From contig OX387602.1 in assembly GCA_947568835.1 (NCBI GenBank), positions 30,862,133-30,926,132 on the forward strand: a DNA stretch of 64,000 nt. The letters are read 5' to 3'. The DNA comes from Protonemura montana (taxonomy: Eukaryota > Arthropoda > Insecta > Plecoptera > Nemouridae). This document shows positions 1-64,000 of this stretch, one piece after another. Position numbers and translations under genes: made by a program. The first letter of the stretch is position 1, and every line of letters begins with the position of its first letter. Below the pieces are notes generated by a model, which ran no database searches, had not been told where the DNA came from, and saw only the letters and a list, made by a program, of their open reading frames with translations.

Positions 1-215
1 GTTTCGTAACTTGTACCTGTTACTTCTACAAGGGTTAAAGCAGTCAAGTAAGGGAAAGAGGACTGCTTTTACCCTTGATAAAGTAACAGGTACAAGTTAC
101 GAAACGTCGGGAAATTTAGTTGTTCTTCACTTAGCATTCAAAACCCAATTGAAATAGTTTTTGTTAAAACTAGTGCTAAGTTTACATCAAGTAGACATGA
201 GTCTAAAAACGATAA
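1..215 (+). mobile_element. Retroelement 3'-end fragment with terminal hairpin
   Basis: One of four copies of a dispersed repeat in the window (others near 27140-27385, 33858-34021 minus and 52990-53222). All share the core around GTAACAGGTACAAGTTACGA and end near a 'gagtctaaaaac' tail. Positions 1-46 are an inverted copy of about 62-105, so this copy starts with a snap-back hairpin that the others lack. The phrase 'cgaaacgttggg' and a short conserved terminal reading frame recall 3' ends of Penelope-like or other non-LTR elements, but no reverse transcriptase is present, so the family is not established. Confidence 0.45.
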
Positions 216-460
216 TAAATAATAATTGTCTTTATTACAGTGAACAAAGTACATTTTTATAAAAAGTGTCATGTGAGTTCAGATAGAAATACAATTGTAT
301 CTATCCGTTGTTTAATGCTAAGAAATTCCTTAAAACTGTAGTAACAATTTTTTTTTAGGATTTCTTTCAATATGTCATTTCACACAAAACTTAAATTTTT
401 GTGGGCAAATTATAAAGAAACCACAGATCCTTTCAAGTCTTGGTCTTGTTTAAATTGCAG

Positions 461-3099
461 GACGTGCAAGCCTTGCTTGACTCGTGGCGAGATGAGCTGG
501 CCACCGTTACCCTCGTGTTCGTGAGGGCATCGCCCACTTTGAAGGCGTCGCTCTTTGGGGGGCGCCGCCCTGCTATTGGCCCGCGAGATCCTCGACTCCG
601 CCCTGTTCCGTTCCCCACGCGGCGAGCGACGCTGGCAGAGTGTCAGCGAGCTCTCGATCTCCTCGCTACCGTATCTGGGCACGGTTAGTTCCGAACCGTT
701 CTGTCGCAGAACCATTGAATGTGTTGGCGTTGAGTGTAGGTTATAGGTAGAGAAACAACGTCAATGTTACAGTCTCTGCGTGAAAGATGGCTGCCAAATG
801 ACTACCTTACCGACAAAAATGCAGAGTACCGGAACGTCACGTTAAGTGGAGCCACTGTCGTATGAAATTTAATTTCGATATTTCTCGTAGGTTAACTCGC
901 TTTTGAATATCGTTACGTGTATATCAATCGTTGAGGTAAACATTGATGGAGATTTTTTGAGCATGAAAAGTCACAAAAGCGAGTTAACCTACGAGAAATA
1001 TCGAAATTAAATTTCATACGACAGTGGCTCCACTTAACTTGATGTTCCGGTACTCTGCATTTTTGTCGGTAAGGTAGTCATTTTTCACACAGAGACTGTA
1101 ACATTGACGTTGAAACTCTACCTATAACCTACACTCAACAATCATACCCAATGATAGCTTAGTCTTTGAATGAGCACGGCAACTTTGACAGGTCGAACCC
1201 AGACATTCCAACTGTCGCTGGAAGCGCAGGCGGCTGCGGTGTGTGTGAAACCAACCACTCCGCGTACCAAAAACCGAGACGCGTCCAGAGAGCCGCGAGA
1301 TCGGCCGCCGCCGTTGCCGCTGCCAAACTCGTCAAGCTCTGAAGATGACTCAGGTGAGACTCAACATCAGGCAACTTCAAATATCATCTGTTCAATCAGG
1401 ATCGATATCAGGATCAGAAGCATTATCTAGTGGTCGCTAGATGATATGTACATTTGATAGCTAGCTATGAATAATTATCTTCAATTAAACAAGATGAGAA
1501 CATGACTTTGAAACAAATAATTAATGTATTCACTATTCAGTGAACAAATCAAAATGTATAGTTTTAATTTATATCTGATGTCACTTGGGTTGCTGTAGAT
1601 ATGCTTTTCAAAGTCAGGCGTGTGAATCAGCCACAATTTGCCCCAAAAGTTGGAAGTTAGATTCACTAAGTCCACCCTTGCCTTGCAGACCATGGTCCAG
1701 AGCTGCAGACGGAGTTGATGGACGTTGACTTCAATGTGCTGCGAGAGTTCCAGTGCAAACCTCGGCGCCAGCGCAAGCCGCGGAGGGGACGTCGCGCTGG
1801 CGGCAAGTCTGTGCAAGTGCCTGAACCTGCGCAGGATCCAGCGCAGGAACCTGAGCAGGATTCGGTGCTGACTGAGCCAGCGCCACTTGTGCAGGGAGGA
1901 GCGGAGCAGGATAACAGAATTGATGCTCAAGAAGGTAAACCATAAATTAAGCTTGCACAGATATTCCATCCTTATAAAGCAAAGACTGCCACAGATAAAG
2001 CTTGTACAGATATTCCATCCTTATGAAGCAAAGACTGCCACAGATAAAGCTTGCACAGATATTCCATCCTTATGAGGCAACGACTACCACAGATAAAGCT
2101 TGCACAGATATTCCATCCTTATGAGGCAAAGACTACCACAGATAAAGCTAGCACAGATATTCCATCCTTATGAGGCAACGACTACCACAGATAAAGCTAG
2201 CACAGATATCCCAGCCATACGGGGCAAATATAGCAGACATCTTCTAATGGATGGCGTTATTTTCAATCTAGTCATTTCTCACTCGCTTTGCTGACCTTCA
2301 AAACTCCTCCGTGTTTTACAAGCATAACCCGAACCACCTGTACTTTGTTACGTTCTTTGGTTATATCGTTATATTGACAGGGAACGAGGCCGTACGCTCC
2401 GAGCACAGAGCTGCCTTGCGCAGGCTGCGCAGGGATCGCCTGCGCGAACGCCGAGCGGAGGAGGATCGCCAGCGCCAGGAGCTGGAAGAGCGCCAGCGAT
2501 TTCATCAGCTGTCTGACCGCGAGAAGGTGGGAACCACATTCAAACCCAATTGATTGATTTATGGTGTTTAACAACGCACTGTTTTGACATCTGGCCATGC
2601 GGCACTGGTCTAATGGCGTCGGTGAATGAGTGGATGATGATGAGGCTGATAATGAACCTAACCTAGCCAAGAAGGGAAGAGGGGAAACCCTGTGCCGGCT
2701 TGTAGCCTACACTTGTCGAAGAGCACTAAGGGGACCACCGGCTTAACGTCCCTTCCGAAGGATGATGCAACTCGAACAACAGGATTCCTCCACAAATTCA
2801 TGCTGTCCAGAGTACTCAATTTCTTTGAAAGTTTAGTTTGTTTTTAAAAGCAGTCATTGAGTCTTCATGAAACTGTATTTGAATCAAACGAGTCCTGCCC
2901 AGGCAGCTTACAACTCTTGCTTTGTCCACAGAGAGCGTTGGCTGCAGAACGGCGTTTTGTTAGTGCAGGGATCTCGGCTCCGCTGGCTCGGTGTCATCTC
3001 TGTGCGGTCGACATGACTGGACAGGTGCCGTTCTGCTACCTGGACATGCGATTCTGCAGCGTGCCCTGTCTGCAAGCGCATCGTCGTGCGACTACTTAG
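461..3099 (+). CDS. ANKZF1: ANKZF1/VMS1 homologue, 3' part (gene enters from the left)
   Basis: Tail of the Vms1/ANKZF1 peptidyl-tRNA hydrolase, which releases stalled nascent chains on 60S ribosomes and binds p97/VCP. Exons 461-683, 1192-1353, 1689-1934, 2381-2526 and 2932-3099 have GT-AG borders and consistent phases (1,1,1,0) and encode 314 residues to a TAG stop. The first exon is the end of the VLRF1 domain, with DPRLRPVPFPTRRAT, very close to the vertebrate protein. The catalytic glutamine region would lie upstream of the window. Exon 3 is basic, then Pro/Glu/Gln-rich. Exon 4 is an Arg/Glu-rich helix covering the VCP-interacting region. The last exons carry the LSDREKRALAAERR signature and a C-x2-C...C-x3-C treble-clef finger (CHLC, FCSVPC). 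The ankyrin repeats expected between the basic stretch and the helix are absent. The border of exon 2 (acceptor at 1191) is the least certain. Confidence 0.88.
727..1140. mobile_element. Foldback (palindromic) MITE in ANKZF1 intron
   Basis: Two arms of roughly 170 bp form a near-perfect inverted repeat around a short centre at about 900-980. The left end reads gttgagtgtaggttatagg and the right end is its complement. The arms carry the same words in opposite order ('actctgcatttttgtcgg', 'ctccacttaa', 'catacgacagt'). No transposase is seen, so it is non-autonomous. It sits in the intron between the first two visible ANKZF1 exons. The core is shared with the large foldback element at 44658-46013. 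Confidence 0.85.
1946..2217 (+). repeat. 49-bp minisatellite (about 5.5 units)
   Basis: Tandem units built on 'gcacagatattccatcctt' with unit length 49 bp fill most of the 446-bp ANKZF1 intron at 1935-2380. Units differ at a few positions (tta/tga, aag/agg, tgcc/tacc). The same minisatellite occurs inverted at about 47190-47480, in an intron of the Ras-like gene. Confidence 0.9.
2550..2815 (-). mobile_element. SINE body (5S-headed family), head missing
   Basis: The body starts at the 'gtgtttaacaacgcact' end and contains the 'ggcttaacgtcccttccgaag' segment and the 'aggattcctccacaaattc' segment shared with the copies at 4321, 26583, 40475 and 43546. The 5S-derived head is absent. It lies in the intron between the last two ANKZF1 exons. 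The orientation is taken from copies that keep the head. Confidence 0.75.
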
Positions 3100-3378
3100 C
3101 ACAATTGCCGTTCATGTTTTGTTAAATGCGTTTGGGCAGCGATATGGTGAGGAATGCGATGATGAAGGTATAAAAACATTATTTATATATTGTTTAATTT
3201 ATTTGATTTCTCTTCCGTACCAACAAACCTATGCCGAACTTAAACCTGGTCGTGTTTCCTTTCTTTGCTCTGGTTCCTTAACTTATGGCCCACTGCCCTG
3301 GGTTCGTAAGTGCAATAGGCTGTACATTTTATTATTAAACACACTACATATACACTAAAATCGTCTCAAGTAGCCAGT

Positions 3379-3460
3379 GTCCAGATAGCTCAATGGTTCA
3401 GAGCAACACCCGCGATAGGTGGAGATCGGGGTTCGAGTCCGCGTTTGGGCATCAATTTTT
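3379..3460 (+). repeat. tRNA-derived element with cloverleaf-like fold
   Basis: A 72-nt stretch (3379-3450) folds roughly like a tRNA: a 7-bp acceptor stem with two or three G-U pairs, D arm with A box TAGCTCAATGGTTCAGAG, and T arm with B box GGTTCGAGTCC. A TTTTT run at 3456-3460 could stop Pol III. The anticodon loop lacks U33 and the T stem has a mismatch, so it is probably not a working tRNA. The central words (cccgcgat.ggtggagatcgggg) recur at 35073-35148, which marks it as a repeat family. Confidence 0.55.
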
Positions 3461-4097
3461 GAGACGGTTATAGGGTGTATATTTCGTTCATCTTATTTCC
3501 AAGCGGTAATGCCCTGTTGTTGATTATAATATGAATGTGCTATTGCCTAATTGGTGCTGAGACCCTACCTATTAGTTTTTTCAGGTTAACATAGCTAGGA
3601 GGTCAGCTATGGCCTGTGCTTATTTGAAGTTACGAGTTGGTCATTTTGACATCTTGAGAGTCGAGTCAACCTCTTGGACTTTTCACAAAGAATGCTGCAA
3701 ATTGGCTCCACTCTTAAAAAATCTCGATTATTTTTGGCTATCGTGTGCCCATCAATGAGCGCTATTATGGTTGATCTCTTAGTAATGAATCCGTGAAGGA
3801 CTTTATTTCTTACTCCAAACCCATTAGGAAAGTCCACAAGCCTCACTGGAAATGATGTCAAAGGAAATAACAATTATAAAAGGACTGGGAGTCTTTAGAC
3901 TGTCTTTAGACTGTCTTTAGACTTTTCTATAGTCTTTAGACTGGGAGTCTTGTTGGTGAAGAAAGCACAATGTGAGTAATTTAAAAATGCTTATTTTAAT
4001 GAGATTTGTACCAATAAGAAGACGTTATGAGCTGCTGATTTGTAGATATTGGGGCGCGAATTGTTTGTTGTAAGAAATGCAGGCCTCCAGATGGCTT
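3461..4097. other. Intergenic spacer
   Basis: AT-rich sequence between ANKZF1 and the secreted-peptide gene. The only structure seen is a short run of 'gtctttagact' repeats at about 3890-3945. I see no exon. Confidence 0.5.
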
Positions 4098-5742
4098 CTA
4101 CTTGTCCCACGGGATCTCTTCCCCTTCCTCCTCGCCCAAGTCAGAGTGGTCCTCTATGGCGTACTGCAAACATAAAGAACACAAGTCAACACCAGCCAGG
4201 TCTGCCGGCCAGCTCGGGTCATTCCATGCACGACAATCTCCACCGCACAGGTTCAAGTGCTGGAAACACAGGTGCACGTAAAATCACCAAAGTTGAGCAA
4301 CACTGCGCTGGGCCCAATATTTGATAGATTTATTTGTGGTGTTTAACGACGCACTGTTTTGACATCTGGCCATGCGGTACTGGTCTAATGGCGTCGGTGA
4401 ATGAGTGGATGATGGTGAACCTAAACTAGCCTGTAAGGGAAGAGGGGAAAACCGGTGCCGGCACGTAGCCTGCTCCTGTCGAAGAGCACCAAGGGGACCA
4501 ACGGCTTAACGTCCCTTCCGAAGGACGGTACAACGCGAACAGCAGGATTCCTCCACAAATCCATGCTGTCGAGAGGTTGATAAGCAAGGCGAGTGAAGTT
4601 GCTGTACTAACTTTCATCCCTCAAACCTCTCTCCCGAACAGAACTGGTCATGTGTATGATGGTCACCCATCCAATACCTGACCCAGCGCAGTGTTGCTTA
4701 ACTTTCATCCCTCCAACCTCTCTCCCAAACAGAACTGGTCATGTGTATGATGGTCACCCATCCAATACCTGACTCAGCGCAGTGTTGCTTAACTTAAGTG
4801 ATCTTACGAGAACCGGTGTTTCCAACACGCCAAACCGTTTGGATATCGGAAGGGTGACTAACCTACTCATCGACCAGTTCTGTTCTGGAGAGAGGTTGGA
4901 GGGATGAAAGTTAGTACAGCAACTTCACTCGCCGTGCTTATCAACCTCTCGACAGCATGGATTTGTGGAGGAATCCTGCTGCTCGAGTTGTACCATCCTT
5001 CGAAAAGGACCAAAAGCCAGTGGCTTTTCGTCAGGAGTAGGCTACGAGTATCCTCGCCGTTACCCACTCATGCATCGACATTAGGGGCCACAGGGGCCAT
5101 TGTCGAAGCAGTGCGTCGTTAAACAGACTCAATGGTCCACGCTCCCATCACAACGCGAGTCTTGCAGTGTGGCGCTTACCTCGGGGTTCGCGTCAACGAC
5201 CTTTTCCGGAGGGTAGTAGACGTCCGCGGCGTTCTTTGCCTGGGCTTGTGGCAGGCAACTCGACTCTGGAATTACGACGATATTAGCATCCGTGTGTGAC
5301 CCACTCTACCTGGCCGTGGCACTACACATGTTGCAGTGGCTGGAGGGCATGCGCCTGCTACTGGTCTTGCCACCAGCTCGCACAAACCAGAGACCCATCG
5401 GCCGTCCTGTCCCCTCAATTCACTTTCTCCGGCGCTGGTCTGCTTGCAATCCATCACGCACAATCGCACGGCCACGCCGGACTGACCTGATTCAATGCCA
5501 ATGTATGATACATCAAAGAAGCAAGTTAACTAATCTCCGATGCACCAAAGCAGACACTTTCTCCTCGTTCTAAAGTGTTAGAAACATTGCTTTGTACTGG
5601 GACGACTTCCAACCATCGAGCTATTCCAACAGGGAGGTCTGAAACCATTAACAAAGTGTCTGGACCTGGTCGTGAACTCACCTGTCGCCAACAACGCCAG
5701 CACCAGCGCCAGCGCCAACACGATGCAGGAGGAGGTCTTCAT
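4098..5742 (-). CDS. Small secreted acidic peptide precursor (70 aa), unrecognised
   Basis: Three exons on the minus strand: 5742-5682, 5265-5180 and 4163-4098. Borders are GT-AG, phases 1 and 0 match, and the frame ends in TAG. The ATG opens a textbook signal peptide (MKTSSCIVLALALVLALLAT). The mature part is about 50 residues, with one Cys, the run DVYYPPEKVVDANPEYAIED, then a Glu-rich stretch ending EEIPWDK. There are no dibasic cleavage sites and no transmembrane segment, so it looks like a secreted peptide or small protein rather than a multi-peptide prohormone. I know no family with this sequence. Intron 2 holds two head-to-head SINEs. It is divergent from the Ly6-like gene, and a TATA-like box lies about 75 bp upstream of the ATG. 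Support is structural only. Confidence 0.62.
4321..4866 (-). mobile_element. 5S-rRNA-headed SINE
   Basis: The body runs from 'gtgtttaacgacgcactg' near 4340 through the 'ggcttaacgtcccttccg' segment. It is followed on the right by complemented 5S-like pieces ('tccaatacctgacccagcgc', 'aaccggtgtttccaacacgc'). The 5S internal-promoter half is present at least twice (about 4655-4700 and 4750-4800), so the head is internally duplicated. It lies in intron 2 of the secreted-peptide gene. Confidence 0.75.
4867..5122 (+). mobile_element. SINE copy in opposite orientation, head to head with previous
   Basis: Starts near 'accagttctgttctgg', runs through 'gatgaaagttagtacagcaa' and ends with 'gtgcgtcgttaaac', the complement of the body end in the neighbouring copy. 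It lacks the 5S head. With 4321-4866 it forms an inverted pair inside one intron. Confidence 0.7.
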
Positions 5743-5814
5743 GGCGTCGCGGAATGAGAAGAAGGTGTTGCGTCGATGTCACGGCTGCGTGTGACTCGAT
5801 GCTCGCATGCGGCG

Positions 5815-5828
5815 CGGTATATAAAGGA
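5815..5828 (-). promoter_or_regulatory. TATA-like box, probably of the secreted-peptide gene
   Basis: TATATAAA on the plus strand (5818-5825) reads TTTATATA on the minus strand, 76 bp before the ATG of the minus-strand peptide gene. That would allow a start site near 5790 and a ~50-nt leader. As a plus-strand TATA box it would be about 410 bp from the Ly6-like ATG, which fits less well. Confidence 0.35.
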
Positions 5829-6235
5829 GCCCCGCATACGAGTGAGATTACACCCGACGAATCGCCGCGCCGTTACGGGGTTCCGGGTAACAGGGAAGTC
5901 GATACCATCCTCAGATAGGCATTTCTGCCAAAATGCCCCAAATGTAGATATCACTGTTGTAGAACACAGGCGCCTCCCTGTTCTACTCCAAGCGTCCCAC
6001 GGCCCCACGCCCTGTCGGGTTTTTATCACATCCGCTGCGCCCACGCGTTGCTATCAAACTCCTATACTGATGAGATAAGATAAAGTTCTGATACGCAACT
6101 GAATTCGTTCGTCAGTATGCGCTTATCAGATTAGAGCGATATCCGCTAGGCGTCGATATCGAACGCGCACAGAGAGGACAGAGTTTCGTGTCTGCAGCAG
6201 TGTTTCGACGTCTCCATCTTGCCGTGTCTTCCGAC

Positions 6236-7075
6236 ATGAAGTCGCTGGCCAGTCTAGGACTGACCCTTCTCGCCTTGTGCGCCGTCACCGACCAGGCAAA
6301 TGGTTCGTGTAACTCGATTCTCTTATAGATTGCGGTCTTTGTGCTTTGCGCCCCTGGGAGATAATGGCGAATGCCTGGAGGTCATTACTAGCACGTGATT
6401 CAGACGTGACGTGACTTGTGCCCACAGGACTCAAGTGCTACCAGTGCTCCAGCTACGGGACGGTGGACACCCGCTGCGAAAAGGCCCCGGCGTCGGTCCC
6501 CGGCTTGCCCATCATCACGTGCGCGCTCAAGTACTGCACGATTCGGCGCGTGGAGTATCTCGACCCTGCAGGTGACCGCCCCCGTCCTATCACTGTCAAA
6601 GCCCTATCCAGCTGCCTTGCCCTATGTCTACTTGTCTTTGTCCTATACGACAGCCAAGAAGCTGATGTTTCAGACAGCGGTGATCCTGTCCGGGTTGCCA
6701 TGACTCCAGGTGTATGTGCCTTTCCTTCTGACGGGCCAGTGTTGTCACCCATTATATCTTGCAGGAACTTTGAGCTCGTTCTTCCGTGGCTGTGAGGAGC
6801 GTCCGCTTTACACCAACAAGGTGGTAACGAGCAACAACTTCGTCACCTCCTACCGCGCATGCCAAGAAGATCTCTGCAACTCCAACAACGGCACCATCTC
6901 CACGGACTCGGGCAGTGGCGGCGGCGGCTGGCTAGACAACGGCCAGTGGGGTGACATCGGTGGCGGCGTCGTAATGGCACCCGGTCTAGGGGCGGCTGGG
7001 ACGGCCACACACAACGTGGTCCTCCTCCTCATGGGGGCGCTAGGGGCGCTCGTTCTGGCGCGCAGGGCGGGCTAA
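6236..7075 (+). CDS. Ly6/uPAR-like GPI-anchored protein (quiver/sleepless type)
   Basis: Three exons (6236-6302, 6428-6571, 6765-7075), all phase-1 junctions, 173 residues ending in TAA. The protein has an N-terminal signal peptide (MKSLASLGLTLLALCAV), then a three-finger domain opening with LKCYQC and closing with the diagnostic CQEDLCN. Eight cysteines are visible in the domain. A Gly/Ser-rich spacer follows, then a hydrophobic tail (VVLLLMGALGALVLARRAG) of the kind removed on GPI attachment. Exon 1 encodes only the leader, the usual arrangement in this family. Members act at the cell surface, for example quiver/sleepless on K+ channels in flies. The exact ligand cannot be inferred. The first donor (gttcgt) is weak but keeps the phase. 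Confidence 0.86.
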
Positions 7076-7541
7076 GGCAGCTGGCTTGCGAAACGATGAC
7101 ATTACGCGCTGATTGGTGCACGTTGATTGAAGTCACGGTTGCTTCACCGCGATGATAATGTGTGCCGTGTTTGACTCGACAAGTGATGAATAATTGATAG
7201 TGCGAGGAAATGCCGTGCGCGACTAAAAAACGGAAGTCGGCAGCGAAATACTTAATCAGCCACTAAAAACCTTACTTTAATGATATCCGAGCTAATCTAC
7301 AATACATTGCAATATTAAACTGGAACTAGATAAATACTCTTTCTCTATTTAAAAAACACTCGAATCGACTTATAAGTTTGTATTATATTAAAAATATTTG
7401 TGCCAGTCTATAATTTTACCAACTCCCCCTGACCCACGATGACAGCTCAATATCCCTGCACCCTCAACACCGTGACTGGCTGTAGATGGTACCGGTCGAT
7501 GATATGCTACCATCCTGCAAGACTTTGCCCCAGTAAGTGAC
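7076..7541. other. Convergent intergenic spacer
   Basis: AT-rich 3' flank shared by the Ly6-like gene (+) and the four-TM gene (-). No exon or repeat is recognised. Confidence 0.5.
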
Positions 7542-10500
7542 TCAGTAAGCCGGCCGGGGCAGCGCCAGCTTGCTGCGGTAGTTTGTACGATAGTCTGCCC
7601 GGAAGTCGGTCATCTGCAGTCCCAACTGTTGCTTCCACGGCATGGGCTTGATGTTGGTCGCGATCAACGCCCTCTCGCCGTCGGACCTCTGCACCTCGCG
7701 CACCATCTGACAGAAGCTCACTGTGCAGAACCACATGTAGAAGAGGTACACTGAAACCAAGAGTGCGGGACACGGGTCTCTCAGGGGCTGGAATCGCGTG
7801 TGACAGCTTTGGGAAGTGCTAGCACATCTGGTAAGGTAGGTGGTGGTGTCAGCCCGTTTAGGTAATGTTGTTGGTTTCTCCTTAACCAACAAATGGGCAA
7901 CAATAATATTTTACTCTTGGATGGTTATATTTCCCCCTCGTTAGTATGTTGGGCTCATTAAGGGACCAGAAGGGAGTTGCAATCTCCCTTATAGCTTCTG
8001 GAACTTGAACCAAGTAACGCACTGGAAGAAAAGCCTTGAAATTAATACGCAAGAAACATTCCACTAAACGTGCTTAACACACAAAAAATATCCATTCGAG
8101 AAAATCCCTCTTTTTTTCACAAGTCTTTCATAACTTGCCCTCCCGCCCCTCCAAGCCGTTGGCTCACAAAGGACGAAGCCACCGATGATCGTGGCGCCGA
8201 TGATCGCCCCGAGGTCCAGGATGTTCTCCTTGACGATCATGACGACCACGATGAACACGCCGGTGGTGAACGCAAGACGAGCTAGGTCGAGGCCGACATA
8301 GGGCAACGCTAGTTGCCAGTTGCACTGCGACATGAGACAGAGAGGGATCTCGTCAGTCAGGCTAAGGGGAGGCGTTGGACTATCTTGCAGCAGGCGACGT
8401 AACTACCTTGAATGCTGCGACGATCAGGAGCAAGCACGAGAGAGTGTACGCCCCCATCAAGACCGTAGCCGTCGTCGATGCTCCCCCGGGATCTGTGAAC
8501 GGTGTCGTGGGGTATTTATGTACAAAACCTAATCATATCTAGAATGCTCATTGCTGGAAGCAGAGAGCTAGAGGAGATTGATATTGTCATTGTTATTGTT
8601 TTGAACTCGTATAGGTTTCGTGACATCATTGGGTCTAAACAGCCGAGACACCCGATGATGAAGTGGTTACCTGCATGAACAGGTAACAGGTAATACCAAG
8701 GCCAGCACGGTACGTTCAGAGTGCAAGCCACACGTCAATAAATTGCTACAAAGAAATAGATTTCAATCAGGAAAATACTGGGAAATATGCAATCGCAAAA
8801 ATCGCACATGAGCAGGTGGATTCGTATCGCTAGATTATTATGTAGTGTTTTCTACTTGGATGGTCCCGAGTGGCAAGTAAAAAAACTGCGGCCTCGCGAC
8901 AGCCGATCGGCGAAACGATCAGTTTATGTCGCTGCCAATCCGTGGATATTGTGCAAAAAGGTGCACGCAACCCCCTCTCCCTCGCCCCAGCTCTAATGCG
9001 AATGTCGCAACGCGACGTTACAATATCCTACGTGCGTGACGGCAAAAACCAACATGACAGTCACGTCACAGCTTGTCAACGATTGACATTGACATAGGCA
9101 ACGGGGGGCGAGCACTGGGTCACTTTGACACGAGCAGAAATTGACACGCAGCTCGAATGCCATGCTGACTTGTTTAAAGTTGTTTGGACAAGACGATTTG
9201 TCTTATCACTGGAACGTACGTTGCCAATCTGAATCATATCCCCAGTGCCATGCTGTGAACCTCCTTTCCATGTTATCCCTCAAGATGGAAAGTGAACCCT
9301 TATGCCTCACAAACCGGTAGGGATCCGAAGCGTACCTTTCTTTACAGCCTCCAGCAGGTCCCCGACGAAGAGGAGCTCGTAGTCATCGTGCACCCACCCA
9401 ATGAGTGACGTGACGGCCTGGGGATGGCTGACGGCGAGACAACAAACCACAAGCCCCCCGATGGCCTGCACCTGTCAACCGGCAAGTGGTCAGAGAAACA
9501 TCATTGAGACGCGCTCAAAGGCATGGCCAGGTAAAGAATGGGTAGAGCCGTAGAGTCTATGCTAAGTTTTCTGGACCTTCTTTGGATATACATCATGATC
9601 GCAGCAGTTGTTGGGGGTACTAGAGGGTGGCTATTGCTGGATTTAGTGGCACACCAGGCAATTTCATGAGATGCGTTACCGACTCGCCTCAGGCTGTCGG
9701 AAAATGCGGTATTTGTGAGCCTGTCGACTGGCTAGCCATTGCCAGGTTGCAAGTACAGCGATTGTAAAATGATAATTTTGACGTTGAAATGGCAGATTCA
9801 AATAAAAATGTTACGCCAATCCAACATAAAAAGACTGTTCTGCTATTTCCAATGCCGATCGGTACCTTTCTCATAGCCAGGCGAGATCGAGCTACACGAC
9901 CACAGAACTGTGAGTACCACCCACATTTGTAACAATATCTTGCATATCGCGCCAAAACACTTGCTTGACAACACCGGTCTAGCGCACAAAGAAATCGGTG
10001 CTAATCAAATTATTTCTGATACTTTTAAACAAATGTAGCACGTCGTAAAGAGATAAAAAAAATCATCGAGCAGACGGGATTCGAACGCGGGCCTTGCCAC
10101 ACTGCATTATGATACTCTACCGGCTCGACTACGAGAGCGGATGATTGTTCACGAAGAAAATTTAAATTGTAAAACATTGAAGGAGAGAGGTATGTTCGGT
10201 TACTTCGGGTCAATATTAGCAGTTAGGTAGGTTTATTTCCTGCCATAGAAGCATGTGGTGAAACGTAGCTCTGTGGTGAGCGCTGTGCTTCGTATTGAGA
10301 AGGTTCTGCGTTCGGTTCCCGTCCAAGTAGCTTTTTGTTTCTTACCATCGAGTTAGATAACAAATGAGCAAAAAGGAAAAATTATTACAAGTCCAGAGTG
10401 TAGTACTAATTTCTGCCGACAGGTGGCTCTGATGCTAGTTTTGTACTTAACACTAGTTCCCATGTTCCAATATACTTGGTGCTAGACTTAGGAGCCGCAC

Positions 10501-13500
10501 ACGGGGTATAGGTGGGGTTTGGGGTCGTGGGAACTTCCCGCAAAATTGGCGGGCGCGACTGGCGCGAAGCGCCAGGAGCGCCCGGCAATTTTGCTAGTGT
10601 CTAAAACATGCGCCCAAAAAAAATTACAAAATAACAGATTTGTCTAGCGTGATTCGAACCCAGACTCTCGGCATTCATGAGAGAGACGAATTCAATGCCT
10701 TTATCCACTCGACCAAGTGGACTCATGTTTGCCTCAGCATTTTTTTAGATATAGAAGTCTTCTGACTCGAGCTACCACTGGTATATGTTGGATGTCGTTC
10801 TCCAAACGGTAAAAATTTCCTTCGTCGATTGGATTCGATCCAGGTGGCGGATGATTTCGACATTACCGATGCAGTGACTATTCCATTTTGCCACGCAGAC
10901 TACCATACACTTAATGGAAAAAAGAACCTATTTTAATTTCATTTTTGAAAACGCCACCTTTTTGATAGGATAGCGACCGTACGTTTTGTTTTGTTTGGTG
11001 TAGAAGCGCATTCCCGTTAGCTGTCCGGGAATTTATCTGCAAACATTTTTTAAATAACACGAGCGATTATTATTTGTCATCGAAAACATAAGCTAAACCC
11101 TGCCGGCGCAAATAGCAATGCGGAAGCCCTTGGCAACTACATTTTTGGGTGTCACCATTTGCCACGATCGGTCTCAAATGTGCAAGCAATGGAGCCCGAC
11201 TGGCACAACGCCACTTGATGCCCGTTGATCGAGTGCGGGTATTCCATTTATTCTTATTTGTTAAGTTTCACCGAACACGCAGTCGTGTTAAGTCGCAACG
11301 TGACCCCCATCGCAATCTGGCGGATATAAAATGTACTACGATATTTTCCGAGAATGATATTTTTGTTTAATCAAAATAAATATTTAATATAAAATACTCA
11401 TACCCAAAATAAAATCCATTATTATCATGATATCATACGTCCAACATAATATCCAACAGATAGCGCTGGGGGTCACAATGCGACTTAACACTAATGCTTG
11501 TTCGGTGATTCATTTACAGATGAAAGAACCTATAGGCCCTGTGATTAGACATCGGAGGTTGATTGGCGTTCCTCCGGTCGGGTTGTAACCGTTGCATTAT
11601 CGCGATAGATCTTGCTTAATGGTGAAAGCCCATCTTCATGGTGTGTTTGAGCGCCTCTGTGCCGGGTGGTGGGTGTAGGCGAGAGGCCAACGTTTGCAAC
11701 TATGCCGGGGAAAGTTCATTTCTCTCGGCGCTGTTTTTGTACTTTTCTATTTGCCTGATGGCGCTCAGTTTTTTTACTTTATTACTTATTAGAAAGAAAA
11801 AAAAAACCGGCAGACGGCGTGATTTGAACATGGGCCTCGTCGTATTGTAATTGAACTCTCTAACCGCTTGACCACGAGAGCAGATGAACAGCGGTGGAGT
11901 TTTGATGTTAATATAAATTGCCAAACTGTGAGATTGGAAGCATGTTGGTAATTAGGGAAGAATAATATCGTTAGCAGTCTAGTAGGTTTATTTCCGCTCG
12001 GATTGAAATGTGGAGCGTAGCTCTGTGGTGAGCGCTGTGCTTCGTATTAAGAAGGTTCTGCGTTCGGTTCCCGTCCAAGTAGCTTTTTGTTTCTTACCAT
12101 CGAGTTAGATAACAAATGAGCAAAAAGAAAAAATTATTACAAGTCCAGAGTGTAGTACTAATTTCTGTCGACAGGTGGCTCTGATGCTAGTTTTGTACTT
12201 AACACTAGTTCCCATGTTCCTATATACTTGGTGCTAGACTTAGGAGCCGCACACGGGGTATAGGTGGGGTTTGGGGTCGTGGGAACGTCCCGCAAAATTG
12301 GCGGGCGCGACTGGCGCGAAGCGCCAGGAGCGCCCGGCAATTTTGCTAGTGTCTAAAACATGCGCCTAAAAAAAATTACAATATAACAGAATTGTGTAGC
12401 GTGATTCGAACCCAGACTCTCGGCATTCATGAGAGAGACGAATTCAATGCCTTTATCCACTCGACCAAGTGGACTCATGTTTGCCTCAGCATTTTTTTAG
12501 ATATAGAAGTCTTCTGACTCGAGCTACCACTGGTATATGTTGGATGTCGTTCTCCAAACGGTAAAAATTTCCTTCGTCGATTGGATTCGATCCAGGTGGC
12601 GGATGATTTCGACATTACCGATGCAGTGACTATTCCATTTTGCCACGCAGACTACCATACACTTAATGGAAAAAAGAACCTATTTTAATTTCATTTTTGA
12701 AAACGCCACCTTTTTGATAGGATAGCGACCGTACGTTTTGTTTTGTTTGGTTTAGAAGCGCATTCCCGTTAGCTGTCCGGGAATTTATCTGCAAACATTT
12801 TTTAAATAACACGAGCGATTATTATTTGTCATCGAAAACATAAGCTAAACCCTGCCGGCGCAAATAGCAATGCGGAAGCCCTTGGCAACTACATTTTTGG
12901 GTGTCACCATTTGCCACGATCGGTCTCAAATGTGCGAGCATTGGGGCCCGACTGGCACAACGCCACTTGATGCCCGTTGATCGAGTGCTGGTATTCCATT
13001 TATTCTTATTTGTTAAGTTTCACCGAACACGCAGTCGTGTTAAGTCGCAACGTGACCCCCAGCGCAATCTGGCGGATATAAAATGTACTACGATATTTTC
13101 CGAGAATGATATTTTTGTTTAATCAAAATAAATATTTAATATAAAATACTCATACCCAAAATAAAATCCATTATTATCATGATATCATACGTCCAACATA
13201 ATATCCAACAGATAGCGCTGGGGGTCACAATGCGACTTAACACTAATGCTTGTTCGGTGATTCATTTACAGATGAAAGAACCTATAGGCCCTGTGATTAG
13301 ACATCGGAGGTTGATTGGCGTTCCTCCGGTCGGGTTGTTACCGTTGCATTATCGCGATAGATCTTGCTTAATGGTGAAAGCCCATCTTCATGGTGTGTTT
13401 GAGCGCCTCTGTGCCGGGTGGTGGGTGTAGGCGAGGGGGCCAACGTTTGCAACTATGCCGGGGAAAGTTCATTTCTCTCGGCGCTGTTTTTGTACTTTTT

Positions 13501-16500
13501 TATTTGCCTGATGGCGCTCAGTTTTTTTACTTTATTACTTATTAGAAAGAAAAAAAAAACCGGCAGACGGCGGGATTTGAACATGGACTTCCCGCATTGT
13601 AATAGAACACTCTAACCGCTTGACCACGAGAGCAGATGAACAGCGGTGGAGTTTTGATGTTAATATAAATTGCCAAACTGTGAGATTGGAAGCATGTTGG
13701 TAATTAGGGAAGAATAATATCGTTAGCAGTCTAGTAGGTTTATTTCCGCTCGGATTGAAATGTGGAGCGTAGCTCTGTGGTGAGCGCTGTGCTTCGTATT
13801 GAGAAGGTTCTGCGTTCGGTTCCCGTCCAAGTAGCTTTTTGTTTCTTACCATCGAGTTAGATAACAAATGAGCAAAAAGAAAAAATTATTACAAGTCCAG
13901 AGTGTAGTACTAATTTCTGCCGACAGGTGGCTCTGATGCTAGTTTTGTACTTAACACTAGTTCCCATGTTCCTATATACTTGGTGCTAGACTTAGGAGCC
14001 GCACACGGGGTATAGGTGGGGTTTGGGGTCGTGGGAACGTCCCGCAAAATTGGCGGGCGCGACTGGCGCGAAGCGCCAGGAGCGCCCGGCAATTTTGCTA
14101 GTGTCTAAAACATGCGCCCAAAAAAAATTACAATATAACAGAATTGTGTAGCGTGATTCGAACCCAGACTCTCGGCATTCATGAGAGAGACGAATTCAAT
14201 GCCTTTATCCACTCGACCAAGTGGACTCATGTTTGCCTCAGCATTTTTTTAGATATAGAAGTCTTCTGACTCGAGCTACCACTGGTATATGTTGGATGTC
14301 GTTCTCCAAACGGTAAAAATTTCCTTCGTCGATTGGATTCGATCCAGGTGGCGGATGATTTCGACATTACCGATGCAGTGACTATTCCATTTTGCCACGC
14401 AGACTACCATACACTTAATGGAAAAAAGAACCTATTTTAATTTCATTTTTGAAAACGCCACCTTTTTGATAGGATAGCGACCGTACGTTTTGTTTTGTTT
14501 GGTGTAGAAGCGCATTCCCGTTAGCTGTCCGGGAATTTATCTGCAAACATTTTTTAAATAACACGAGCGATTATTATTTGTCATCGAAAACATAAGCTAA
14601 ACCCTGCCGGCGCAAATAGCAATGCGGAAGCCCTTGGCAACTACATTTTTGGGTGTCACCATTTGCCACGATCGGTCTCAAATGTGCAAGCAATGGAGCC
14701 CGACTGGCACAACGCCACTTGATGCCCGTTGATCGAGTGCGGGTATTCCATTTATTCTTATTTGTTAAGTTTCACCGAACACGCAGTCGTGTTAAGTCGC
14801 AACGTGACCCCCATCGCAATCTGGCGGATATAAAATGTACTACGATATTTTCCGAGAATGATATTTTTGTTTAATCAAAATAAATATTTAATATAAAATA
14901 CTCATACCCAAAATAAAATCCATTATTATCATGATATCATACGTCCAACATAATATCCAACAGATAGCGCTGGGGGTCACAATGCGACTTAACACTAATG
15001 CTTGTTCGGTGATTCATTTACAGATGAAAGAACCTATAGGCCCTGTGATTAGACATCGGAGGTTGATTGGCGTTCCTCCGGTCGGGTTGTAACCGTTGCA
15101 TTATCGCGATAGATCTTGCTTAATGGTGAAAGCCCATCTTCATGGTGTGTTTGAGCGCCTCTGTGCCGGGTGGTGGGTGTAGGCGAGAGGCCAACGTTTG
15201 CAACTATGCCGGGGAAAGTTCATTTCTCTCGGCGCTGTTTTTGTACTTTTCTATTTGCCTGATGGCGCTCAGTTTTTTTACTTTATTACTTATTAGAAAG
15301 AAAAAAAAAACCGGCAGACGGCGTGATTTGAACATGGGCCTCGTCGTATTGTAATTGAACTCTCTAACCGCTTGACCACGAGAGCAGATGAACAGCGGTG
15401 GAGTTTTGATGTTAATATAAATTGCCAAACTGTGAGATTGGAAGCATGTTGGTAATTAGGGAAGAATAATATCGTTAGCAGTCTAGTAGGTTTATTTCCG
15501 CTCGGATTGAAATGTGGAGCGTAGCTCTGTGGTGAGCGCTGTGCTTCGTATTAAGAAGGTTCTGCGTTCGGTTCCCGTCCAAGTAGCTTTTTGTTTCTTA
15601 CCATCGAGTTAGATAACAAATGAGCAAAAAGAAAAAATTATTACAAGTCCAGAGTGTAGTACTAATTTCTGTCGACAGGTGGCTCTGATGCTAGTTTTGT
15701 ACTTAACACTAGTTCCCATGTTCCTATATACTTGGTGCTAGACTTAGGAGCCGCACACGGGGTATAGGTGGGGTTTGGGGTCGTGGGAACGTCCCGCAAA
15801 ATTGGCGGGCGCGACTGGCGCGAAGCGCCAGGAGCGCCCGGCAATTTTGCTAGTGTCTAAAACATGCGCCTAAAAAAAATTACAATATAACAGAATTGTG
15901 TAGCGTGATTCGAACCCAGACTCTCGGCATTCATGAGAGAGACGAATTCAATGCCTTTATCCACTCGACCAAGTGGACTCATGTTTGCCTCAGCATTTTT
16001 TTAGATATAGAAGTCTTCTGACTCGAGCTACCACTGGTATATGTTGGATGTCGTTCTCCAAACGGTAAAAATTTCCTTCGTCGATTGGATTCGATCCAGG
16101 TGGCGGATGATTTCGACATTACCGATGCAGTGACTATTCCATTTTGCCACGCAGACTACCATACACTTAATGGAAAAAAGAACCTATTTTAATTTCATTT
16201 TTGAAAACGCCACCTTTTTGATAGGATAGCGACCGTACGTTTTGTTTTGTTTGGTTTAGAAGCGCATTCCCGTTAGCTGTCCGGGAATTTATCTGCAAAC
16301 ATTTTTTAAATAACACGAGCGATTATTATTTGTCATCGAAAACATAAGCTAAACCCTGCCGGCGCAAATAGCAATGCGGAAGCCCTTGGCAACTACATTT
16401 TTGGGTGTCACCATTTGCCACGATCGGTCTCAAATGTGCGAGCATTGGGGCCCGACTGGCACAACGCCACTTGATGCCCGTTGATCGAGTGCTGGTATTC

Positions 16501-19500
16501 CATTTATTCTTATTTGTTAAGTTTCACCGAACACGCAGTCGTGTTAAGTCGCAACGTGACCCCCAGCGCAATCTGGCGGATATAAAATGTACTACGATAT
16601 TTTCCGAGAATGATATTTTTGTTTAATCAAAATAAATATTTAATATAAAATACTCATACCCAAAATAAAATCCATTATTATCATGATATCATACGTCCAA
16701 CATAATATCCAACAGATAGCGCTGGGGGTCACAATGCGACTTAACACTAATGCTTGTTCGGTGATTCATTTACAGATGAAAGAACCTATAGGCCCTGTGA
16801 TTAGACATCGGAGGTTGATTGGCGTTCCTCCGGTCGGGTTGTTACCGTTGCATTATCGCGATAGATCTTGCTTAATGGTGAAAGCCCATCTTCATGGTGT
16901 GTTTGAGCGCCTCTGTGCCGGGTGGTGGGTGTAGGCGAGGGGGCCAACGTTTGCAACTATGCCGGGGAAAGTTCATTTCTCTCGGCGCTGTTTTTGTACT
17001 TTTTTATTTGCCTGATGGCGCTCAGTTTTTTTACTTTATTACTTATTAGAAAGAAAAAAAAAACCGGCAGACGGCGGGATTTGAACATGGACTTCCCGCA
17101 TTGTAATAGAACACTCTAACCGCTTGACCACGAGAGCAGATGAACAGCGGTGGAGTTTTGATGTTAATATAAATTGCCAAACTGTGAGATTGGAAGCATG
17201 TTGGTAATTAGGGAAGAATAATATCGTTAGCAGTCTAGTAGGTTTATTTCCGCTCGGATTGAAATGTGGAGCGTAGCTCTGTGGTGAGCGCTGTGCTTCG
17301 TATTGAGAAGGTTCTGCGTTCGGTTCCCGTCCAAGTAGCTTTTTGTTTCTTACCATCGAGTTAGATAACAAATGAGCAAAAAGAAAAAATTATTACAAGT
17401 CCAGAGTGTAGTACTAATTTCTGCCGACAGGTGGCTCTGATGCTAGTTTTGTACTTAACACTAGTTCCCATGTTCCTATATACTTGGTGCTAGACTTAGG
17501 AGCCGCACACGGGGTATAGGTGGGGTTTGGGGTCGTGGGAACGTCCCGCAAAATTGGCGGGCGCGACTGGCGCGAAGCGCCAGGAGCGCCCGGCAATTTT
17601 GCTAGTGTCTAAAACATGCGCCCAAAAAAAATTACAATATAACAGAATTGTGTAGCGTGATTCGAACCCAGACTCTCGGCATTCATGAGAGAGACGAATT
17701 CAATGCCTTTATCCACTCGACCAAGTGGACTCATGTTTGCCTCAGCATTTTTTTAGATATAGAAGTCTTCTGACTCGAGCTACCACTGGTATATGTTGGA
17801 TGTCGTTCTCCAAACGGTAAAAATTTCCTTCGTCGATTGGATTCGATCCAGGTGGCGGATGATTTCGACATTACCGATGCAGTGACTATTCCATTTTGCC
17901 ACGCAGACTACCATACACTTAATGGAAAAAAGAACCTATTTTAATTTCATTTTTGAAAACGCCACCTTTTTGATAGGATAGCGACCGTACGTTTTGTTTT
18001 GTTTGGTTTAGAAGCGCATTCCCGTTAGCTGTCCGGGAATTTATCTGCAAACATTTTTTAAATAACACGAGCGATTATTATTTGTCATCGAAAACATAAG
18101 CTAAACCCTGCCGGCGCAAATAGCAATGCGGAAGCCCTTGGCAACTACATTTTTGGGTGTCACCATTTGCCACGATCGGTCTCAAATGTGCGAGCATTGG
18201 GGCCCGACTGGCACAACGCCACTTGATGCCCGTTGATCGAGTGCTGGTATTCCATTTATTCTTATTTGTTAAGTTTCACCGAACACGCAGTCGTGTTAAG
18301 TCGCAACGTGACCCCCAGCGCAATCTGGCGGATATAAAATGTACTACGATATTTTCCGAGAATGATATTTTTGTTTAATCAAAATAAATATTTAATATAA
18401 AATACTCATACCCAAAATAAAATCCATTATTATCATGATATCATACGTCCAACATAATATCCAACAGATAGCGCTGGGGGTCACAATGCGACTTAACACT
18501 AATGCTTGTTCGGTGATTCATTTACAGATGAAAGAACCTATAGGCCCTGTGATTAGACATCGGAGGTTGATTGGCGTTCCTCCGGTCGGGTTGTTACCGT
18601 TGCATTATCGCGATAGATCTTGCTTAATGGTGAAAGCCCATCTTCATGGTGTGTTTGAGCGCCTCTGTGCCGGGTGGTGGGTGTAGGCGAGGGGGCCAAC
18701 GTTTGCAACTATGCCGGGGAAAGTTCATTTCTCTCGGCGCTGTTTTTGTACTTTTTTATTTGCCTGATGGCGCTCAGTTTTTTTACTTTATTACTTATTA
18801 GAAAGAAAAAAAAAACCGGCAGACGGCGGGATTTGAACATGGACTTCCCGCATTGTAATAGAACACTCTAACCGCTTGACCACGAGAGCAGATGAACAGC
18901 GGTGGAGTTTTGATGTTAATATAAATTGCCAAACTGTGAGATTGGAAGCATGTTGGTAATTAGGGAAGAATAATATCGTTAGCAGTCTAGTAGGTTTATT
19001 TCCGCTCGGATTGAAATGTGGAGCGTAGCTCTGTGGTGAGCGCTGTGCTTCGTATTGAGAAGGTTCTGCGTTCGGTTCCCGTCCAAGTAGCTTTTTGTTT
19101 CTTACCATCGAGTTAGATAACAAATGAGCAAAAAGAAAAAATTATTACAAGTCCAGAGTGTAGTACTAATTTCTGCCGACAGGTGGCTCTGATGCTAGTT
19201 TTGTACTTAACACTAGTTCCCATGTTCCTATATACTTGGTGCTAGACTTAGGAGCCGCACACGGGGTATAGGTGGGGTTTGGGGTCGTGGGAACGTCCCG
19301 CAAAATTGGCGGGCGCGACTGGCGCGAAGCGCCAGGAGCGCCCGGCAATTTTGCTAGTGTCTAAAACATGCGCCCAAAAAAAATTACAATATAACAGAAT
19401 TGTGTAGCGTGATTCGAACCCAGACTCTCGGCATTCATGAGAGAGACGAATTCAATGCCTTTATCCACTCGACCAAGTGGACTCATGTTTGCCTCAGCAT

Positions 19501-22500
19501 TTTTTTAGATATAGAAGTCTTCTGACTCGAGCTACCACTGGTATATGTTGGATGTCGTTCTCCAAACGGTAAAAATTTCCTTCGTCGATTGGATTCGATC
19601 CAGGTGGCGGATGATTTCGACATTACCGATGCAGTGACTATTCCATTTTGCCACGCAGACTACCATACACTTAATGGAAAAAAGAACCTATTTTAATTTC
19701 ATTTTTGAAAACGCCACCTTTTTGATAGGATAGCGACCGTACGTTTTGTTTTGTTTGGTTTAGAAGCGCATTCCCGTTAGCTGTCCGGGAATTTATCTGC
19801 AAACATTTTTTAAATAACACGAGCGATTATTATTTGTCATCGAAAACATAAGCTAAACCCTGCCGGCGCAAATAGCAATGCGGAAGCCCTTGGCAACTAC
19901 ATTTTTGGGTGTCACCATTTGCCACGATCGGTCTCAAATGTGCGAGCATTGGGGCCCGACTGGCACAACGCCACTTGATGCCCGTTGATCGAGTGCTGGT
20001 ATTCCATTTATTCTTATTTGTTAAGTTTCACCGAACACGCAGTCGTGTTAAGTCGCAACGTGACCCCCAGCGCAATCTGGCGGATATAAAATGTACTACG
20101 ATATTTTCCGAGAATGATATTTTTGTTTAATCAAAATAAATATTTAATATAAAATACTCATACCCAAAATAAAATCCATTATTATCATGATATCATACGT
20201 CCAACATAATATCCAACAGATAGCGCTGGGGGTCACAATGCGACTTAACACTAATGCTTGTTCGGTGATTCATTTACAGATGAAAGAACCTATAGGCCCT
20301 GTGATTAGACATCGGAGGTTGATTGGCGTTCCTCCGGTCGGGTTGTTACCGTTGCATTATCGCGATAGATCTTGCTTAATGGTGAAAGCCCATCTTCATG
20401 GTGTGTTTGAGCGCCTCTGTGCCGGGTGGTGGGTGTAGGCGAGGGGGCCAACGTTTGCAACTATGCCGGGGAAAGTTCATTTCTCTCGGCGCTGTTTTTG
20501 TACTTTTTTATTTGCCTGATGGCGCTCAGTTTTTTTACTTTATTACTTATTAGAAAGAAAAAAAAAACCGGCAGACGGCGGGATTTGAACATGGACTTCC
20601 CGCATTGTAATAGAACACTCTAACCGCTTGACCACGAGAGCAGATGAACAGCGGTGGAGTTTTGATGTTAATATAAATTGCCAAACTGTGAGATTGGAAG
20701 CATGTTGGTAATTAGGGAAGAATAATATCGTTAGCAGTCTAGTAGGTTTATTTCCGCTCGGATTGAAATGTGGAGCGTAGCTCTGTGGTGAGCGCTGTGC
20801 TTCGTATTGAGAAGGTTCTGCGTTCGGTTCCCGTCCAAGTAGCTTTTTGTTTCTTACCATCGAGTTAGATAACAAATGAGCAAAAAGAAAAAATTATTAC
20901 AAGTCCAGAGTGTAGTACTAATTTCTGCCGACAGGTGGCTCTGATGCTAGTTTTGTACTTAACACTAGTTCCCATGTTCCTATATACTTGGTGCTAGACT
21001 TAGGAGCCGCACACGGGGTATAGGTGGGGTTTGGGGTCGTGGGAACGTCCCGCAAAATTGGCGGGCGCGACTGGCGCGAAGCGCCAGGAGCGCCCGGCAA
21101 TTTTGCTAGTGTCTAAAACATGCGCCCAAAAAAAATTACAATATAACAGAATTGTGTAGCGTGATTCGAACCCAGACTCTCGGCATTCATGAGAGAGACG
21201 AATTCAATGCCTTTATCCACTCGACCAAGTGGACTCATGTTTGCCTCAGCATTTTTTTAGATATAGAAGTCTTCTGACTCGAGCTACCACTGGTATATGT
21301 TGGATGTCGTTCTCCAAACGGTAAAAATTTCCTTCGTCGATTGGATTCGATCCAGGTGGCGGATGATTTCGACATTACCGATGCAGTGACTATTCCATTT
21401 TGCCACGCAGACTACCATACACTTAATGGAAAAAAGAACCTATTTTAATTTCATTTTTGAAAACGCCACCTTTTTGATAGGATAGCGACCGTACGTTTTG
21501 TTTTGTTTGGTTTAGAAGCGCATTCCCGTTAGCTGTCCGGGAATTTATCTGCAAACATTTTTTAAATAACACGAGCGATTATTATTTGTCATCGAAAACA
21601 TAAGCTAAACCCTGCCGGCGCAAATAGCAATGCGGAAGCCCTTGGCAACTACATTTTTGGGTGTCACCATTTGCCACGATCGGTCTCAAATGTGCGAGCA
21701 TTGGGGCCCGACTGGCACAACGCCACTTGATGCCCGTTGATCGAGTGCTGGTATTCCATTTATTCTTATTTGTTAAGTTTCACCGAACACGCAGTCGTGT
21801 TAAGTCGCAACGTGACCCCCAGCGCAATCTGGCGGATATAAAATGTACTACGATATTTTCCGAGAATGATATTTTTGTTTAATCAAAATAAATATTTAAT
21901 ATAAAATACTCATACCCAAAATAAAATCCATTATTATCATGATATCATACGTCCAACATAATATCCAACAGATAGCGCTGGGGGTCACAATGCGACTTAA
22001 CACTAATGCTTGTTCGGTGATTCATTTACAGATGAAAGAACCTATAGGCCCTGTGATTAGACATCGGAGGTTGATTGGCGTTCCTCCGGTCGGGTTGTTA
22101 CCGTTGCATTATCGCGATAGATCTTGCTTAATGGTGAAAGCCCATCTTCATGGTGTGTTTGAGCGCCTCTGTGCCGGGTGGTGGGTGTAGGCGAGGGGGC
22201 CAACGTTTGCAACTATGCCGGGGAAAGTTCATTTCTCTCGGCGCTGTTTTTGTACTTTTTTATTTGCCTGATGGCGCTCAGTTTTTTTACTTTATTACTT
22301 ATTAGAAAGAAAAAAAAAACCGGCAGACGGCGGGATTTGAACATGGACTTCCCGCATTGTAATAGAACACTCTAACCGCTTGACCACGAGAGCAGATGAA
22401 CAGCGGTGGAGTTTTGATGTTAATATAAATTGCCAAACTGTGAGATTGGAAGCATGTTGGTAATTAGGGAAGAATAATATCGTTAGCAGTCTAGTAGGTT

Positions 22501-25500
22501 TATTTCCGCTCGGATTGAAATGTGGAGCGTAGCTCTGTGGTGAGCGCTGTGCTTCGTATTGAGAAGGTTCTGCGTTCGGTTCCCGTCCAAGTAGCTTTTT
22601 GTTTCTTACCATCGAGTTAGATAACAAATGAGCAAAAAGAAAAAATTATTACAAGTCCAGAGTGTAGTACTAATTTCTGCCGACAGGTGGCTCTGATGCT
22701 AGTTTTGTACTTAACACTAGTTCCCATGTTCCTATATACTTGGTGCTAGACTTAGGAGCCGCACACGGGGTATAGGTGGGGTTTGGGGTCGTGGGAACGT
22801 CCCGCAAAATTGGCGGGCGCGACTGGCGCGAAGCGCCAGGAGCGCCCGGCAATTTTGCTAGTGTCTAAAACATGCGCCCAAAAAAAATTACAATATAACA
22901 GAATTGTGTAGCGTGATTCGAACCCAGACTCTCGGCATTCATGAGAGAGACGAATTCAATGCCTTTATCCACTCGACCAAGTGGACTCATGTTTGCCTCA
23001 GCATTTTTTTAGATATAGAAGTCTTCTGACTCGAGCTACCACTGGTATATGTTGGATGTCGTTCTCCAAACGGTAAAAATTTCCTTCGTCGATTGGATTC
23101 GATCCAGGTGGCGGATGATTTCGACATTACCGATGCAGTGACTATTCCATTTTGCCACGCAGACTACCATACACTTAATGGAAAAAAGAACCTATTTTAA
23201 TTTCATTTTTGAAAACGCCACCTTTTTGATAGGATAGCGACCGTACGTTTTGTTTTGTTTGGTTTAGAAGCGCATTCCCGTTAGCTGTCCGGGAATTTAT
23301 CTGCAAACATTTTTTAAATAACACGAGCGATTATTATTTGTCATCGAAAACATAAGCTAAACCCTGCCGGCGCAAATAGCAATGCGGAAGCCCTTGGCAA
23401 CTACATTTTTGGGTGTCACCATTTGCCACGATCGGTCTCAAATGTGCGAGCATTGGGGCCCGACTGGCACAACGCCACTTGATGCCCGTTGATCGAGTGC
23501 GGGTATTCCATTTATTCTTATTTGTTAAGTTTCACCGAACACGCAGTCGTGTTAAGTCGCAACGTGACCCCCAGCGCAATCTGGCGGATATAAAATGTAC
23601 TACGATATTTTCCGAGAATGATATTTTTGTTTAATCAAAATAAATATTTAATATAAAATACTCATACCCAAAATAAAATCCATCATTATCATGATATCAT
23701 ACGTCCAACATAATATCGAGCAGGTAGCGCTGGGGGTCACGATGCGACTTAACACTAATGCTTGTTCGGTGATTCATTTACAGATGAAAGAACCTATAGG
23801 CCCTGTGATTAGACATCGGAGGTTGATTGGCGTTCCTCCGGTCGGGTTGTAACCGTTGCATTATCGCGATAGATCTTGCTTAATGGTGAAAGCCCATCTT
23901 CATGGTGTGTTTGAGCGCCTCTGTGCCGGGTGGTAGGTGTAGGCGAGGGGGCCAACGTTTGCAACTATGCCGGGGAAAGTTCATTTCTCTCGGCGCTGTT
24001 TTTGTACTTTTCTATTTGCCTGATGGCGCTCAGTTTTTTTACTTTATTACTTATTAGAAAGAAAAAAAAAACGGCAGACGGCGTGATTTGAAAATGGGCC
24101 TCGTCGTCTGGAATTGAACTCTCTAACCGCTTGACCACGAGAGCAGATGAACAGCGGCGAGGTTTTCATGTTAATATAAATTGCCAAACTGTGAGATTGG
24201 AAGCATGTTGGTAATTAGGGAAGAATAATATCGTTAGCAGTCTAGTAGGTTTATTTCCCGCTCGGTTTGAAATGTGGAGCGTAGCTCTGTGGTGAGCGCT
24301 TTGCTTCGTGTCGAGAAGGTTCTGCGTTCGGTTCCCGTCCAAGTAGCTTTTTGTCTCTTACCATCGAGTTAGATAACAAATGAGCAAAAATGAAAAATTA
24401 TTATATGTCCAGAGTGTAGTACTTATTTCTGCCGACAGGTGGCTCTGATGCTAGTTTTGTACTTAACACTAGTTCCCATGTTCCTATATACTTGGTGCTA
24501 GACTTAGGAGCCGCACACGGGGTATAGGTGGGGTTTGGGGTCGTGGGAACGTCCCGCAAAATTGGCGGGGGCGACTGGCGCGAAGCGCCAGGAGCGCCCG
24601 GCAATTTTGCTAGTGTCTTTAACATGCGGCCAAAAAAATGGCAAAAGTGTGAATGTGCGTCGTGGCACAAACGTGATTCGAACCTTGGTACTTCGTTTAG
24701 TCTATTCACATGTAATCAATGAATTCAATGCCTTTAACCGCATGACCAAGCAGCCATTGTTAGTTGCATGCATTTTTTTAGATATATAAGTCACCTGACT
24801 TCAGCCACCGCTAATGGATGTTGGATGTCGTTGTCCAACGGTAAAAAGGTTTCTCAGTCGAGTGGATTCGATCCAGGCAGCGGAAACTTTTGGCATTACT
24901 AAAGCAGCTCCTTAACCATTGCACCACGTAGACGGCCGTACATTGGAGAGAAAGATTACCCTATTTGAATTTCTTGTTTGAAAACTCGGTCTACCGGGTA
25001 GGTACATGACATCGATTGTACTTTCTCTTTAGTCTGGTCAAGAAGCAAATTCCCAATTTATCTTCAAAAACTATTTAAATATCACGGACAATAAATATTG
25101 ATCTTCACAAGCAAGAGCTAGACCCGGCCACCATACCTAGCAGTGTAGAGGTACTAGGTCGCTTCACTTAGCAAGGCAGAAGCACTCGACAACTCAAATA
25201 TATGGGCAACCACCAATTGCAACAAGCTGACGTGAGAACGCAAGCTTTATTTGGGACCAGTGAAACGCCAGTCTCACCCCGAAGTAAGGTGACAGTGCCC
25301 CCATTTTCTCTTATTTGTTAAGTTTCACCGAACACGCAGTCGTGTTAAGCTGCACAGTGACCCCCAGCGCAATCTGTTGGATTTCAAATGTACTCGATCA
25401 ATCAATGCTGGACTTCGGTCGGTAACCCGGATATTGATACGCCTGATGTTAAGAAATATATAATACTATCATTCCTCGGCCGGAATTCGATCGTGGATTC

Positions 25501-26877
25501 TTCATCACATCGACCAGGACGTCCTCATCGCTCGAATTACCTACTGTGGGCGCAGAATCTGAATCAGCAGCTTTGATTTATATTTTTGATTACTCAAAGG
25601 TCCGAGATCTTTCATCTAGCAGAACAACCCGTTTCCAGTATCGAAACCCGGCGCCACCACTGCCGTCCAGTGGTGGCGCCGGGTTTCGATGCTGATGTCC
25701 CGAGATTGGTCGACTCATAAGAGTCTCGGTCTGTACCAACATGACCACGAGTAGTTGAAAACAACCGCAGCTGGCGCCGCCAGATGATCGTCATCGCACT
25801 GGCTAAGTTTGATCCGAGCACTGCCATCCTGACACAGACCCCCGCCATTGTTTCACTCGAAATATCAGGAAACTTATTTCAAAAGTATGCTTTGGACTAT
25901 TTTATCGCCATCCCTCCGAAAGAAATGTGTTCCAGATGAATTGCTTAGGGTCATAAAAGTTGCAGGGGCCGGGATTTGAACCGCGGCCCACTGGCGACGT
26001 AGACTTTGACCATAAAACAGATCTACGTGGACCAGTGTTTTATTACTAAACACGTGATGAAAAATGTTGTTAATAATTAAGTCAAGTCGCCGATTTATGA
26101 CGAAAAAAAATGCGGACCGACTGGGATACGAACTCGGTACGACTGGATGAAGTTGGTAGAGAAACGACCTATTCAACCTGCCATCAAGTGAAGTCGATTT
26201 ATAGGATATAAATAACAAATACTTGAATAGCAAAGGAGGGCCCCATCGTAAACTAGATGTACAAGTTATGAGCTGGGACTATTGTTTTAAAATAATTAGC
26301 TGGCATTAGCTGGAAGTATTCTCTCTACAAAGATAATTTCTGCCAGCCATTGTAAGCTCACGGGAATTGTCAATAAGAAACCCCAATTTTTGTAAATTTT
26401 AATTTTTTTTTTGTCCAGGGCTGGGCCAAAAATTAAGACTATCACGGATCGAAAGCTTCTCACGTACTCTATCTTCTGTAAAAAATTCAATTAGGTCCCC
26501 CCCCCCCCCCCCCCCATCATTTGGTAAGTAGCTTGCTTACTAGAGAGACGGCGCCGACGATGAAAGAGCCCAGAGCCTCCTTACTAGATTAATTGATTGA
26601 TTTGTGGTGTTTAGCGACGCACTTTTTTGACATCTGGCCATGTGACACTGGCGTCGGTGAATGAGTGGATGAGGTTGATGATAAACCTAACCTAGCCTAG
26701 AAGGGAGGAGGGGAAACCCAGTGCCGGCACGTAGCCTACTCCTGTCGAAGAGCACCAAGGGGATCACCGGCTTAACGTTCCATCCGAAGGACGGTTGCTT
26801 ACTAGAGAGACAGCGCCTACGATGATAGAGCCGAGCCGCACTGAGAACCAGAAGCAGAAGTTGTACATCACCACCAT
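7542..26877 (-). CDS. Four-transmembrane protein (220 aa) with a 17.3-kb first intron
   Basis: Five minus-strand exons: 26877-26803, 9471-9336, 8492-8407, 8324-8168 and 7750-7542. All borders are GT-AG, phases are 0,1,0,1, and the frame ends in TGA. The product has four hydrophobic helices: an N-terminal FCFWFSVRLGSIIVGAVSL continuing into VQAIGGLVVCC, then LMGAYTLSCLLLIVAAF, FTTGVFIVVVMIV with GAIIGATIIGGFVLLYLF, and a cytoplasmic tail ending RPAY. The loop between TM1 and TM2 is short and acidic. This resembles arthropod four-TM families (LAPTM/Pasiflora-like layout, 'S-x-R-x-G-S-I-I' in TM1), but I cannot name the orthologue. Exons 2-5 are strong. Exon 1 is inferred from its perfect phase fit and TM1 character across the repeat array. 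The intron contains the 1752-bp macrosatellite. Confidence 0.75.
10030..10400. repeat. Diverged leading partial unit of the 1752-bp array
   Basis: Contains diverged copies of the last two modules of the array unit. A minus-strand tRNA-like module lies at about 10055-10145, with A box TAGTCGAGCCGGTAGAGT, B box CGTTCGAATCCCG and a TTTTTTTT terminator. A plus-strand module lies at about 10262-10340. This edge copy looks older than the array interior. Confidence 0.7.
12366..12475 (-). repeat. tRNA-like Pol III module T1 (reference unit 2)
   Basis: On the minus strand: A box TGGTCGAGTGGATAAAGGC, a stem GGCATT/AATGCC, B box GGGTTCGAATCAC, then TTTTTTTT about 30 nt downstream. The layout recalls class II (Leu/Ser) tRNAs with a long variable region. 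The acceptor stem is not intact. The same module recurs every 1752 bp, and in diverged form at about 24640-24760. Confidence 0.65.
12563..12653 (-). repeat. tRNA-like Pol III module T2 (reference unit 2)
   Basis: On the minus strand: GTCTGCGTGGCAAAATGG gives the A box, GGATCGAATCC the B box, and TTTTT follows at 12567-12563. A diverged copy at about 24845-24935 has an even better A box (GTGGTGCAATGGTTAAGGAG), which argues that the boxes are kept while the rest drifts. Confidence 0.6.
13021..13260. repeat. Foldback palindrome inside the 1752-bp unit (reference unit 2)
   Basis: Two arms of about 80 bp are inverted copies of each other. The left arm runs from caccgaacacgcag through gtgacccccagcgcaatctg; the right arm is its complement, ending near ttcggtga. 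The central part is AT-rich. It is present in every unit. A lone left arm survives at 25318-25375 past the array end. Confidence 0.8.
13550..13635 (-). repeat. tRNA-like Pol III module T3 (reference unit 2)
   Basis: On the minus strand: A box TGGTCAAGCGGTTAGAG, B box TGTTCAAATCCCGCC, then CTGCCGG and a run of nine or ten T, a strong Pol III terminator. The acceptor stem does not pair, so it is tRNA-derived rather than a working tRNA. Confidence 0.65.
13764..13840 (+). repeat. tRNA-like Pol III module T4 (reference unit 2)
   Basis: On the plus strand: GGAGCG then A box TAGCTCTGTGGTGAGCGC, B box CGTTCGGTTCCCG, then TTTTT at 13836-13840. This is the only plus-strand module of the unit, antisense to the host four-TM gene; T1 to T3 are sense. 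Confidence 0.65.
24417..25400. repeat. Diverged trailing partial unit of the array
   Basis: The first ~200 bp match the unit closely. Similarity then falls, but the order T1-like (24640-24760), T2-like (24845-24935) and foldback left arm (25318-25375) is kept. It ends before T3. This is what an old array edge should look like under unequal exchange. Confidence 0.8.
25640..25690. repeat. Perfect 22-bp hairpin
   Basis: Arms 25640-25661 (starting atcgaaacccggcgcc) and 25669-25690 are exact complements around the 7-nt loop gccgtcc. The arms are GC-rich and would form a very stable stem. No T-run or gene is next to it. Confidence 0.9.
25955..26190 (-). repeat. Two further degenerate tRNA-like modules
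   Basis: On the minus strand a B box GCGGTTCAAATCCCGG lies at about 25970-25985, with a weak A box upstream. A second B-like box GAGTTCGTATCCC lies near 26130, followed by TTTTTTT. Both look like relatives of the array modules outside the array. Confidence 0.4.
26497..26515. repeat. Poly-C tract (19 bp)
   Basis: Uninterrupted run of C. Its true length may be uncertain in an assembly. Confidence 0.9.
26541..26579 (-). pseudogene. Second copy of TM1-exon 3' part of the four-TM gene
   Basis: Minus-strand EALGSFIVGAVSL followed by GTAAGC matches the end of the predicted exon 1 (RLGSIIVGAVSL, GTAAGC) with three base changes over about 36 bp. A SINE (26583-26800) separates the two copies. It could be a duplicated or alternative exon, or an unusually long direct repeat around the SINE. 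An AG precedes it, so splicing is possible, but it has no start codon. Confidence 0.5.
26583..26800 (-). mobile_element. SINE body (5S-headed family)
   Basis: Contains 'gtgtttagcgacgcac', 'gaagagcaccaaggggatca' and 'ggcttaacgttccatccga', matching the other bodies. It is shorter than them, and the head is missing. It lies between the two copies of the TM1 exon. Confidence 0.75.
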
Positions 26878-27059
26878 GACCGACGTTTGCAGGGCGAGGC
26901 GAGTTGTACTAGATGCACTTTGCGTGCTGCACCGAGCGATGCATGTGTCTCACTGCACCTACATGCAACGGTAGTTCGGGGAGGCGATTTCCAGGCAAGG
27001 GCACGACATGAGTCCAGGCATGCGCACAAACTTTGGCAACAAACCATGCCGAATGGTTT

Positions 27060-27480
27060 GGCTTGTTGGAAACACCGGTCCTCGAAAGATCACCCAAGGA
27101 TAAACTGCGTTTGATCAAGTATTGGATGGATGACCACCGAAAGGTTTAGCGAGTTAGCATTTAGGATGCTTGAACTAGGTTATTGTTATAATTTTGTGTG
27201 GTTCTTTTGTTATCGGAAAATTGTCAGGACTGCTCTTACCCTTGAAAAAGTAACAGGTACAAGTTACGAAACGTTGGGAAATTTAGTTGTTCTTCACTTG
27301 GCATTCAAAACCCAGTTGAAATAGTTTTTGTCAAAACTAGTGCTAAGTTTACAACAAGTAGACATGAGTCTAAAAACAATCAGACACATCGGTTCCTTGT
27401 GAGACATTGGAATTAAGCAACACTATTCTGGGTCAGGTATTGGATGGGTGACCACGGAAAGATTTAACATCGATGCGTCT
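27060..27480 (+). mobile_element. 5S-like head interrupted by retroelement fragment
   Basis: A degenerate 5S-like stretch at about 27060-27135 (ttggaaacaccggtcc, aagtattggatggatgacca) is followed by the dispersed retroelement 3' end (27140-27385). A second 5S-like stretch follows at 27389-27460 (taagcaacactattctgggt, caggtattggatgggtgacc). A nested insertion or two adjacent heads are both possible. Confidence 0.55.
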
Positions 27481-28850
27481 TCCTAACTCTTTCCTTACGA
27501 AGACCTGACGCTGCAAGGGCTCACGATCCACCTGACCAAGGCAGGGCGATGCTCGGCCATCGCTCGATGTTCGCGGTGACCCTTGACCTTCCCGTCATCT
27601 CAAATGCAGATTACAAAAACATGCAACAATATAACGGTGAGTTCGAGGGAGCATAAAATGACGTGGAATATCACAAACCAAGCAGGAGTTTCGGCCAGCC
27701 GATTCTTGTTCTATGACTCCATGGTAACTTCTGTCTCAAAGTTTGTTTCTTCAAACCAGGAATAGAATTTGAAGCTGCATTTTCTAGGATAGAGAGATTG
27801 GGATGTTGATTTGTGACACAATTGTAGTCATTTGATACCCACTTCTCTCGGTGCCTGCTTGCATGCGTGGGCACATGCGTGGGCCTTGGTAGAATTGCAG
27901 TATCATGTGTTTTAATCACTCACTGCTCGGCGGAACGCATTCTTTGCGTGAAACTGCAGCCACATAGAGCCGCCTGCTACGCCTGCATGTTTTATTGCAA
28001 ATCTAAATACTGGCTATTGTTGTTTGAAATCTTCACCTACACACACGTGACCTCCGAGCGTGGGAGCGAATGTTTTCCGAGTCGCGAGTATCGCGTTATC
28101 AGCTGTTGGGAGTCAAAACCACGGCCCATGCCGGCCTTGACGGCAGGTCGCACGGTGTGCCATCCGATTTGTCCGCCGTGGCAGTCTGAGCTGTGCCGTG
28201 CTGTCGACAGCACCGACCAGGGGCGTTTGCAGGGCTACATCGCTTCGTACCCGGCGACAGCGAGCGGGGTCCACGTCGAACTTTGGCCCCGAAAACCATC
28301 GCATTGTGAGTTCAACATCGTGTTTAGTAATTACGAATCGATTAAATATTTCGGCTAATCAATTGCAAAGTCTCTTCTTCTTATGATTGATTTTAGACTC
28401 ATGACTCTTGTTTGCACGCGTCTCCATGTTATGTAATTTATATGAAACATCAACTATTTGCCCTTCGCGCAAATACTCGCGGCAATAAAAACCCTGTTAT
28501 ACAACGTCTGACGGCGCCGCTTGTTGGGTTCACTGACTCACCTTGCCAGGCAGCATGTTTTCCAACGACGCCGACGATCTGGCTCTCGATTTGTTGTGAT
28601 TCTGAGATCACACCGCAATAAAAATATTCTAAATTTAGCTGCCGCCTTATCGCGGGGCTCCCCGTATAGAAATAAACTGAAGTTATGAACCAAGCCGCGC
28701 TTTGTGCCACACATTTACTAGGACGGCCCAATATGAGCCCCAAACGGGCACAGAGTGGAGACTGGGGGTAGCAACTGGAGGCGATTTCTGGGAGGCAGAG
28801 GGTTCCCGTTGACTCAAACGTGTCATTGCTGTGCTGGACAGACCGGCATC
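27481..28850. other. Intergenic region upstream of acyl-CoA synthetase
   Basis: Open frames exist at 27867-28358 (+) and 28099-28304 (-), but none shows a domain or splice-consistent partner. The 5' leader and promoter of the synthetase should lie near 28700-28850. No clear TATA box is seen. Confidence 0.45.
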
Positions 28851-31800
28851 ATGTTCCTGCGCACGACGCTACGTGCAGCGCGCGCAGTCCAGCTGCGCCG
28901 ACCCCTGCCGTCACGACGCCCACTGAGCAGCGAGGCGGCTGCGCAAAGAGAGGTCGGCGTCGTGCGCTCTCCGTTCCCCGACGTCGTCGTGCCAGACCTG
29001 AACGTCGGCGAGTTCGTCTGGCAGCGTGTTGACGAGTGGCCGGACAAGACGGCCGTGGTAAGAAGCAATGTGTCAACGGCTAATTGTCATACATCGAGGG
29101 TCACGCCTTCGATTATACCTGTAATCTTGTCACGTGGGCGATCGACGCATTTCTCGAGGGTCTATTTCCAAACTGTAACGCAACTAGTGTTACGCATGTC
29201 TTGACCCTTCATCCACGCATGAGTATCGCGGTTATCAGTTTATCCACAAAGACTATGCCCGTCGGGGCTGCGGCCAAAACAACTGCGTTCGAGTGCCCGC
29301 GACCGCAGTGAGAGGCTGGATTATCGATAAGAGATAACAGATGTCGCAAGTTTTAATTAAATCCGGTGGATATTGTAAAGTTGACTCTGGTCCTATTTAC
29401 TTATTAGATTCCTTAGATTACCTGTGGTCGATGATTGCCGAAATGTTTTGACAACAACACACACGGCCTAGTTGATGAAACACGTCCCGAGCGCGATACC
29501 AGCGCCCGGGGCGAAGTTTGCCGGACACCAACGACCGCACAGAGATCGATGAAATCGAAGCACACATCGAGGCCGTGCATGTGCGTGTCCACGCAATAGA
29601 ACATAAATCAGTCCGATGCTTGAATTAACACTAGGTCATATGCATGCACCATCCAAGATTATAATCAACTGCACCCTGAACTGGAGCATCCAAACCTCGG
29701 TGTTGCGCTCCGAAAGGAACCAAGCTCAACGATCTTTCTGCAGGTCTGCGGCGTAACGGGACGCAGCGTGACATTCGCTGAGCTGCGCGAGTCGTGTCGA
29801 CGCCTCGCCTGCGCGCTGCGCCGCGCTGGCTGCGCACCGGGTCAGGTGCTAGCCGTGGCTCTGCCCAACACGCCCGACTTCCCGCTGGCGGCGCTGGCAG
29901 CCATCGAAGCGCAGCTGGTCCTCACCACCGTCAACCCCGCCTACACGTCCGGTAACTGCGGGGTTAGCTTTGTTCGGTTCTGATGAGATAGGCACAACAG
30001 TCCTGAAAGTATTTCTGGAATTAGTTGTCGGGTACATCATCTACGTCTAGAGTCTTTCCAGAACTAGAACTGCCAGTGAATATGGGAGATTACTCAGCCT
30101 TTGTGATGCGCTAACTTTGCAAGACACCAGCGTGATTGGCCCACACATTCCTGATGTTAAATTTAATAACATGAGTTTATGTTTAATTTAACCCTTGTAC
30201 TCCCAGATTTTCCTGGTGACAATCTTTTTTTTACCTCGAATCCCTCTGAGCCCAAGTCGGGGTCCATTGGGCACTCCTCCCACTCTCTGAACGGAGTGCT
30301 CTTCTGTGTGCAGGCGAGATCGCCAAGCAGCTGGCCGACTCCGAGGCACGCGTGATCGTCACCCTCCCCGAGGGGTACGACATCGTCTTACAGGCGACGC
30401 GTCAATGCGGTCTGCAGCCACCGCCCATGATCCTGCTAGCCGAGAGCGCCGACGGTCGCACACCCTACCCCGCCGGGGTACCACGACTCAAAGACATGAT
30501 CGGTGAGTGGCCCAACTGGTACAGAAGCTGGTCCTCATCTGGTTTCCACCTGGTACCTGTCAGGTGCTGTACCGGCACAAAAGGTCGCCGCCGTAATGAG
30601 AGGTTAAGGCCCTATTTTTGCAACAATTTTTGTATCATTACACACATATACAGCTAACTATAATATTTCCAGTCATCTTTCCTTCTCAGCTTTCCAGTAG
30701 AATTTTGCTTCAATGATAAAAATAATTGACATTTCGGACGGGTTGATTTTAGTCTGACAAGATTGTTTTCAGATATTATTCTATTTATACACTTTCTAGA
30801 TTACCTTTCTAAGAACGAACAGAACACGATAAAACAAAACAAATTAACCGTTAGTTTGGGGAAATTAATTATCTATTAATCTCACAGATTGCTCACATTA
30901 GCAACTGGTTTACGATCACTTAACCTTCATTATTGCCAACTTCAACAATTTAAAGTATATCAAGGATAAATCAAGTAGACAAGAGCCTAAAAACCATCAT
31001 AATTTAAATTTATCTTTATCGATGCCTTGATTTAATAATAGAGGTTTATTAAAAAGAACGGCTGCAATTGCGCCATCGGGTAACACCTACCTACCGTTAC
31101 CACGTGATGCCAGCTCGTTTTCTTAGCAGACAGTTCAACATTAGCGCTGTGACTTTGAATAAACGTGTAAACACGATGCAAGTTTGTCTTGCCCACGATT
31201 CCTCTGGACAATAAGTACTATGTCCACAACACTTCCACCATCCAGGCCCCTCGGTTGCTAACGCCTCCCTCCGTTCTTTGCAGCCGCCAACGTGGACGAA
31301 CCCCTTGACTTTAGGTACCAAGTGAAAGCGGACACACCGGCTGTAATCCCATACTCCAGTGGCACGACGGGGCTCCCCAAGGGTGTGCTGTTATCCCATC
31401 GCAACCTGGTAGCCGCCTCTCTACAGCTACTAGGAGATAAGCGAATCTCCCTCACTCGAGCGACCAGCGGTGAGTACCTGCCATGTCCGGAAACATCACA
31501 TGTCCCATCACGAGCAAACTGTGACTCGACGATTCTTGAATGCAGGCAACGTCCAGGACTGTCTGATGGGGGTGTTGCCCTTCTACCACATCTACGGTCT
31601 GGTAATCGTGCTCTTGAGCAAGCTGCAGCTGGGAAACAAGATCGTCACGTTGCCCCGCTTCGAGCCCACCGCCTTCCTCGACTGTCTGATCGCGCACAGA
31701 GTGAGTTGGATCCCCCAGACCCCGTACAACATCACCTGAACCTCCTACTGTTGCCCAGAGAGTGATGAAAGTGGTTGCTTCTTCTACAGCCCGTCACACT

Positions 31801-34571
31801 GCACCTGGTTCCGCCACTGGTGCTGTTCTTGGGTGCGTCGCCGGCGGCGACGTCGGAGCACCTTGCATCGGTGGAGGTAGCACTCTCGGGGGCGGCGCCG
31901 TTGGGCGAGCAGGACGTCATGAGACTGAAGGCCAAGGCGCCCAACACTGAGTGTCTTCAGGGTGAGTCTGTAGGTCTAGCCTTGACCTGACCTGACCTGT
32001 CTCGTGGCCTGCCTTGACCTGACCTGACCTGTCTCGTGGCCTGCCTTGACCTGACCTGACCTGTCTCGTGGCCTGCCTTGACCTGACCTGACCTGTCTCG
32101 TGGCCTGCCTTGACCTGACCTGACCTGTCTCGTGGCCTGCCTTGACCTGACCTGACTCGTGGCCTGCCTTGACCTGACCTGACCTGTCTCGTGGCCTGCC
32201 TTGACCTGACCTGACCTGTCTCGTGGCCTGCCTTGACCTGACCTGACCTGTCTCGTGGCCTGCCTTGACCTGACCTGACCTGTCTCGTGGCCTGCCTTGA
32301 CCTGACCTGACCTGTCTCGTGGCCTGCCTTGACCTGGACGCCTTCCCTGCAGCGTACGGGCTGACGGAAACCTCCCCCGGGCTATTCCACGGCATGAAGG
32401 GCTCGAGGAAGCTGTCTTCGGTGGGACCCTGTCTGCCCAGCGTGCTAGCCAAAGTGGTCGACGTCGAGACGGGCGCCACTTTGGGAGTCGACGCCGTGGG
32501 CGAGGTCTGCGTCAAAGGACCCCAGGTAAGTTGCAAGGCACACTTGTTCAATGACGATTAGTTTACTCCTTTCCTCAGCATTTCACTATCGATTTGTCTT
32601 GTTTTTCATATGTTGTAAAACGCGAGAATTTTTTTCCAAAAATGTGCAGATAACGAATGTTAAACAAACTCGCTTGCAATTCTGTACACGATGCCTTTAT
32701 CTGCAAGGCTGTTTGTTTTCAAGATACGTAGGCTTTCTGCGAAAAACGCGATTTGTTTAAATACAGTTCTTTTCTTGCAGATTTTTACGTGTTCGATGTC
32801 ATAGGTTCTAAAAACATGTCTTATCTTTTCGCGAATTCCTGTGTTTAGTGCGACTTTCCGCGATTTAGTTTAAATAGTAAACTAAATGTCAAAGTGTCGG
32901 AATCTTTGTACAAGTCAACTAATTTCAAGTGGAGGTCTGGGGAGTGTCTGCTGAGGTTTGCCACAGATTCTATTCTTAGAGACTTCACCACTTGGTCTCA
33001 AGGTCGCTGCAACCTTGTTAATGGTCACATGGGGTAGGTACAGGGACAAACCACTAGAGATATCCTAGGAGGGGAGAGCGAGTCTTGGTATGTTATCACT
33101 TGAAAGGAAGAGGCATTGGACCTTTGTGTGGTTGTCCTCGATGGTCATTCACTTTGAAGATGGGTAGGGGAAAGATCTATCAGCTGCATCTCCAGAGCAG
33201 AAGAATAAAGGAAGAAAGGGTTTTATCTCTGGAATAGGACTACATTTTGTGTAAGTTATGCAATTCAAAAATAGAATGGGCTACGCGGGATTCCTGCGAA
33301 AAACACTTGAAGCGTAAAATTCATATCCAGAAAAAAAAAACATGTGATACAAACTTTGTTTTTTCATTCAACGTCAAACGGCGACTTTTTCCTAAATTTC
33401 CACCGCCAGATCTCCACTTTTTTGTATTTATAGTGAGAATTTTATGTTTTATTATTACCACAAACTCCCAACTCTGGTCATGGTACGCTATCCAAATGAT
33501 AGGTCCATTGCTTATGACTGCCTGACAGAACATGCTGGGCTACCACCGGCAACCGGCGGCTACGGCTGAGATGATCGACGCCGACGGCTGGCTACACACC
33601 GGTGACCTTGGGCGTCACGACGCCGACGGCGAGTTCTACATCGTTGACAGATTGAAGGAACTGATCAAGGTCAAGGGTATGCAAGTGGCTCCCGCCGAGC
33701 TAGAGGAGCTGTTGCGTGCGCACCCCGACGTGCTCGACGCCGCGGTGGTGGGGGTACCAGATGAACGTTCAGGAGAGTCACCCTTGGCTTTCATCGTCCC
33801 TCGACCCGGTGCCAAGTTGGACGGGCTCGAAGAGAGGGTGCGTACATCTCGATTGTTACTAGACTCATGTCTACTTGATGTAAACTTGGCACTAGTTTTA
33901 GCAAAAACTTTTACCTGCTACTTTATCAAGGGTAAGAGCAGTACTGATAATTTTCCGATAACAAGAGAACCACACAAAATTATAACAATTACCAAGTTCA
34001 AGCTTCCTAAATGCATCTAAATAAAATAATCAAGGTCAAAAAAAAACAAGTGGACCACAGGCATAAGTCATAACACATCTTTCGGAGGACGATATAGCCC
34101 ATCCAATACCTGACCCAGCGCAGTGTTGCTTAACTTCGGCGATTTCACAAGGACCGGTGTTTCCAGCACGCCAAACTGTTCGGTGGTCACCCATCCAGTA
34201 GCTGACCCAGCAATGTTTCTAGCACGCCAAGCTGCATTCTGTTCATTATTTCAACGCGTTGCAAGGCTTGTTTAGGTCAGGGTGGCTGTCGTTTGAAAAC
34301 AAAAAGAAGTGTTAGCCATTCGAAACCAGACAAAAGCAAATATTACTTGCAAGCTACAATGAAAGCAAACCCTTAAATACGAATATTCTCAATAAAACCT
34401 TCACTAAACGCAACTTTTGGTACACAGGTGCGTGCGCAGGTGGCTTCGCAGGTGGCGAAACACAAGCACCTGGCAGGCGGTGTGCGCATCGTGGCATCGA
34501 TCCCGAAGAGCGCGGCAGGCAAGATCCTGCGCAAGGAGCTGCGCGCGCAGCTCGCAAAGGAGCGCAGCTAA
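28851..34571 (+). CDS. 4-coumarate-CoA ligase/luciferase-like acyl-CoA synthetase (580 aa)
   Basis: ANL-superfamily enzyme that activates a carboxylate with ATP to an acyl-AMP and transfers it to CoA. Nine exons: 28851-29057, 29744-29951, 30314-30502, 31284-31469, 31546-31700, 31790-31961, 32353-32525, 33529-33837 and 34428-34571. All have GT-AG borders and matching phases. The ATP-binding loop [12 protein letters not shown] (exon 4), the YGLTET motif (exon 7), [21 protein letters not shown] (exon 8) and the catalytic lysine in [12 protein letters not shown] (exon 9) are all present. The length fits the family. The N-terminus is Arg/Ala/Leu-rich with no acidic residue for about 30 residues ([20 protein letters not shown]), typical of a mitochondrial leader. 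The C-terminus (AKERS) is not a peroxisomal SKL signal. The substrate is unknown; insect relatives are often labelled luciferin 4-monooxygenase-like. Intron 6 carries a 32-bp minisatellite; intron 8 carries two retroelement fragments. Confidence 0.94.
31979..32337 (+). repeat. 32-bp minisatellite in synthetase intron 6
   Basis: About eleven units built on 'tgtctcgtggcctgccttga' plus 'cctgacctgac'. One unit is shortened. The array ends only about 15 bp before the exon 7 acceptor (ccctgcag), so it occupies the branch-point region. Confidence 0.95.
33858..34021 (-). mobile_element. Retroelement 3'-end fragment (internally deleted)
   Basis: Minus-strand copy of the repeat at 1-215, 27140-27385 and 52990-53222. 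It begins with complemented 'gagtctagtaac' just 20 bp after the exon 8 donor and lacks the central 'gttacgaaacgtt' part. Confidence 0.6.
34090..34240 (-). mobile_element. 5S-rRNA-derived SINE head
   Basis: Minus-strand 5S-like sequence: complement of 'gttaagcaacactgcgctgg' and 'gtattggatggg', with a second partial repeat ('ggtggtcacccatccagtag'). No SINE body is attached. It lies in intron 8 of the synthetase. Confidence 0.7.
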
Positions 34572-36537
34572 CATCTGGCGGTGACGCCACTGGAAGCGAA
34601 GATGGAGCTGCAAGCGGTTACTCGAAGGTCCTTGAATCCTCGTGTACTGCTGAAAATCACGACGCAATGCGACGTTGTCCAGCAAGTGACTTGGACGTTA
34701 AGAATCGAAGTGTCGTGTACTCTTGATTGGAAGTCTAGGCACGGTGCTTGGTATGCCTTCTACTGAAAGTCAGCTTCTTATGGGCTGACCATATTCTTGT
34801 ATAAAGAATTTCAAAATTTCCCAGAAACAACCTGTAAATATTCTGTGACACCTGATTGTTAATGCTTGTAAGGGTCATGGTAAATGGCATCGCCCACTTT
34901 ATAAAATTTGGAACTTAAATGATGTTTCACAGCATGAAACGTATCCAACGTCTGAATGAGATTGAATGGATGTCACTAGAATGAGAGCGACCGTACAAGA
35001 AGACCCACGAGGGTCTGTATACTCGGATCCTTGGAGATCCGTCATTCTTTTTAAATCCTCTTAAAATTAACTGTCTAATTAGCGCGATTGCTTAGAGCTA
35101 CCCCCGCGATCGGTGGAGATCGGGGTTCTGGTCCCTGGTTGGGGACCTATATTTGAGATATTATTAGTGCTTTTTAATAATAAATTACCTTGTACATATG
35201 TTTTGAAGTTTGTGCCCCTACGTTGTGAGGTGATTTTTACCCCATGTGATTGTCTTGCTAGAAGCCCCCTAGGAAGAAGGAACCAGCTTTTTAATCGTAC
35301 TGGGATCATTGCTGTAAAATTAAAACATGTTTCTTTACGTTTTCTTTCTTAACTTGCATTGGACAACCCTGCCAAACTGGCGATTTCAAAGTGTCTTCTT
35401 TTACAAAAAAATTTCAATGAAGCCACATTAATGCCTAGTTTTCTGTGGACATAAAACTTTTTGCTTGAGGGAGAGGAAAGTAGAATTGTTAAACAGAATT
35501 TCTAAATAGAAGACGGACACGTTTGGCACACAACACATCACAACGCATCAACAAATAAAACATTTCTAATAAAAAAAGCCTTGCTGTGACAAATTTGGTT
35601 TTGCAGACTGGTCAAAGTGTATTATTGAAGGAAGGTATTGTTGGTGTTGAAGGATGGTAGCTATGATGGTAGCGTGCATAAATAAGCTTTCTTTGTAGGA
35701 TTTCAGATGACAAAACTTGTTACCCGATGAGCCATTGTCCTGGCAGCTGCTTGAAGTACTATTTGGTGTCAGTTTTACGCAGGACGAGGCTTTGTGAAAA
35801 GTCAGGTACAATTTCTGTCAGGAATATCAGATGGAAGGGCATCGGGCAGGAATCCTCTGCTCTGAATTGGGCTTGAGCTTGGGTAAGGTTCGGCTAGTTA
35901 ACACAGTTAACTTCAATCTATGGAACGTACAATGAAATATGGCATCTTTAATAAGTATTTACATCAGTTACCAATAACTGTGAAAGAAAAGTACATAATT
36001 TTATGCATCCTCCTCCTATATACACCTTATGCACGTAGTAACGTCGACTAAGCGGTCATTAAAATCAAACTATTTACATTGCAGCTTGCAAGGAACTTAA
36101 AATCCGACAACCGACAGCAAGAAATCCAAGTACTAGCTAGCAAGTACTAACCCAGTGACTAGTTATTGTGTGAACCACGTTTCATCAGAGCGTATCGCCG
36201 TGGGAGTTGGTGCCATCGGAATTATCTGCACACGTTTCGGCAGGAAGACACCCGCGAGAGTCAGTTTTACAAAGTAAAATCATCTTTCAAGTACTCGAGC
36301 CTCACGAGAGCAGCGTACGATTCTAAATAAAATCATTGCTCGGGATACCGAGATCTAACCTGACCATAAAAAGATTCAGCAATCGAAGGTCGCTGAAAAA
36401 CAGACTTTAAAATCAGTTTTCACGTTCCTGATAAATAGTTTTAATCAAAAATAATAAATAGCTTTACTAAAATCAGGACGTGTCGGTGAATTGCTTGTCT
36501 AATTGGATTGCTATTTAAACGTGTGCTTCAACCGAGG
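34572..36537. other. Convergent intergenic region, synthetase/COX10
   Basis: Mostly AT-rich DNA between two converging genes. It contains the tRNA-like repeat at 35073-35148. No exon is recognised. Both genes' poly(A) signals should lie here; none is unambiguous. Confidence 0.5.
35073..35148 (+). repeat. tRNA-derived repeat
   Basis: Shares 'cccgcgatcggtggagatcg' and the following ggggtt with the element at 3379-3450. The A-box region is TTAGCGCGATTGCTTAGAGC. The B box is weak (GGTTCTGGTCCC) and there is no close T-run. It is more decayed than the first copy. Confidence 0.5.
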
Positions 36538-39500
36538 TCAACAGGGCGCGGTCGACTCAACAGCCGCGGTCTCGGTAACCCAGCGCTTTTTGTTGAACAA
36601 CAGCAGAACCATCAGCAACGGCAGGTGGAGCAGCGAGAAGCGGAACAGCTTCCGCGAGCTTGCGCTGTCCGATCTTTGGTAGAACTGCCAGGCTAAACAA
36701 ACGCAAACAACACCGTCACCCTTGGTCGAACCAACGAGAGCCATCCCGGGGACCGGTCGTCCATCTGTCCTCGGAAACTGATCACTTGTTTTGTTGGCAA
36801 AGTGATTTCGAAGAAGTTGTCGCGTGTCTGTTTTCTTAAGGGTAGCATCTGGAGCGTGCACAAATCTCGGTGACGTAAAATCAAACAAAATCTTGGCCGT
36901 AAACAAGTGATTTATAAATTGTGATTTAGATATTGTGAATAGGGTGCCAAGAGGCTGGACATTGTGAATAGAGTGCCAAGAGGCTGGATATTGTGAATAG
37001 GGTGCCAAGAGGCTGGACATTGTGAATAGGATGCCAAGAGGCTGGATATTGTGAATAGGGTGGCAAGAGGCTGGATATTGTGAATAGGATGCCAAGAGGC
37101 TGGATATTGTGAATAGGATGCCAAGAGGCTGGATATTGTGAATAGGGTGCCAAGAGGCTGGATATTGTGAATAGGTTGCCAAGAGGCTGGATATTGTGAA
37201 TAGGATGCCAAGAGGCTGGATATTGTGAATAGGGTGCCAAGAGGCTGGATATTTGTTGTGGTGAAAAAGGATTTAGAGTGGACGCACAACTTACTGGAGA
37301 AGAAAATTGGAGCTTCCTCCATCTTTCCCTGTAGCACGACTTTCTGTGACAACGGTATTAAAAGTACGATGCCGAGCTCAAGACCAACTCACCGAGGTAG
37401 ACGAAGTACGCGTTGAGTGGCAGGGACTCGAGCGCGAACGCCCAGTCGACGACATCAAGCGCGGGAGCGGCGGCGGAGAGCGCAAGCAGCGCGATCGTGT
37501 AGCGCAAGGTTACGCGACGGCACAGCGCAGGATGCGTTACACACATCATTCGGTAGCCGGCCTGCGTAAAGGGGCGTGGTCAGGGGGCGTGGTCAGACAC
37601 CAGCCAATCATGGGACGTGTCAGGGATCAGTCAGGCCTCCCGCATCGGGCATCTCCAGTCAAGTGTGTGCAAAAATTGAAAACTAACTTGTAATTTGATG
37701 GAAACTGATTGAGAAACTGAGATTGAGTTTCAGGCAGAAACTGAAATCTGTGATTTGCACAGCAAATGTTTGCAATGGGCAAAGAGTTTTATTATTGGGA
37801 ACTTTGATAACCACTAAAAAGTTGGTGCCCAAACGGGGACTTGAACACCATTCTCCTTGAACTCATGTGCCCTGCCCTGTACCTTGGAGTAGTCTGGCCG
37901 CAGGTTCCACGAGAGTGCGTTGAAGTGCGGGAACTGCCAGGCGTAGAGGGCGGCGGCCATGACCCATGCACCGGGGCCCAGTGTGCCCATCGCGCCTGCC
38001 CAACCCATAAGAGGGGGGATCGCACCCACTGCAACAGCAACCAAAACATCAGCCACGGGATCGAGAGATAGCTACACCGTTTAAAACTTCTGTAGTAGCA
38101 CAGGTCATAACACACTTCATGTTGATTTGAGTGCATCAACAGTACATGATTAATCGTGCAAACTGAACATTTTTGCAATTTTTGGTCAGGTTTGTCATAG
38201 AGTTAGCAAAGCCAATCCTTCAAATGAGTTGAGCATGTCTCTACGCAACGCCAGGACTCCCTGCAGATAAAGACGCAGTCAGGCTACTCTTGGTGAGGTG
38301 TTTGTTGGGATTGGTGACCGGCAAACTTAACAACCAGCAAGACTACGCTTTGCTATCTTACTGATTGTTAGCTGGCAATTACAATCGGCTGCAAATCACT
38401 GATCGTGGAGATTTACGACTAACCTCACTAATTTGAAGCCAAATTGACCAATTGATATCGGAGCATCAAGTTCATTCCTCTCATTAACAGCATTTATTCA
38501 TTTTTGATAAGCGAAGCAAAATCTCCAATTTCATTTACCCCAGAAAAAAATCACTTCTGAGTTTGTTTTTTTTCCCCGTTGGTGTGTTTGTTCTCGCTTG
38601 AGCGTCCAAACGCCGGCACCGATTTGAACCAAATTTGCTGGGGACATTTGTTTGCTCTCAACTTTGATCAAGTTTGATTTTCAGATTTTGGGTAAACTTT
38701 TATGGGTTTCATCACCAAATGTATTTTATATTGTTGTACCAATCTTTGCTAACATGCAAACGCATCAAAATAAAGCTACTTCAAAGTTTCTCAAACCGTA
38801 CCTGGCTTCGCTTACTTTTTATTTGGAATTTTCTGGCAAAATTTTGTGCATACCTGTTAGACCCGTCAACACGCCTCCAGTTCCCCCCTCGTAGAATTTT
38901 CAAACAGACAATGTTATTTAAAATAGTTTTGGTTAACTCCGCTGCAACTTCTCACTAAACCGTATCCTGCATTATCGATCTCAATATGCTATAGTTGGCT
39001 TCTACCGTCTAAAGCTACAGCCTTAATGACGATACACTCGTCCTCTACTAATTAACTCGGGTCTTAGGTGCAGGACTTACCAAACGATCCAAGCCAGGTG
39101 TTGAGGATGCTGACGCGTTTCATGGGCGTGTACACCACGGTGTAAAGCGCCAAGTTGAGTGCTCCCAGCGCCGCTGTCAGGCCGTTAGCACCGACGTACA
39201 GGGTTGCCACCCCAGCCACCCCACACACGCTAGCGAACGCCACAGCGTGAAGCGGCCTAAAAAACAACGCAGTTGGGCAACGTGGATTCGTCAGCGACTG
39301 TTCAAACAAAATTCGTCGGAAACAATAATTACAAACAGTATTTTGAGTGGCAGTTGAAGTCAAACTGTTTTAATAATTGTTTGTGACATTTATCAGAATG
39401 TTTCCTAAGCAAGCTTCGCTGACTTTGCATCGAACAAAGAAAATGTAAGATTTGATTTACTAAACTATTTGCCTATAAAAGCAACTTCAAGAAAGAAACA

Positions 39501-41769
39501 TTTTGCCTTCACTTTTGTGATATTTTGCCAGATTTTTCAGCTTGATGTTGGAATACAAGGATTTCTTCCTTTGTACTCGGACTTTGCTAATTCACTTTAT
39601 CGCGTTTAAAGAGGTTTAATAAACAAGCAATAAAGAGATTGAGTAAGGCACAAAAACTGCCAAAACTTCCAAGAAAAAGATTCTTAAAATCAAAAAGTCC
39701 GAAATTCAACAACATTTGAACCTGTAACTTTTAGGCAGAATACACCTCAATGCAGTGAACAAATTTACAAAATGTCATCAAGTGTTTTGCATTCATTTCG
39801 TTAGCATTTTTTATAAGACAAAATGTAGTAAAAACACAAACTATCTGGGCAATTGTTTTTAAAAAACGTAACAGATCTAAGCTGAGAGATTGTAAAGGTC
39901 TCCTGAGAATTTAATTTAAATCGGTCCAGCCGTTTGGGCAAACAAATGCAAACAAACACAAAAAAAAATTGTTGCGATATTTTTTTTTTCTGGTTAGTTA
40001 AATTGAGTCTGCTATTGCTGGCAAATTTTACGGCAATGCAATACTTGGTACTGACGTGAGTAGGCCGCGGACGAGCACCCTGTTCTGCGTTCGCGCCATC
40101 TGCGAGTCGAAAGGAACCTCGAAGAACTGATTGATGGAGTTAGCGGCGCAGGAGACAAGCCCGGTGCCGAGAGAGACCATCGCTAGCGTGGCCGGGTCAA
40201 ACGGGGCCGGCGCCAGCGCATAACCAGCCATCGACGTCATCACCACCAGCGCTGGCACAGACACAACGTTACACAAAGTTCGGAGCATTTTCCAGCAAAC
40301 CAAATCACCGACCTGCATCTCAGAGATTGTTAAATCTGACATTCGACAATCTGACAAACACAGTTTTCTGCCTGTAACATTATTTACAAGTTTTCAATAA
40401 ACCAGTTGCAAGCTATCAGTGGATTCGTAATACACGGTACCAAATGTTGCCGCGTTGGAAACAATGGTTATTATGAGACCTCCAAATTTAAGCAACACAG
40501 TGCTGAGTCAGGTATTGGATGGGTGACCATCATACACATGACCAGTTCTGTTTGGGAGGGAAGTTGGAGGGATGAAAGTTAAGCAACACTGCGCTGAGTC
40601 AGGTATTGGATGGGTGACCATCATACACATGACCAGTTCTGTTTGGGAGGGAAGTTGGAGGGATGAAAGTTAAGCAACACTGCGCTGAGTCAGGTATTGG
40701 ATGGGTGACCATCATACACATGACCAGTTCTGTTTGGGAGAGAAGTTGGAGGGATGAAAGTTAAGAAACACTGCGCTGAGTCAGGTATTGGATGGGTGAC
40801 TATCATACACATGACAAGTTCTGTTCGGGAGAGAGGTTGGAGGGATGAAAGTTAAGCAACACTGCGCTGGGTCAGGTATTGGATGGGTGACCATCATACA
40901 CATGACCAGTTCTGTTAGGGAGAGAGGTTGGAGGGATGAAAGTTAGTACAGCAACTTCACTCGCCTTGCTTATCAACCTCTCGACAGCATGGATTTGTGG
41001 AGGAATCCTGTTGTTTGCGTTGTACCGTCCTTCGGTGGTTGCCTTGGTGCTCTTCGACAAAAAAATGCCACGTGCCTACTTTTGACCGGGTTTCCCCTCC
41101 TCCCTTCTTAGCTAGGTTGGGGTCATCATCATCCACTCATTCACCAACGCCATTAGACCAGTGCCATATCGCCCGTAGTCAAAACAGAGTGTCGTTAAAG
41201 ACAACAAATCAATCATTAATACTCGGTGCCCTGGTCTTCGTTCTTTATAATTAACAATTATTTTAAAATAGGTTGAGAATTCTAAGTTCTTAATGATGTG
41301 CCTACACATAGCACTGATGGAAGAACAAAAATTCCATCGGAATGAGATATTGGGGGAAAACATGGCCAGTGTCCCCAGGTTGTGATAGTTACTCACATGT
41401 GAGTCTGATCTTGGAAAGCATCAGATAGTGCTGCGGCAGTTTGGAATTATTGGCAATCAGCTCGTGCCAATCTTTGCCGTCGAGCAACGGCTTGCGATGA
41501 CCCAACAGCGGCTGAACGCTGATGAGCGGAGCCGCGTGCAGCAGCTTTGTTGAAGCCGCTTCATTCTGCAGCGGGCTCGTCTCACGTGGCTTCGTGATTA
41601 TGTGCGAGCTTGAACCCGTCGGTGTTGACAACTTTTGGCTGGCCTTCAAGACGTGCAGAAAACGTAGATGAATACCATTGATGTCTCAAAAATTATGAAA
41701 AGTGATGTATTTCGGTGTAAACCTACCTGTCTTAAGCTGTTGCCTGAATAGAAACTTGGATGAAGGCAT
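36538..41769 (-). CDS. COX10: Protohaem IX farnesyltransferase (haem O synthase)
   Basis: Makes haem O from haem B and farnesyl diphosphate in the inner mitochondrial membrane, the first step to haem A for cytochrome c oxidase. Coding exons (minus): 41769-41727, 41684-41397, 40251-40056, 39256-39081, 38028-37883, 37561-37393 and 36692-36538. GT-AG borders and phases agree throughout, giving 390 residues ending in TGA. The first farnesyl-binding motif is [20 protein letters not shown]; the second region is [19 protein letters not shown]. About seven to eight hydrophobic helices are visible. The N-terminus [14 protein letters not shown] is basic and lacks acidic residues at first, as for a mitochondrial leader; HLRFLHVLK downstream resembles the vertebrate protein. 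An upstream piece, 42643-42622, followed by GTGAGT may be a 5' exon, but its own ATG does not stay open when joined. Intron 2 carries a tandem-headed SINE and the last intron a 29-bp minisatellite. Confidence 0.95.
36925..37256 (+). repeat. 29-bp minisatellite in the last COX10 intron
   Basis: About eleven units of 'gccaagaggctggatattgt' plus 'gaatagggt', with few substitutions. It opens long frames on the minus strand that are artefacts of the repeat. Confidence 0.95.
40475..41215 (+). mobile_element. 5S-headed SINE with tandemly repeated head
   Basis: About five near-identical units of roughly 89 bp (aagcaacactgcgctgag, tattggatgggtgaccatca, tacacatgaccagttctgtt, ggagggatgaaagtt) are followed by the full body, which ends at 'gtcgttaaagac' near 41200. 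Each unit repeats the 5S A-box to C-box half. It lies in the COX10 intron between 41397 and 40251, antisense to the gene. Confidence 0.85.
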
Positions 41770-42643
41770 GTTCTAAGTTGTAATGCCAGTTTTGTGGAAG
41801 GTAATGCCAGAAACATGGCTCACTCATCCAATGTCGGAAGTAGGTTGTCGATTGTATTTAGAACGCTATGGTGAGTCGCTGGTTGGTGGCATGTTCTGTA
41901 AGCAACATTTTTTGTTGAGTTTATGCAAGTTAGTTGACCCACTGTCACTGTCAGAATGACAGTCAGTACCAAAGTCAGTGCAAGTAATTATGCTTGCAGG
42001 AAATCCTAATAGATATGTTATATTTGAACAAACTGTTTAGTGGGTCATAAACTAAAACGATAAACTGATGACAGAGCTACAGAATCTCAAGGTTGAAATT
42101 AGATAACAAAGTAGGTATCTGGTGGGCTAAGAACAGTTATTTTAATTGAAGCAGTTGTTTGAAATAAGTATCTATGCTTGTTAAGGGTATTGGGTGCATG
42201 AGTTAAATTCCTTAGTGAATTTATTTAGTCCTCATCTACTACCCACCAATCTCCCTGGTCCGAGTCTCATTATGAGCAGCCCCATGCAACCGGAGTGCGT
42301 AAAGTTCAGTTTCCGAACTGTAAGTTTTTTAACATAAAAATCTGTTTATTTTTCATTCAAAATCGGAATATCAGTTCCTGTAAGATTTTTGAATCTTATA
42401 GTCATGTTTCCATTCCAATTTTTCAGATTTAATTTCCCTCTAACCCTACTTTCATCTACAGGAGGACAGTATGTCATATAGACACTTGGTTAGCTGAGGT
42501 TAGATCCCAACAACCAACATTCTTCGTCGGTAATTTTGCATTAACAGTAAATATCCACACAGAACAACGAGTGTTAATGCGAAGTGATTGTAATTTAACG
42601 TATTTGCTATTTTGTACTCACCGTTCACATGCTCAGCGGCCAT

Positions 42644-43545
42644 TTTTCCGCCCAGAGTTCAGTTGAGGCAATGTTGCCAGACTTGAGAACTGGAGCAGAT
42701 GTTTCCAATGCATTATTATTTGTAAAACACGTGCTTTGATTACTGTTTTCTTTTTTACCACATTCCTTGTGGCAGTGAACAATGTCAACCATTTTCTAAA
42801 TCTTTGCAAAACTCTCCTAGTATTAAAATCATTTTGTAGTTTTCGAATCAATAACGAGGGGTGGGATCGATAAACGCACGGGTTCTTCGAGAATCCCACC
42901 TCTTACCGCGTCTGCGCGCCTGACACCGCTGAGTTTTAAGAATGAGAGAGCGAAGCAATTGGCGACCAATCTCATTAAATCTCATTACCAACTTGCCACG
43001 GCAAGTACAAAACAATACGGAACACGACTGCCCCAAACGGCGTCATATACTCAATATACCAACCGACGCCGGCCAGAGTGTTTCTGCGGGTACGTCGATC
43101 TTGTATTCGATATCGACCAACATTACCTAATGACTGGAACCTTGATGGTATAGGTTTGCTTTTAGGAGCATTCCGGCGTCGGTGAGCCGTTAACTTGCAG
43201 TACCTTGAGTTGGTCTGTGACCACCGACGCCAGTAATCAGGACGCCGTTATAGAAGAACTTCCGGCTCAGCTGTCGTTTCCTGTCATTTCCTCTCGCCGT
43301 TTCCCAGAAATCGATGAGAAACGGTCTGGAATTTAGTTTCCTACCCACTGGTCCGGCGACTCTCTAGGCGGCTGTGGCGCTGCAGTTGCTGATGAAGATT
43401 TTTTGTTCAACGGGGCCCCAACCCATGCCCCAACCCATGCCCCATCCCATGCCCCATCCCATGCCCCATCCTATGCCCAATCCCATGCCCCATCCTATGT
43501 CCCACCCCGCCGTTTAAGGGCACATTGGTTTATTACTATCCCAAC
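42644..43545. other. COX10 upstream region
   Basis: Contains the probable COX10 promoter and first-exon region. A short tandem run of 'catgccccatcc' type units lies at about 43413-43506. No other gene is seen. Confidence 0.5.
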
Positions 43546-44066
43546 CGAACGGTTTGCCGTGCTGGAAACACCGGTTCTTGTGAGATCACCGAAGTTAAGC
43601 AACACTGCGCTGGGTCAGGTATTGGATGGGTGACCATCATACACATGACCAGTTCTGTTCGGGAGAGAGGTTGGAGAGATGAAAGTTAAGTAACACTGCG
43701 CTGAGTCAGGTATTGAATGGGTGATCATCATACACATGACCAGTTCTGTTCGGGAGAGAGGTTGGAGGGATGAAAGTTAGTACAGCAAATTCATTCGCCT
43801 TGCTTATCAACCTCTCGACAGCATGGATTTGTGGAGGAATCCTGTTGTTCGCGTTGTACCGTCCTTCGGAAGGGACGTTAAGCCGGTGGTCCCCTTGGTG
43901 CTCTTCGACAGGAGTAGGCTACGTGCCGGCACCAGATTTCTCCTCCTCTCTTCTAGACTAGGTTAGGTTCATCCTCATCCACTCATACACCGACGCCATT
44001 AGACCAGTGCCGCATGACCAGATGTCAAAACAGTGCGTCGTTAAACACCACAAATCAATACAATCG
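43546..44066 (+). mobile_element. Most complete 5S-headed SINE of the window
   Basis: Starts with a clear 5S rRNA-like head: gctggaaacaccggttcttg, then gagatcaccgaagttaagca and ggtattggatgggtgacc, which correspond to the 5S internal control region (A box to C box). Two extra partial head units follow (to about 43765), then the body, ending 'gtgcgtcgttaaacaccaca'. This copy defines the orientation of the family. Confidence 0.88.
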
Positions 44067-44657
44067 CTGCAAGCCACGCAATGCGTTTATTGATCGCTCA
44101 AATCACAGTGACAAATTTCGACAAAACATTTCGGGAATTTGAAAAACAATTGCCTAGATCTCTAAGCAAACATCATCACAACATTACGTTGCTCCTAACA
44201 TTAAAAATGTTCGATTATTTGTGTAAATACGTTATATAAATAGATTTGACATCAAAACATTGCGCACAGAGCTCTAAGAGAAACCAAAAGAACAACAGCA
44301 CCGCTATGCGGTAATTTACTATAAAAATATCTATGAACCTAACTCAGAAAATACAAAAGAAAAGCCTTACAAAATGCATGCACAAAGACATTATACAAAA
44401 TTAGGCAACACTGCACATACGCACGATATATTTTTACAAAATTAGACAACTTTTTGCCGATCCATTTCAAGTTTTTCGTTTGCAATTGCGTCGTTATAAA
44501 ATGACATGTCAAATCAATAAAAAGCTAATTTTAATTTTGATTCGAAGTTGCCACTCAAGTGATTCGCATGCCTAAAACGAATCGGGTGGTTAAATTGTCG
44601 GTAATTCGTCAGTAAAACGCGTATTCTTATTTCCTATTGATAGACATGGAGATCATT
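44067..44657. other. AT-rich spacer
   Basis: No exon, RNA gene or repeat is recognised between the SINE and the large foldback element. Confidence 0.5.
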
Positions 44658-46013
44658 GTGCGGGTCAGTCATACCGTTGAGTGTGCAGGTTCTAGTTAGA
44701 GACAGAACGTTGATGTTAAACCGTTGAGTATGCAGGTTCTAGTAAGAGACAGAACGTTGATGTTAAACCGTTGAGTGTGCAGGCTCTAGGTAGAGACAGA
44801 ACGTTAATGTTAAACCGTTGAGTGTGCAGGTTCTAGTTAGAGACAGAACGTTGATGTTAAACCGTTGAGTGTGCAGGTTCTAGGTAGAGACAGAACGTTA
44901 ATGTTAACCCGTTGAGTGTGCAGGTTCTAGTTAGAGACAGAACGTTGATGTTAAACCGTTGAGTGTGCAGGTTCTAGTTAGAGACAGAACGTTGATGTTA
45001 AACCGTTGAGTGTGCAGGTTCTAGGTAGAGGCAGAAGATTAATGTTAAACCGTTGAGTGTGCAGGTTCTAGGTAGAGACAGAACGTTGATGTTAAACCGT
45101 TGAGTGTGCAGGTTCTAGGTAGAGACAGAACGTTAATGTTAAACCGTTGAGTGTGCAGGTTCTAGGTAGACAGAACGTTGATGTTAAACCATTGAGTGTG
45201 CAGGTTCTAGGTAGAGACAGAACGTTAATGTTAAACCGTTGAGTGTGCAGGTTCTAGGTAGAGACAGAACGTTAATGTTAAACCGTTGAGTGTGCAGGTT
45301 CTAGGTAAAGACAGAACGTTAATGTTAAATATCATTACGTGTATATCAATCGTTGAGGTAAACTCTGATGGAGATCTTTTGAGCATGAAGTCTCAAAAGC
45401 CAGAAATCTACGAGAAATATCGAAATTAAATCTCATACGACAGTGACTCCACTTAACGGGGTGTTCCGTTACTCTGCATTTTTGCCGGTAAAGTAGTCAT
45501 TTGGCGGCCATCTTTAACGCAGAAAGTTTAACATCAACGTTCTGCCTCTGCCTAGAACCTGCACACTCAACAGTTTAACATCAACGTTCTGCCTCTGCCT
45601 AGAACCTGCACACTCAACGGTTTAACATTAACGTTCTGTCTCTGCCTAGAACCTGCACACTCAACAGTTTAACATTAACGTTCTGTATCTACCCAGAACC
45701 TGCACACTCAACGGTTTAACATTAACGTTCTGCCTATACCTAGAACCTGCACACTCAACGGTTTAACATCAACGTTCTGTATCTACCTAGAACCTGCACA
45801 CTCAACGGTTTAACATTAACGTTCTGTCTTTACCTAGAACCTGCGCACTCAACGGTTTAACAAAAACGTTCTGTCTCTACCTAGAACCTGCACACTCAAC
45901 GGTTTAACATAAACGTTCTGTCTCTACCTAAAACCTGCGCACTCAACGGTTTAACATAAACGTTCTGCCTCTACCTAGAACCTGCACACTCAACGGTATG
46001 ACTGACACGCACC
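44658..46013. mobile_element. Large foldback element with tandem-repeat arms
   Basis: The left arm (about 44673-45329) is some fourteen head-to-tail 47-bp units on 'ccgttgagtgtgcaggttct'. The right arm (about 45523-45998) is about ten units in inverted orientation. The outer ends agree as inverted repeats beyond the units (gtcagtcataccgttgag left; complement right). The 190-bp middle matches the core of the small foldback element at 727-1140, including 'gtatatcaatcgttgaggta'. There is no transposase frame. This architecture recalls Drosophila FB/Foldback elements. It ends about 200 bp beyond the stop codon of the Ras-like gene. Confidence 0.88.
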
Positions 46014-46207
46014 GAGTATGTCGTTGTAATGCAACAGCTGCGGTTGCTTGGTGGGAGGTCACATTCCAAGGTTGCAGCAAGTTAAACCGTCCTTCCCAAC
46101 CCTTGCTAGTCGCTGAATTACGAGGGCACAACAGATTATTGCCTCCACATTTCCAGCTCGCAAGCCGCCAAAACACCTCAATCCCTATCCCTTGCTGCAT
46201 TGCCCTC

Positions 46208-48427
46208 TCAAGCGACCGAGCACGAGTTCCTCTTGAGCATGCTGTGCCTTCCCTTGCTGGTCGCAGAGGAAGCCGTCGTGTAGTTGGGCAGCGACTGACG
46301 CCGCCGCTTGACGGCCGGACTCAGGTTGTACCGCACTTTGGCCTGGCTGAGCAGCTCCTTGAACACCTCGACGATGTGGCGGTTCTCCTTGGCAGAGCAC
46401 TCCACGTAGCCGCACTCCCAGTCGAGCGCAGCGACCGTCTCGGCCAACTCGCGGGGTACGGCACGCTCCGAGTCCGCCGTCTCCTCTTTGTTGCCGACCA
46501 CTACGATGGGCACGTTCGGCCCACGCGCCTCCAGAATCTGAGGGCACCAACGCGGGCTGGAGGTCAGTGCGTTAGATAGGAACTTGGGAAACAGGACACT
46601 TCTGCCATGAGAGCCCGGGGACAGCTCGGCGACGGCGGTTACACTAACGCCCACTAGAGGTGTGGAGGTATACCACTAAGAGGGCAGCAGACACCTGGTA
46701 ACTCACTTCACTCAGCTGGGGATCGAAGCCGTCTCTGTAAACCGTGGCAACTTTTAGAACTACTTTACAGCAAAGATTATGGGACGCTCTCTAATGGATG
46801 TCGGTCTGTCAACCCCCCGCCGCTCGACCCCCGCACTACACGTGTCGATGCAAAGCAGCTTGGAGGAGAGATCACGTCGTAAGATGCCGACGCAGTGAGC
46901 GCCGCAAAGAGGCTGGGAGGGAAGGGAGGTCACCGTCCTGACCGCCCAGTGGGGTGAGAGTTTCAAGGGCACAGGGTTGTCGTCTGGGGGGAGGGGGGCG
47001 GGCGTACTTAGTGGTTATACAAGCGCTCGCCTCGCAGAAATCAGAGAGTTGGCAAACCGTGGGGTGGGAACGCGGTTGGGGCGAAGTCTTCAATCGATTG
47101 GTAATCGGTCACGGCTTGGGATGCTAACGAGCTGCGCAAAGACCTAGACATTCAGAACGAAGAACATGATGCAACCTTTCTGCCATAAAGATGGAATATC
47201 TGTGCAAGCTTTATCTGTGTTAGTCTTTGCCTCATAAGGATGGAATATCTGTACAAGCTTTATCTGTGGCAGTCTTTGCCTCATAAGGATGGAATATCTG
47301 TGCAAGTTTTATCTGTGCTAGTCTTTGCCTCATAAGGATGGAATATCTGTGCTAGCTTTATCTGTGGTAGTTTTTGCCTCATAAGGATGGAATATCTGTA
47401 CAAGCTTTATCTGTGGCAGTCTTTGCCTCATAAGGATGGAATATCTGTGCTAGCTTTATCTGTGGCAGTCTTTGCCCCATACAGACTCAAGACGGTAAAC
47501 TCAAGACGTGCACCCACCTGGTCTCTGAGCCTGCGCACCTCGTCCCACGTGTCGTGGTCGTCGACTGCGTACACAAGGATGAACGCGTCGGCCGTGGATA
47601 TGGAGAGAGCGCGCATGGCTGGGAACTGGTAAGCACCGGAAGTGTCCAGAATGTCGAGGGTGAGCGACGCGCCGTCCTGCAGTTCGTACTCGCCCCGGTG
47701 CAATTCCTCGACGGTCTCTCGGTACCGGTCAGCGAACTTGTCGTACAGGAACTGCGAGATGATCGACGATTTTCCAACGCGAGCAGAACCCATCAAAACC
47801 ACGCGGTGCTGCTCCTGCAACGGCGACGAGGGGGAGGGCGTAAGACAAGCGTCAAGCAAAGGGTGTTTGCAAGAATTTTGATCGGGGATCAGAAGATCAG
47901 AAGGGTGGCGGCCGACGGGTGGGCTGCGCTTACCCCAAAGCTATTGAACTTGATATTGGACATGACAGGCTATGATCAGCTAAGCCATGATATACCCGTG
48001 GTGACATAAGATAGCAGAATTGAGAAGCTCTGTCAGGCGATCTCAGCATCTTCATGGCTACCAAACGTTGAATCTAAAATTGAACCTCCTATGCTAGGCC
48101 ATGATATACCCGTGGTAACATAAGATAGCAGAATTGAGAAGCTCTGTCAGGCGATCTCAGCATCTCCATGGCTACCAAACGTTGAATCTACAATTGAACC
48201 TCCTATGCTAGGCCATGATATACCCGTGGTAACATAAGATAGCAGAATTGAGAAGCTCTGTCAGGTGATCTCAGCATCTCCATGGCTACCAAACATTGAA
48301 TCTACTATTGAACCTTCTATGCTTGATGCCCACTCACCTTCTGCAACGCCGACATGCCGGCACCACCAGACGTGGATGAGTCAATGCCCAGCGAGGGCAA
48401 GCGAAGTCGGCTCCCGTTTCCCGGCAT
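46208..48427 (-). CDS. Rhes/Dexras (RASD)-like small GTPase (238 aa)
   Basis: Ras-family membrane GTPase. Three minus-strand exons, 48427-48338, 47814-47518 and 46537-46208, all phase 0 with GT-AG borders, ending in TGA. G1 is GSARVGKSS (P loop), the switch I threonine is in RETVEELH, G3 is LDILDTSGAYQFPAMR (DxxG, with the DTSG form and no Gln61, as in Rhes/Dexras), and G5 is ECSAKEN. G4 reads GNKEE instead of NKxD, so the base-specificity aspartate is replaced by glutamate. The tail is Arg/Lys/Ser-rich (KRRRQSLP) and ends CSVA, a CAAX box expected to be farnesylated. An N-terminal extension of about 30 residues precedes the G domain. Unlike Dexras, the effector-side insertion is short. Both introns carry minisatellites. 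Confidence 0.9.
47190..47480 (-). repeat. 49-bp minisatellite, same family as 1946-2217
   Basis: About six units on 'aaggatggaatatctgtgca' plus 'agctttatctgtggcagtctt'. On the minus strand it reads exactly like the ANKZF1-intron array. It lies in intron 2 of the Ras-like gene, ending some 40 bp from exon 2. Confidence 0.92.
47970..48323 (+). repeat. 114-bp tandem repeat (three units)
   Basis: The word ccatgatatacccgtgg recurs at 47985, 48099 and 48213. Units differ by only a few bases. It fills most of intron 1 of the Ras-like gene. Confidence 0.93.
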
Positions 48428-48992
48428 GACGAGGGCGATCAGACACCACGGCTGAAGCGGGTCGGGGGTGTAGACCAACGACTAAGTCGTCAAACTCTAG
48501 GGAGAAGAAGAAGAGATAAATTAAAAGAAACTGACAACGTGTGACCGCGCTGACCGTGAACTTGTGGGTGTCTGAGCGACGCAACTAGCGTTCCGTTGAC
48601 CGAGCGTCGACGTCGGCGTCGACCCGAGCGGTGTAATGCAATCAGGCTGCAGCGTCGCGTTGCCGTGGAAACGCGCGGGGCACGAACCGGGGCTCGAGCA
48701 CCGCCCCCCCCCCCCCCCCCCCCCTCACCACTCTCGATAGCAAGCGGCGAACGTTCGAGAAAACTAAGTGATGGAATCGGTGCCCGATCAAGTCGCCGTG
48801 TGTGCGTGGCTTAAACGGATCTTTCCATCGTACTGCGTGAACTGCACGTACTGCGTGGATCTGCGCGGGTCTGCGCGGGTAGATTTTGGGTACAACGGTT
48901 CCAAGAGGCTTTCTACTGTGATGTTATTGGGGAAAACGAATACATTTTGCTTGAAATTTAAGTGAGAAACTCAGAACTTTCGTTCCCCACAC
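48428..48992. other. Upstream region of the Ras-like gene
   Basis: GC- and CpG-rich 5' flank containing a poly-C tract of about 22 at 48703-48724. Probably promoter and leader. No TATA box is recognised. Confidence 0.45.
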
Positions 48993-49215
48993 GATCGGTG
49001 GTATTATATAACCCCGACCTAGAGCGGTCATTTGGTGGAGCTACCATGGTGCTACATAATACGACCGGTGGTATTATATAACCCCGACCTAGAGCGGTCA
49101 TTTGGTGGAGCTACCATGGTGCTACATAATACGACCGGTGGTATTATATAACCCCGACCTAGAGCGGTCATTTGGCGGAGCTACCATGGTGCTACATAAT
49201 ACGACCGATGGTATT
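48993..49215 (+). repeat. 70-bp tandem repeat (about 3.2 units)
   Basis: Starts of the unit (acga[tc]cggtggtattatata) are at 48991, 49061, 49131 and 49201. The last unit is diverged. Confidence 0.93.
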
Positions 49216-49433
49216 TTATAACCCCAACCTTGAGCGGTACTTTTCAACAATGCTTGAGATTGTTGATTTCATCACAACTAGCTATTACGGAGGTGCTACG
49301 ACGGTAGATTCTACGACGAAGGAGGCATAGCTGTGGGTTTCAGTTGATCATCACAGTGCAGTGAGGACAAATCAACCAATTTCATGGAGAGTTACTGAAG
49401 CTGGAGTCTCTGAAAATAGTGTTCTAGGTTGGG

Positions 49434-50206
49434 GTTACTGCTTGGTGCTATGGTGGTGCTAGTTAGAACGGTGCTACTGACAGTAATACCAGGGTCACTG
49501 CTTGGTGCTATGGTGGTGCTAGTTAGCACGGTGCTACTGACAGTAATACCAGGGTCACTGCTTGGTGCTATGGTGGTGCTAGTTAGTACGGTGCTACTGA
49601 CAGTAATACCAGGGTCACTGCTTGGTGCTATGGTGGTGCTAGTTAGCACGGTGCTACTGACAGTAATACCAGGGTCACTGCTTGGTGCTATGGTGGTGCT
49701 AGTTAGCACGGTGCTACTGACAGTAATACCAGGGTCACTGCTTGGTGCTATGGTGGTGCTAGTTAGCACGGTGCTACTGACAGTAATACCAGGGTCACTG
49801 CTTGGTGCTATGGTGGTGCTAGTTAGCACGGTGCTACTGACAGTAATACCAGGGTCACTGCTTGGTGCTATGGTGGTGCTAGTTAGCACGGTGCTACTGA
49901 CAGTAATACCAGGGTCACTGCTTGGTGCTATGGTGGTGCTAGTTAGCACGGTGCTACTGACAGTAATACCAGGGTCACTGCTTGGTGCTATGGTGGTGCT
50001 AGTTAGCACGGTGCTACTGACAGTAATACCAGGGTCACTACTTGGTGCTATGGTGGTGCTAGTTAGCACGGTGCTACTGACAGTAATACCAGGGTCACTG
50101 CTTGGTGCTATGGTGGTGCTAGTTAGCACGGTGCTACTGACAGTAATACCAGGGTCACTACTTGGTGCTATGGTGGTGCTAGTTAGCACGCTGCTACTGC
50201 CAGTAA
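49434..50206. repeat. 60-bp minisatellite (13 units), open on both strands
   Basis: Thirteen nearly identical 60-bp units (cttggtgctatggtggtgct and two further twenties). Because 60 is divisible by three, both strands stay open. The plus strand gives a hydrophobic 20-residue repeat (GSLLGAMVVLVSTVLLTVIP). The minus strand gives a Ser/Thr-rich one (TSTTIAPSSDPGITVSSTVL) that resembles a mucin tandem repeat. No signal peptide or splice-consistent neighbour is seen, so a gene is not claimed. Confidence 0.95.
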
Positions 50207-50215
50207 TAGCTGATG

Positions 50216-50930
50216 TAGCTAAGGCCCCTGATTTCTATTTAAACGCCCCCCTGGATCCTCGCCGTCAAACCCGCTGGTTGTTACCGCCACGGACACCGAC
50301 TGCGAAATAATGGAGGCGTTTTGCACCCCGTCGCGCGTTCTATCGCTTATCGATTTCACAGTGGGGGGCGTTGCACAACCCGTTGCTATCCCGCGAACTC
50401 AGCGGCAGCAGCCGATGAAAGTAACTCTTTCCGGCGATGGAGCGCAAAAAGGTCTTTTATGTGCTGGTAATTGCCGGCGTTGGCAAGGGGTGGGGGGGGG
50501 GGGGGGAGGGCCGATCGGAAAGGTTTCCACAAAACGGAGCGCTCTTTGTCGGGACTGGATGTGGAAGCTTCTCGAGGAAGTCGCTCGGCATCTTGTTTTG
50601 TAACTTTACACAAAGGAAGCGGTGATGTGACGTTTGTTGCTCTTTTCGCGGAAGGGTCCCGCGGGTCGTCGACTGCCTCGGAGCTCGGTGATTGGTTGAA
50701 ATGTTGAAATGTTGTTGAGACTTTGAGGTGAGGGAAAATGTGACGGAAGCGCAATTATTAAGTCAGACATGAGAGAAGTCTCAACTGGCGCGTGGTCGGA
50801 GAGATTTTGACGGTTTCAAATTCTGTCTTGTCAAGTTCATTTTGTTGTGATGGGTTCAGTTAATTTTGATCCAGGCACTAAAGCACGCGGTAAAACCTTA
50901 ATCTAACCAATCTAACCAAACCAAGCCTTA
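50216..50930. other. Spacer between tandem arrays
   Basis: Contains a poly-G tract near 50492-50505 and no convincing exon. Overlapping frames at 50310-50754 have no domain. Confidence 0.45.
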
Positions 50931-50933
50931 CCA

Positions 50934-51900
50934 AACCTGATCTAGCATTGACTAACTTAACCAAACTTGACCTAAGATAAACTAACGAAGCCTAACCTAA
51001 CCTAACCTAACCTAACCTGAACTGACCTAATCAAACCTAACTGAACCTAACCTAACCTAACCTAACCTAACCAAACTTGGCCTAACCTAACCTAACCTAA
51101 CCTAACCTAACCTAACCTAACCTAACCTAACGTAACCTAACCTAACCTAACCTGGCCTGACCTGACCTAACCTAACCTAACCTAACCTGACCTAACCTAA
51201 CCTAACCTAACCTAACCTAACGTAACCTAACCTAACCTAACCTAACCTAACCTAACCTAACCTAACCTAACGTAACCTAACCTAACCTAACCTGGCCTGA
51301 CCTGACCTAACCTAACCTAACCTAACCTGACCTAACCTAACCTAACCTAACCTAACCTAACCTAACCTAACCTAACCTAACCTAACCTAACCTAACCTAA
51401 CCTAACCTAACCTAACCTAACCTAGCCTAACGTAACCTAACCTAACCTAACCTAACCTAACCCAACCAAACCTAACCTAACCTAACCTAACATAACCTAA
51501 CCTAACCTAACCTAACCTAACCTAACCTAACCTAACCTAACCTAACCTAACCTAACCTAACCTGACCTAACCTAACCTAACCTAACCTAACCCAACCTAA
51601 CCTAACCTAACCTAACCTAACCTAACCTAACCTAACCTAACCTAACCTAACCTAACCTAACCAAACCTTACCTAACCTAACCTAACCTAACCTAACCTAA
51701 CCTAACCTAACCTAACCTAACCTAACCTAACCTAACCTAGCCTAACGTAACCTAACCTAACCTAACCTAACCTAACCTAACCTAACCTAACCTAACCTAA
51801 CCTAACCTAACCTAACCTAACCTAACCTAACCTAACCTAACCTAACCTAACCTAACCTAACCAAACCTTACCTAACCTAACCTAACCTAACCTAACCTGA
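50934..51900. repeat. (CCTAA)n array, complement of the arthropod telomere repeat TTAGG
   Basis: About 190 units of CCTAA with scattered CCTGA, CGTAA, CCAAA and TTACC variants. The left flank (50895-50995) is degenerate. On the minus strand it reads TTAGG. It is interstitial here, with unrelated sequence on both sides. Confidence 0.95.
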
Positions 51901-52137
51901 CATTCACGGTAAATCCAGGATGAATAAAATACCGCATGTGATCGAACAAAATCGCAATATTTTAAAAATATTTCTACATGAATTTAAAGCGAGTTAGCAA
52001 AATAAATTGGAAAGGAATCATACAAGAGCTGGAACTGAGGTAGTCAATTGCCTCCGTGATCGTCCCAACGTCACCCCTAATTAAAACTGAATGCAGCGGG
52101 TGCATTCTAGTTGACGGGTAAATAGGGCAGGGCGTTG

Positions 52138-52580
52138 CGGGGGGTAACAAGGGGGGTTACAAGGGGGGTTACAAGGGGGGTTACAAGGGGGGTTACAAGG
52201 GGGGTTACAAGGGGGGTTACAAGGGGGGTTACAAGGGGGGTTACAAGGGGGTTACAAGGGGGGTTACAAGGGGGGTTACAAGGGGGGTTACAAGGGGGGT
52301 TACAAGGGGGGTTACAAGGGGGGTTACAAGGGGGGTTACAAGGGGGGTTACAAGGGGGGTTACAAGGGGGGTTACAAGGGGGGTTACAAGGGGGGTTACA
52401 AGGGGGGTAACAAGGGGGGTTACAAGGGGGGTTACAAGGGGGGTTACAAGGGGGGTTACAAGGGGGGTTACAAGGGGGGTTACAAGGGGGGTTACAAGGG
52501 GGGTTACAAGGGGGGTTACAAGGGGGGTTACAAGGGGGGTTACAAGGGGGGTTACAAGGGGGTTACAAGGGGGTGGGGGG
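52138..52580 (+). repeat. 13-bp G-rich minisatellite (about 34 units)
   Basis: Units of ggttacaaggggg, almost perfect. Every unit brings a run of five or six G, so the plus strand could form successive G-quadruplexes. Confidence 0.96.
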
Positions 52581-52989
52581 AGAGTAAAGCGGCATTAATC
52601 ACAGATCCAATCGCCAGTTTTTCCTCGCAGTTTTCCCCGCGGAAAACTGCGAGACGCTGTGGTCTGGAAAAGTATCATAACATGACGTACGAGCCGGAGG
52701 GTGCTTGATTGTTGGTTGAAGCAACTCGAGTCTTCACGTGGATTCTTTGCATCTTGGAAAAACATCTTGTAATCAATTCGGACAAAATCACAGCTTTATT
52801 TATTTTTATTTTTCTTAAAATCGCCGATTTGTTCAGGACTCTCAAACACTAAATAACTAGTGTTCATAAACATCTATGTTTGAGTTATGACGAAGGCCAT
52901 TCCAACAAGAACTTTATTTATTTATTATTGATCTTATTTCAGAAAATACAAAATACGTTAGTTTTTAAGTAATTGACCCTGATTATTTT

Positions 52990-53222
52990 ATTTAGATGCA
53001 TTTAGGAAGCTTGAACTAGGTAATTGTTATAATTTTGTGTGGTTCTTTTATTATTGGAAAATTGTCAGGACTGCTCTTACCCTTGAAGAAGTAACAGGTA
53101 CAAGTTACGAAACGTTGGGAAATTAAGTTGTTCTTCACTTAGCATTGAAAACCCAGTTGAAATAGTTTTTGTTAAAACTAGTGCTAAGTTTACATCAAGT
53201 AGACTTGACTCTAAAAACCATC
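52990..53222 (+). mobile_element. Retroelement 3'-end fragment (longest copy)
   Basis: Begins near atgcatttaggaagcttgaa, runs through the shared 'gttctttt' and GTAACAGGTACAAGTTACGA words and ends at 'ctctaaaaacc'. It is collinear with the copy at 27140-27385, which shows that the family extends at least 230 bp. Confidence 0.6.
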
Positions 53223-53424
53223 AACAAGAACTTTGTGTCTAATTATATAAAGATTTCTCTGGTTGGTATCTTTAACTATTACAGAAAATATCAATTCAGT
53301 CTTATTACACTTTTAAAAAACTGAGCGAACTGCAGAATGGCGCCGAAAATGACCTTTCCAATGAAAAGTGCGTTACGCAGCTCCAGGTGCTACGTAGCAC
53401 CAGCCTCAGGCCTAATTTACATGT

Positions 53425-54355
53425 AACCCTAGCTTAGCTTTGTGTAACCCTAGCTTAGCTTTGTGTAACCCTAGCTTAGCTCTGTGTAACCCAAGCTTAG
53501 CTTTGTGTAACCCTAGCTTAGCTCTGTGTAACCCTAGCTTAGCTTTGTGTAACCCTAGCTTAGCTTTGTGTAACCCTGGCTTAGCTTTGTGTAACCCTGG
53601 CTTAGCTCTGTGTAACCCTAGCTTAGCTTTGTGTAACCCTAGCTCAGCTTTGTGTAACCCTGGCTTAGCTTTGTGTAACCCTAGCTTAGCTCTGTGTAAC
53701 CCTGGCTTAGCTTTGTGTAACCCTAGCTTAGCTTTGTGTAACCCTAGCTTAGCTTTGTGTAACCCTAGCTTAGCTTTGTGTAACCCTAGCTTAGCTTTGT
53801 GTAACCCTAGCTTAGCTTCGTGTAACCCTAGCTTAGCTTTGTGTAACCCAAGCTTAGCTTTGTGTAACCCTAGCTTAGCTTTGTGTAACCCTAGCTTAGC
53901 TTCGTGTAACCCTAGCTTAGCTTTGTGTAACCCTAGCTTAGCTCTGTGTAACCCTAGCTTAGCTCTGTGTAACCCTAGCTTAGCTCTGTGTAACCCTAGC
54001 TTAGCTCTGTGTAACCCTAGCTTAGCTTTGTGTAACCCAAGCTTAGCTTTGTGTAACCCTAGCTTAGCTTCGTGTAACCCTAGCTTAGCTTTGTGTAACC
54101 CTAGCTTAGCTTTGTGTAACCCTAGCTTAGCTTCGTGTAACCCTAGCTTAGCTTTGTGTAACCCTAGCTTAGCTTCGTGTAACCCTAGCTTAGCTCTGTG
54201 TAACCCTAGCTTAGCTCTGTGTAACCCTAGCTTAGCTTTGTGTAACCCTAGCTTAGCTTCGTGTAACCCTAGCTTAGCTCTGTGTAACCCTAGCTTAGCT
54301 CTGTGTAACCCTAGCTTAGCTCTGTGTAACCCTAGCTTTGTGTAACCCTGGCTTA
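53425..54355. repeat. 21-bp minisatellite (about 44 units), open on both strands
   Basis: Units of 'gtaaccctagcttagctttgt' with t/c and a/g variants. A 7-residue repeat is encoded on both strands (CNPSLAL plus, LGLHKAK minus), giving long artefactual frames of about 300 residues. No leader or domain supports a gene. Confidence 0.95.
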
Positions 54356-54380
54356 GCTCTGAGTAACTGCAGAACGGCAA

Positions 54381-57185
54381 TAGACAATCCTAATAAGAGC
54401 CTGACATTGATTGCATTGCATCGAGCGTTGCATGCATGGGACATGCAGGGTGTTGAGTGGGCGATGACTAGGGGGTAGGTAGGTAGGGGTGCTCTCGGAG
54501 GACGACGCCGACAGAGCGCGTGGCGCAATATATTTCCAAGAGCGGTGACATGCATAAAAAACACCCTGTTGAGTGCTGTTGGCTGCAAAACAAGACCTAG
54601 GTTGTACCCCGGGCCACGGTAGACGAGATATTTACAAGACCAATCCACGCTTCACTTTGTGGTAGCTGTTTTTGCACAAGTTGAAGCGACCCGTTGAATA
54701 ATATTTTCTTCCTCGACGCATGGGAACCCGAGCCGAGGGTGTTAAGTTGTTGTCGTTCTTGTCAAAAGGTGATAACGCATTCCATTCGCGGCTTCCGGCT
54801 CGGAGGGATGGGTGGTGGAGTGGGTGGGTGGTGGGGGCACTTAACACTAAGTGGTGTCGACTCACATTCCCAGAGTCAGTGACATTTAACCCCACCTCCC
54901 CCTACTTTCACCGCTCCCACGTTCAGTATTTAATTCGGCCAATGAGAAAAGTTGCTGGAGACGAATCGAATTAACGACTATCTCGCATTCATCAAGCTTT
55001 CTATTCTTGTGTCATCGACAGGAATTGAAAACATTTCCATTTGTCCCAAAGACTCTGCTGGAATCGTGAACCCATCTAAACGAATTTATTCTCAGAAAGG
55101 TCAGTGGGTTCCTTCAAGGAACCGGGATGCGTATGACCAAAATGTATGTCGTGAATCGGTTTTGAAGCCATCCTATTGGTCGCACTCCACTTCCATTCAT
55201 CGTCATTCGCAGAATTTGCACTTGCAATTAAAATATGTATATCTTGTATTGTTTACCAAGATATTGATACCAAGATATTGTTTACCAAGATATTACCAAG
55301 ATACCAAGATATTGTTTACCAACCGCGAACGCAAAATCGCATCGGTGAATTTAGAATTGTGAAATTATGTAACGCGTTTGCTTGTTGCCGTTTGGCGACT
55401 GGCTGCAGTGCAGACAGATTCAACGCATGTCCGATAAATACCTGCGTAGATTAAAAGAAGCATAGAAACAGACACGTCCAGTGAGTCACAAAACAAGCAT
55501 CGAAACGAGGCTGATAATAAAATTACCTTGCTGTGGCGATGTCGAAAATCCAAGCGGAATCGTTTAATTCGCCGAACGAATTGACCCATTTCACTGCACT
55601 ACAGTACCTTTAGGAAATCTCAGAGGCATTTTATTACTTCGTTAGGTTTTCAACTCAGGTAAGTGAGCGAGAAACGTGAAAATGGTCGGATAAGTAAGAC
55701 GTCCGGGGTGCATGACAACGTCAGCCATGTTGCTACTAAAAAAAACAGTTGGAGCGCGAGCGTCACAGCCAATAGGATGGCTTGAAATCCGTTCAAATTA
55801 TTCGAAACATTCATTAGCGGGCGACCGAGCTCCCGTCTTCCCGCGCTTTCGTTTCCGTGGAAAGCGAGCTCCTTGCTAAACTCCTCGCTGCTCGCTGGAG
55901 CCCACGAGCTAATTATCGTGCTCGACGCAGCCAAACTCCATTTCGGCGAAAGTAAATTAGCCGCGTCGTCGCTCTCGTCTCGTCTCGTCGCTGTCGTTAT
56001 AAGGCTGTCGAATTGTTTGTCTTGTTGTTAAATATTTCAACAACTACCCTTGTAATACAACAAAACCAGCCCGAGAATGTGCACGATGAAAGGATTGGTG
56101 CAAACATCACGCCCTGCGTCGCTCTTCAGAACAAAGGTCAGCCCTTGTAAAGGCGCGGACAACCCTTGTTGCTAATTGCAAGACATGTCTGGACAGATCG
56201 TGTATGGGCGCATCGCCCGGGGGATCGTGTAGCTCGAGTCGAGGACAGCGACGTAAAGGACTACTTCAGCCAGAGAGGAACTCGTGGGATTCTACCCCGA
56301 AGCACTTTCACCGCTTCTGAGACTTCAATCGATTTTGCAAATTAAAAAATTCACAAACCCTCTACGATGCGTTCGCATGGCTTGTTATGTGGCTGGCAGC
56401 AAGAAAATTTGTGGCCATTCTGCCATTCAAATATGCCTTCTGTACACTTAGCTCCATTAAATAAACAATCAAAATCAACCACAACCTTGTCCGTTGTCAG
56501 AGATCCCATGTTAAAAGATTAATTTGTTAATGTCAACATTGCTTTGCTTTTGACAGGAATGTTTGCCGAATCTCTGCGACGCTGGGGAATGCGTCTCTCG
56601 GATCACTCGCACCGGGGCTCAACAAAACCGTGAAAGGAGTGAAGGCAGGGGCTGGGGGAGAGCTAAGAGCATCCAATAAGGAGCTAGTTAATCTGCCGTC
56701 CGCGTTTTGTAGATTTGATCCAAGTCAAGCCGCGCTTCTCGAAGCAATAACAAGCGCTCGTGCCGTCGAGTTCAACGGCCACCTGGCTGGAACACCGATT
56801 TAGTTTTCCAACTCGCTCATAACCGTGCACGCAAACAATAATTCCACAAACTTTGAAAACGTGGCGCAAAGATTTGCATAACCTTCGACCGGGTCTAGAG
56901 GGCACTGACGACGTCTCAACTCTAATTGGTAATTAGGTCCACGATCAGCTTGTAATAACCTGTCAACCTGGCGACTTATTCCCATTACCAGTTTAATGAA
57001 ATCACGTCTGGGTGGTGGAGAACGAGAGAGCGAAGACGCCACCTTATGAGAGAGCTTTGCATGAAGCGGCTTCCTTCGAATGAACTGGCTTCGATCCTTG
57101 TAACTCTTGGAACATGACTCTGTTGCAAGGACACCATTAGAGTCCAACACCGAGAAGGCGACGGTACATCTCTGGGGAAACTTCG
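54381..57185. other. Long gene-poor stretch
   Basis: No recognised exon. Short iterations of 'accaagatattgttt' occur at about 55250-55320. A CpG-rich stretch at about 55830-56000 contains 'ctcgtctcgtctcgtcgctg'. A minus-strand frame near 56800-56990 reads like protein (VEGYANLCATFSKFVELLF), but I find no partner exon or family. Confidence 0.4.
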
Positions 57186-57187
57186 AT

Positions 57188-57396
57188 CCTTGCCTTGCTT
57201 TGCCTTGCCTTGCCTTGCCTTGCCTTGCCTTGCCTTGCCTTGCCTTGCCTTGCCTTGCCTTGCCTTGCCTTGCCCTGCCTTGCCTTGTCTTGTCTTGCCT
57301 TGCCTTGCCTTGCCTTGCCTTGCCTTGTCTTGCCTTGCCTTGCCCTGCCTTGCCTTGCCTTGCCTTGCCCTGCCTTGCCTTGCCTTGCCTTGCCCG
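57188..57396 (+). repeat. (CCTTG)n microsatellite
   Basis: About forty 5-bp units with occasional CCCTG and TCTTG variants. It opens frames in all three phases of both strands, including a 230-residue minus frame, none meaningful. Confidence 0.95.
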
Positions 57397-60150
57397 GCCA
57401 GCCAGTCCGACGGGAGTTAGGTCAGGAGCGCGCACCTTGCCACGGCGTCCCTGGGGGCCAGAGCGTCGTAAAGCGTTGGAGCTCAGCGTCATCGGCGTTA
57501 GTGCAGGCTTTACGACCGACGGACGGACGGCGATAAAGGTCGCGTGCAGCGAGGTCAGGCGCGACCCTTGTCTGACAAAGGGTGCCGAAGGGGGGGGGGG
57601 GGGGGGGGGTTAAAGGGCCGGAGCCCCGTTATGAGCAAATGATCCGTCCCGAAGCGCTACTGATATTTTACTTTGAAATCTGAATGGCATACCGCTGAGT
57701 TCGTTGTAAAGACTATTCGAACGAAGAGAATGGACAACTGTGCGTTGAAATGGCATGCATTTTGCTTGGTAATCGTCCGACGACTTCCCTGCCTTCAAAG
57801 GAGCGTGTCGGGTTGGGGTAGGAAGAAATCGCGGCGAGTGCTTGGAGCTCCGAATCTAACGCTCAACGGGGACCATCCTGTCCCCCATGCCGACGACGCC
57901 TCCACTGTCCGTGACAGCGTTCTCTCAACGTGGGTCGGGACTCAAACCACACGGCGACAGTCTGATCTTTCTTTCCTGCGACGTTTGTTTGCAGAATTGC
58001 TTCATCTGTGGATGGGATCATGGAGCTAATCAGTGGCCGAGCATAGCCGGGGCTTGCGCCTGCCTCGCTGTCGCTGGCCATTAGACTAGTGCGGTGAACG
58101 AACGGTTTGAGATAAAGCGATCAGCGCGCTCTGGCGGTGGGGGGCTCAACAGAGCCGGTCTTAAGCGGGCGGTGCACGTGCACCGGGATTCGGGTGGCCT
58201 GATGATGAAAAAGGCGACTGATATTTTCCGCCAACTGGACGGGGTGAAGGTGAGGGGCAGAATTTATGGAATTTGCACAATTTTTACAGCGATATATTGA
58301 ATAACCGCAGCACCAGATTCAAATTGTTGCAATCTCCTTGCCCGGGTTTTATCGACAACTAGCGCTGTGTATAAAAAGAACACCACAATATCTAGTTTTC
58401 GTAGTAAACTCTGCATGCTAACAACGTTTAGAGAATAGAAGTTCTCCGTAATTTGAAGCGAAATCTCATTGATATAAGAGCAGTTTCAGTTTTTGAAAGT
58501 GTATCAAAGTTGAATGAAGTTTTGCAATCCAGCATGTCGCTAGCTGTCATTACTGGAGAGAGAAAAAAATAGACAACACCTTCCTCTGTTTCATGATCCC
58601 AAAAGCAACTCATTCTGAGCCAAGGGCCCCTTAAAGTATTTCCACCCTTATCTTCTCTGTTTTTTTCCATGGAAACCGCTGAACACACGGCCTATGGATC
58701 GAGACTGAACATTATTTTATACCTCTCAGAGTATGAAAATTTGAGATTGTTTTGTGGCCGGATAAAACCCAGTATAAAAATCTGTGTTTTCAAGTAAAGA
58801 CTTGTCTTCAATTCAAGGTATGTTTCTGTGGTGCTGATGACATTACCATCGGTCGCCTGAGCTAAATCGCTTACAATCTCCACAAACTTCGATTGCCTCT
58901 CTACTGTGCATTTTTAATTTTACAACTTCAATTAAAATACAAAGTGTATAAGTGTGTATATCGAGGTGAATTGCCTGGTTTAACGGCCTTGTACCTAGAG
59001 GTAATGTACAAGGGGACATAAAGACCCTCTGATAATTGACTACTTGTCTCTCTCTCTGGGTAGTGTAACACAAATGCCAAGGTTGCGGATTGTTTTGGTT
59101 TAAAGCATGCAAGTAGAGCTAGATTAGTTGGTTACCCAAAGATCTAATCGCCGACCAAGTATAAAATGTGTGGATTTTGGAATTTCGATACTTTTAATGA
59201 AGCCAGTCGATTGGTTTCGTTACACAGTTTAACCTCGGTGTTCGTTTACAACTGAGGGATGAAAGTGGATCGATCAGAGATGATCAAAGCTTGACGAGAT
59301 TGTCAACGAACTGCTCTGACGGCCGAGTTTATTCCGTAATCAACACAGACATATAATTTAACATGTCTCTACTTGAATATGCATTATTATTGTATTGCAA
59401 TATGTATTTTAATGTGTTATTTTATTATGTAACATTGTACAAGAAATGACGAGCCCATTATCCAGTTACCAGTTTGTGATTTATACGGGCAATAAATAAA
59501 TAAATTGAAAAAATTGATACTGATGACCGAGATATTCGACTAGGTTCGAATCACGTGCAGGTATTGGTTATGTAGGATTAATAAAAATGCCAATTAGTTG
59601 ACATAAAACACTGTCACCAGGTAATTGAACATTTGGACCACAAATCAATTACAACATTCCACGTGTTTAGTGGTATTCAATTATTTTCTAATTTAGGTCC
59701 TAAGCCGTGTTTTTAACGGTTTCCGCCACAAAAAAAAACAACGCAGAGGGCGATTGAAAATAATTCCAGTGAACAGCCTTTGGCTTAGAATGACTTGCTT
59801 ATGACTTGAAAACCTGGAGAAAGAAGTTGACTTTATTGCATACAAAGTTGGTTCTATCTTTTGTCATAACTTCTGACAAAGGGCTGAAATCCGAAAATTA
59901 GTTTCACTTTCAAGAACCGAGTTAAAGTGCGTTAATCTCAGTGTGATTTTTCTTCAAGTTATTTTTGGAGAATTCCTATTTTGCATTTATGTTGTTCACT
60001 TTCAGATTTCTTTAAAAAAACTTGGTATTTTTGTGTTCATTTTTTTACATAATTACAGAAAATGACAATAATATATTCTTTTGCTAGCTCTGCACTTGTG
60101 TCACCACTGACAAGAAAGAGAGGTTCGTAGCTAATTATGGGACAGCCCCT
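57397..60150. other. Gene-poor stretch before the 43-bp satellite
   Basis: Contains a poly-G tract of about 20 at 57590-57610. The end of what looks like a non-LTR element lies at about 59360-59510 (AT-rich tract ending 'gggcaataaataaataaa'). No exon is recognised. Confidence 0.4.
59360..59510 (+). mobile_element. Possible LINE 3' end
   Basis: Low-complexity AT-rich sequence ending in 'cgggcaataaataaataaat' is typical of CR1/jockey-type 3' tails. There is no coding part, so this is only suggestive. Confidence 0.3.
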
Positions 60151-62795
60151 ACCCGCGTGCATTGACCACTACATCACTGGGTGGACTGCGTACACCCGCG
60201 TGCATTGACCACTACATCACTGGGTGGACTGCGTACACCCGCGTGCATTGAACACTACATCACTGGGTGGACTGCGTACACCCGCGTGCATTGACCACTA
60301 CATCACTGGGTGGACTGCGTACACCCGCGTGCATTGACCACAACATCACTGGGTGGACTGCGTACACCCGCGTGCATTGACCACTACATCACTGGGTGGA
60401 CTGCGTACACCCGCGTGCATTGACCACTACATCACTGGGTGGACTGCGTACACCCGCGTGCATTGACCACTACATCACTGGGTGGACTGCGTACACCCGC
60501 GTGCATTGACCACTACATCACTGGGTGGACTGCGTACACCCGCGTGCATTGACCACTACATCACTGGGTGGACTGCCTACACCCGCGTGCATTGACCACT
60601 ACATCACTGGGTGGACTGCGTACACCCGCGTGCATTGACTACTACATCACTGGGTGGACTGCGTACACCCGCGTGCATTGACCACTACATCAATGAGTGG
60701 ACTGCGTACACCCGCGTGCATTGACCACTACATCACTGGGTGGACTGCGTACACCCGCGTGCATTGACCACTACATCACTGGGTGGACTGCGTACACCCG
60801 CGTGCATTGACCACTACATCACTGGGTGGACTGCGTACACCCGCGTGCATTGACCACTACATCACTGGGTGGACTGCGTACACCCGCGTGCATTGACCAC
60901 TACATCACTGGGTGGACTGCGTACACCCGCGTGCATTGACCACTACATCACTATGTGGACTGCGTACACCCGCGTGCATTGACCACTACATCACTGGGTG
61001 GACTGCGTACACCCGCGTGCATTGACCACTACATCACTGGGTGGACTGCGTACACCCGCGTGCATTGACCACTACATCACTGGGTGGACTGCCTACACCC
61101 GCGTGCATTGACCACTACATCACTGGGTGGACTGCGTACACCCGCGTGCATTGACTACTACATCACTGGGTGGACTGCGTACACCCGCGTGCATTGACCA
61201 CTACATCACTGAGTGGACTGCGTACACCCGCGTGCATTGACCACTACATCACTGGGTGGACTGCGTACACCCGCGTGCATTGACCACTACATCACTGGGT
61301 GGACTGCGTACACCCGCGTGCATTGACCACTACATCACTGGGTGGACTGCGTACACCCGCGTGCATTGACCACTACATCACTGGGTGGACTGCGTACACC
61401 CGCGTGCATTGACCACTACATCACTGGGTGGACTGCGTACACCCGCGTGCATTGACCACTACATCACTATGTGGACTGCGTACACCCGCGTGCATTGACC
61501 ACTACATCACTGGGTGGACTGCGTACACCCGCGTGCATTGACCACTACATCACTGGGTGGACTGCGTACACCCGCGTGCATTGACCACTACATCACTGGG
61601 TGGACTGCGTACACCCGCGTGCATTGACCACTACATCACTGGGTGGACTGCGTACACCCGCGTGCATTGACCACTACATCACTGGGTGGACTGCGTACAC
61701 CCGCGTGCATTGACCACTACATCACTGGGTGGACTGCGTACACCCGCGTGCATTGACCACTACATCACTATGTGGACTGCGTACACCCGCGTGCATTGAC
61801 CACTACATCACTGGGTGGACTGCGTACACCCGCGTGCATTGACCACTACATCACTGGGTGGACTGCGTACACCCGCGTGCATTGACCACTACATCACTGG
61901 GTGGACTGCGTACACCCGCGTGCATTGACCACTACATCACTATGTGGACTGCGTACACCCGCGTGCATTGACCACTACATCACTGGGTGGACTGCGTACA
62001 CCCGCGTGCATTGACCACTACATCACTGGGTGGACTGCGTACACCCGCGTGCATTGACCACTACATCACTATGTGGACTGCGTACACCCGCGTGCATTGA
62101 CCACTACATCACTGGGTGGACTGCGTACACCCGCGTGCATTGACCACTACATCACTGGGTGGACTGCGTACACCCGCGTGCATTGACCACTACATCACTG
62201 GGTGGACTGCGTACACCCGCGTGCATTGACCACTACATCACTATGTGGACTGCGTACACCCGCGTGCATTGACCACTACATCACTGGGTGGACTGCGTAC
62301 ACCCGCGTGCATTGACCACTACATCACTGGGTGGACTGCGTACACCCGCGTGCATTGACCACTACATCACTGGGTGGACTGCGTACACCCGCGTGCATTG
62401 ACCACTACATCACTGGGTGGACTGCGTACACCCGCGTGCATTGACAACTACATCACTATGTGGACTGCGTACACCCGCGTGCATTGACCACTACATCACT
62501 GGGTGGACTGCGTACACCCGCGTGCATTGACCACTACATCACTATGTGGACTGCGTACACCCGCGTGCATTGACCACTACATCACTGGGTGGACTGCGTA
62601 CACCCGCGTGCATTGACCACTACATCACTGGGTGGACTGCGTACACCCGCGTGCATTGACCACTACATCACTGGGTGGACTGCGTACACCCGCGTGCATT
62701 GACCACTACATCACTGGGTGGACTGCGTACACCCGCGTGCATTGACCACTTCATCACTGGGTGGACTGAGTACACCCGCGTGCATTGACCAATAC
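60150..62795 (+). repeat. 43-bp satellite (about 61 units)
   Basis: Units of acacccgcgtgcattgacca plus 'ctacatcactgggtggactgcgt'. A recurring variant changes ggg to atg (ctatgtgg), more often in the right half and often every third to fifth unit. Stops occur in the frames, so it is non-coding. This is the largest simple array of the window. Confidence 0.97.
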
Positions 62796-64000
62796 ACCGA
62801 CCAGTTGCTATCGCTGACAAAAACTTTCAAGAGTGGCGCAAATTTTCGAAAAAGTTAGTATTTTAAAAACGAGCTATGTCACAACCCTATATGATTTAAT
62901 TTCCTAGGATCCAAAAAAAATGGCCCCATTGCGACGGAGCCCCCGAAAAAAGAGTGTCTCTTACCTTGCGCACGACGTGGATCTCGTTGCGATCGCGAGG
63001 CGTCGCGGCGCTGGACGACGGCAAGACGACGTTGACGCGACGCTGTGAGGGCGACGGCTGGGCGCTCGGACCGCGGCGTCGCGCTCATATAGGCCGGGCA
63101 CGCGGCGCCGGCGCGGACGGCACGCGTACAACACGTAGTACGTTGTGCGACGCTGCCTTGCCTTGGCGTCGGGACGCCGCGGTGGCCGACGCTCGCTTCT
63201 CAGGGAAACACACACCCCATATACGAAGTCATCACTGCAACCCCCAAAGTCACATAACCGACGTCAGTATAAATGCATTTCACTCCAATAAGTTGTAGTA
63301 CAATGCACATTCGAAGCGACATGACGTGTGCCTTTCAAAGATTCTGTCAAACCGTTTGTAGAGCTACCACAAGTTTTTATGAGTTATCCCGGACCGCTTT
63401 GTCTTGATTGGGCCGAGATAGCCAATTAGAGAGAACAATTTGCCGTCGGGCCGGTCGATTCGAGGCACGTCGAACATCCAGAGCACGCCCAAGGTCGGCG
63501 TCGAGGAGGTAAACAAACCAAATGAAAGCCAAGCAAAGAACGTGATTACCGGAGCCTGCCCTCAATTAGCTTGTTAATAAACGTTGGGGTATATCACAGT
63601 CTCTCGCGCTCTTCCGGGGTCAAGCAAGGCACCGAGTCGTCCGCTATTACAAATGATTCTTGGGGGCAGAGATCGGCGTTGACAAATTACGTCAAGTGTT
63701 CGCTTGACAAAAGGTTTCGCGGCCTCCGATTGTCGGAGATGTCGGCGGCAAGTGAGCGATGACTCGTTGCAGACATGGTGAGCTATATTGATTGATGGCT
63801 CCAAGGTGCCGTGGTCACGTGCGAATGCGACGAGTGCTTTATCAGGGGGGAGGGGTACGTGTGCCCCCCCCATTCCAGGATGAGGCGCCAAAACACAAAC
63901 ATAGCGTCGAGGATCGGGTCGTGGATTGCGCCATGAATGATGCTTGCTTTATAGCATGAAGCTATGAAGGAGCGACGTGTTTTGGGTCGCGGTGCAAACC
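62796..64000. other. Right edge of window, one weak exon candidate
   Basis: A CpG-rich piece at about 62961-63088 (minus) can be read as an exon with acceptor-like AG, the phrase VNVVLPSSSAATPRDRNEIH, and a GTAAGA donor at 62962. No family is recognised, and no partner exon is found to the left, where the satellite lies. The remainder holds nothing I can support. Confidence 0.25.

Follow-up and report, generated by a model that had tools for sequence, protein, structure and literature searches.

A 1752-bp tandem array with Pol III-like cassettes in Protonemura montana, probably amplified locally from a dispersed, transposon-like repeat

The array and its genomic surroundings

The window, that is the whole stretch of DNA analysed here, comprises 64,000 nucleotides of the stonefly Protonemura montana. 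Coding evidence on its left side consists of a Ly6-like ORF on the plus strand, ending at 7075, whose label was assigned by eye and which had no Pfam match at E 0.01. An AMP-binding enzyme gene lies to the right, also on the plus strand; its Pfam matches fall in two ORFs, 29624-29983 and 33526-34020, and its candidate first exon was placed near 28.85 kb, again by eye. Between the two sits a tandem array of a 1752-bp unit (Table 1). The first-pass annotation had called the array intronic. We found no intron evidence, and the array, flanked by two plus-strand coding stretches, looks intergenic; a location within an intron of a UTR or of an undetected minus-strand gene is possible.

Over the whole window, a 21-mer marking the conserved core of the unit occurred nine times, from 10497 to 24513, and all eight intervals were exactly 1752 bp, which bears out the regular array first described as eight exactly 1752-bp repeats. 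Seven units (11329-23592, in phase from 11329) showed 98.8-100% identity to the reference unit, itself among the seven. The 1752-bp stretches bordering them matched at 74% on the left, where the stretch lies partly beyond the array, and at 79% on the right. Homology to the unit spans about 10046-25398. Diverged modules had been proposed at both array edges and were recovered there, by a match to the M4 region of other loci on the left and by eye on the right. The imperfect palindrome at the unit junction recurred through the array in 1752-bp steps (40 of the 44 within-array matches listed), and single-copy loci elsewhere covered the unit from position ~929 round to 942 (query 12153-13904).

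Table 1 Features of the array, the reference unit and the right flank, in window coordinates.
Feature	Position	Strand	Description and evidence
Tandem array of the 1752-bp unit	10046..25398	+	Nine cores at regular intervals and seven near-identical units between diverged edges; self-comparison, unit identities, left border, spacing
Diverged M4 copy, left array edge	10051..10144	-	Matches M4 region of other loci
Imperfect palindrome at unit junction	13020..13260	.	248 aligned columns, 72.6% identical to own reverse complement; self-comparison
Reference unit	13081..14832	+	Phase set at the palindromic junction, the start/end of single-copy relatives
Module M4	13540..13640	-	A box 13616-13626, B box 13573-13583, T-run 13547-13559
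Module M1	13766..13842	+	A box 13770-13780, B box 13814-13824, T-run 13835-13842
Conserved core between M1 and M2	13881..14108	+	Across loci, better conserved than any other part of the unit; ~230 bp
CTCF-like motif in core	13920..13934	+	Reads CCGACAGGTGGCTCT, one base off CCANCAGGTGGCNCT
G-quadruplex motif in core	14007..14035	+	G3+N1-7 pattern
Hairpin in core	14044..14098	+	9+7+7 paired bases (23 pairs), two-sided changes at three pairs
Module M2	14116..14232	-	A box 14209-14219, B box 14154-14164, T-run 14117-14127
Module M3	14312..14408	-	A box 14387-14397, B box 14335-14345, T-run 14312-14320
Diverged right array edge	24640..25398	+	Diverged M2 and M3 by eye; self-comparison, unit identities
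Right flank common to many other loci	25399..26510	+	89 matches

Pol III-like cassettes and the loss of the tRNA fold

All four modules of the unit had the layout of a Pol III type 2 promoter cassette, with an A box, a B box at tRNA-like spacing and a T-run downstream. A pattern scan, whose regular expression was drafted after the modules had been seen and was relaxed slightly at two positions so that M1 would pass, found four B boxes in one unit, each preceded by an A box and followed by T4+, against a mean of 0.01 and a maximum of one cassette per dinucleotide-shuffled unit (500 shuffles). The array (10046-25398) held 35 cassettes, compared with a mean of 0.17 and a maximum of 2 in 60 shuffles; four other scanned stretches of the window had one between them. 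The four tRNA-like modules per unit of the first-pass annotation were thus confirmed by pattern, as was their three-to-one orientation, with three on the minus strand and one on the plus strand.

Across 28 other loci sampled from the genome, the modules kept the same unit positions and strands (M1 27/28, M2 28/28, M3 28/28, M4 25/28). Of 170 cassettes, tandem near-copies included, 167 had T4+ within the next 46 nt, against 0.295 (29.5%) of random positions in the same loci. Among the 136 distinct cassettes, T4+ lay within 61 nt in 134 and within 30 nt in 123, at a median distance of 17 nt. The 170-cassette set was chosen by a pattern that demands the boxes and therefore cannot itself demonstrate their conservation.

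An Rfam search of 9500-26700 at E<=5 gave no match, so none of the modules scores as a tRNA, and the 20 loci scanned of the 28 sampled likewise yielded no tRNA above gathering. Among the tRNA matches listed for the genome, 59 of 62 scored 63.4-73.5 bits (63 of 23,590 candidates scored). The T-stems of the modules formed 2.76 of 5 pairs, equal to the dealt-anew control, and none of the 136 distinct modules had all five; the same test on the window's one tRNA, used as calibration, gave 4 of 5. By the lack of an Rfam tRNA match and the control-level T-stems, the unit does not qualify as carrying functional tRNA genes. Acceptor stems formed 3.49 of 7 pairs against 3.28 in the control (sd 0.09), a slight excess that may reflect residual tRNA structure. 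The proposal that stems have decayed while boxes and terminators persist therefore stands for the kept boxes and T-runs and the lost tRNA fold, and is to be qualified for the acceptor stems.

Conservation of boxes and spacers

Twenty-one sequences including the window unit were aligned (24 rows less near duplicates), with five of the 28 loci left out for short coverage (L015, L018, L019, L026, L036); their median identity outside the core was 67%. Mean pairwise identity was 0.838 for the A and B boxes, 0.607 for spacers and 0.642 for non-box module positions, and in a rotation test only one of 1499 rotations, namely a one-base shift, equalled the box value. The B boxes of M2 and M3 stood at the 99.4 and 98.4 percentiles among non-core 11-mers; weaker were the M1 A box, at the 78th percentile, and the M4 B box, at the 55th. 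GWTCRANNC was retained in 19 of 21 sequences for both M2 and M3, in 13 for M1 and in 12 for M4. A coarse profile in 25-bp bins had suggested that modules are kept no better than spacers, a view overturned by the box-level comparison on the real alignment.

Box positions diverging as fast as spacers had been named at the outset as what would speak against selection. Instead the boxes diverged more slowly (0.84 vs 0.61) among diverged loci within one genome, a comparison of paralogous copies that reads the same for selection on the element and on the host. Since the boxes exceed the spacers, the T-runs persist and T-stem pairing equals the control, the promoter-like parts have been kept and the tRNA fold has not. 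The cassettes are, however, not the most constrained part of the unit.

The conserved core and its CTCF-like motif

The core was kept better than the boxes, with a pairwise identity of 0.90 (slightly wider, U796-1047) against 0.84 for A and B boxes and 0.61 for spacers. Its identity to the window unit was 0.88-0.99 per 25-bp bin, compared with a unit mean of 0.75; the bin with the last core bases reached 0.78. The core matched no known RNA in the Rfam search of the same span, and a coding exon was rejected from its variable positions, which lack codon rhythm (by eye, informal). In 59 of 61 distinct copies used for counting, the G-quadruplex pattern G3+N1-7 was present in 57. The hairpin, examined in 32 sequences after removal of identical ones, had three pairs with two-sided changes against 0.9 in shuffles, a modest control in which 12 of 500 shuffles scored as high; further pair types numbered 10 against 8.7, with 57 of 500 shuffles as high.

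The 21-mer marker had 580 exact copies genome-wide, often as inward-facing pairs. Among the first 100 listed (all on contig C1), 47 had an inward-facing partner 300-1500 bp away, and 25 lacked both an opposite-strand core within 1.5 kb and a unit-like neighbour. At L019 and L046 we found palindromes of the order core(+)-module(-)-module(+)-core(-).

The core also contains a CTCF-like motif, noticed after the fact. The human CTCF consensus is CCASYAGRKGGCRS (PMC6746451), and a panarthropod survey detected CTCF in 105 species (PMC5094011). Genome-wide, CCANCAGGTGGCNCT had 652 matches, compared with 6 for the reversed control, and most of the 100 sites listed (on C1) read CCAACAGGTGGCGCT. Within the part of C1 that was listed, 68 of 89 exact cores had the motif at the expected place; conversely, among the first 100 motif sites listed, 20 had no exact core within 3 kb. 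In a second core type, CCACCAGGTGGC was kept in three of four copies read, while the adjoining bases differ. The four distinct motif copies examined in the window all lacked CCA (three CCG, one TCG); in 59 core copies, AGGTGGC was missing from 7 and CCA.CAGGTGGC was present in 43 and missing from 16, as it was from the window's own copies. A clear CTCF ortholog was not found among the 150 of 959 and 150 of 970 candidates scored: the best long matches to the human CTCF fingers (188-226 of 238 residues) were 32-36% identical. A candidate at C4:8089823-8090104 showed 46% identity over 95 aa, and another at C5:3524584 (48% exon) was rejected as its 82 residues read as generic C2H2 fingers.

A dispersed family

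The 1.75-kb repeat forms a family scattered through the 258-Mb genome of its host, with members on several contigs; the 28 other loci sampled included single-copy and tandem ones. Ten single-copy loci were examined, and in four of them the last ~130 bp of the right flank recurred on the left in inverted orientation, resembling terminal inverted repeats on a scale of 9-10 kb. Internal sub-repeats were seen by eye in these TIR-like ends. The right flank (25399-26510) was also considered as cassette-rich; weak tRNA-like strings are visible in it, and the strict pattern found no complete cassette. Because of the dispersal and the TIR-like ends, we label the repeat transposon-like, and the array would then be one local amplification of it rather than a stand-alone macrosatellite.

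How the repeat may be maintained

We give a probability of roughly one half (0.52) to the reading that a dispersed, transposon-like composite repeat has been locally amplified in tandem, with its four Pol III-type cassettes and its core under selection. The cassettes, each with an internal A box, B box and T-run terminator and arranged around the strongly conserved 230-bp core, would descend from or imitate tRNA genes and would no longer form tRNAs. Their boxes would be bound by TFIIIC, and short Pol III RNAs of roughly 100 nt would terminate at the T-runs. Cassettes and core would have been kept since element lineages that have them spread or persist better, and unequal exchange would alter the local copy number. 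The selected benefit could lie in an RNA product, in chromatin that stays open at the element and so leaves it accessible, or in boundary activity; the repeat may accordingly be a mobile element selected for small-RNA output or for marking chromatin borders.

A possible, distinctly less probable alternative is that the repeat acts chiefly as a mobile boundary, its cassettes being mainly docking sites for TFIIIC, its core binding a CTCF-like architectural protein, and arrays and scattered copies partitioning chromatin. Boxes kept without the tRNA fold, the excess of CCANCAGGTGGCNCT over its reversed control, its steady place in the core, its occurrence away from cores and its survival in the second core type all fit this proposal, which would be convergent with mouse B2 SINEs (PMC8136502) and the human 1q23.3 tDNA repeat (PMC4041453). 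However, mere docking of TFIIIC needs no retention of T-runs, the motif is incomplete in the window and in part of the core copies, and its discovery was post hoc, with no clear ortholog among the CTCF candidates scored. Somewhat more doubtful still is a self-spreading insulator, in which the repeat would package TFIIIC/Pol III cassettes without tRNA function together with the core (CTCF-like motif, G-quadruplex, cruciform-forming hairpin) and grow into border-setting arrays, copy number tuning border strength. We consider it unlikely that the needs of the element account for everything, the core serving the transposition machinery as an inverted-repeat end and the boxes as cis signals, with neither Pol III output nor a host role; the inward-facing core pairs, the palindromes at L019 and L046 and the TIR-like ends of the larger single-copy loci agree with such needs, but the T-runs and the retention of several tRNA-type A and B boxes are left unexplained, and a quarter of the first 100 listed cores have no opposite-strand core nearby and no unit-like neighbour.

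In another explanation the array is a passive satellite: a segment rich in tRNAs was duplicated by chance and has since decayed neutrally, its boxes being a leftover of recent tRNA ancestry. This would be in keeping with homogenised tandem copies, which are usual for satellites, and with the slight excess of acceptor-stem pairing. Yet neutral decay is expected alike in boxes, arms and spacers, where strong differences were seen, and more so in the core; this very improbable explanation is already disfavoured by the rotation test. The least credible of all is that four tRNA-derived SINEs inserted close together by chance and were then duplicated, although each module has a tRNA-type head and terminator and the first look at the genome raised tRNA candidates in the tens of thousands. 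Against it, module strand and unit position are common to diverged loci, and a 22-base stretch at the M2 A box had only 19 exact occurrences genome-wide, of which 15 lay within 1.5 kb of known places of the family (hand check).

Relation to known systems and significance

Extra-TFIIIC (ETC) sites are A/B-box sites kept without tRNA function and are typically solitary, unlike the repeat described here, in which terminators are present too and each array has tens of cassettes. The mouse B2 SINE is a short single-module retroposon, whereas the present 1.75-kb unit has several modules and an inverted-repeat context. As a mobile boundary (PMC8136502), B2 resembles it in being a dispersed, tRNA-derived element with a Pol III promoter; B2 binds CTCF, and here a CTCF-like motif is all that corresponds. 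The human 1q23.3 tDNA variable tandem repeat likewise consists of kilobase tandem units with several Pol III genes or cassettes; it also has a short CTCF-type motif, to which the CTCF-like motif here may correspond, and its unit diverges between human and mouse except for the Pol III genes and the CTCF motif (PMC4041453). Barrier activity of tDNAs, as in tDNA insulators, is described in the same work. Its unit, however, is 7.3 kb long and holds tRNA genes with measured CTCF binding at one locus (PMC4041453), while the present unit is 1.75 kb and dispersed, its tRNA folds are gone and its motif is a putative CTCF site. Foldback-type transposons such as Tetris that seed satellites have inverted repeats with internal tandem sub-repeats, which the TIR-like ends and the sub-repeats seen by eye here may parallel, and arrays grown from a transposon, and are described as non-autonomous, with ends common to several families; unlike for the 1752-bp unit, the abstract names no Pol III cassettes (PMC4079207). 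Squamate satellites are also tandem repeats from pieces of Pol III-type dispersed elements, in that account portions of single SINEs (PMC10702118), whereas the present unit combines four cassettes and a conserved core. Among the matches listed from the open-licence literature searched, no paper described the 1.75-kb repeat. The first-pass statement that no such family had been described thus holds for the sequence and not in kind, as the 1q23.3 tDNA macrosatellite, mouse B2 and Tetris-type satellites are relatives.

The repeat amounts to a natural experiment: in many copies within one genome, tRNA structure has been lost and the promoter boxes and terminators of Pol III type have stayed conserved. 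It makes the role of Pol III/TFIIIC sites apart from tRNA production directly testable. The core offers a second handle through its hundreds of copies, its 21-mer marker and its strong structure. Should the repeat prove to act as a boundary, tRNA-type sites and a CTCF-type motif would be paired in an invertebrate repeat, as they are in mammals.

Pol III-type cassettes of the tandem repeat

The array of the 1752-bp unit belongs to a eukaryotic assembly of 258 Mb, in which the window spans G000:C1:30862133-30926132. It carries nine copies of the core marker, an exact 21-mer from the ~230-bp block (core) between modules M1 and M2, spaced exactly 1752 bp apart, and self-comparison and unit identities divided it into seven near-identical units and diverged left and right edges. 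Several arrays of the family are clustered toward the right end of the same contig (C1), at about 28.8-31.2 Mb. Each unit has four tRNA-like modules, M1 on the plus strand and M4, M2, and M3 on the minus strand, all of them equipped with A box, B box, and T-run. One fixed pattern found complete cassettes in four of four modules of the unit, 35 in the whole array, and one in total in the remaining scanned stretches of the window, while shuffled units contained a mean of 0.01. Since this pattern was tuned on the modules themselves, the shuffle contrast excludes only an accident of base composition as the source of the cassettes, and evolutionary comparison is the stronger test.

For this comparison, 23 loci and the window unit were aligned and thinned to 21 sequences with <80% pairwise identity outside the core, where median identity was 67%. 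Mean pairwise column identity was 0.902 in the core and 0.838 in the A and B boxes (0.812 with T-runs included), compared with 0.734 in the junction, 0.642 at non-box module positions, and 0.607 in spacers. When the box mask was rotated around the non-core unit, an equally high value occurred once in 1499, at a one-base shift. Box conservation was uneven, being prominent in the B boxes of M2 and M3 but not in that of M4. Among 170 cassettes picked by pattern (136 distinct), 167 had a T4+ run within 46 nt, compared with 29.5% of random positions. T stem pairing (2.76 of 5) was the same as that of arms dealt anew (2.76), and acceptor stem pairing was slightly above its control (3.49 vs 3.28 of 7, sd 0.09). 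No module in the 20 loci scanned came up to the tRNA threshold; 59 of the 62 tRNA matches listed in the genome scored 63.4-73.5 bits. Taken together, the conserved boxes and T-runs, the T stem at control level, and the absence of modules at the tRNA threshold indicate that promoter and terminator signals were retained and the tRNA lost, in agreement with the first-pass annotation, which had claimed that boxes and terminators persist while acceptor stems have decayed.

A dispersed family with a conserved core

The unit was searched against its own genome, and 28 further loci, tandem and single-copy, were taken, with longer stretches examined around 10 of them. Both ends of the single-copy loci fall within the palindrome at the junction of tandem units; these loci run on into a common right flank. 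Inverted repeats resembling transposon termini (TIR-like) were found at 4 of the 10 larger loci and contain sub-repeats of, by eye, very roughly 145 bp. In its structure the repeat thus resembles a foldback-like transposon of the non-autonomous kind.

The core is the best-kept part of the unit. A G-quadruplex motif was present in 57 of 59 core copies, and core folding exceeded that of shuffles by 4.1 and 5.0 sd (one value per strand). In a hairpin of 23 pairs, 97.0% of cells were paired (shuffled, 96.4%), with two-sided changes at three pairs (0.9 in shuffles). The core marker occurred 580 times in the genome and its backward reading 0 times. Among the first 100 listed of these 580 places, 47 formed an inward-facing pair with another core, 44 had a same-strand core neighbour at 1.3-2.0 kb, and 25 had neither such a neighbour nor an opposite-strand core within 1.5 kb. 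A second element type was found at two loci, and in both another core adjoins directly after the inverted core. The inward-facing pairs and the palindromes at these two loci suggest that the core is common to at least two element types and may often act like an inverted-repeat end.

The motif CCANCAGGTGGCNCT had 652 genome matches, compared with 6 for the reversed control. This CTCF-like motif was present in most sampled cores, with CCA.CAGGTGGC retained in 43 of 59; the human CTCF consensus is given as CCASYAGRKGGCRS (PMC6746451). Two core types differ in the bases around the motif, while the motif itself is mostly kept. Twenty of 100 listed CCANCAGGTGGCNCT sites on C1 lay more than 3 kb from any exact copy of the core marker. 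Eighteen of these were identical CCAACAGGTGGCGCT, two shared the upstream TCTG of the core, and none of the 20 had AGAGTGTAGT at core spacing; they may be either degenerate cores or independent binding sites. A CTCF reading is weakened by the motif copies in the window, which have CCG or TCG instead of CCA, and by the 7 of 59 core copies that lack AGGTGGC. Nor was a CTCF ortholog confirmed among the 150 of about 960 finger candidates scored per search. A 48% exon was rejected as it reads as generic fingers, and a match on contig C4 (46% identity) is a candidate for CTCF fingers. We treat the CTCF-like motif as a lead rather than a result.

Other features of the window and genome

The degenerate AACCT repeats of the window, about 2.2 Mb inward from the contig end, are equivalent to TTAGG, the arthropod telomere repeat. 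The 5S rRNA-like repeats carry 91-bp tandem sub-repeats, and more copies occur at two other fetched loci (L014 and L026). COX1 on a small contig has no stops under the invertebrate mitochondrial code; together with the AACCT repeats, this places the host among the invertebrates, probably the arthropods. One of the COX1 matches on C4 scores equal to COX1 on the 15.9-kb contig C34, and the C4 matches may be either nuclear copies or an assembly effect.

Positions of repeats, elements, and gene matches
Feature	Position	Remarks
Tandem array of the 1752-bp unit	window ~10046 to 25398	
tRNA-Ser	window 3378-3453	anticodon CGA; sole tRNA found in window
5S rRNA-like repeats	window 4723-4843, 43545-43663, 40484-40945, 4608-4795, 43592-43779	two above Rfam threshold
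Two 47-bp tandem arrays	window 44673-45329 and 45526-45997	mutually inverted copies
Degenerate AACCT repeats	window 50894-51898	about 1 kb
43-bp tandem array	window 60151-62796	about 61 copies, 97% matches
Second element type	L019:1469-2448, L046:7924-9173	core, tRNA-like module on the minus strand, palindromic centre, module on the plus strand, core in inverted orientation
COX1 matches	G000:C4:5760925-5762262 and C4:5776811-5777755	

Related systems and proposed mechanism

Among described systems, the human 1q23.3 tDNA repeat comes closest, a kilobase tandem unit whose conserved parts are tRNA genes and a CTCF motif (PMC4041453). The tRNA genes are intact in the human unit, whereas they are lost in the 1752-bp unit. 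Two further papers describe the Pol III element B2 of mouse as able to be a mobile boundary (PMC8136502) and satellites as growing out of foldback transposons in the case of Tetris (PMC4079207). The combination found in the 1752-bp repeat had no counterpart among the literature matches listed, which were open-licence papers.

The main rival reading, a boundary role of the repeat, seems rather unlikely to us. Such a role would be compatible with transcription, and the retained T-runs favour transcription and termination over mere docking. Our preferred reading, to which we assign a probability of about 0.52, is that the element would spread by a transposon-like route, that its arrays would expand locally through unequal exchange, and that its four Pol III cassettes may still be in use or usable.
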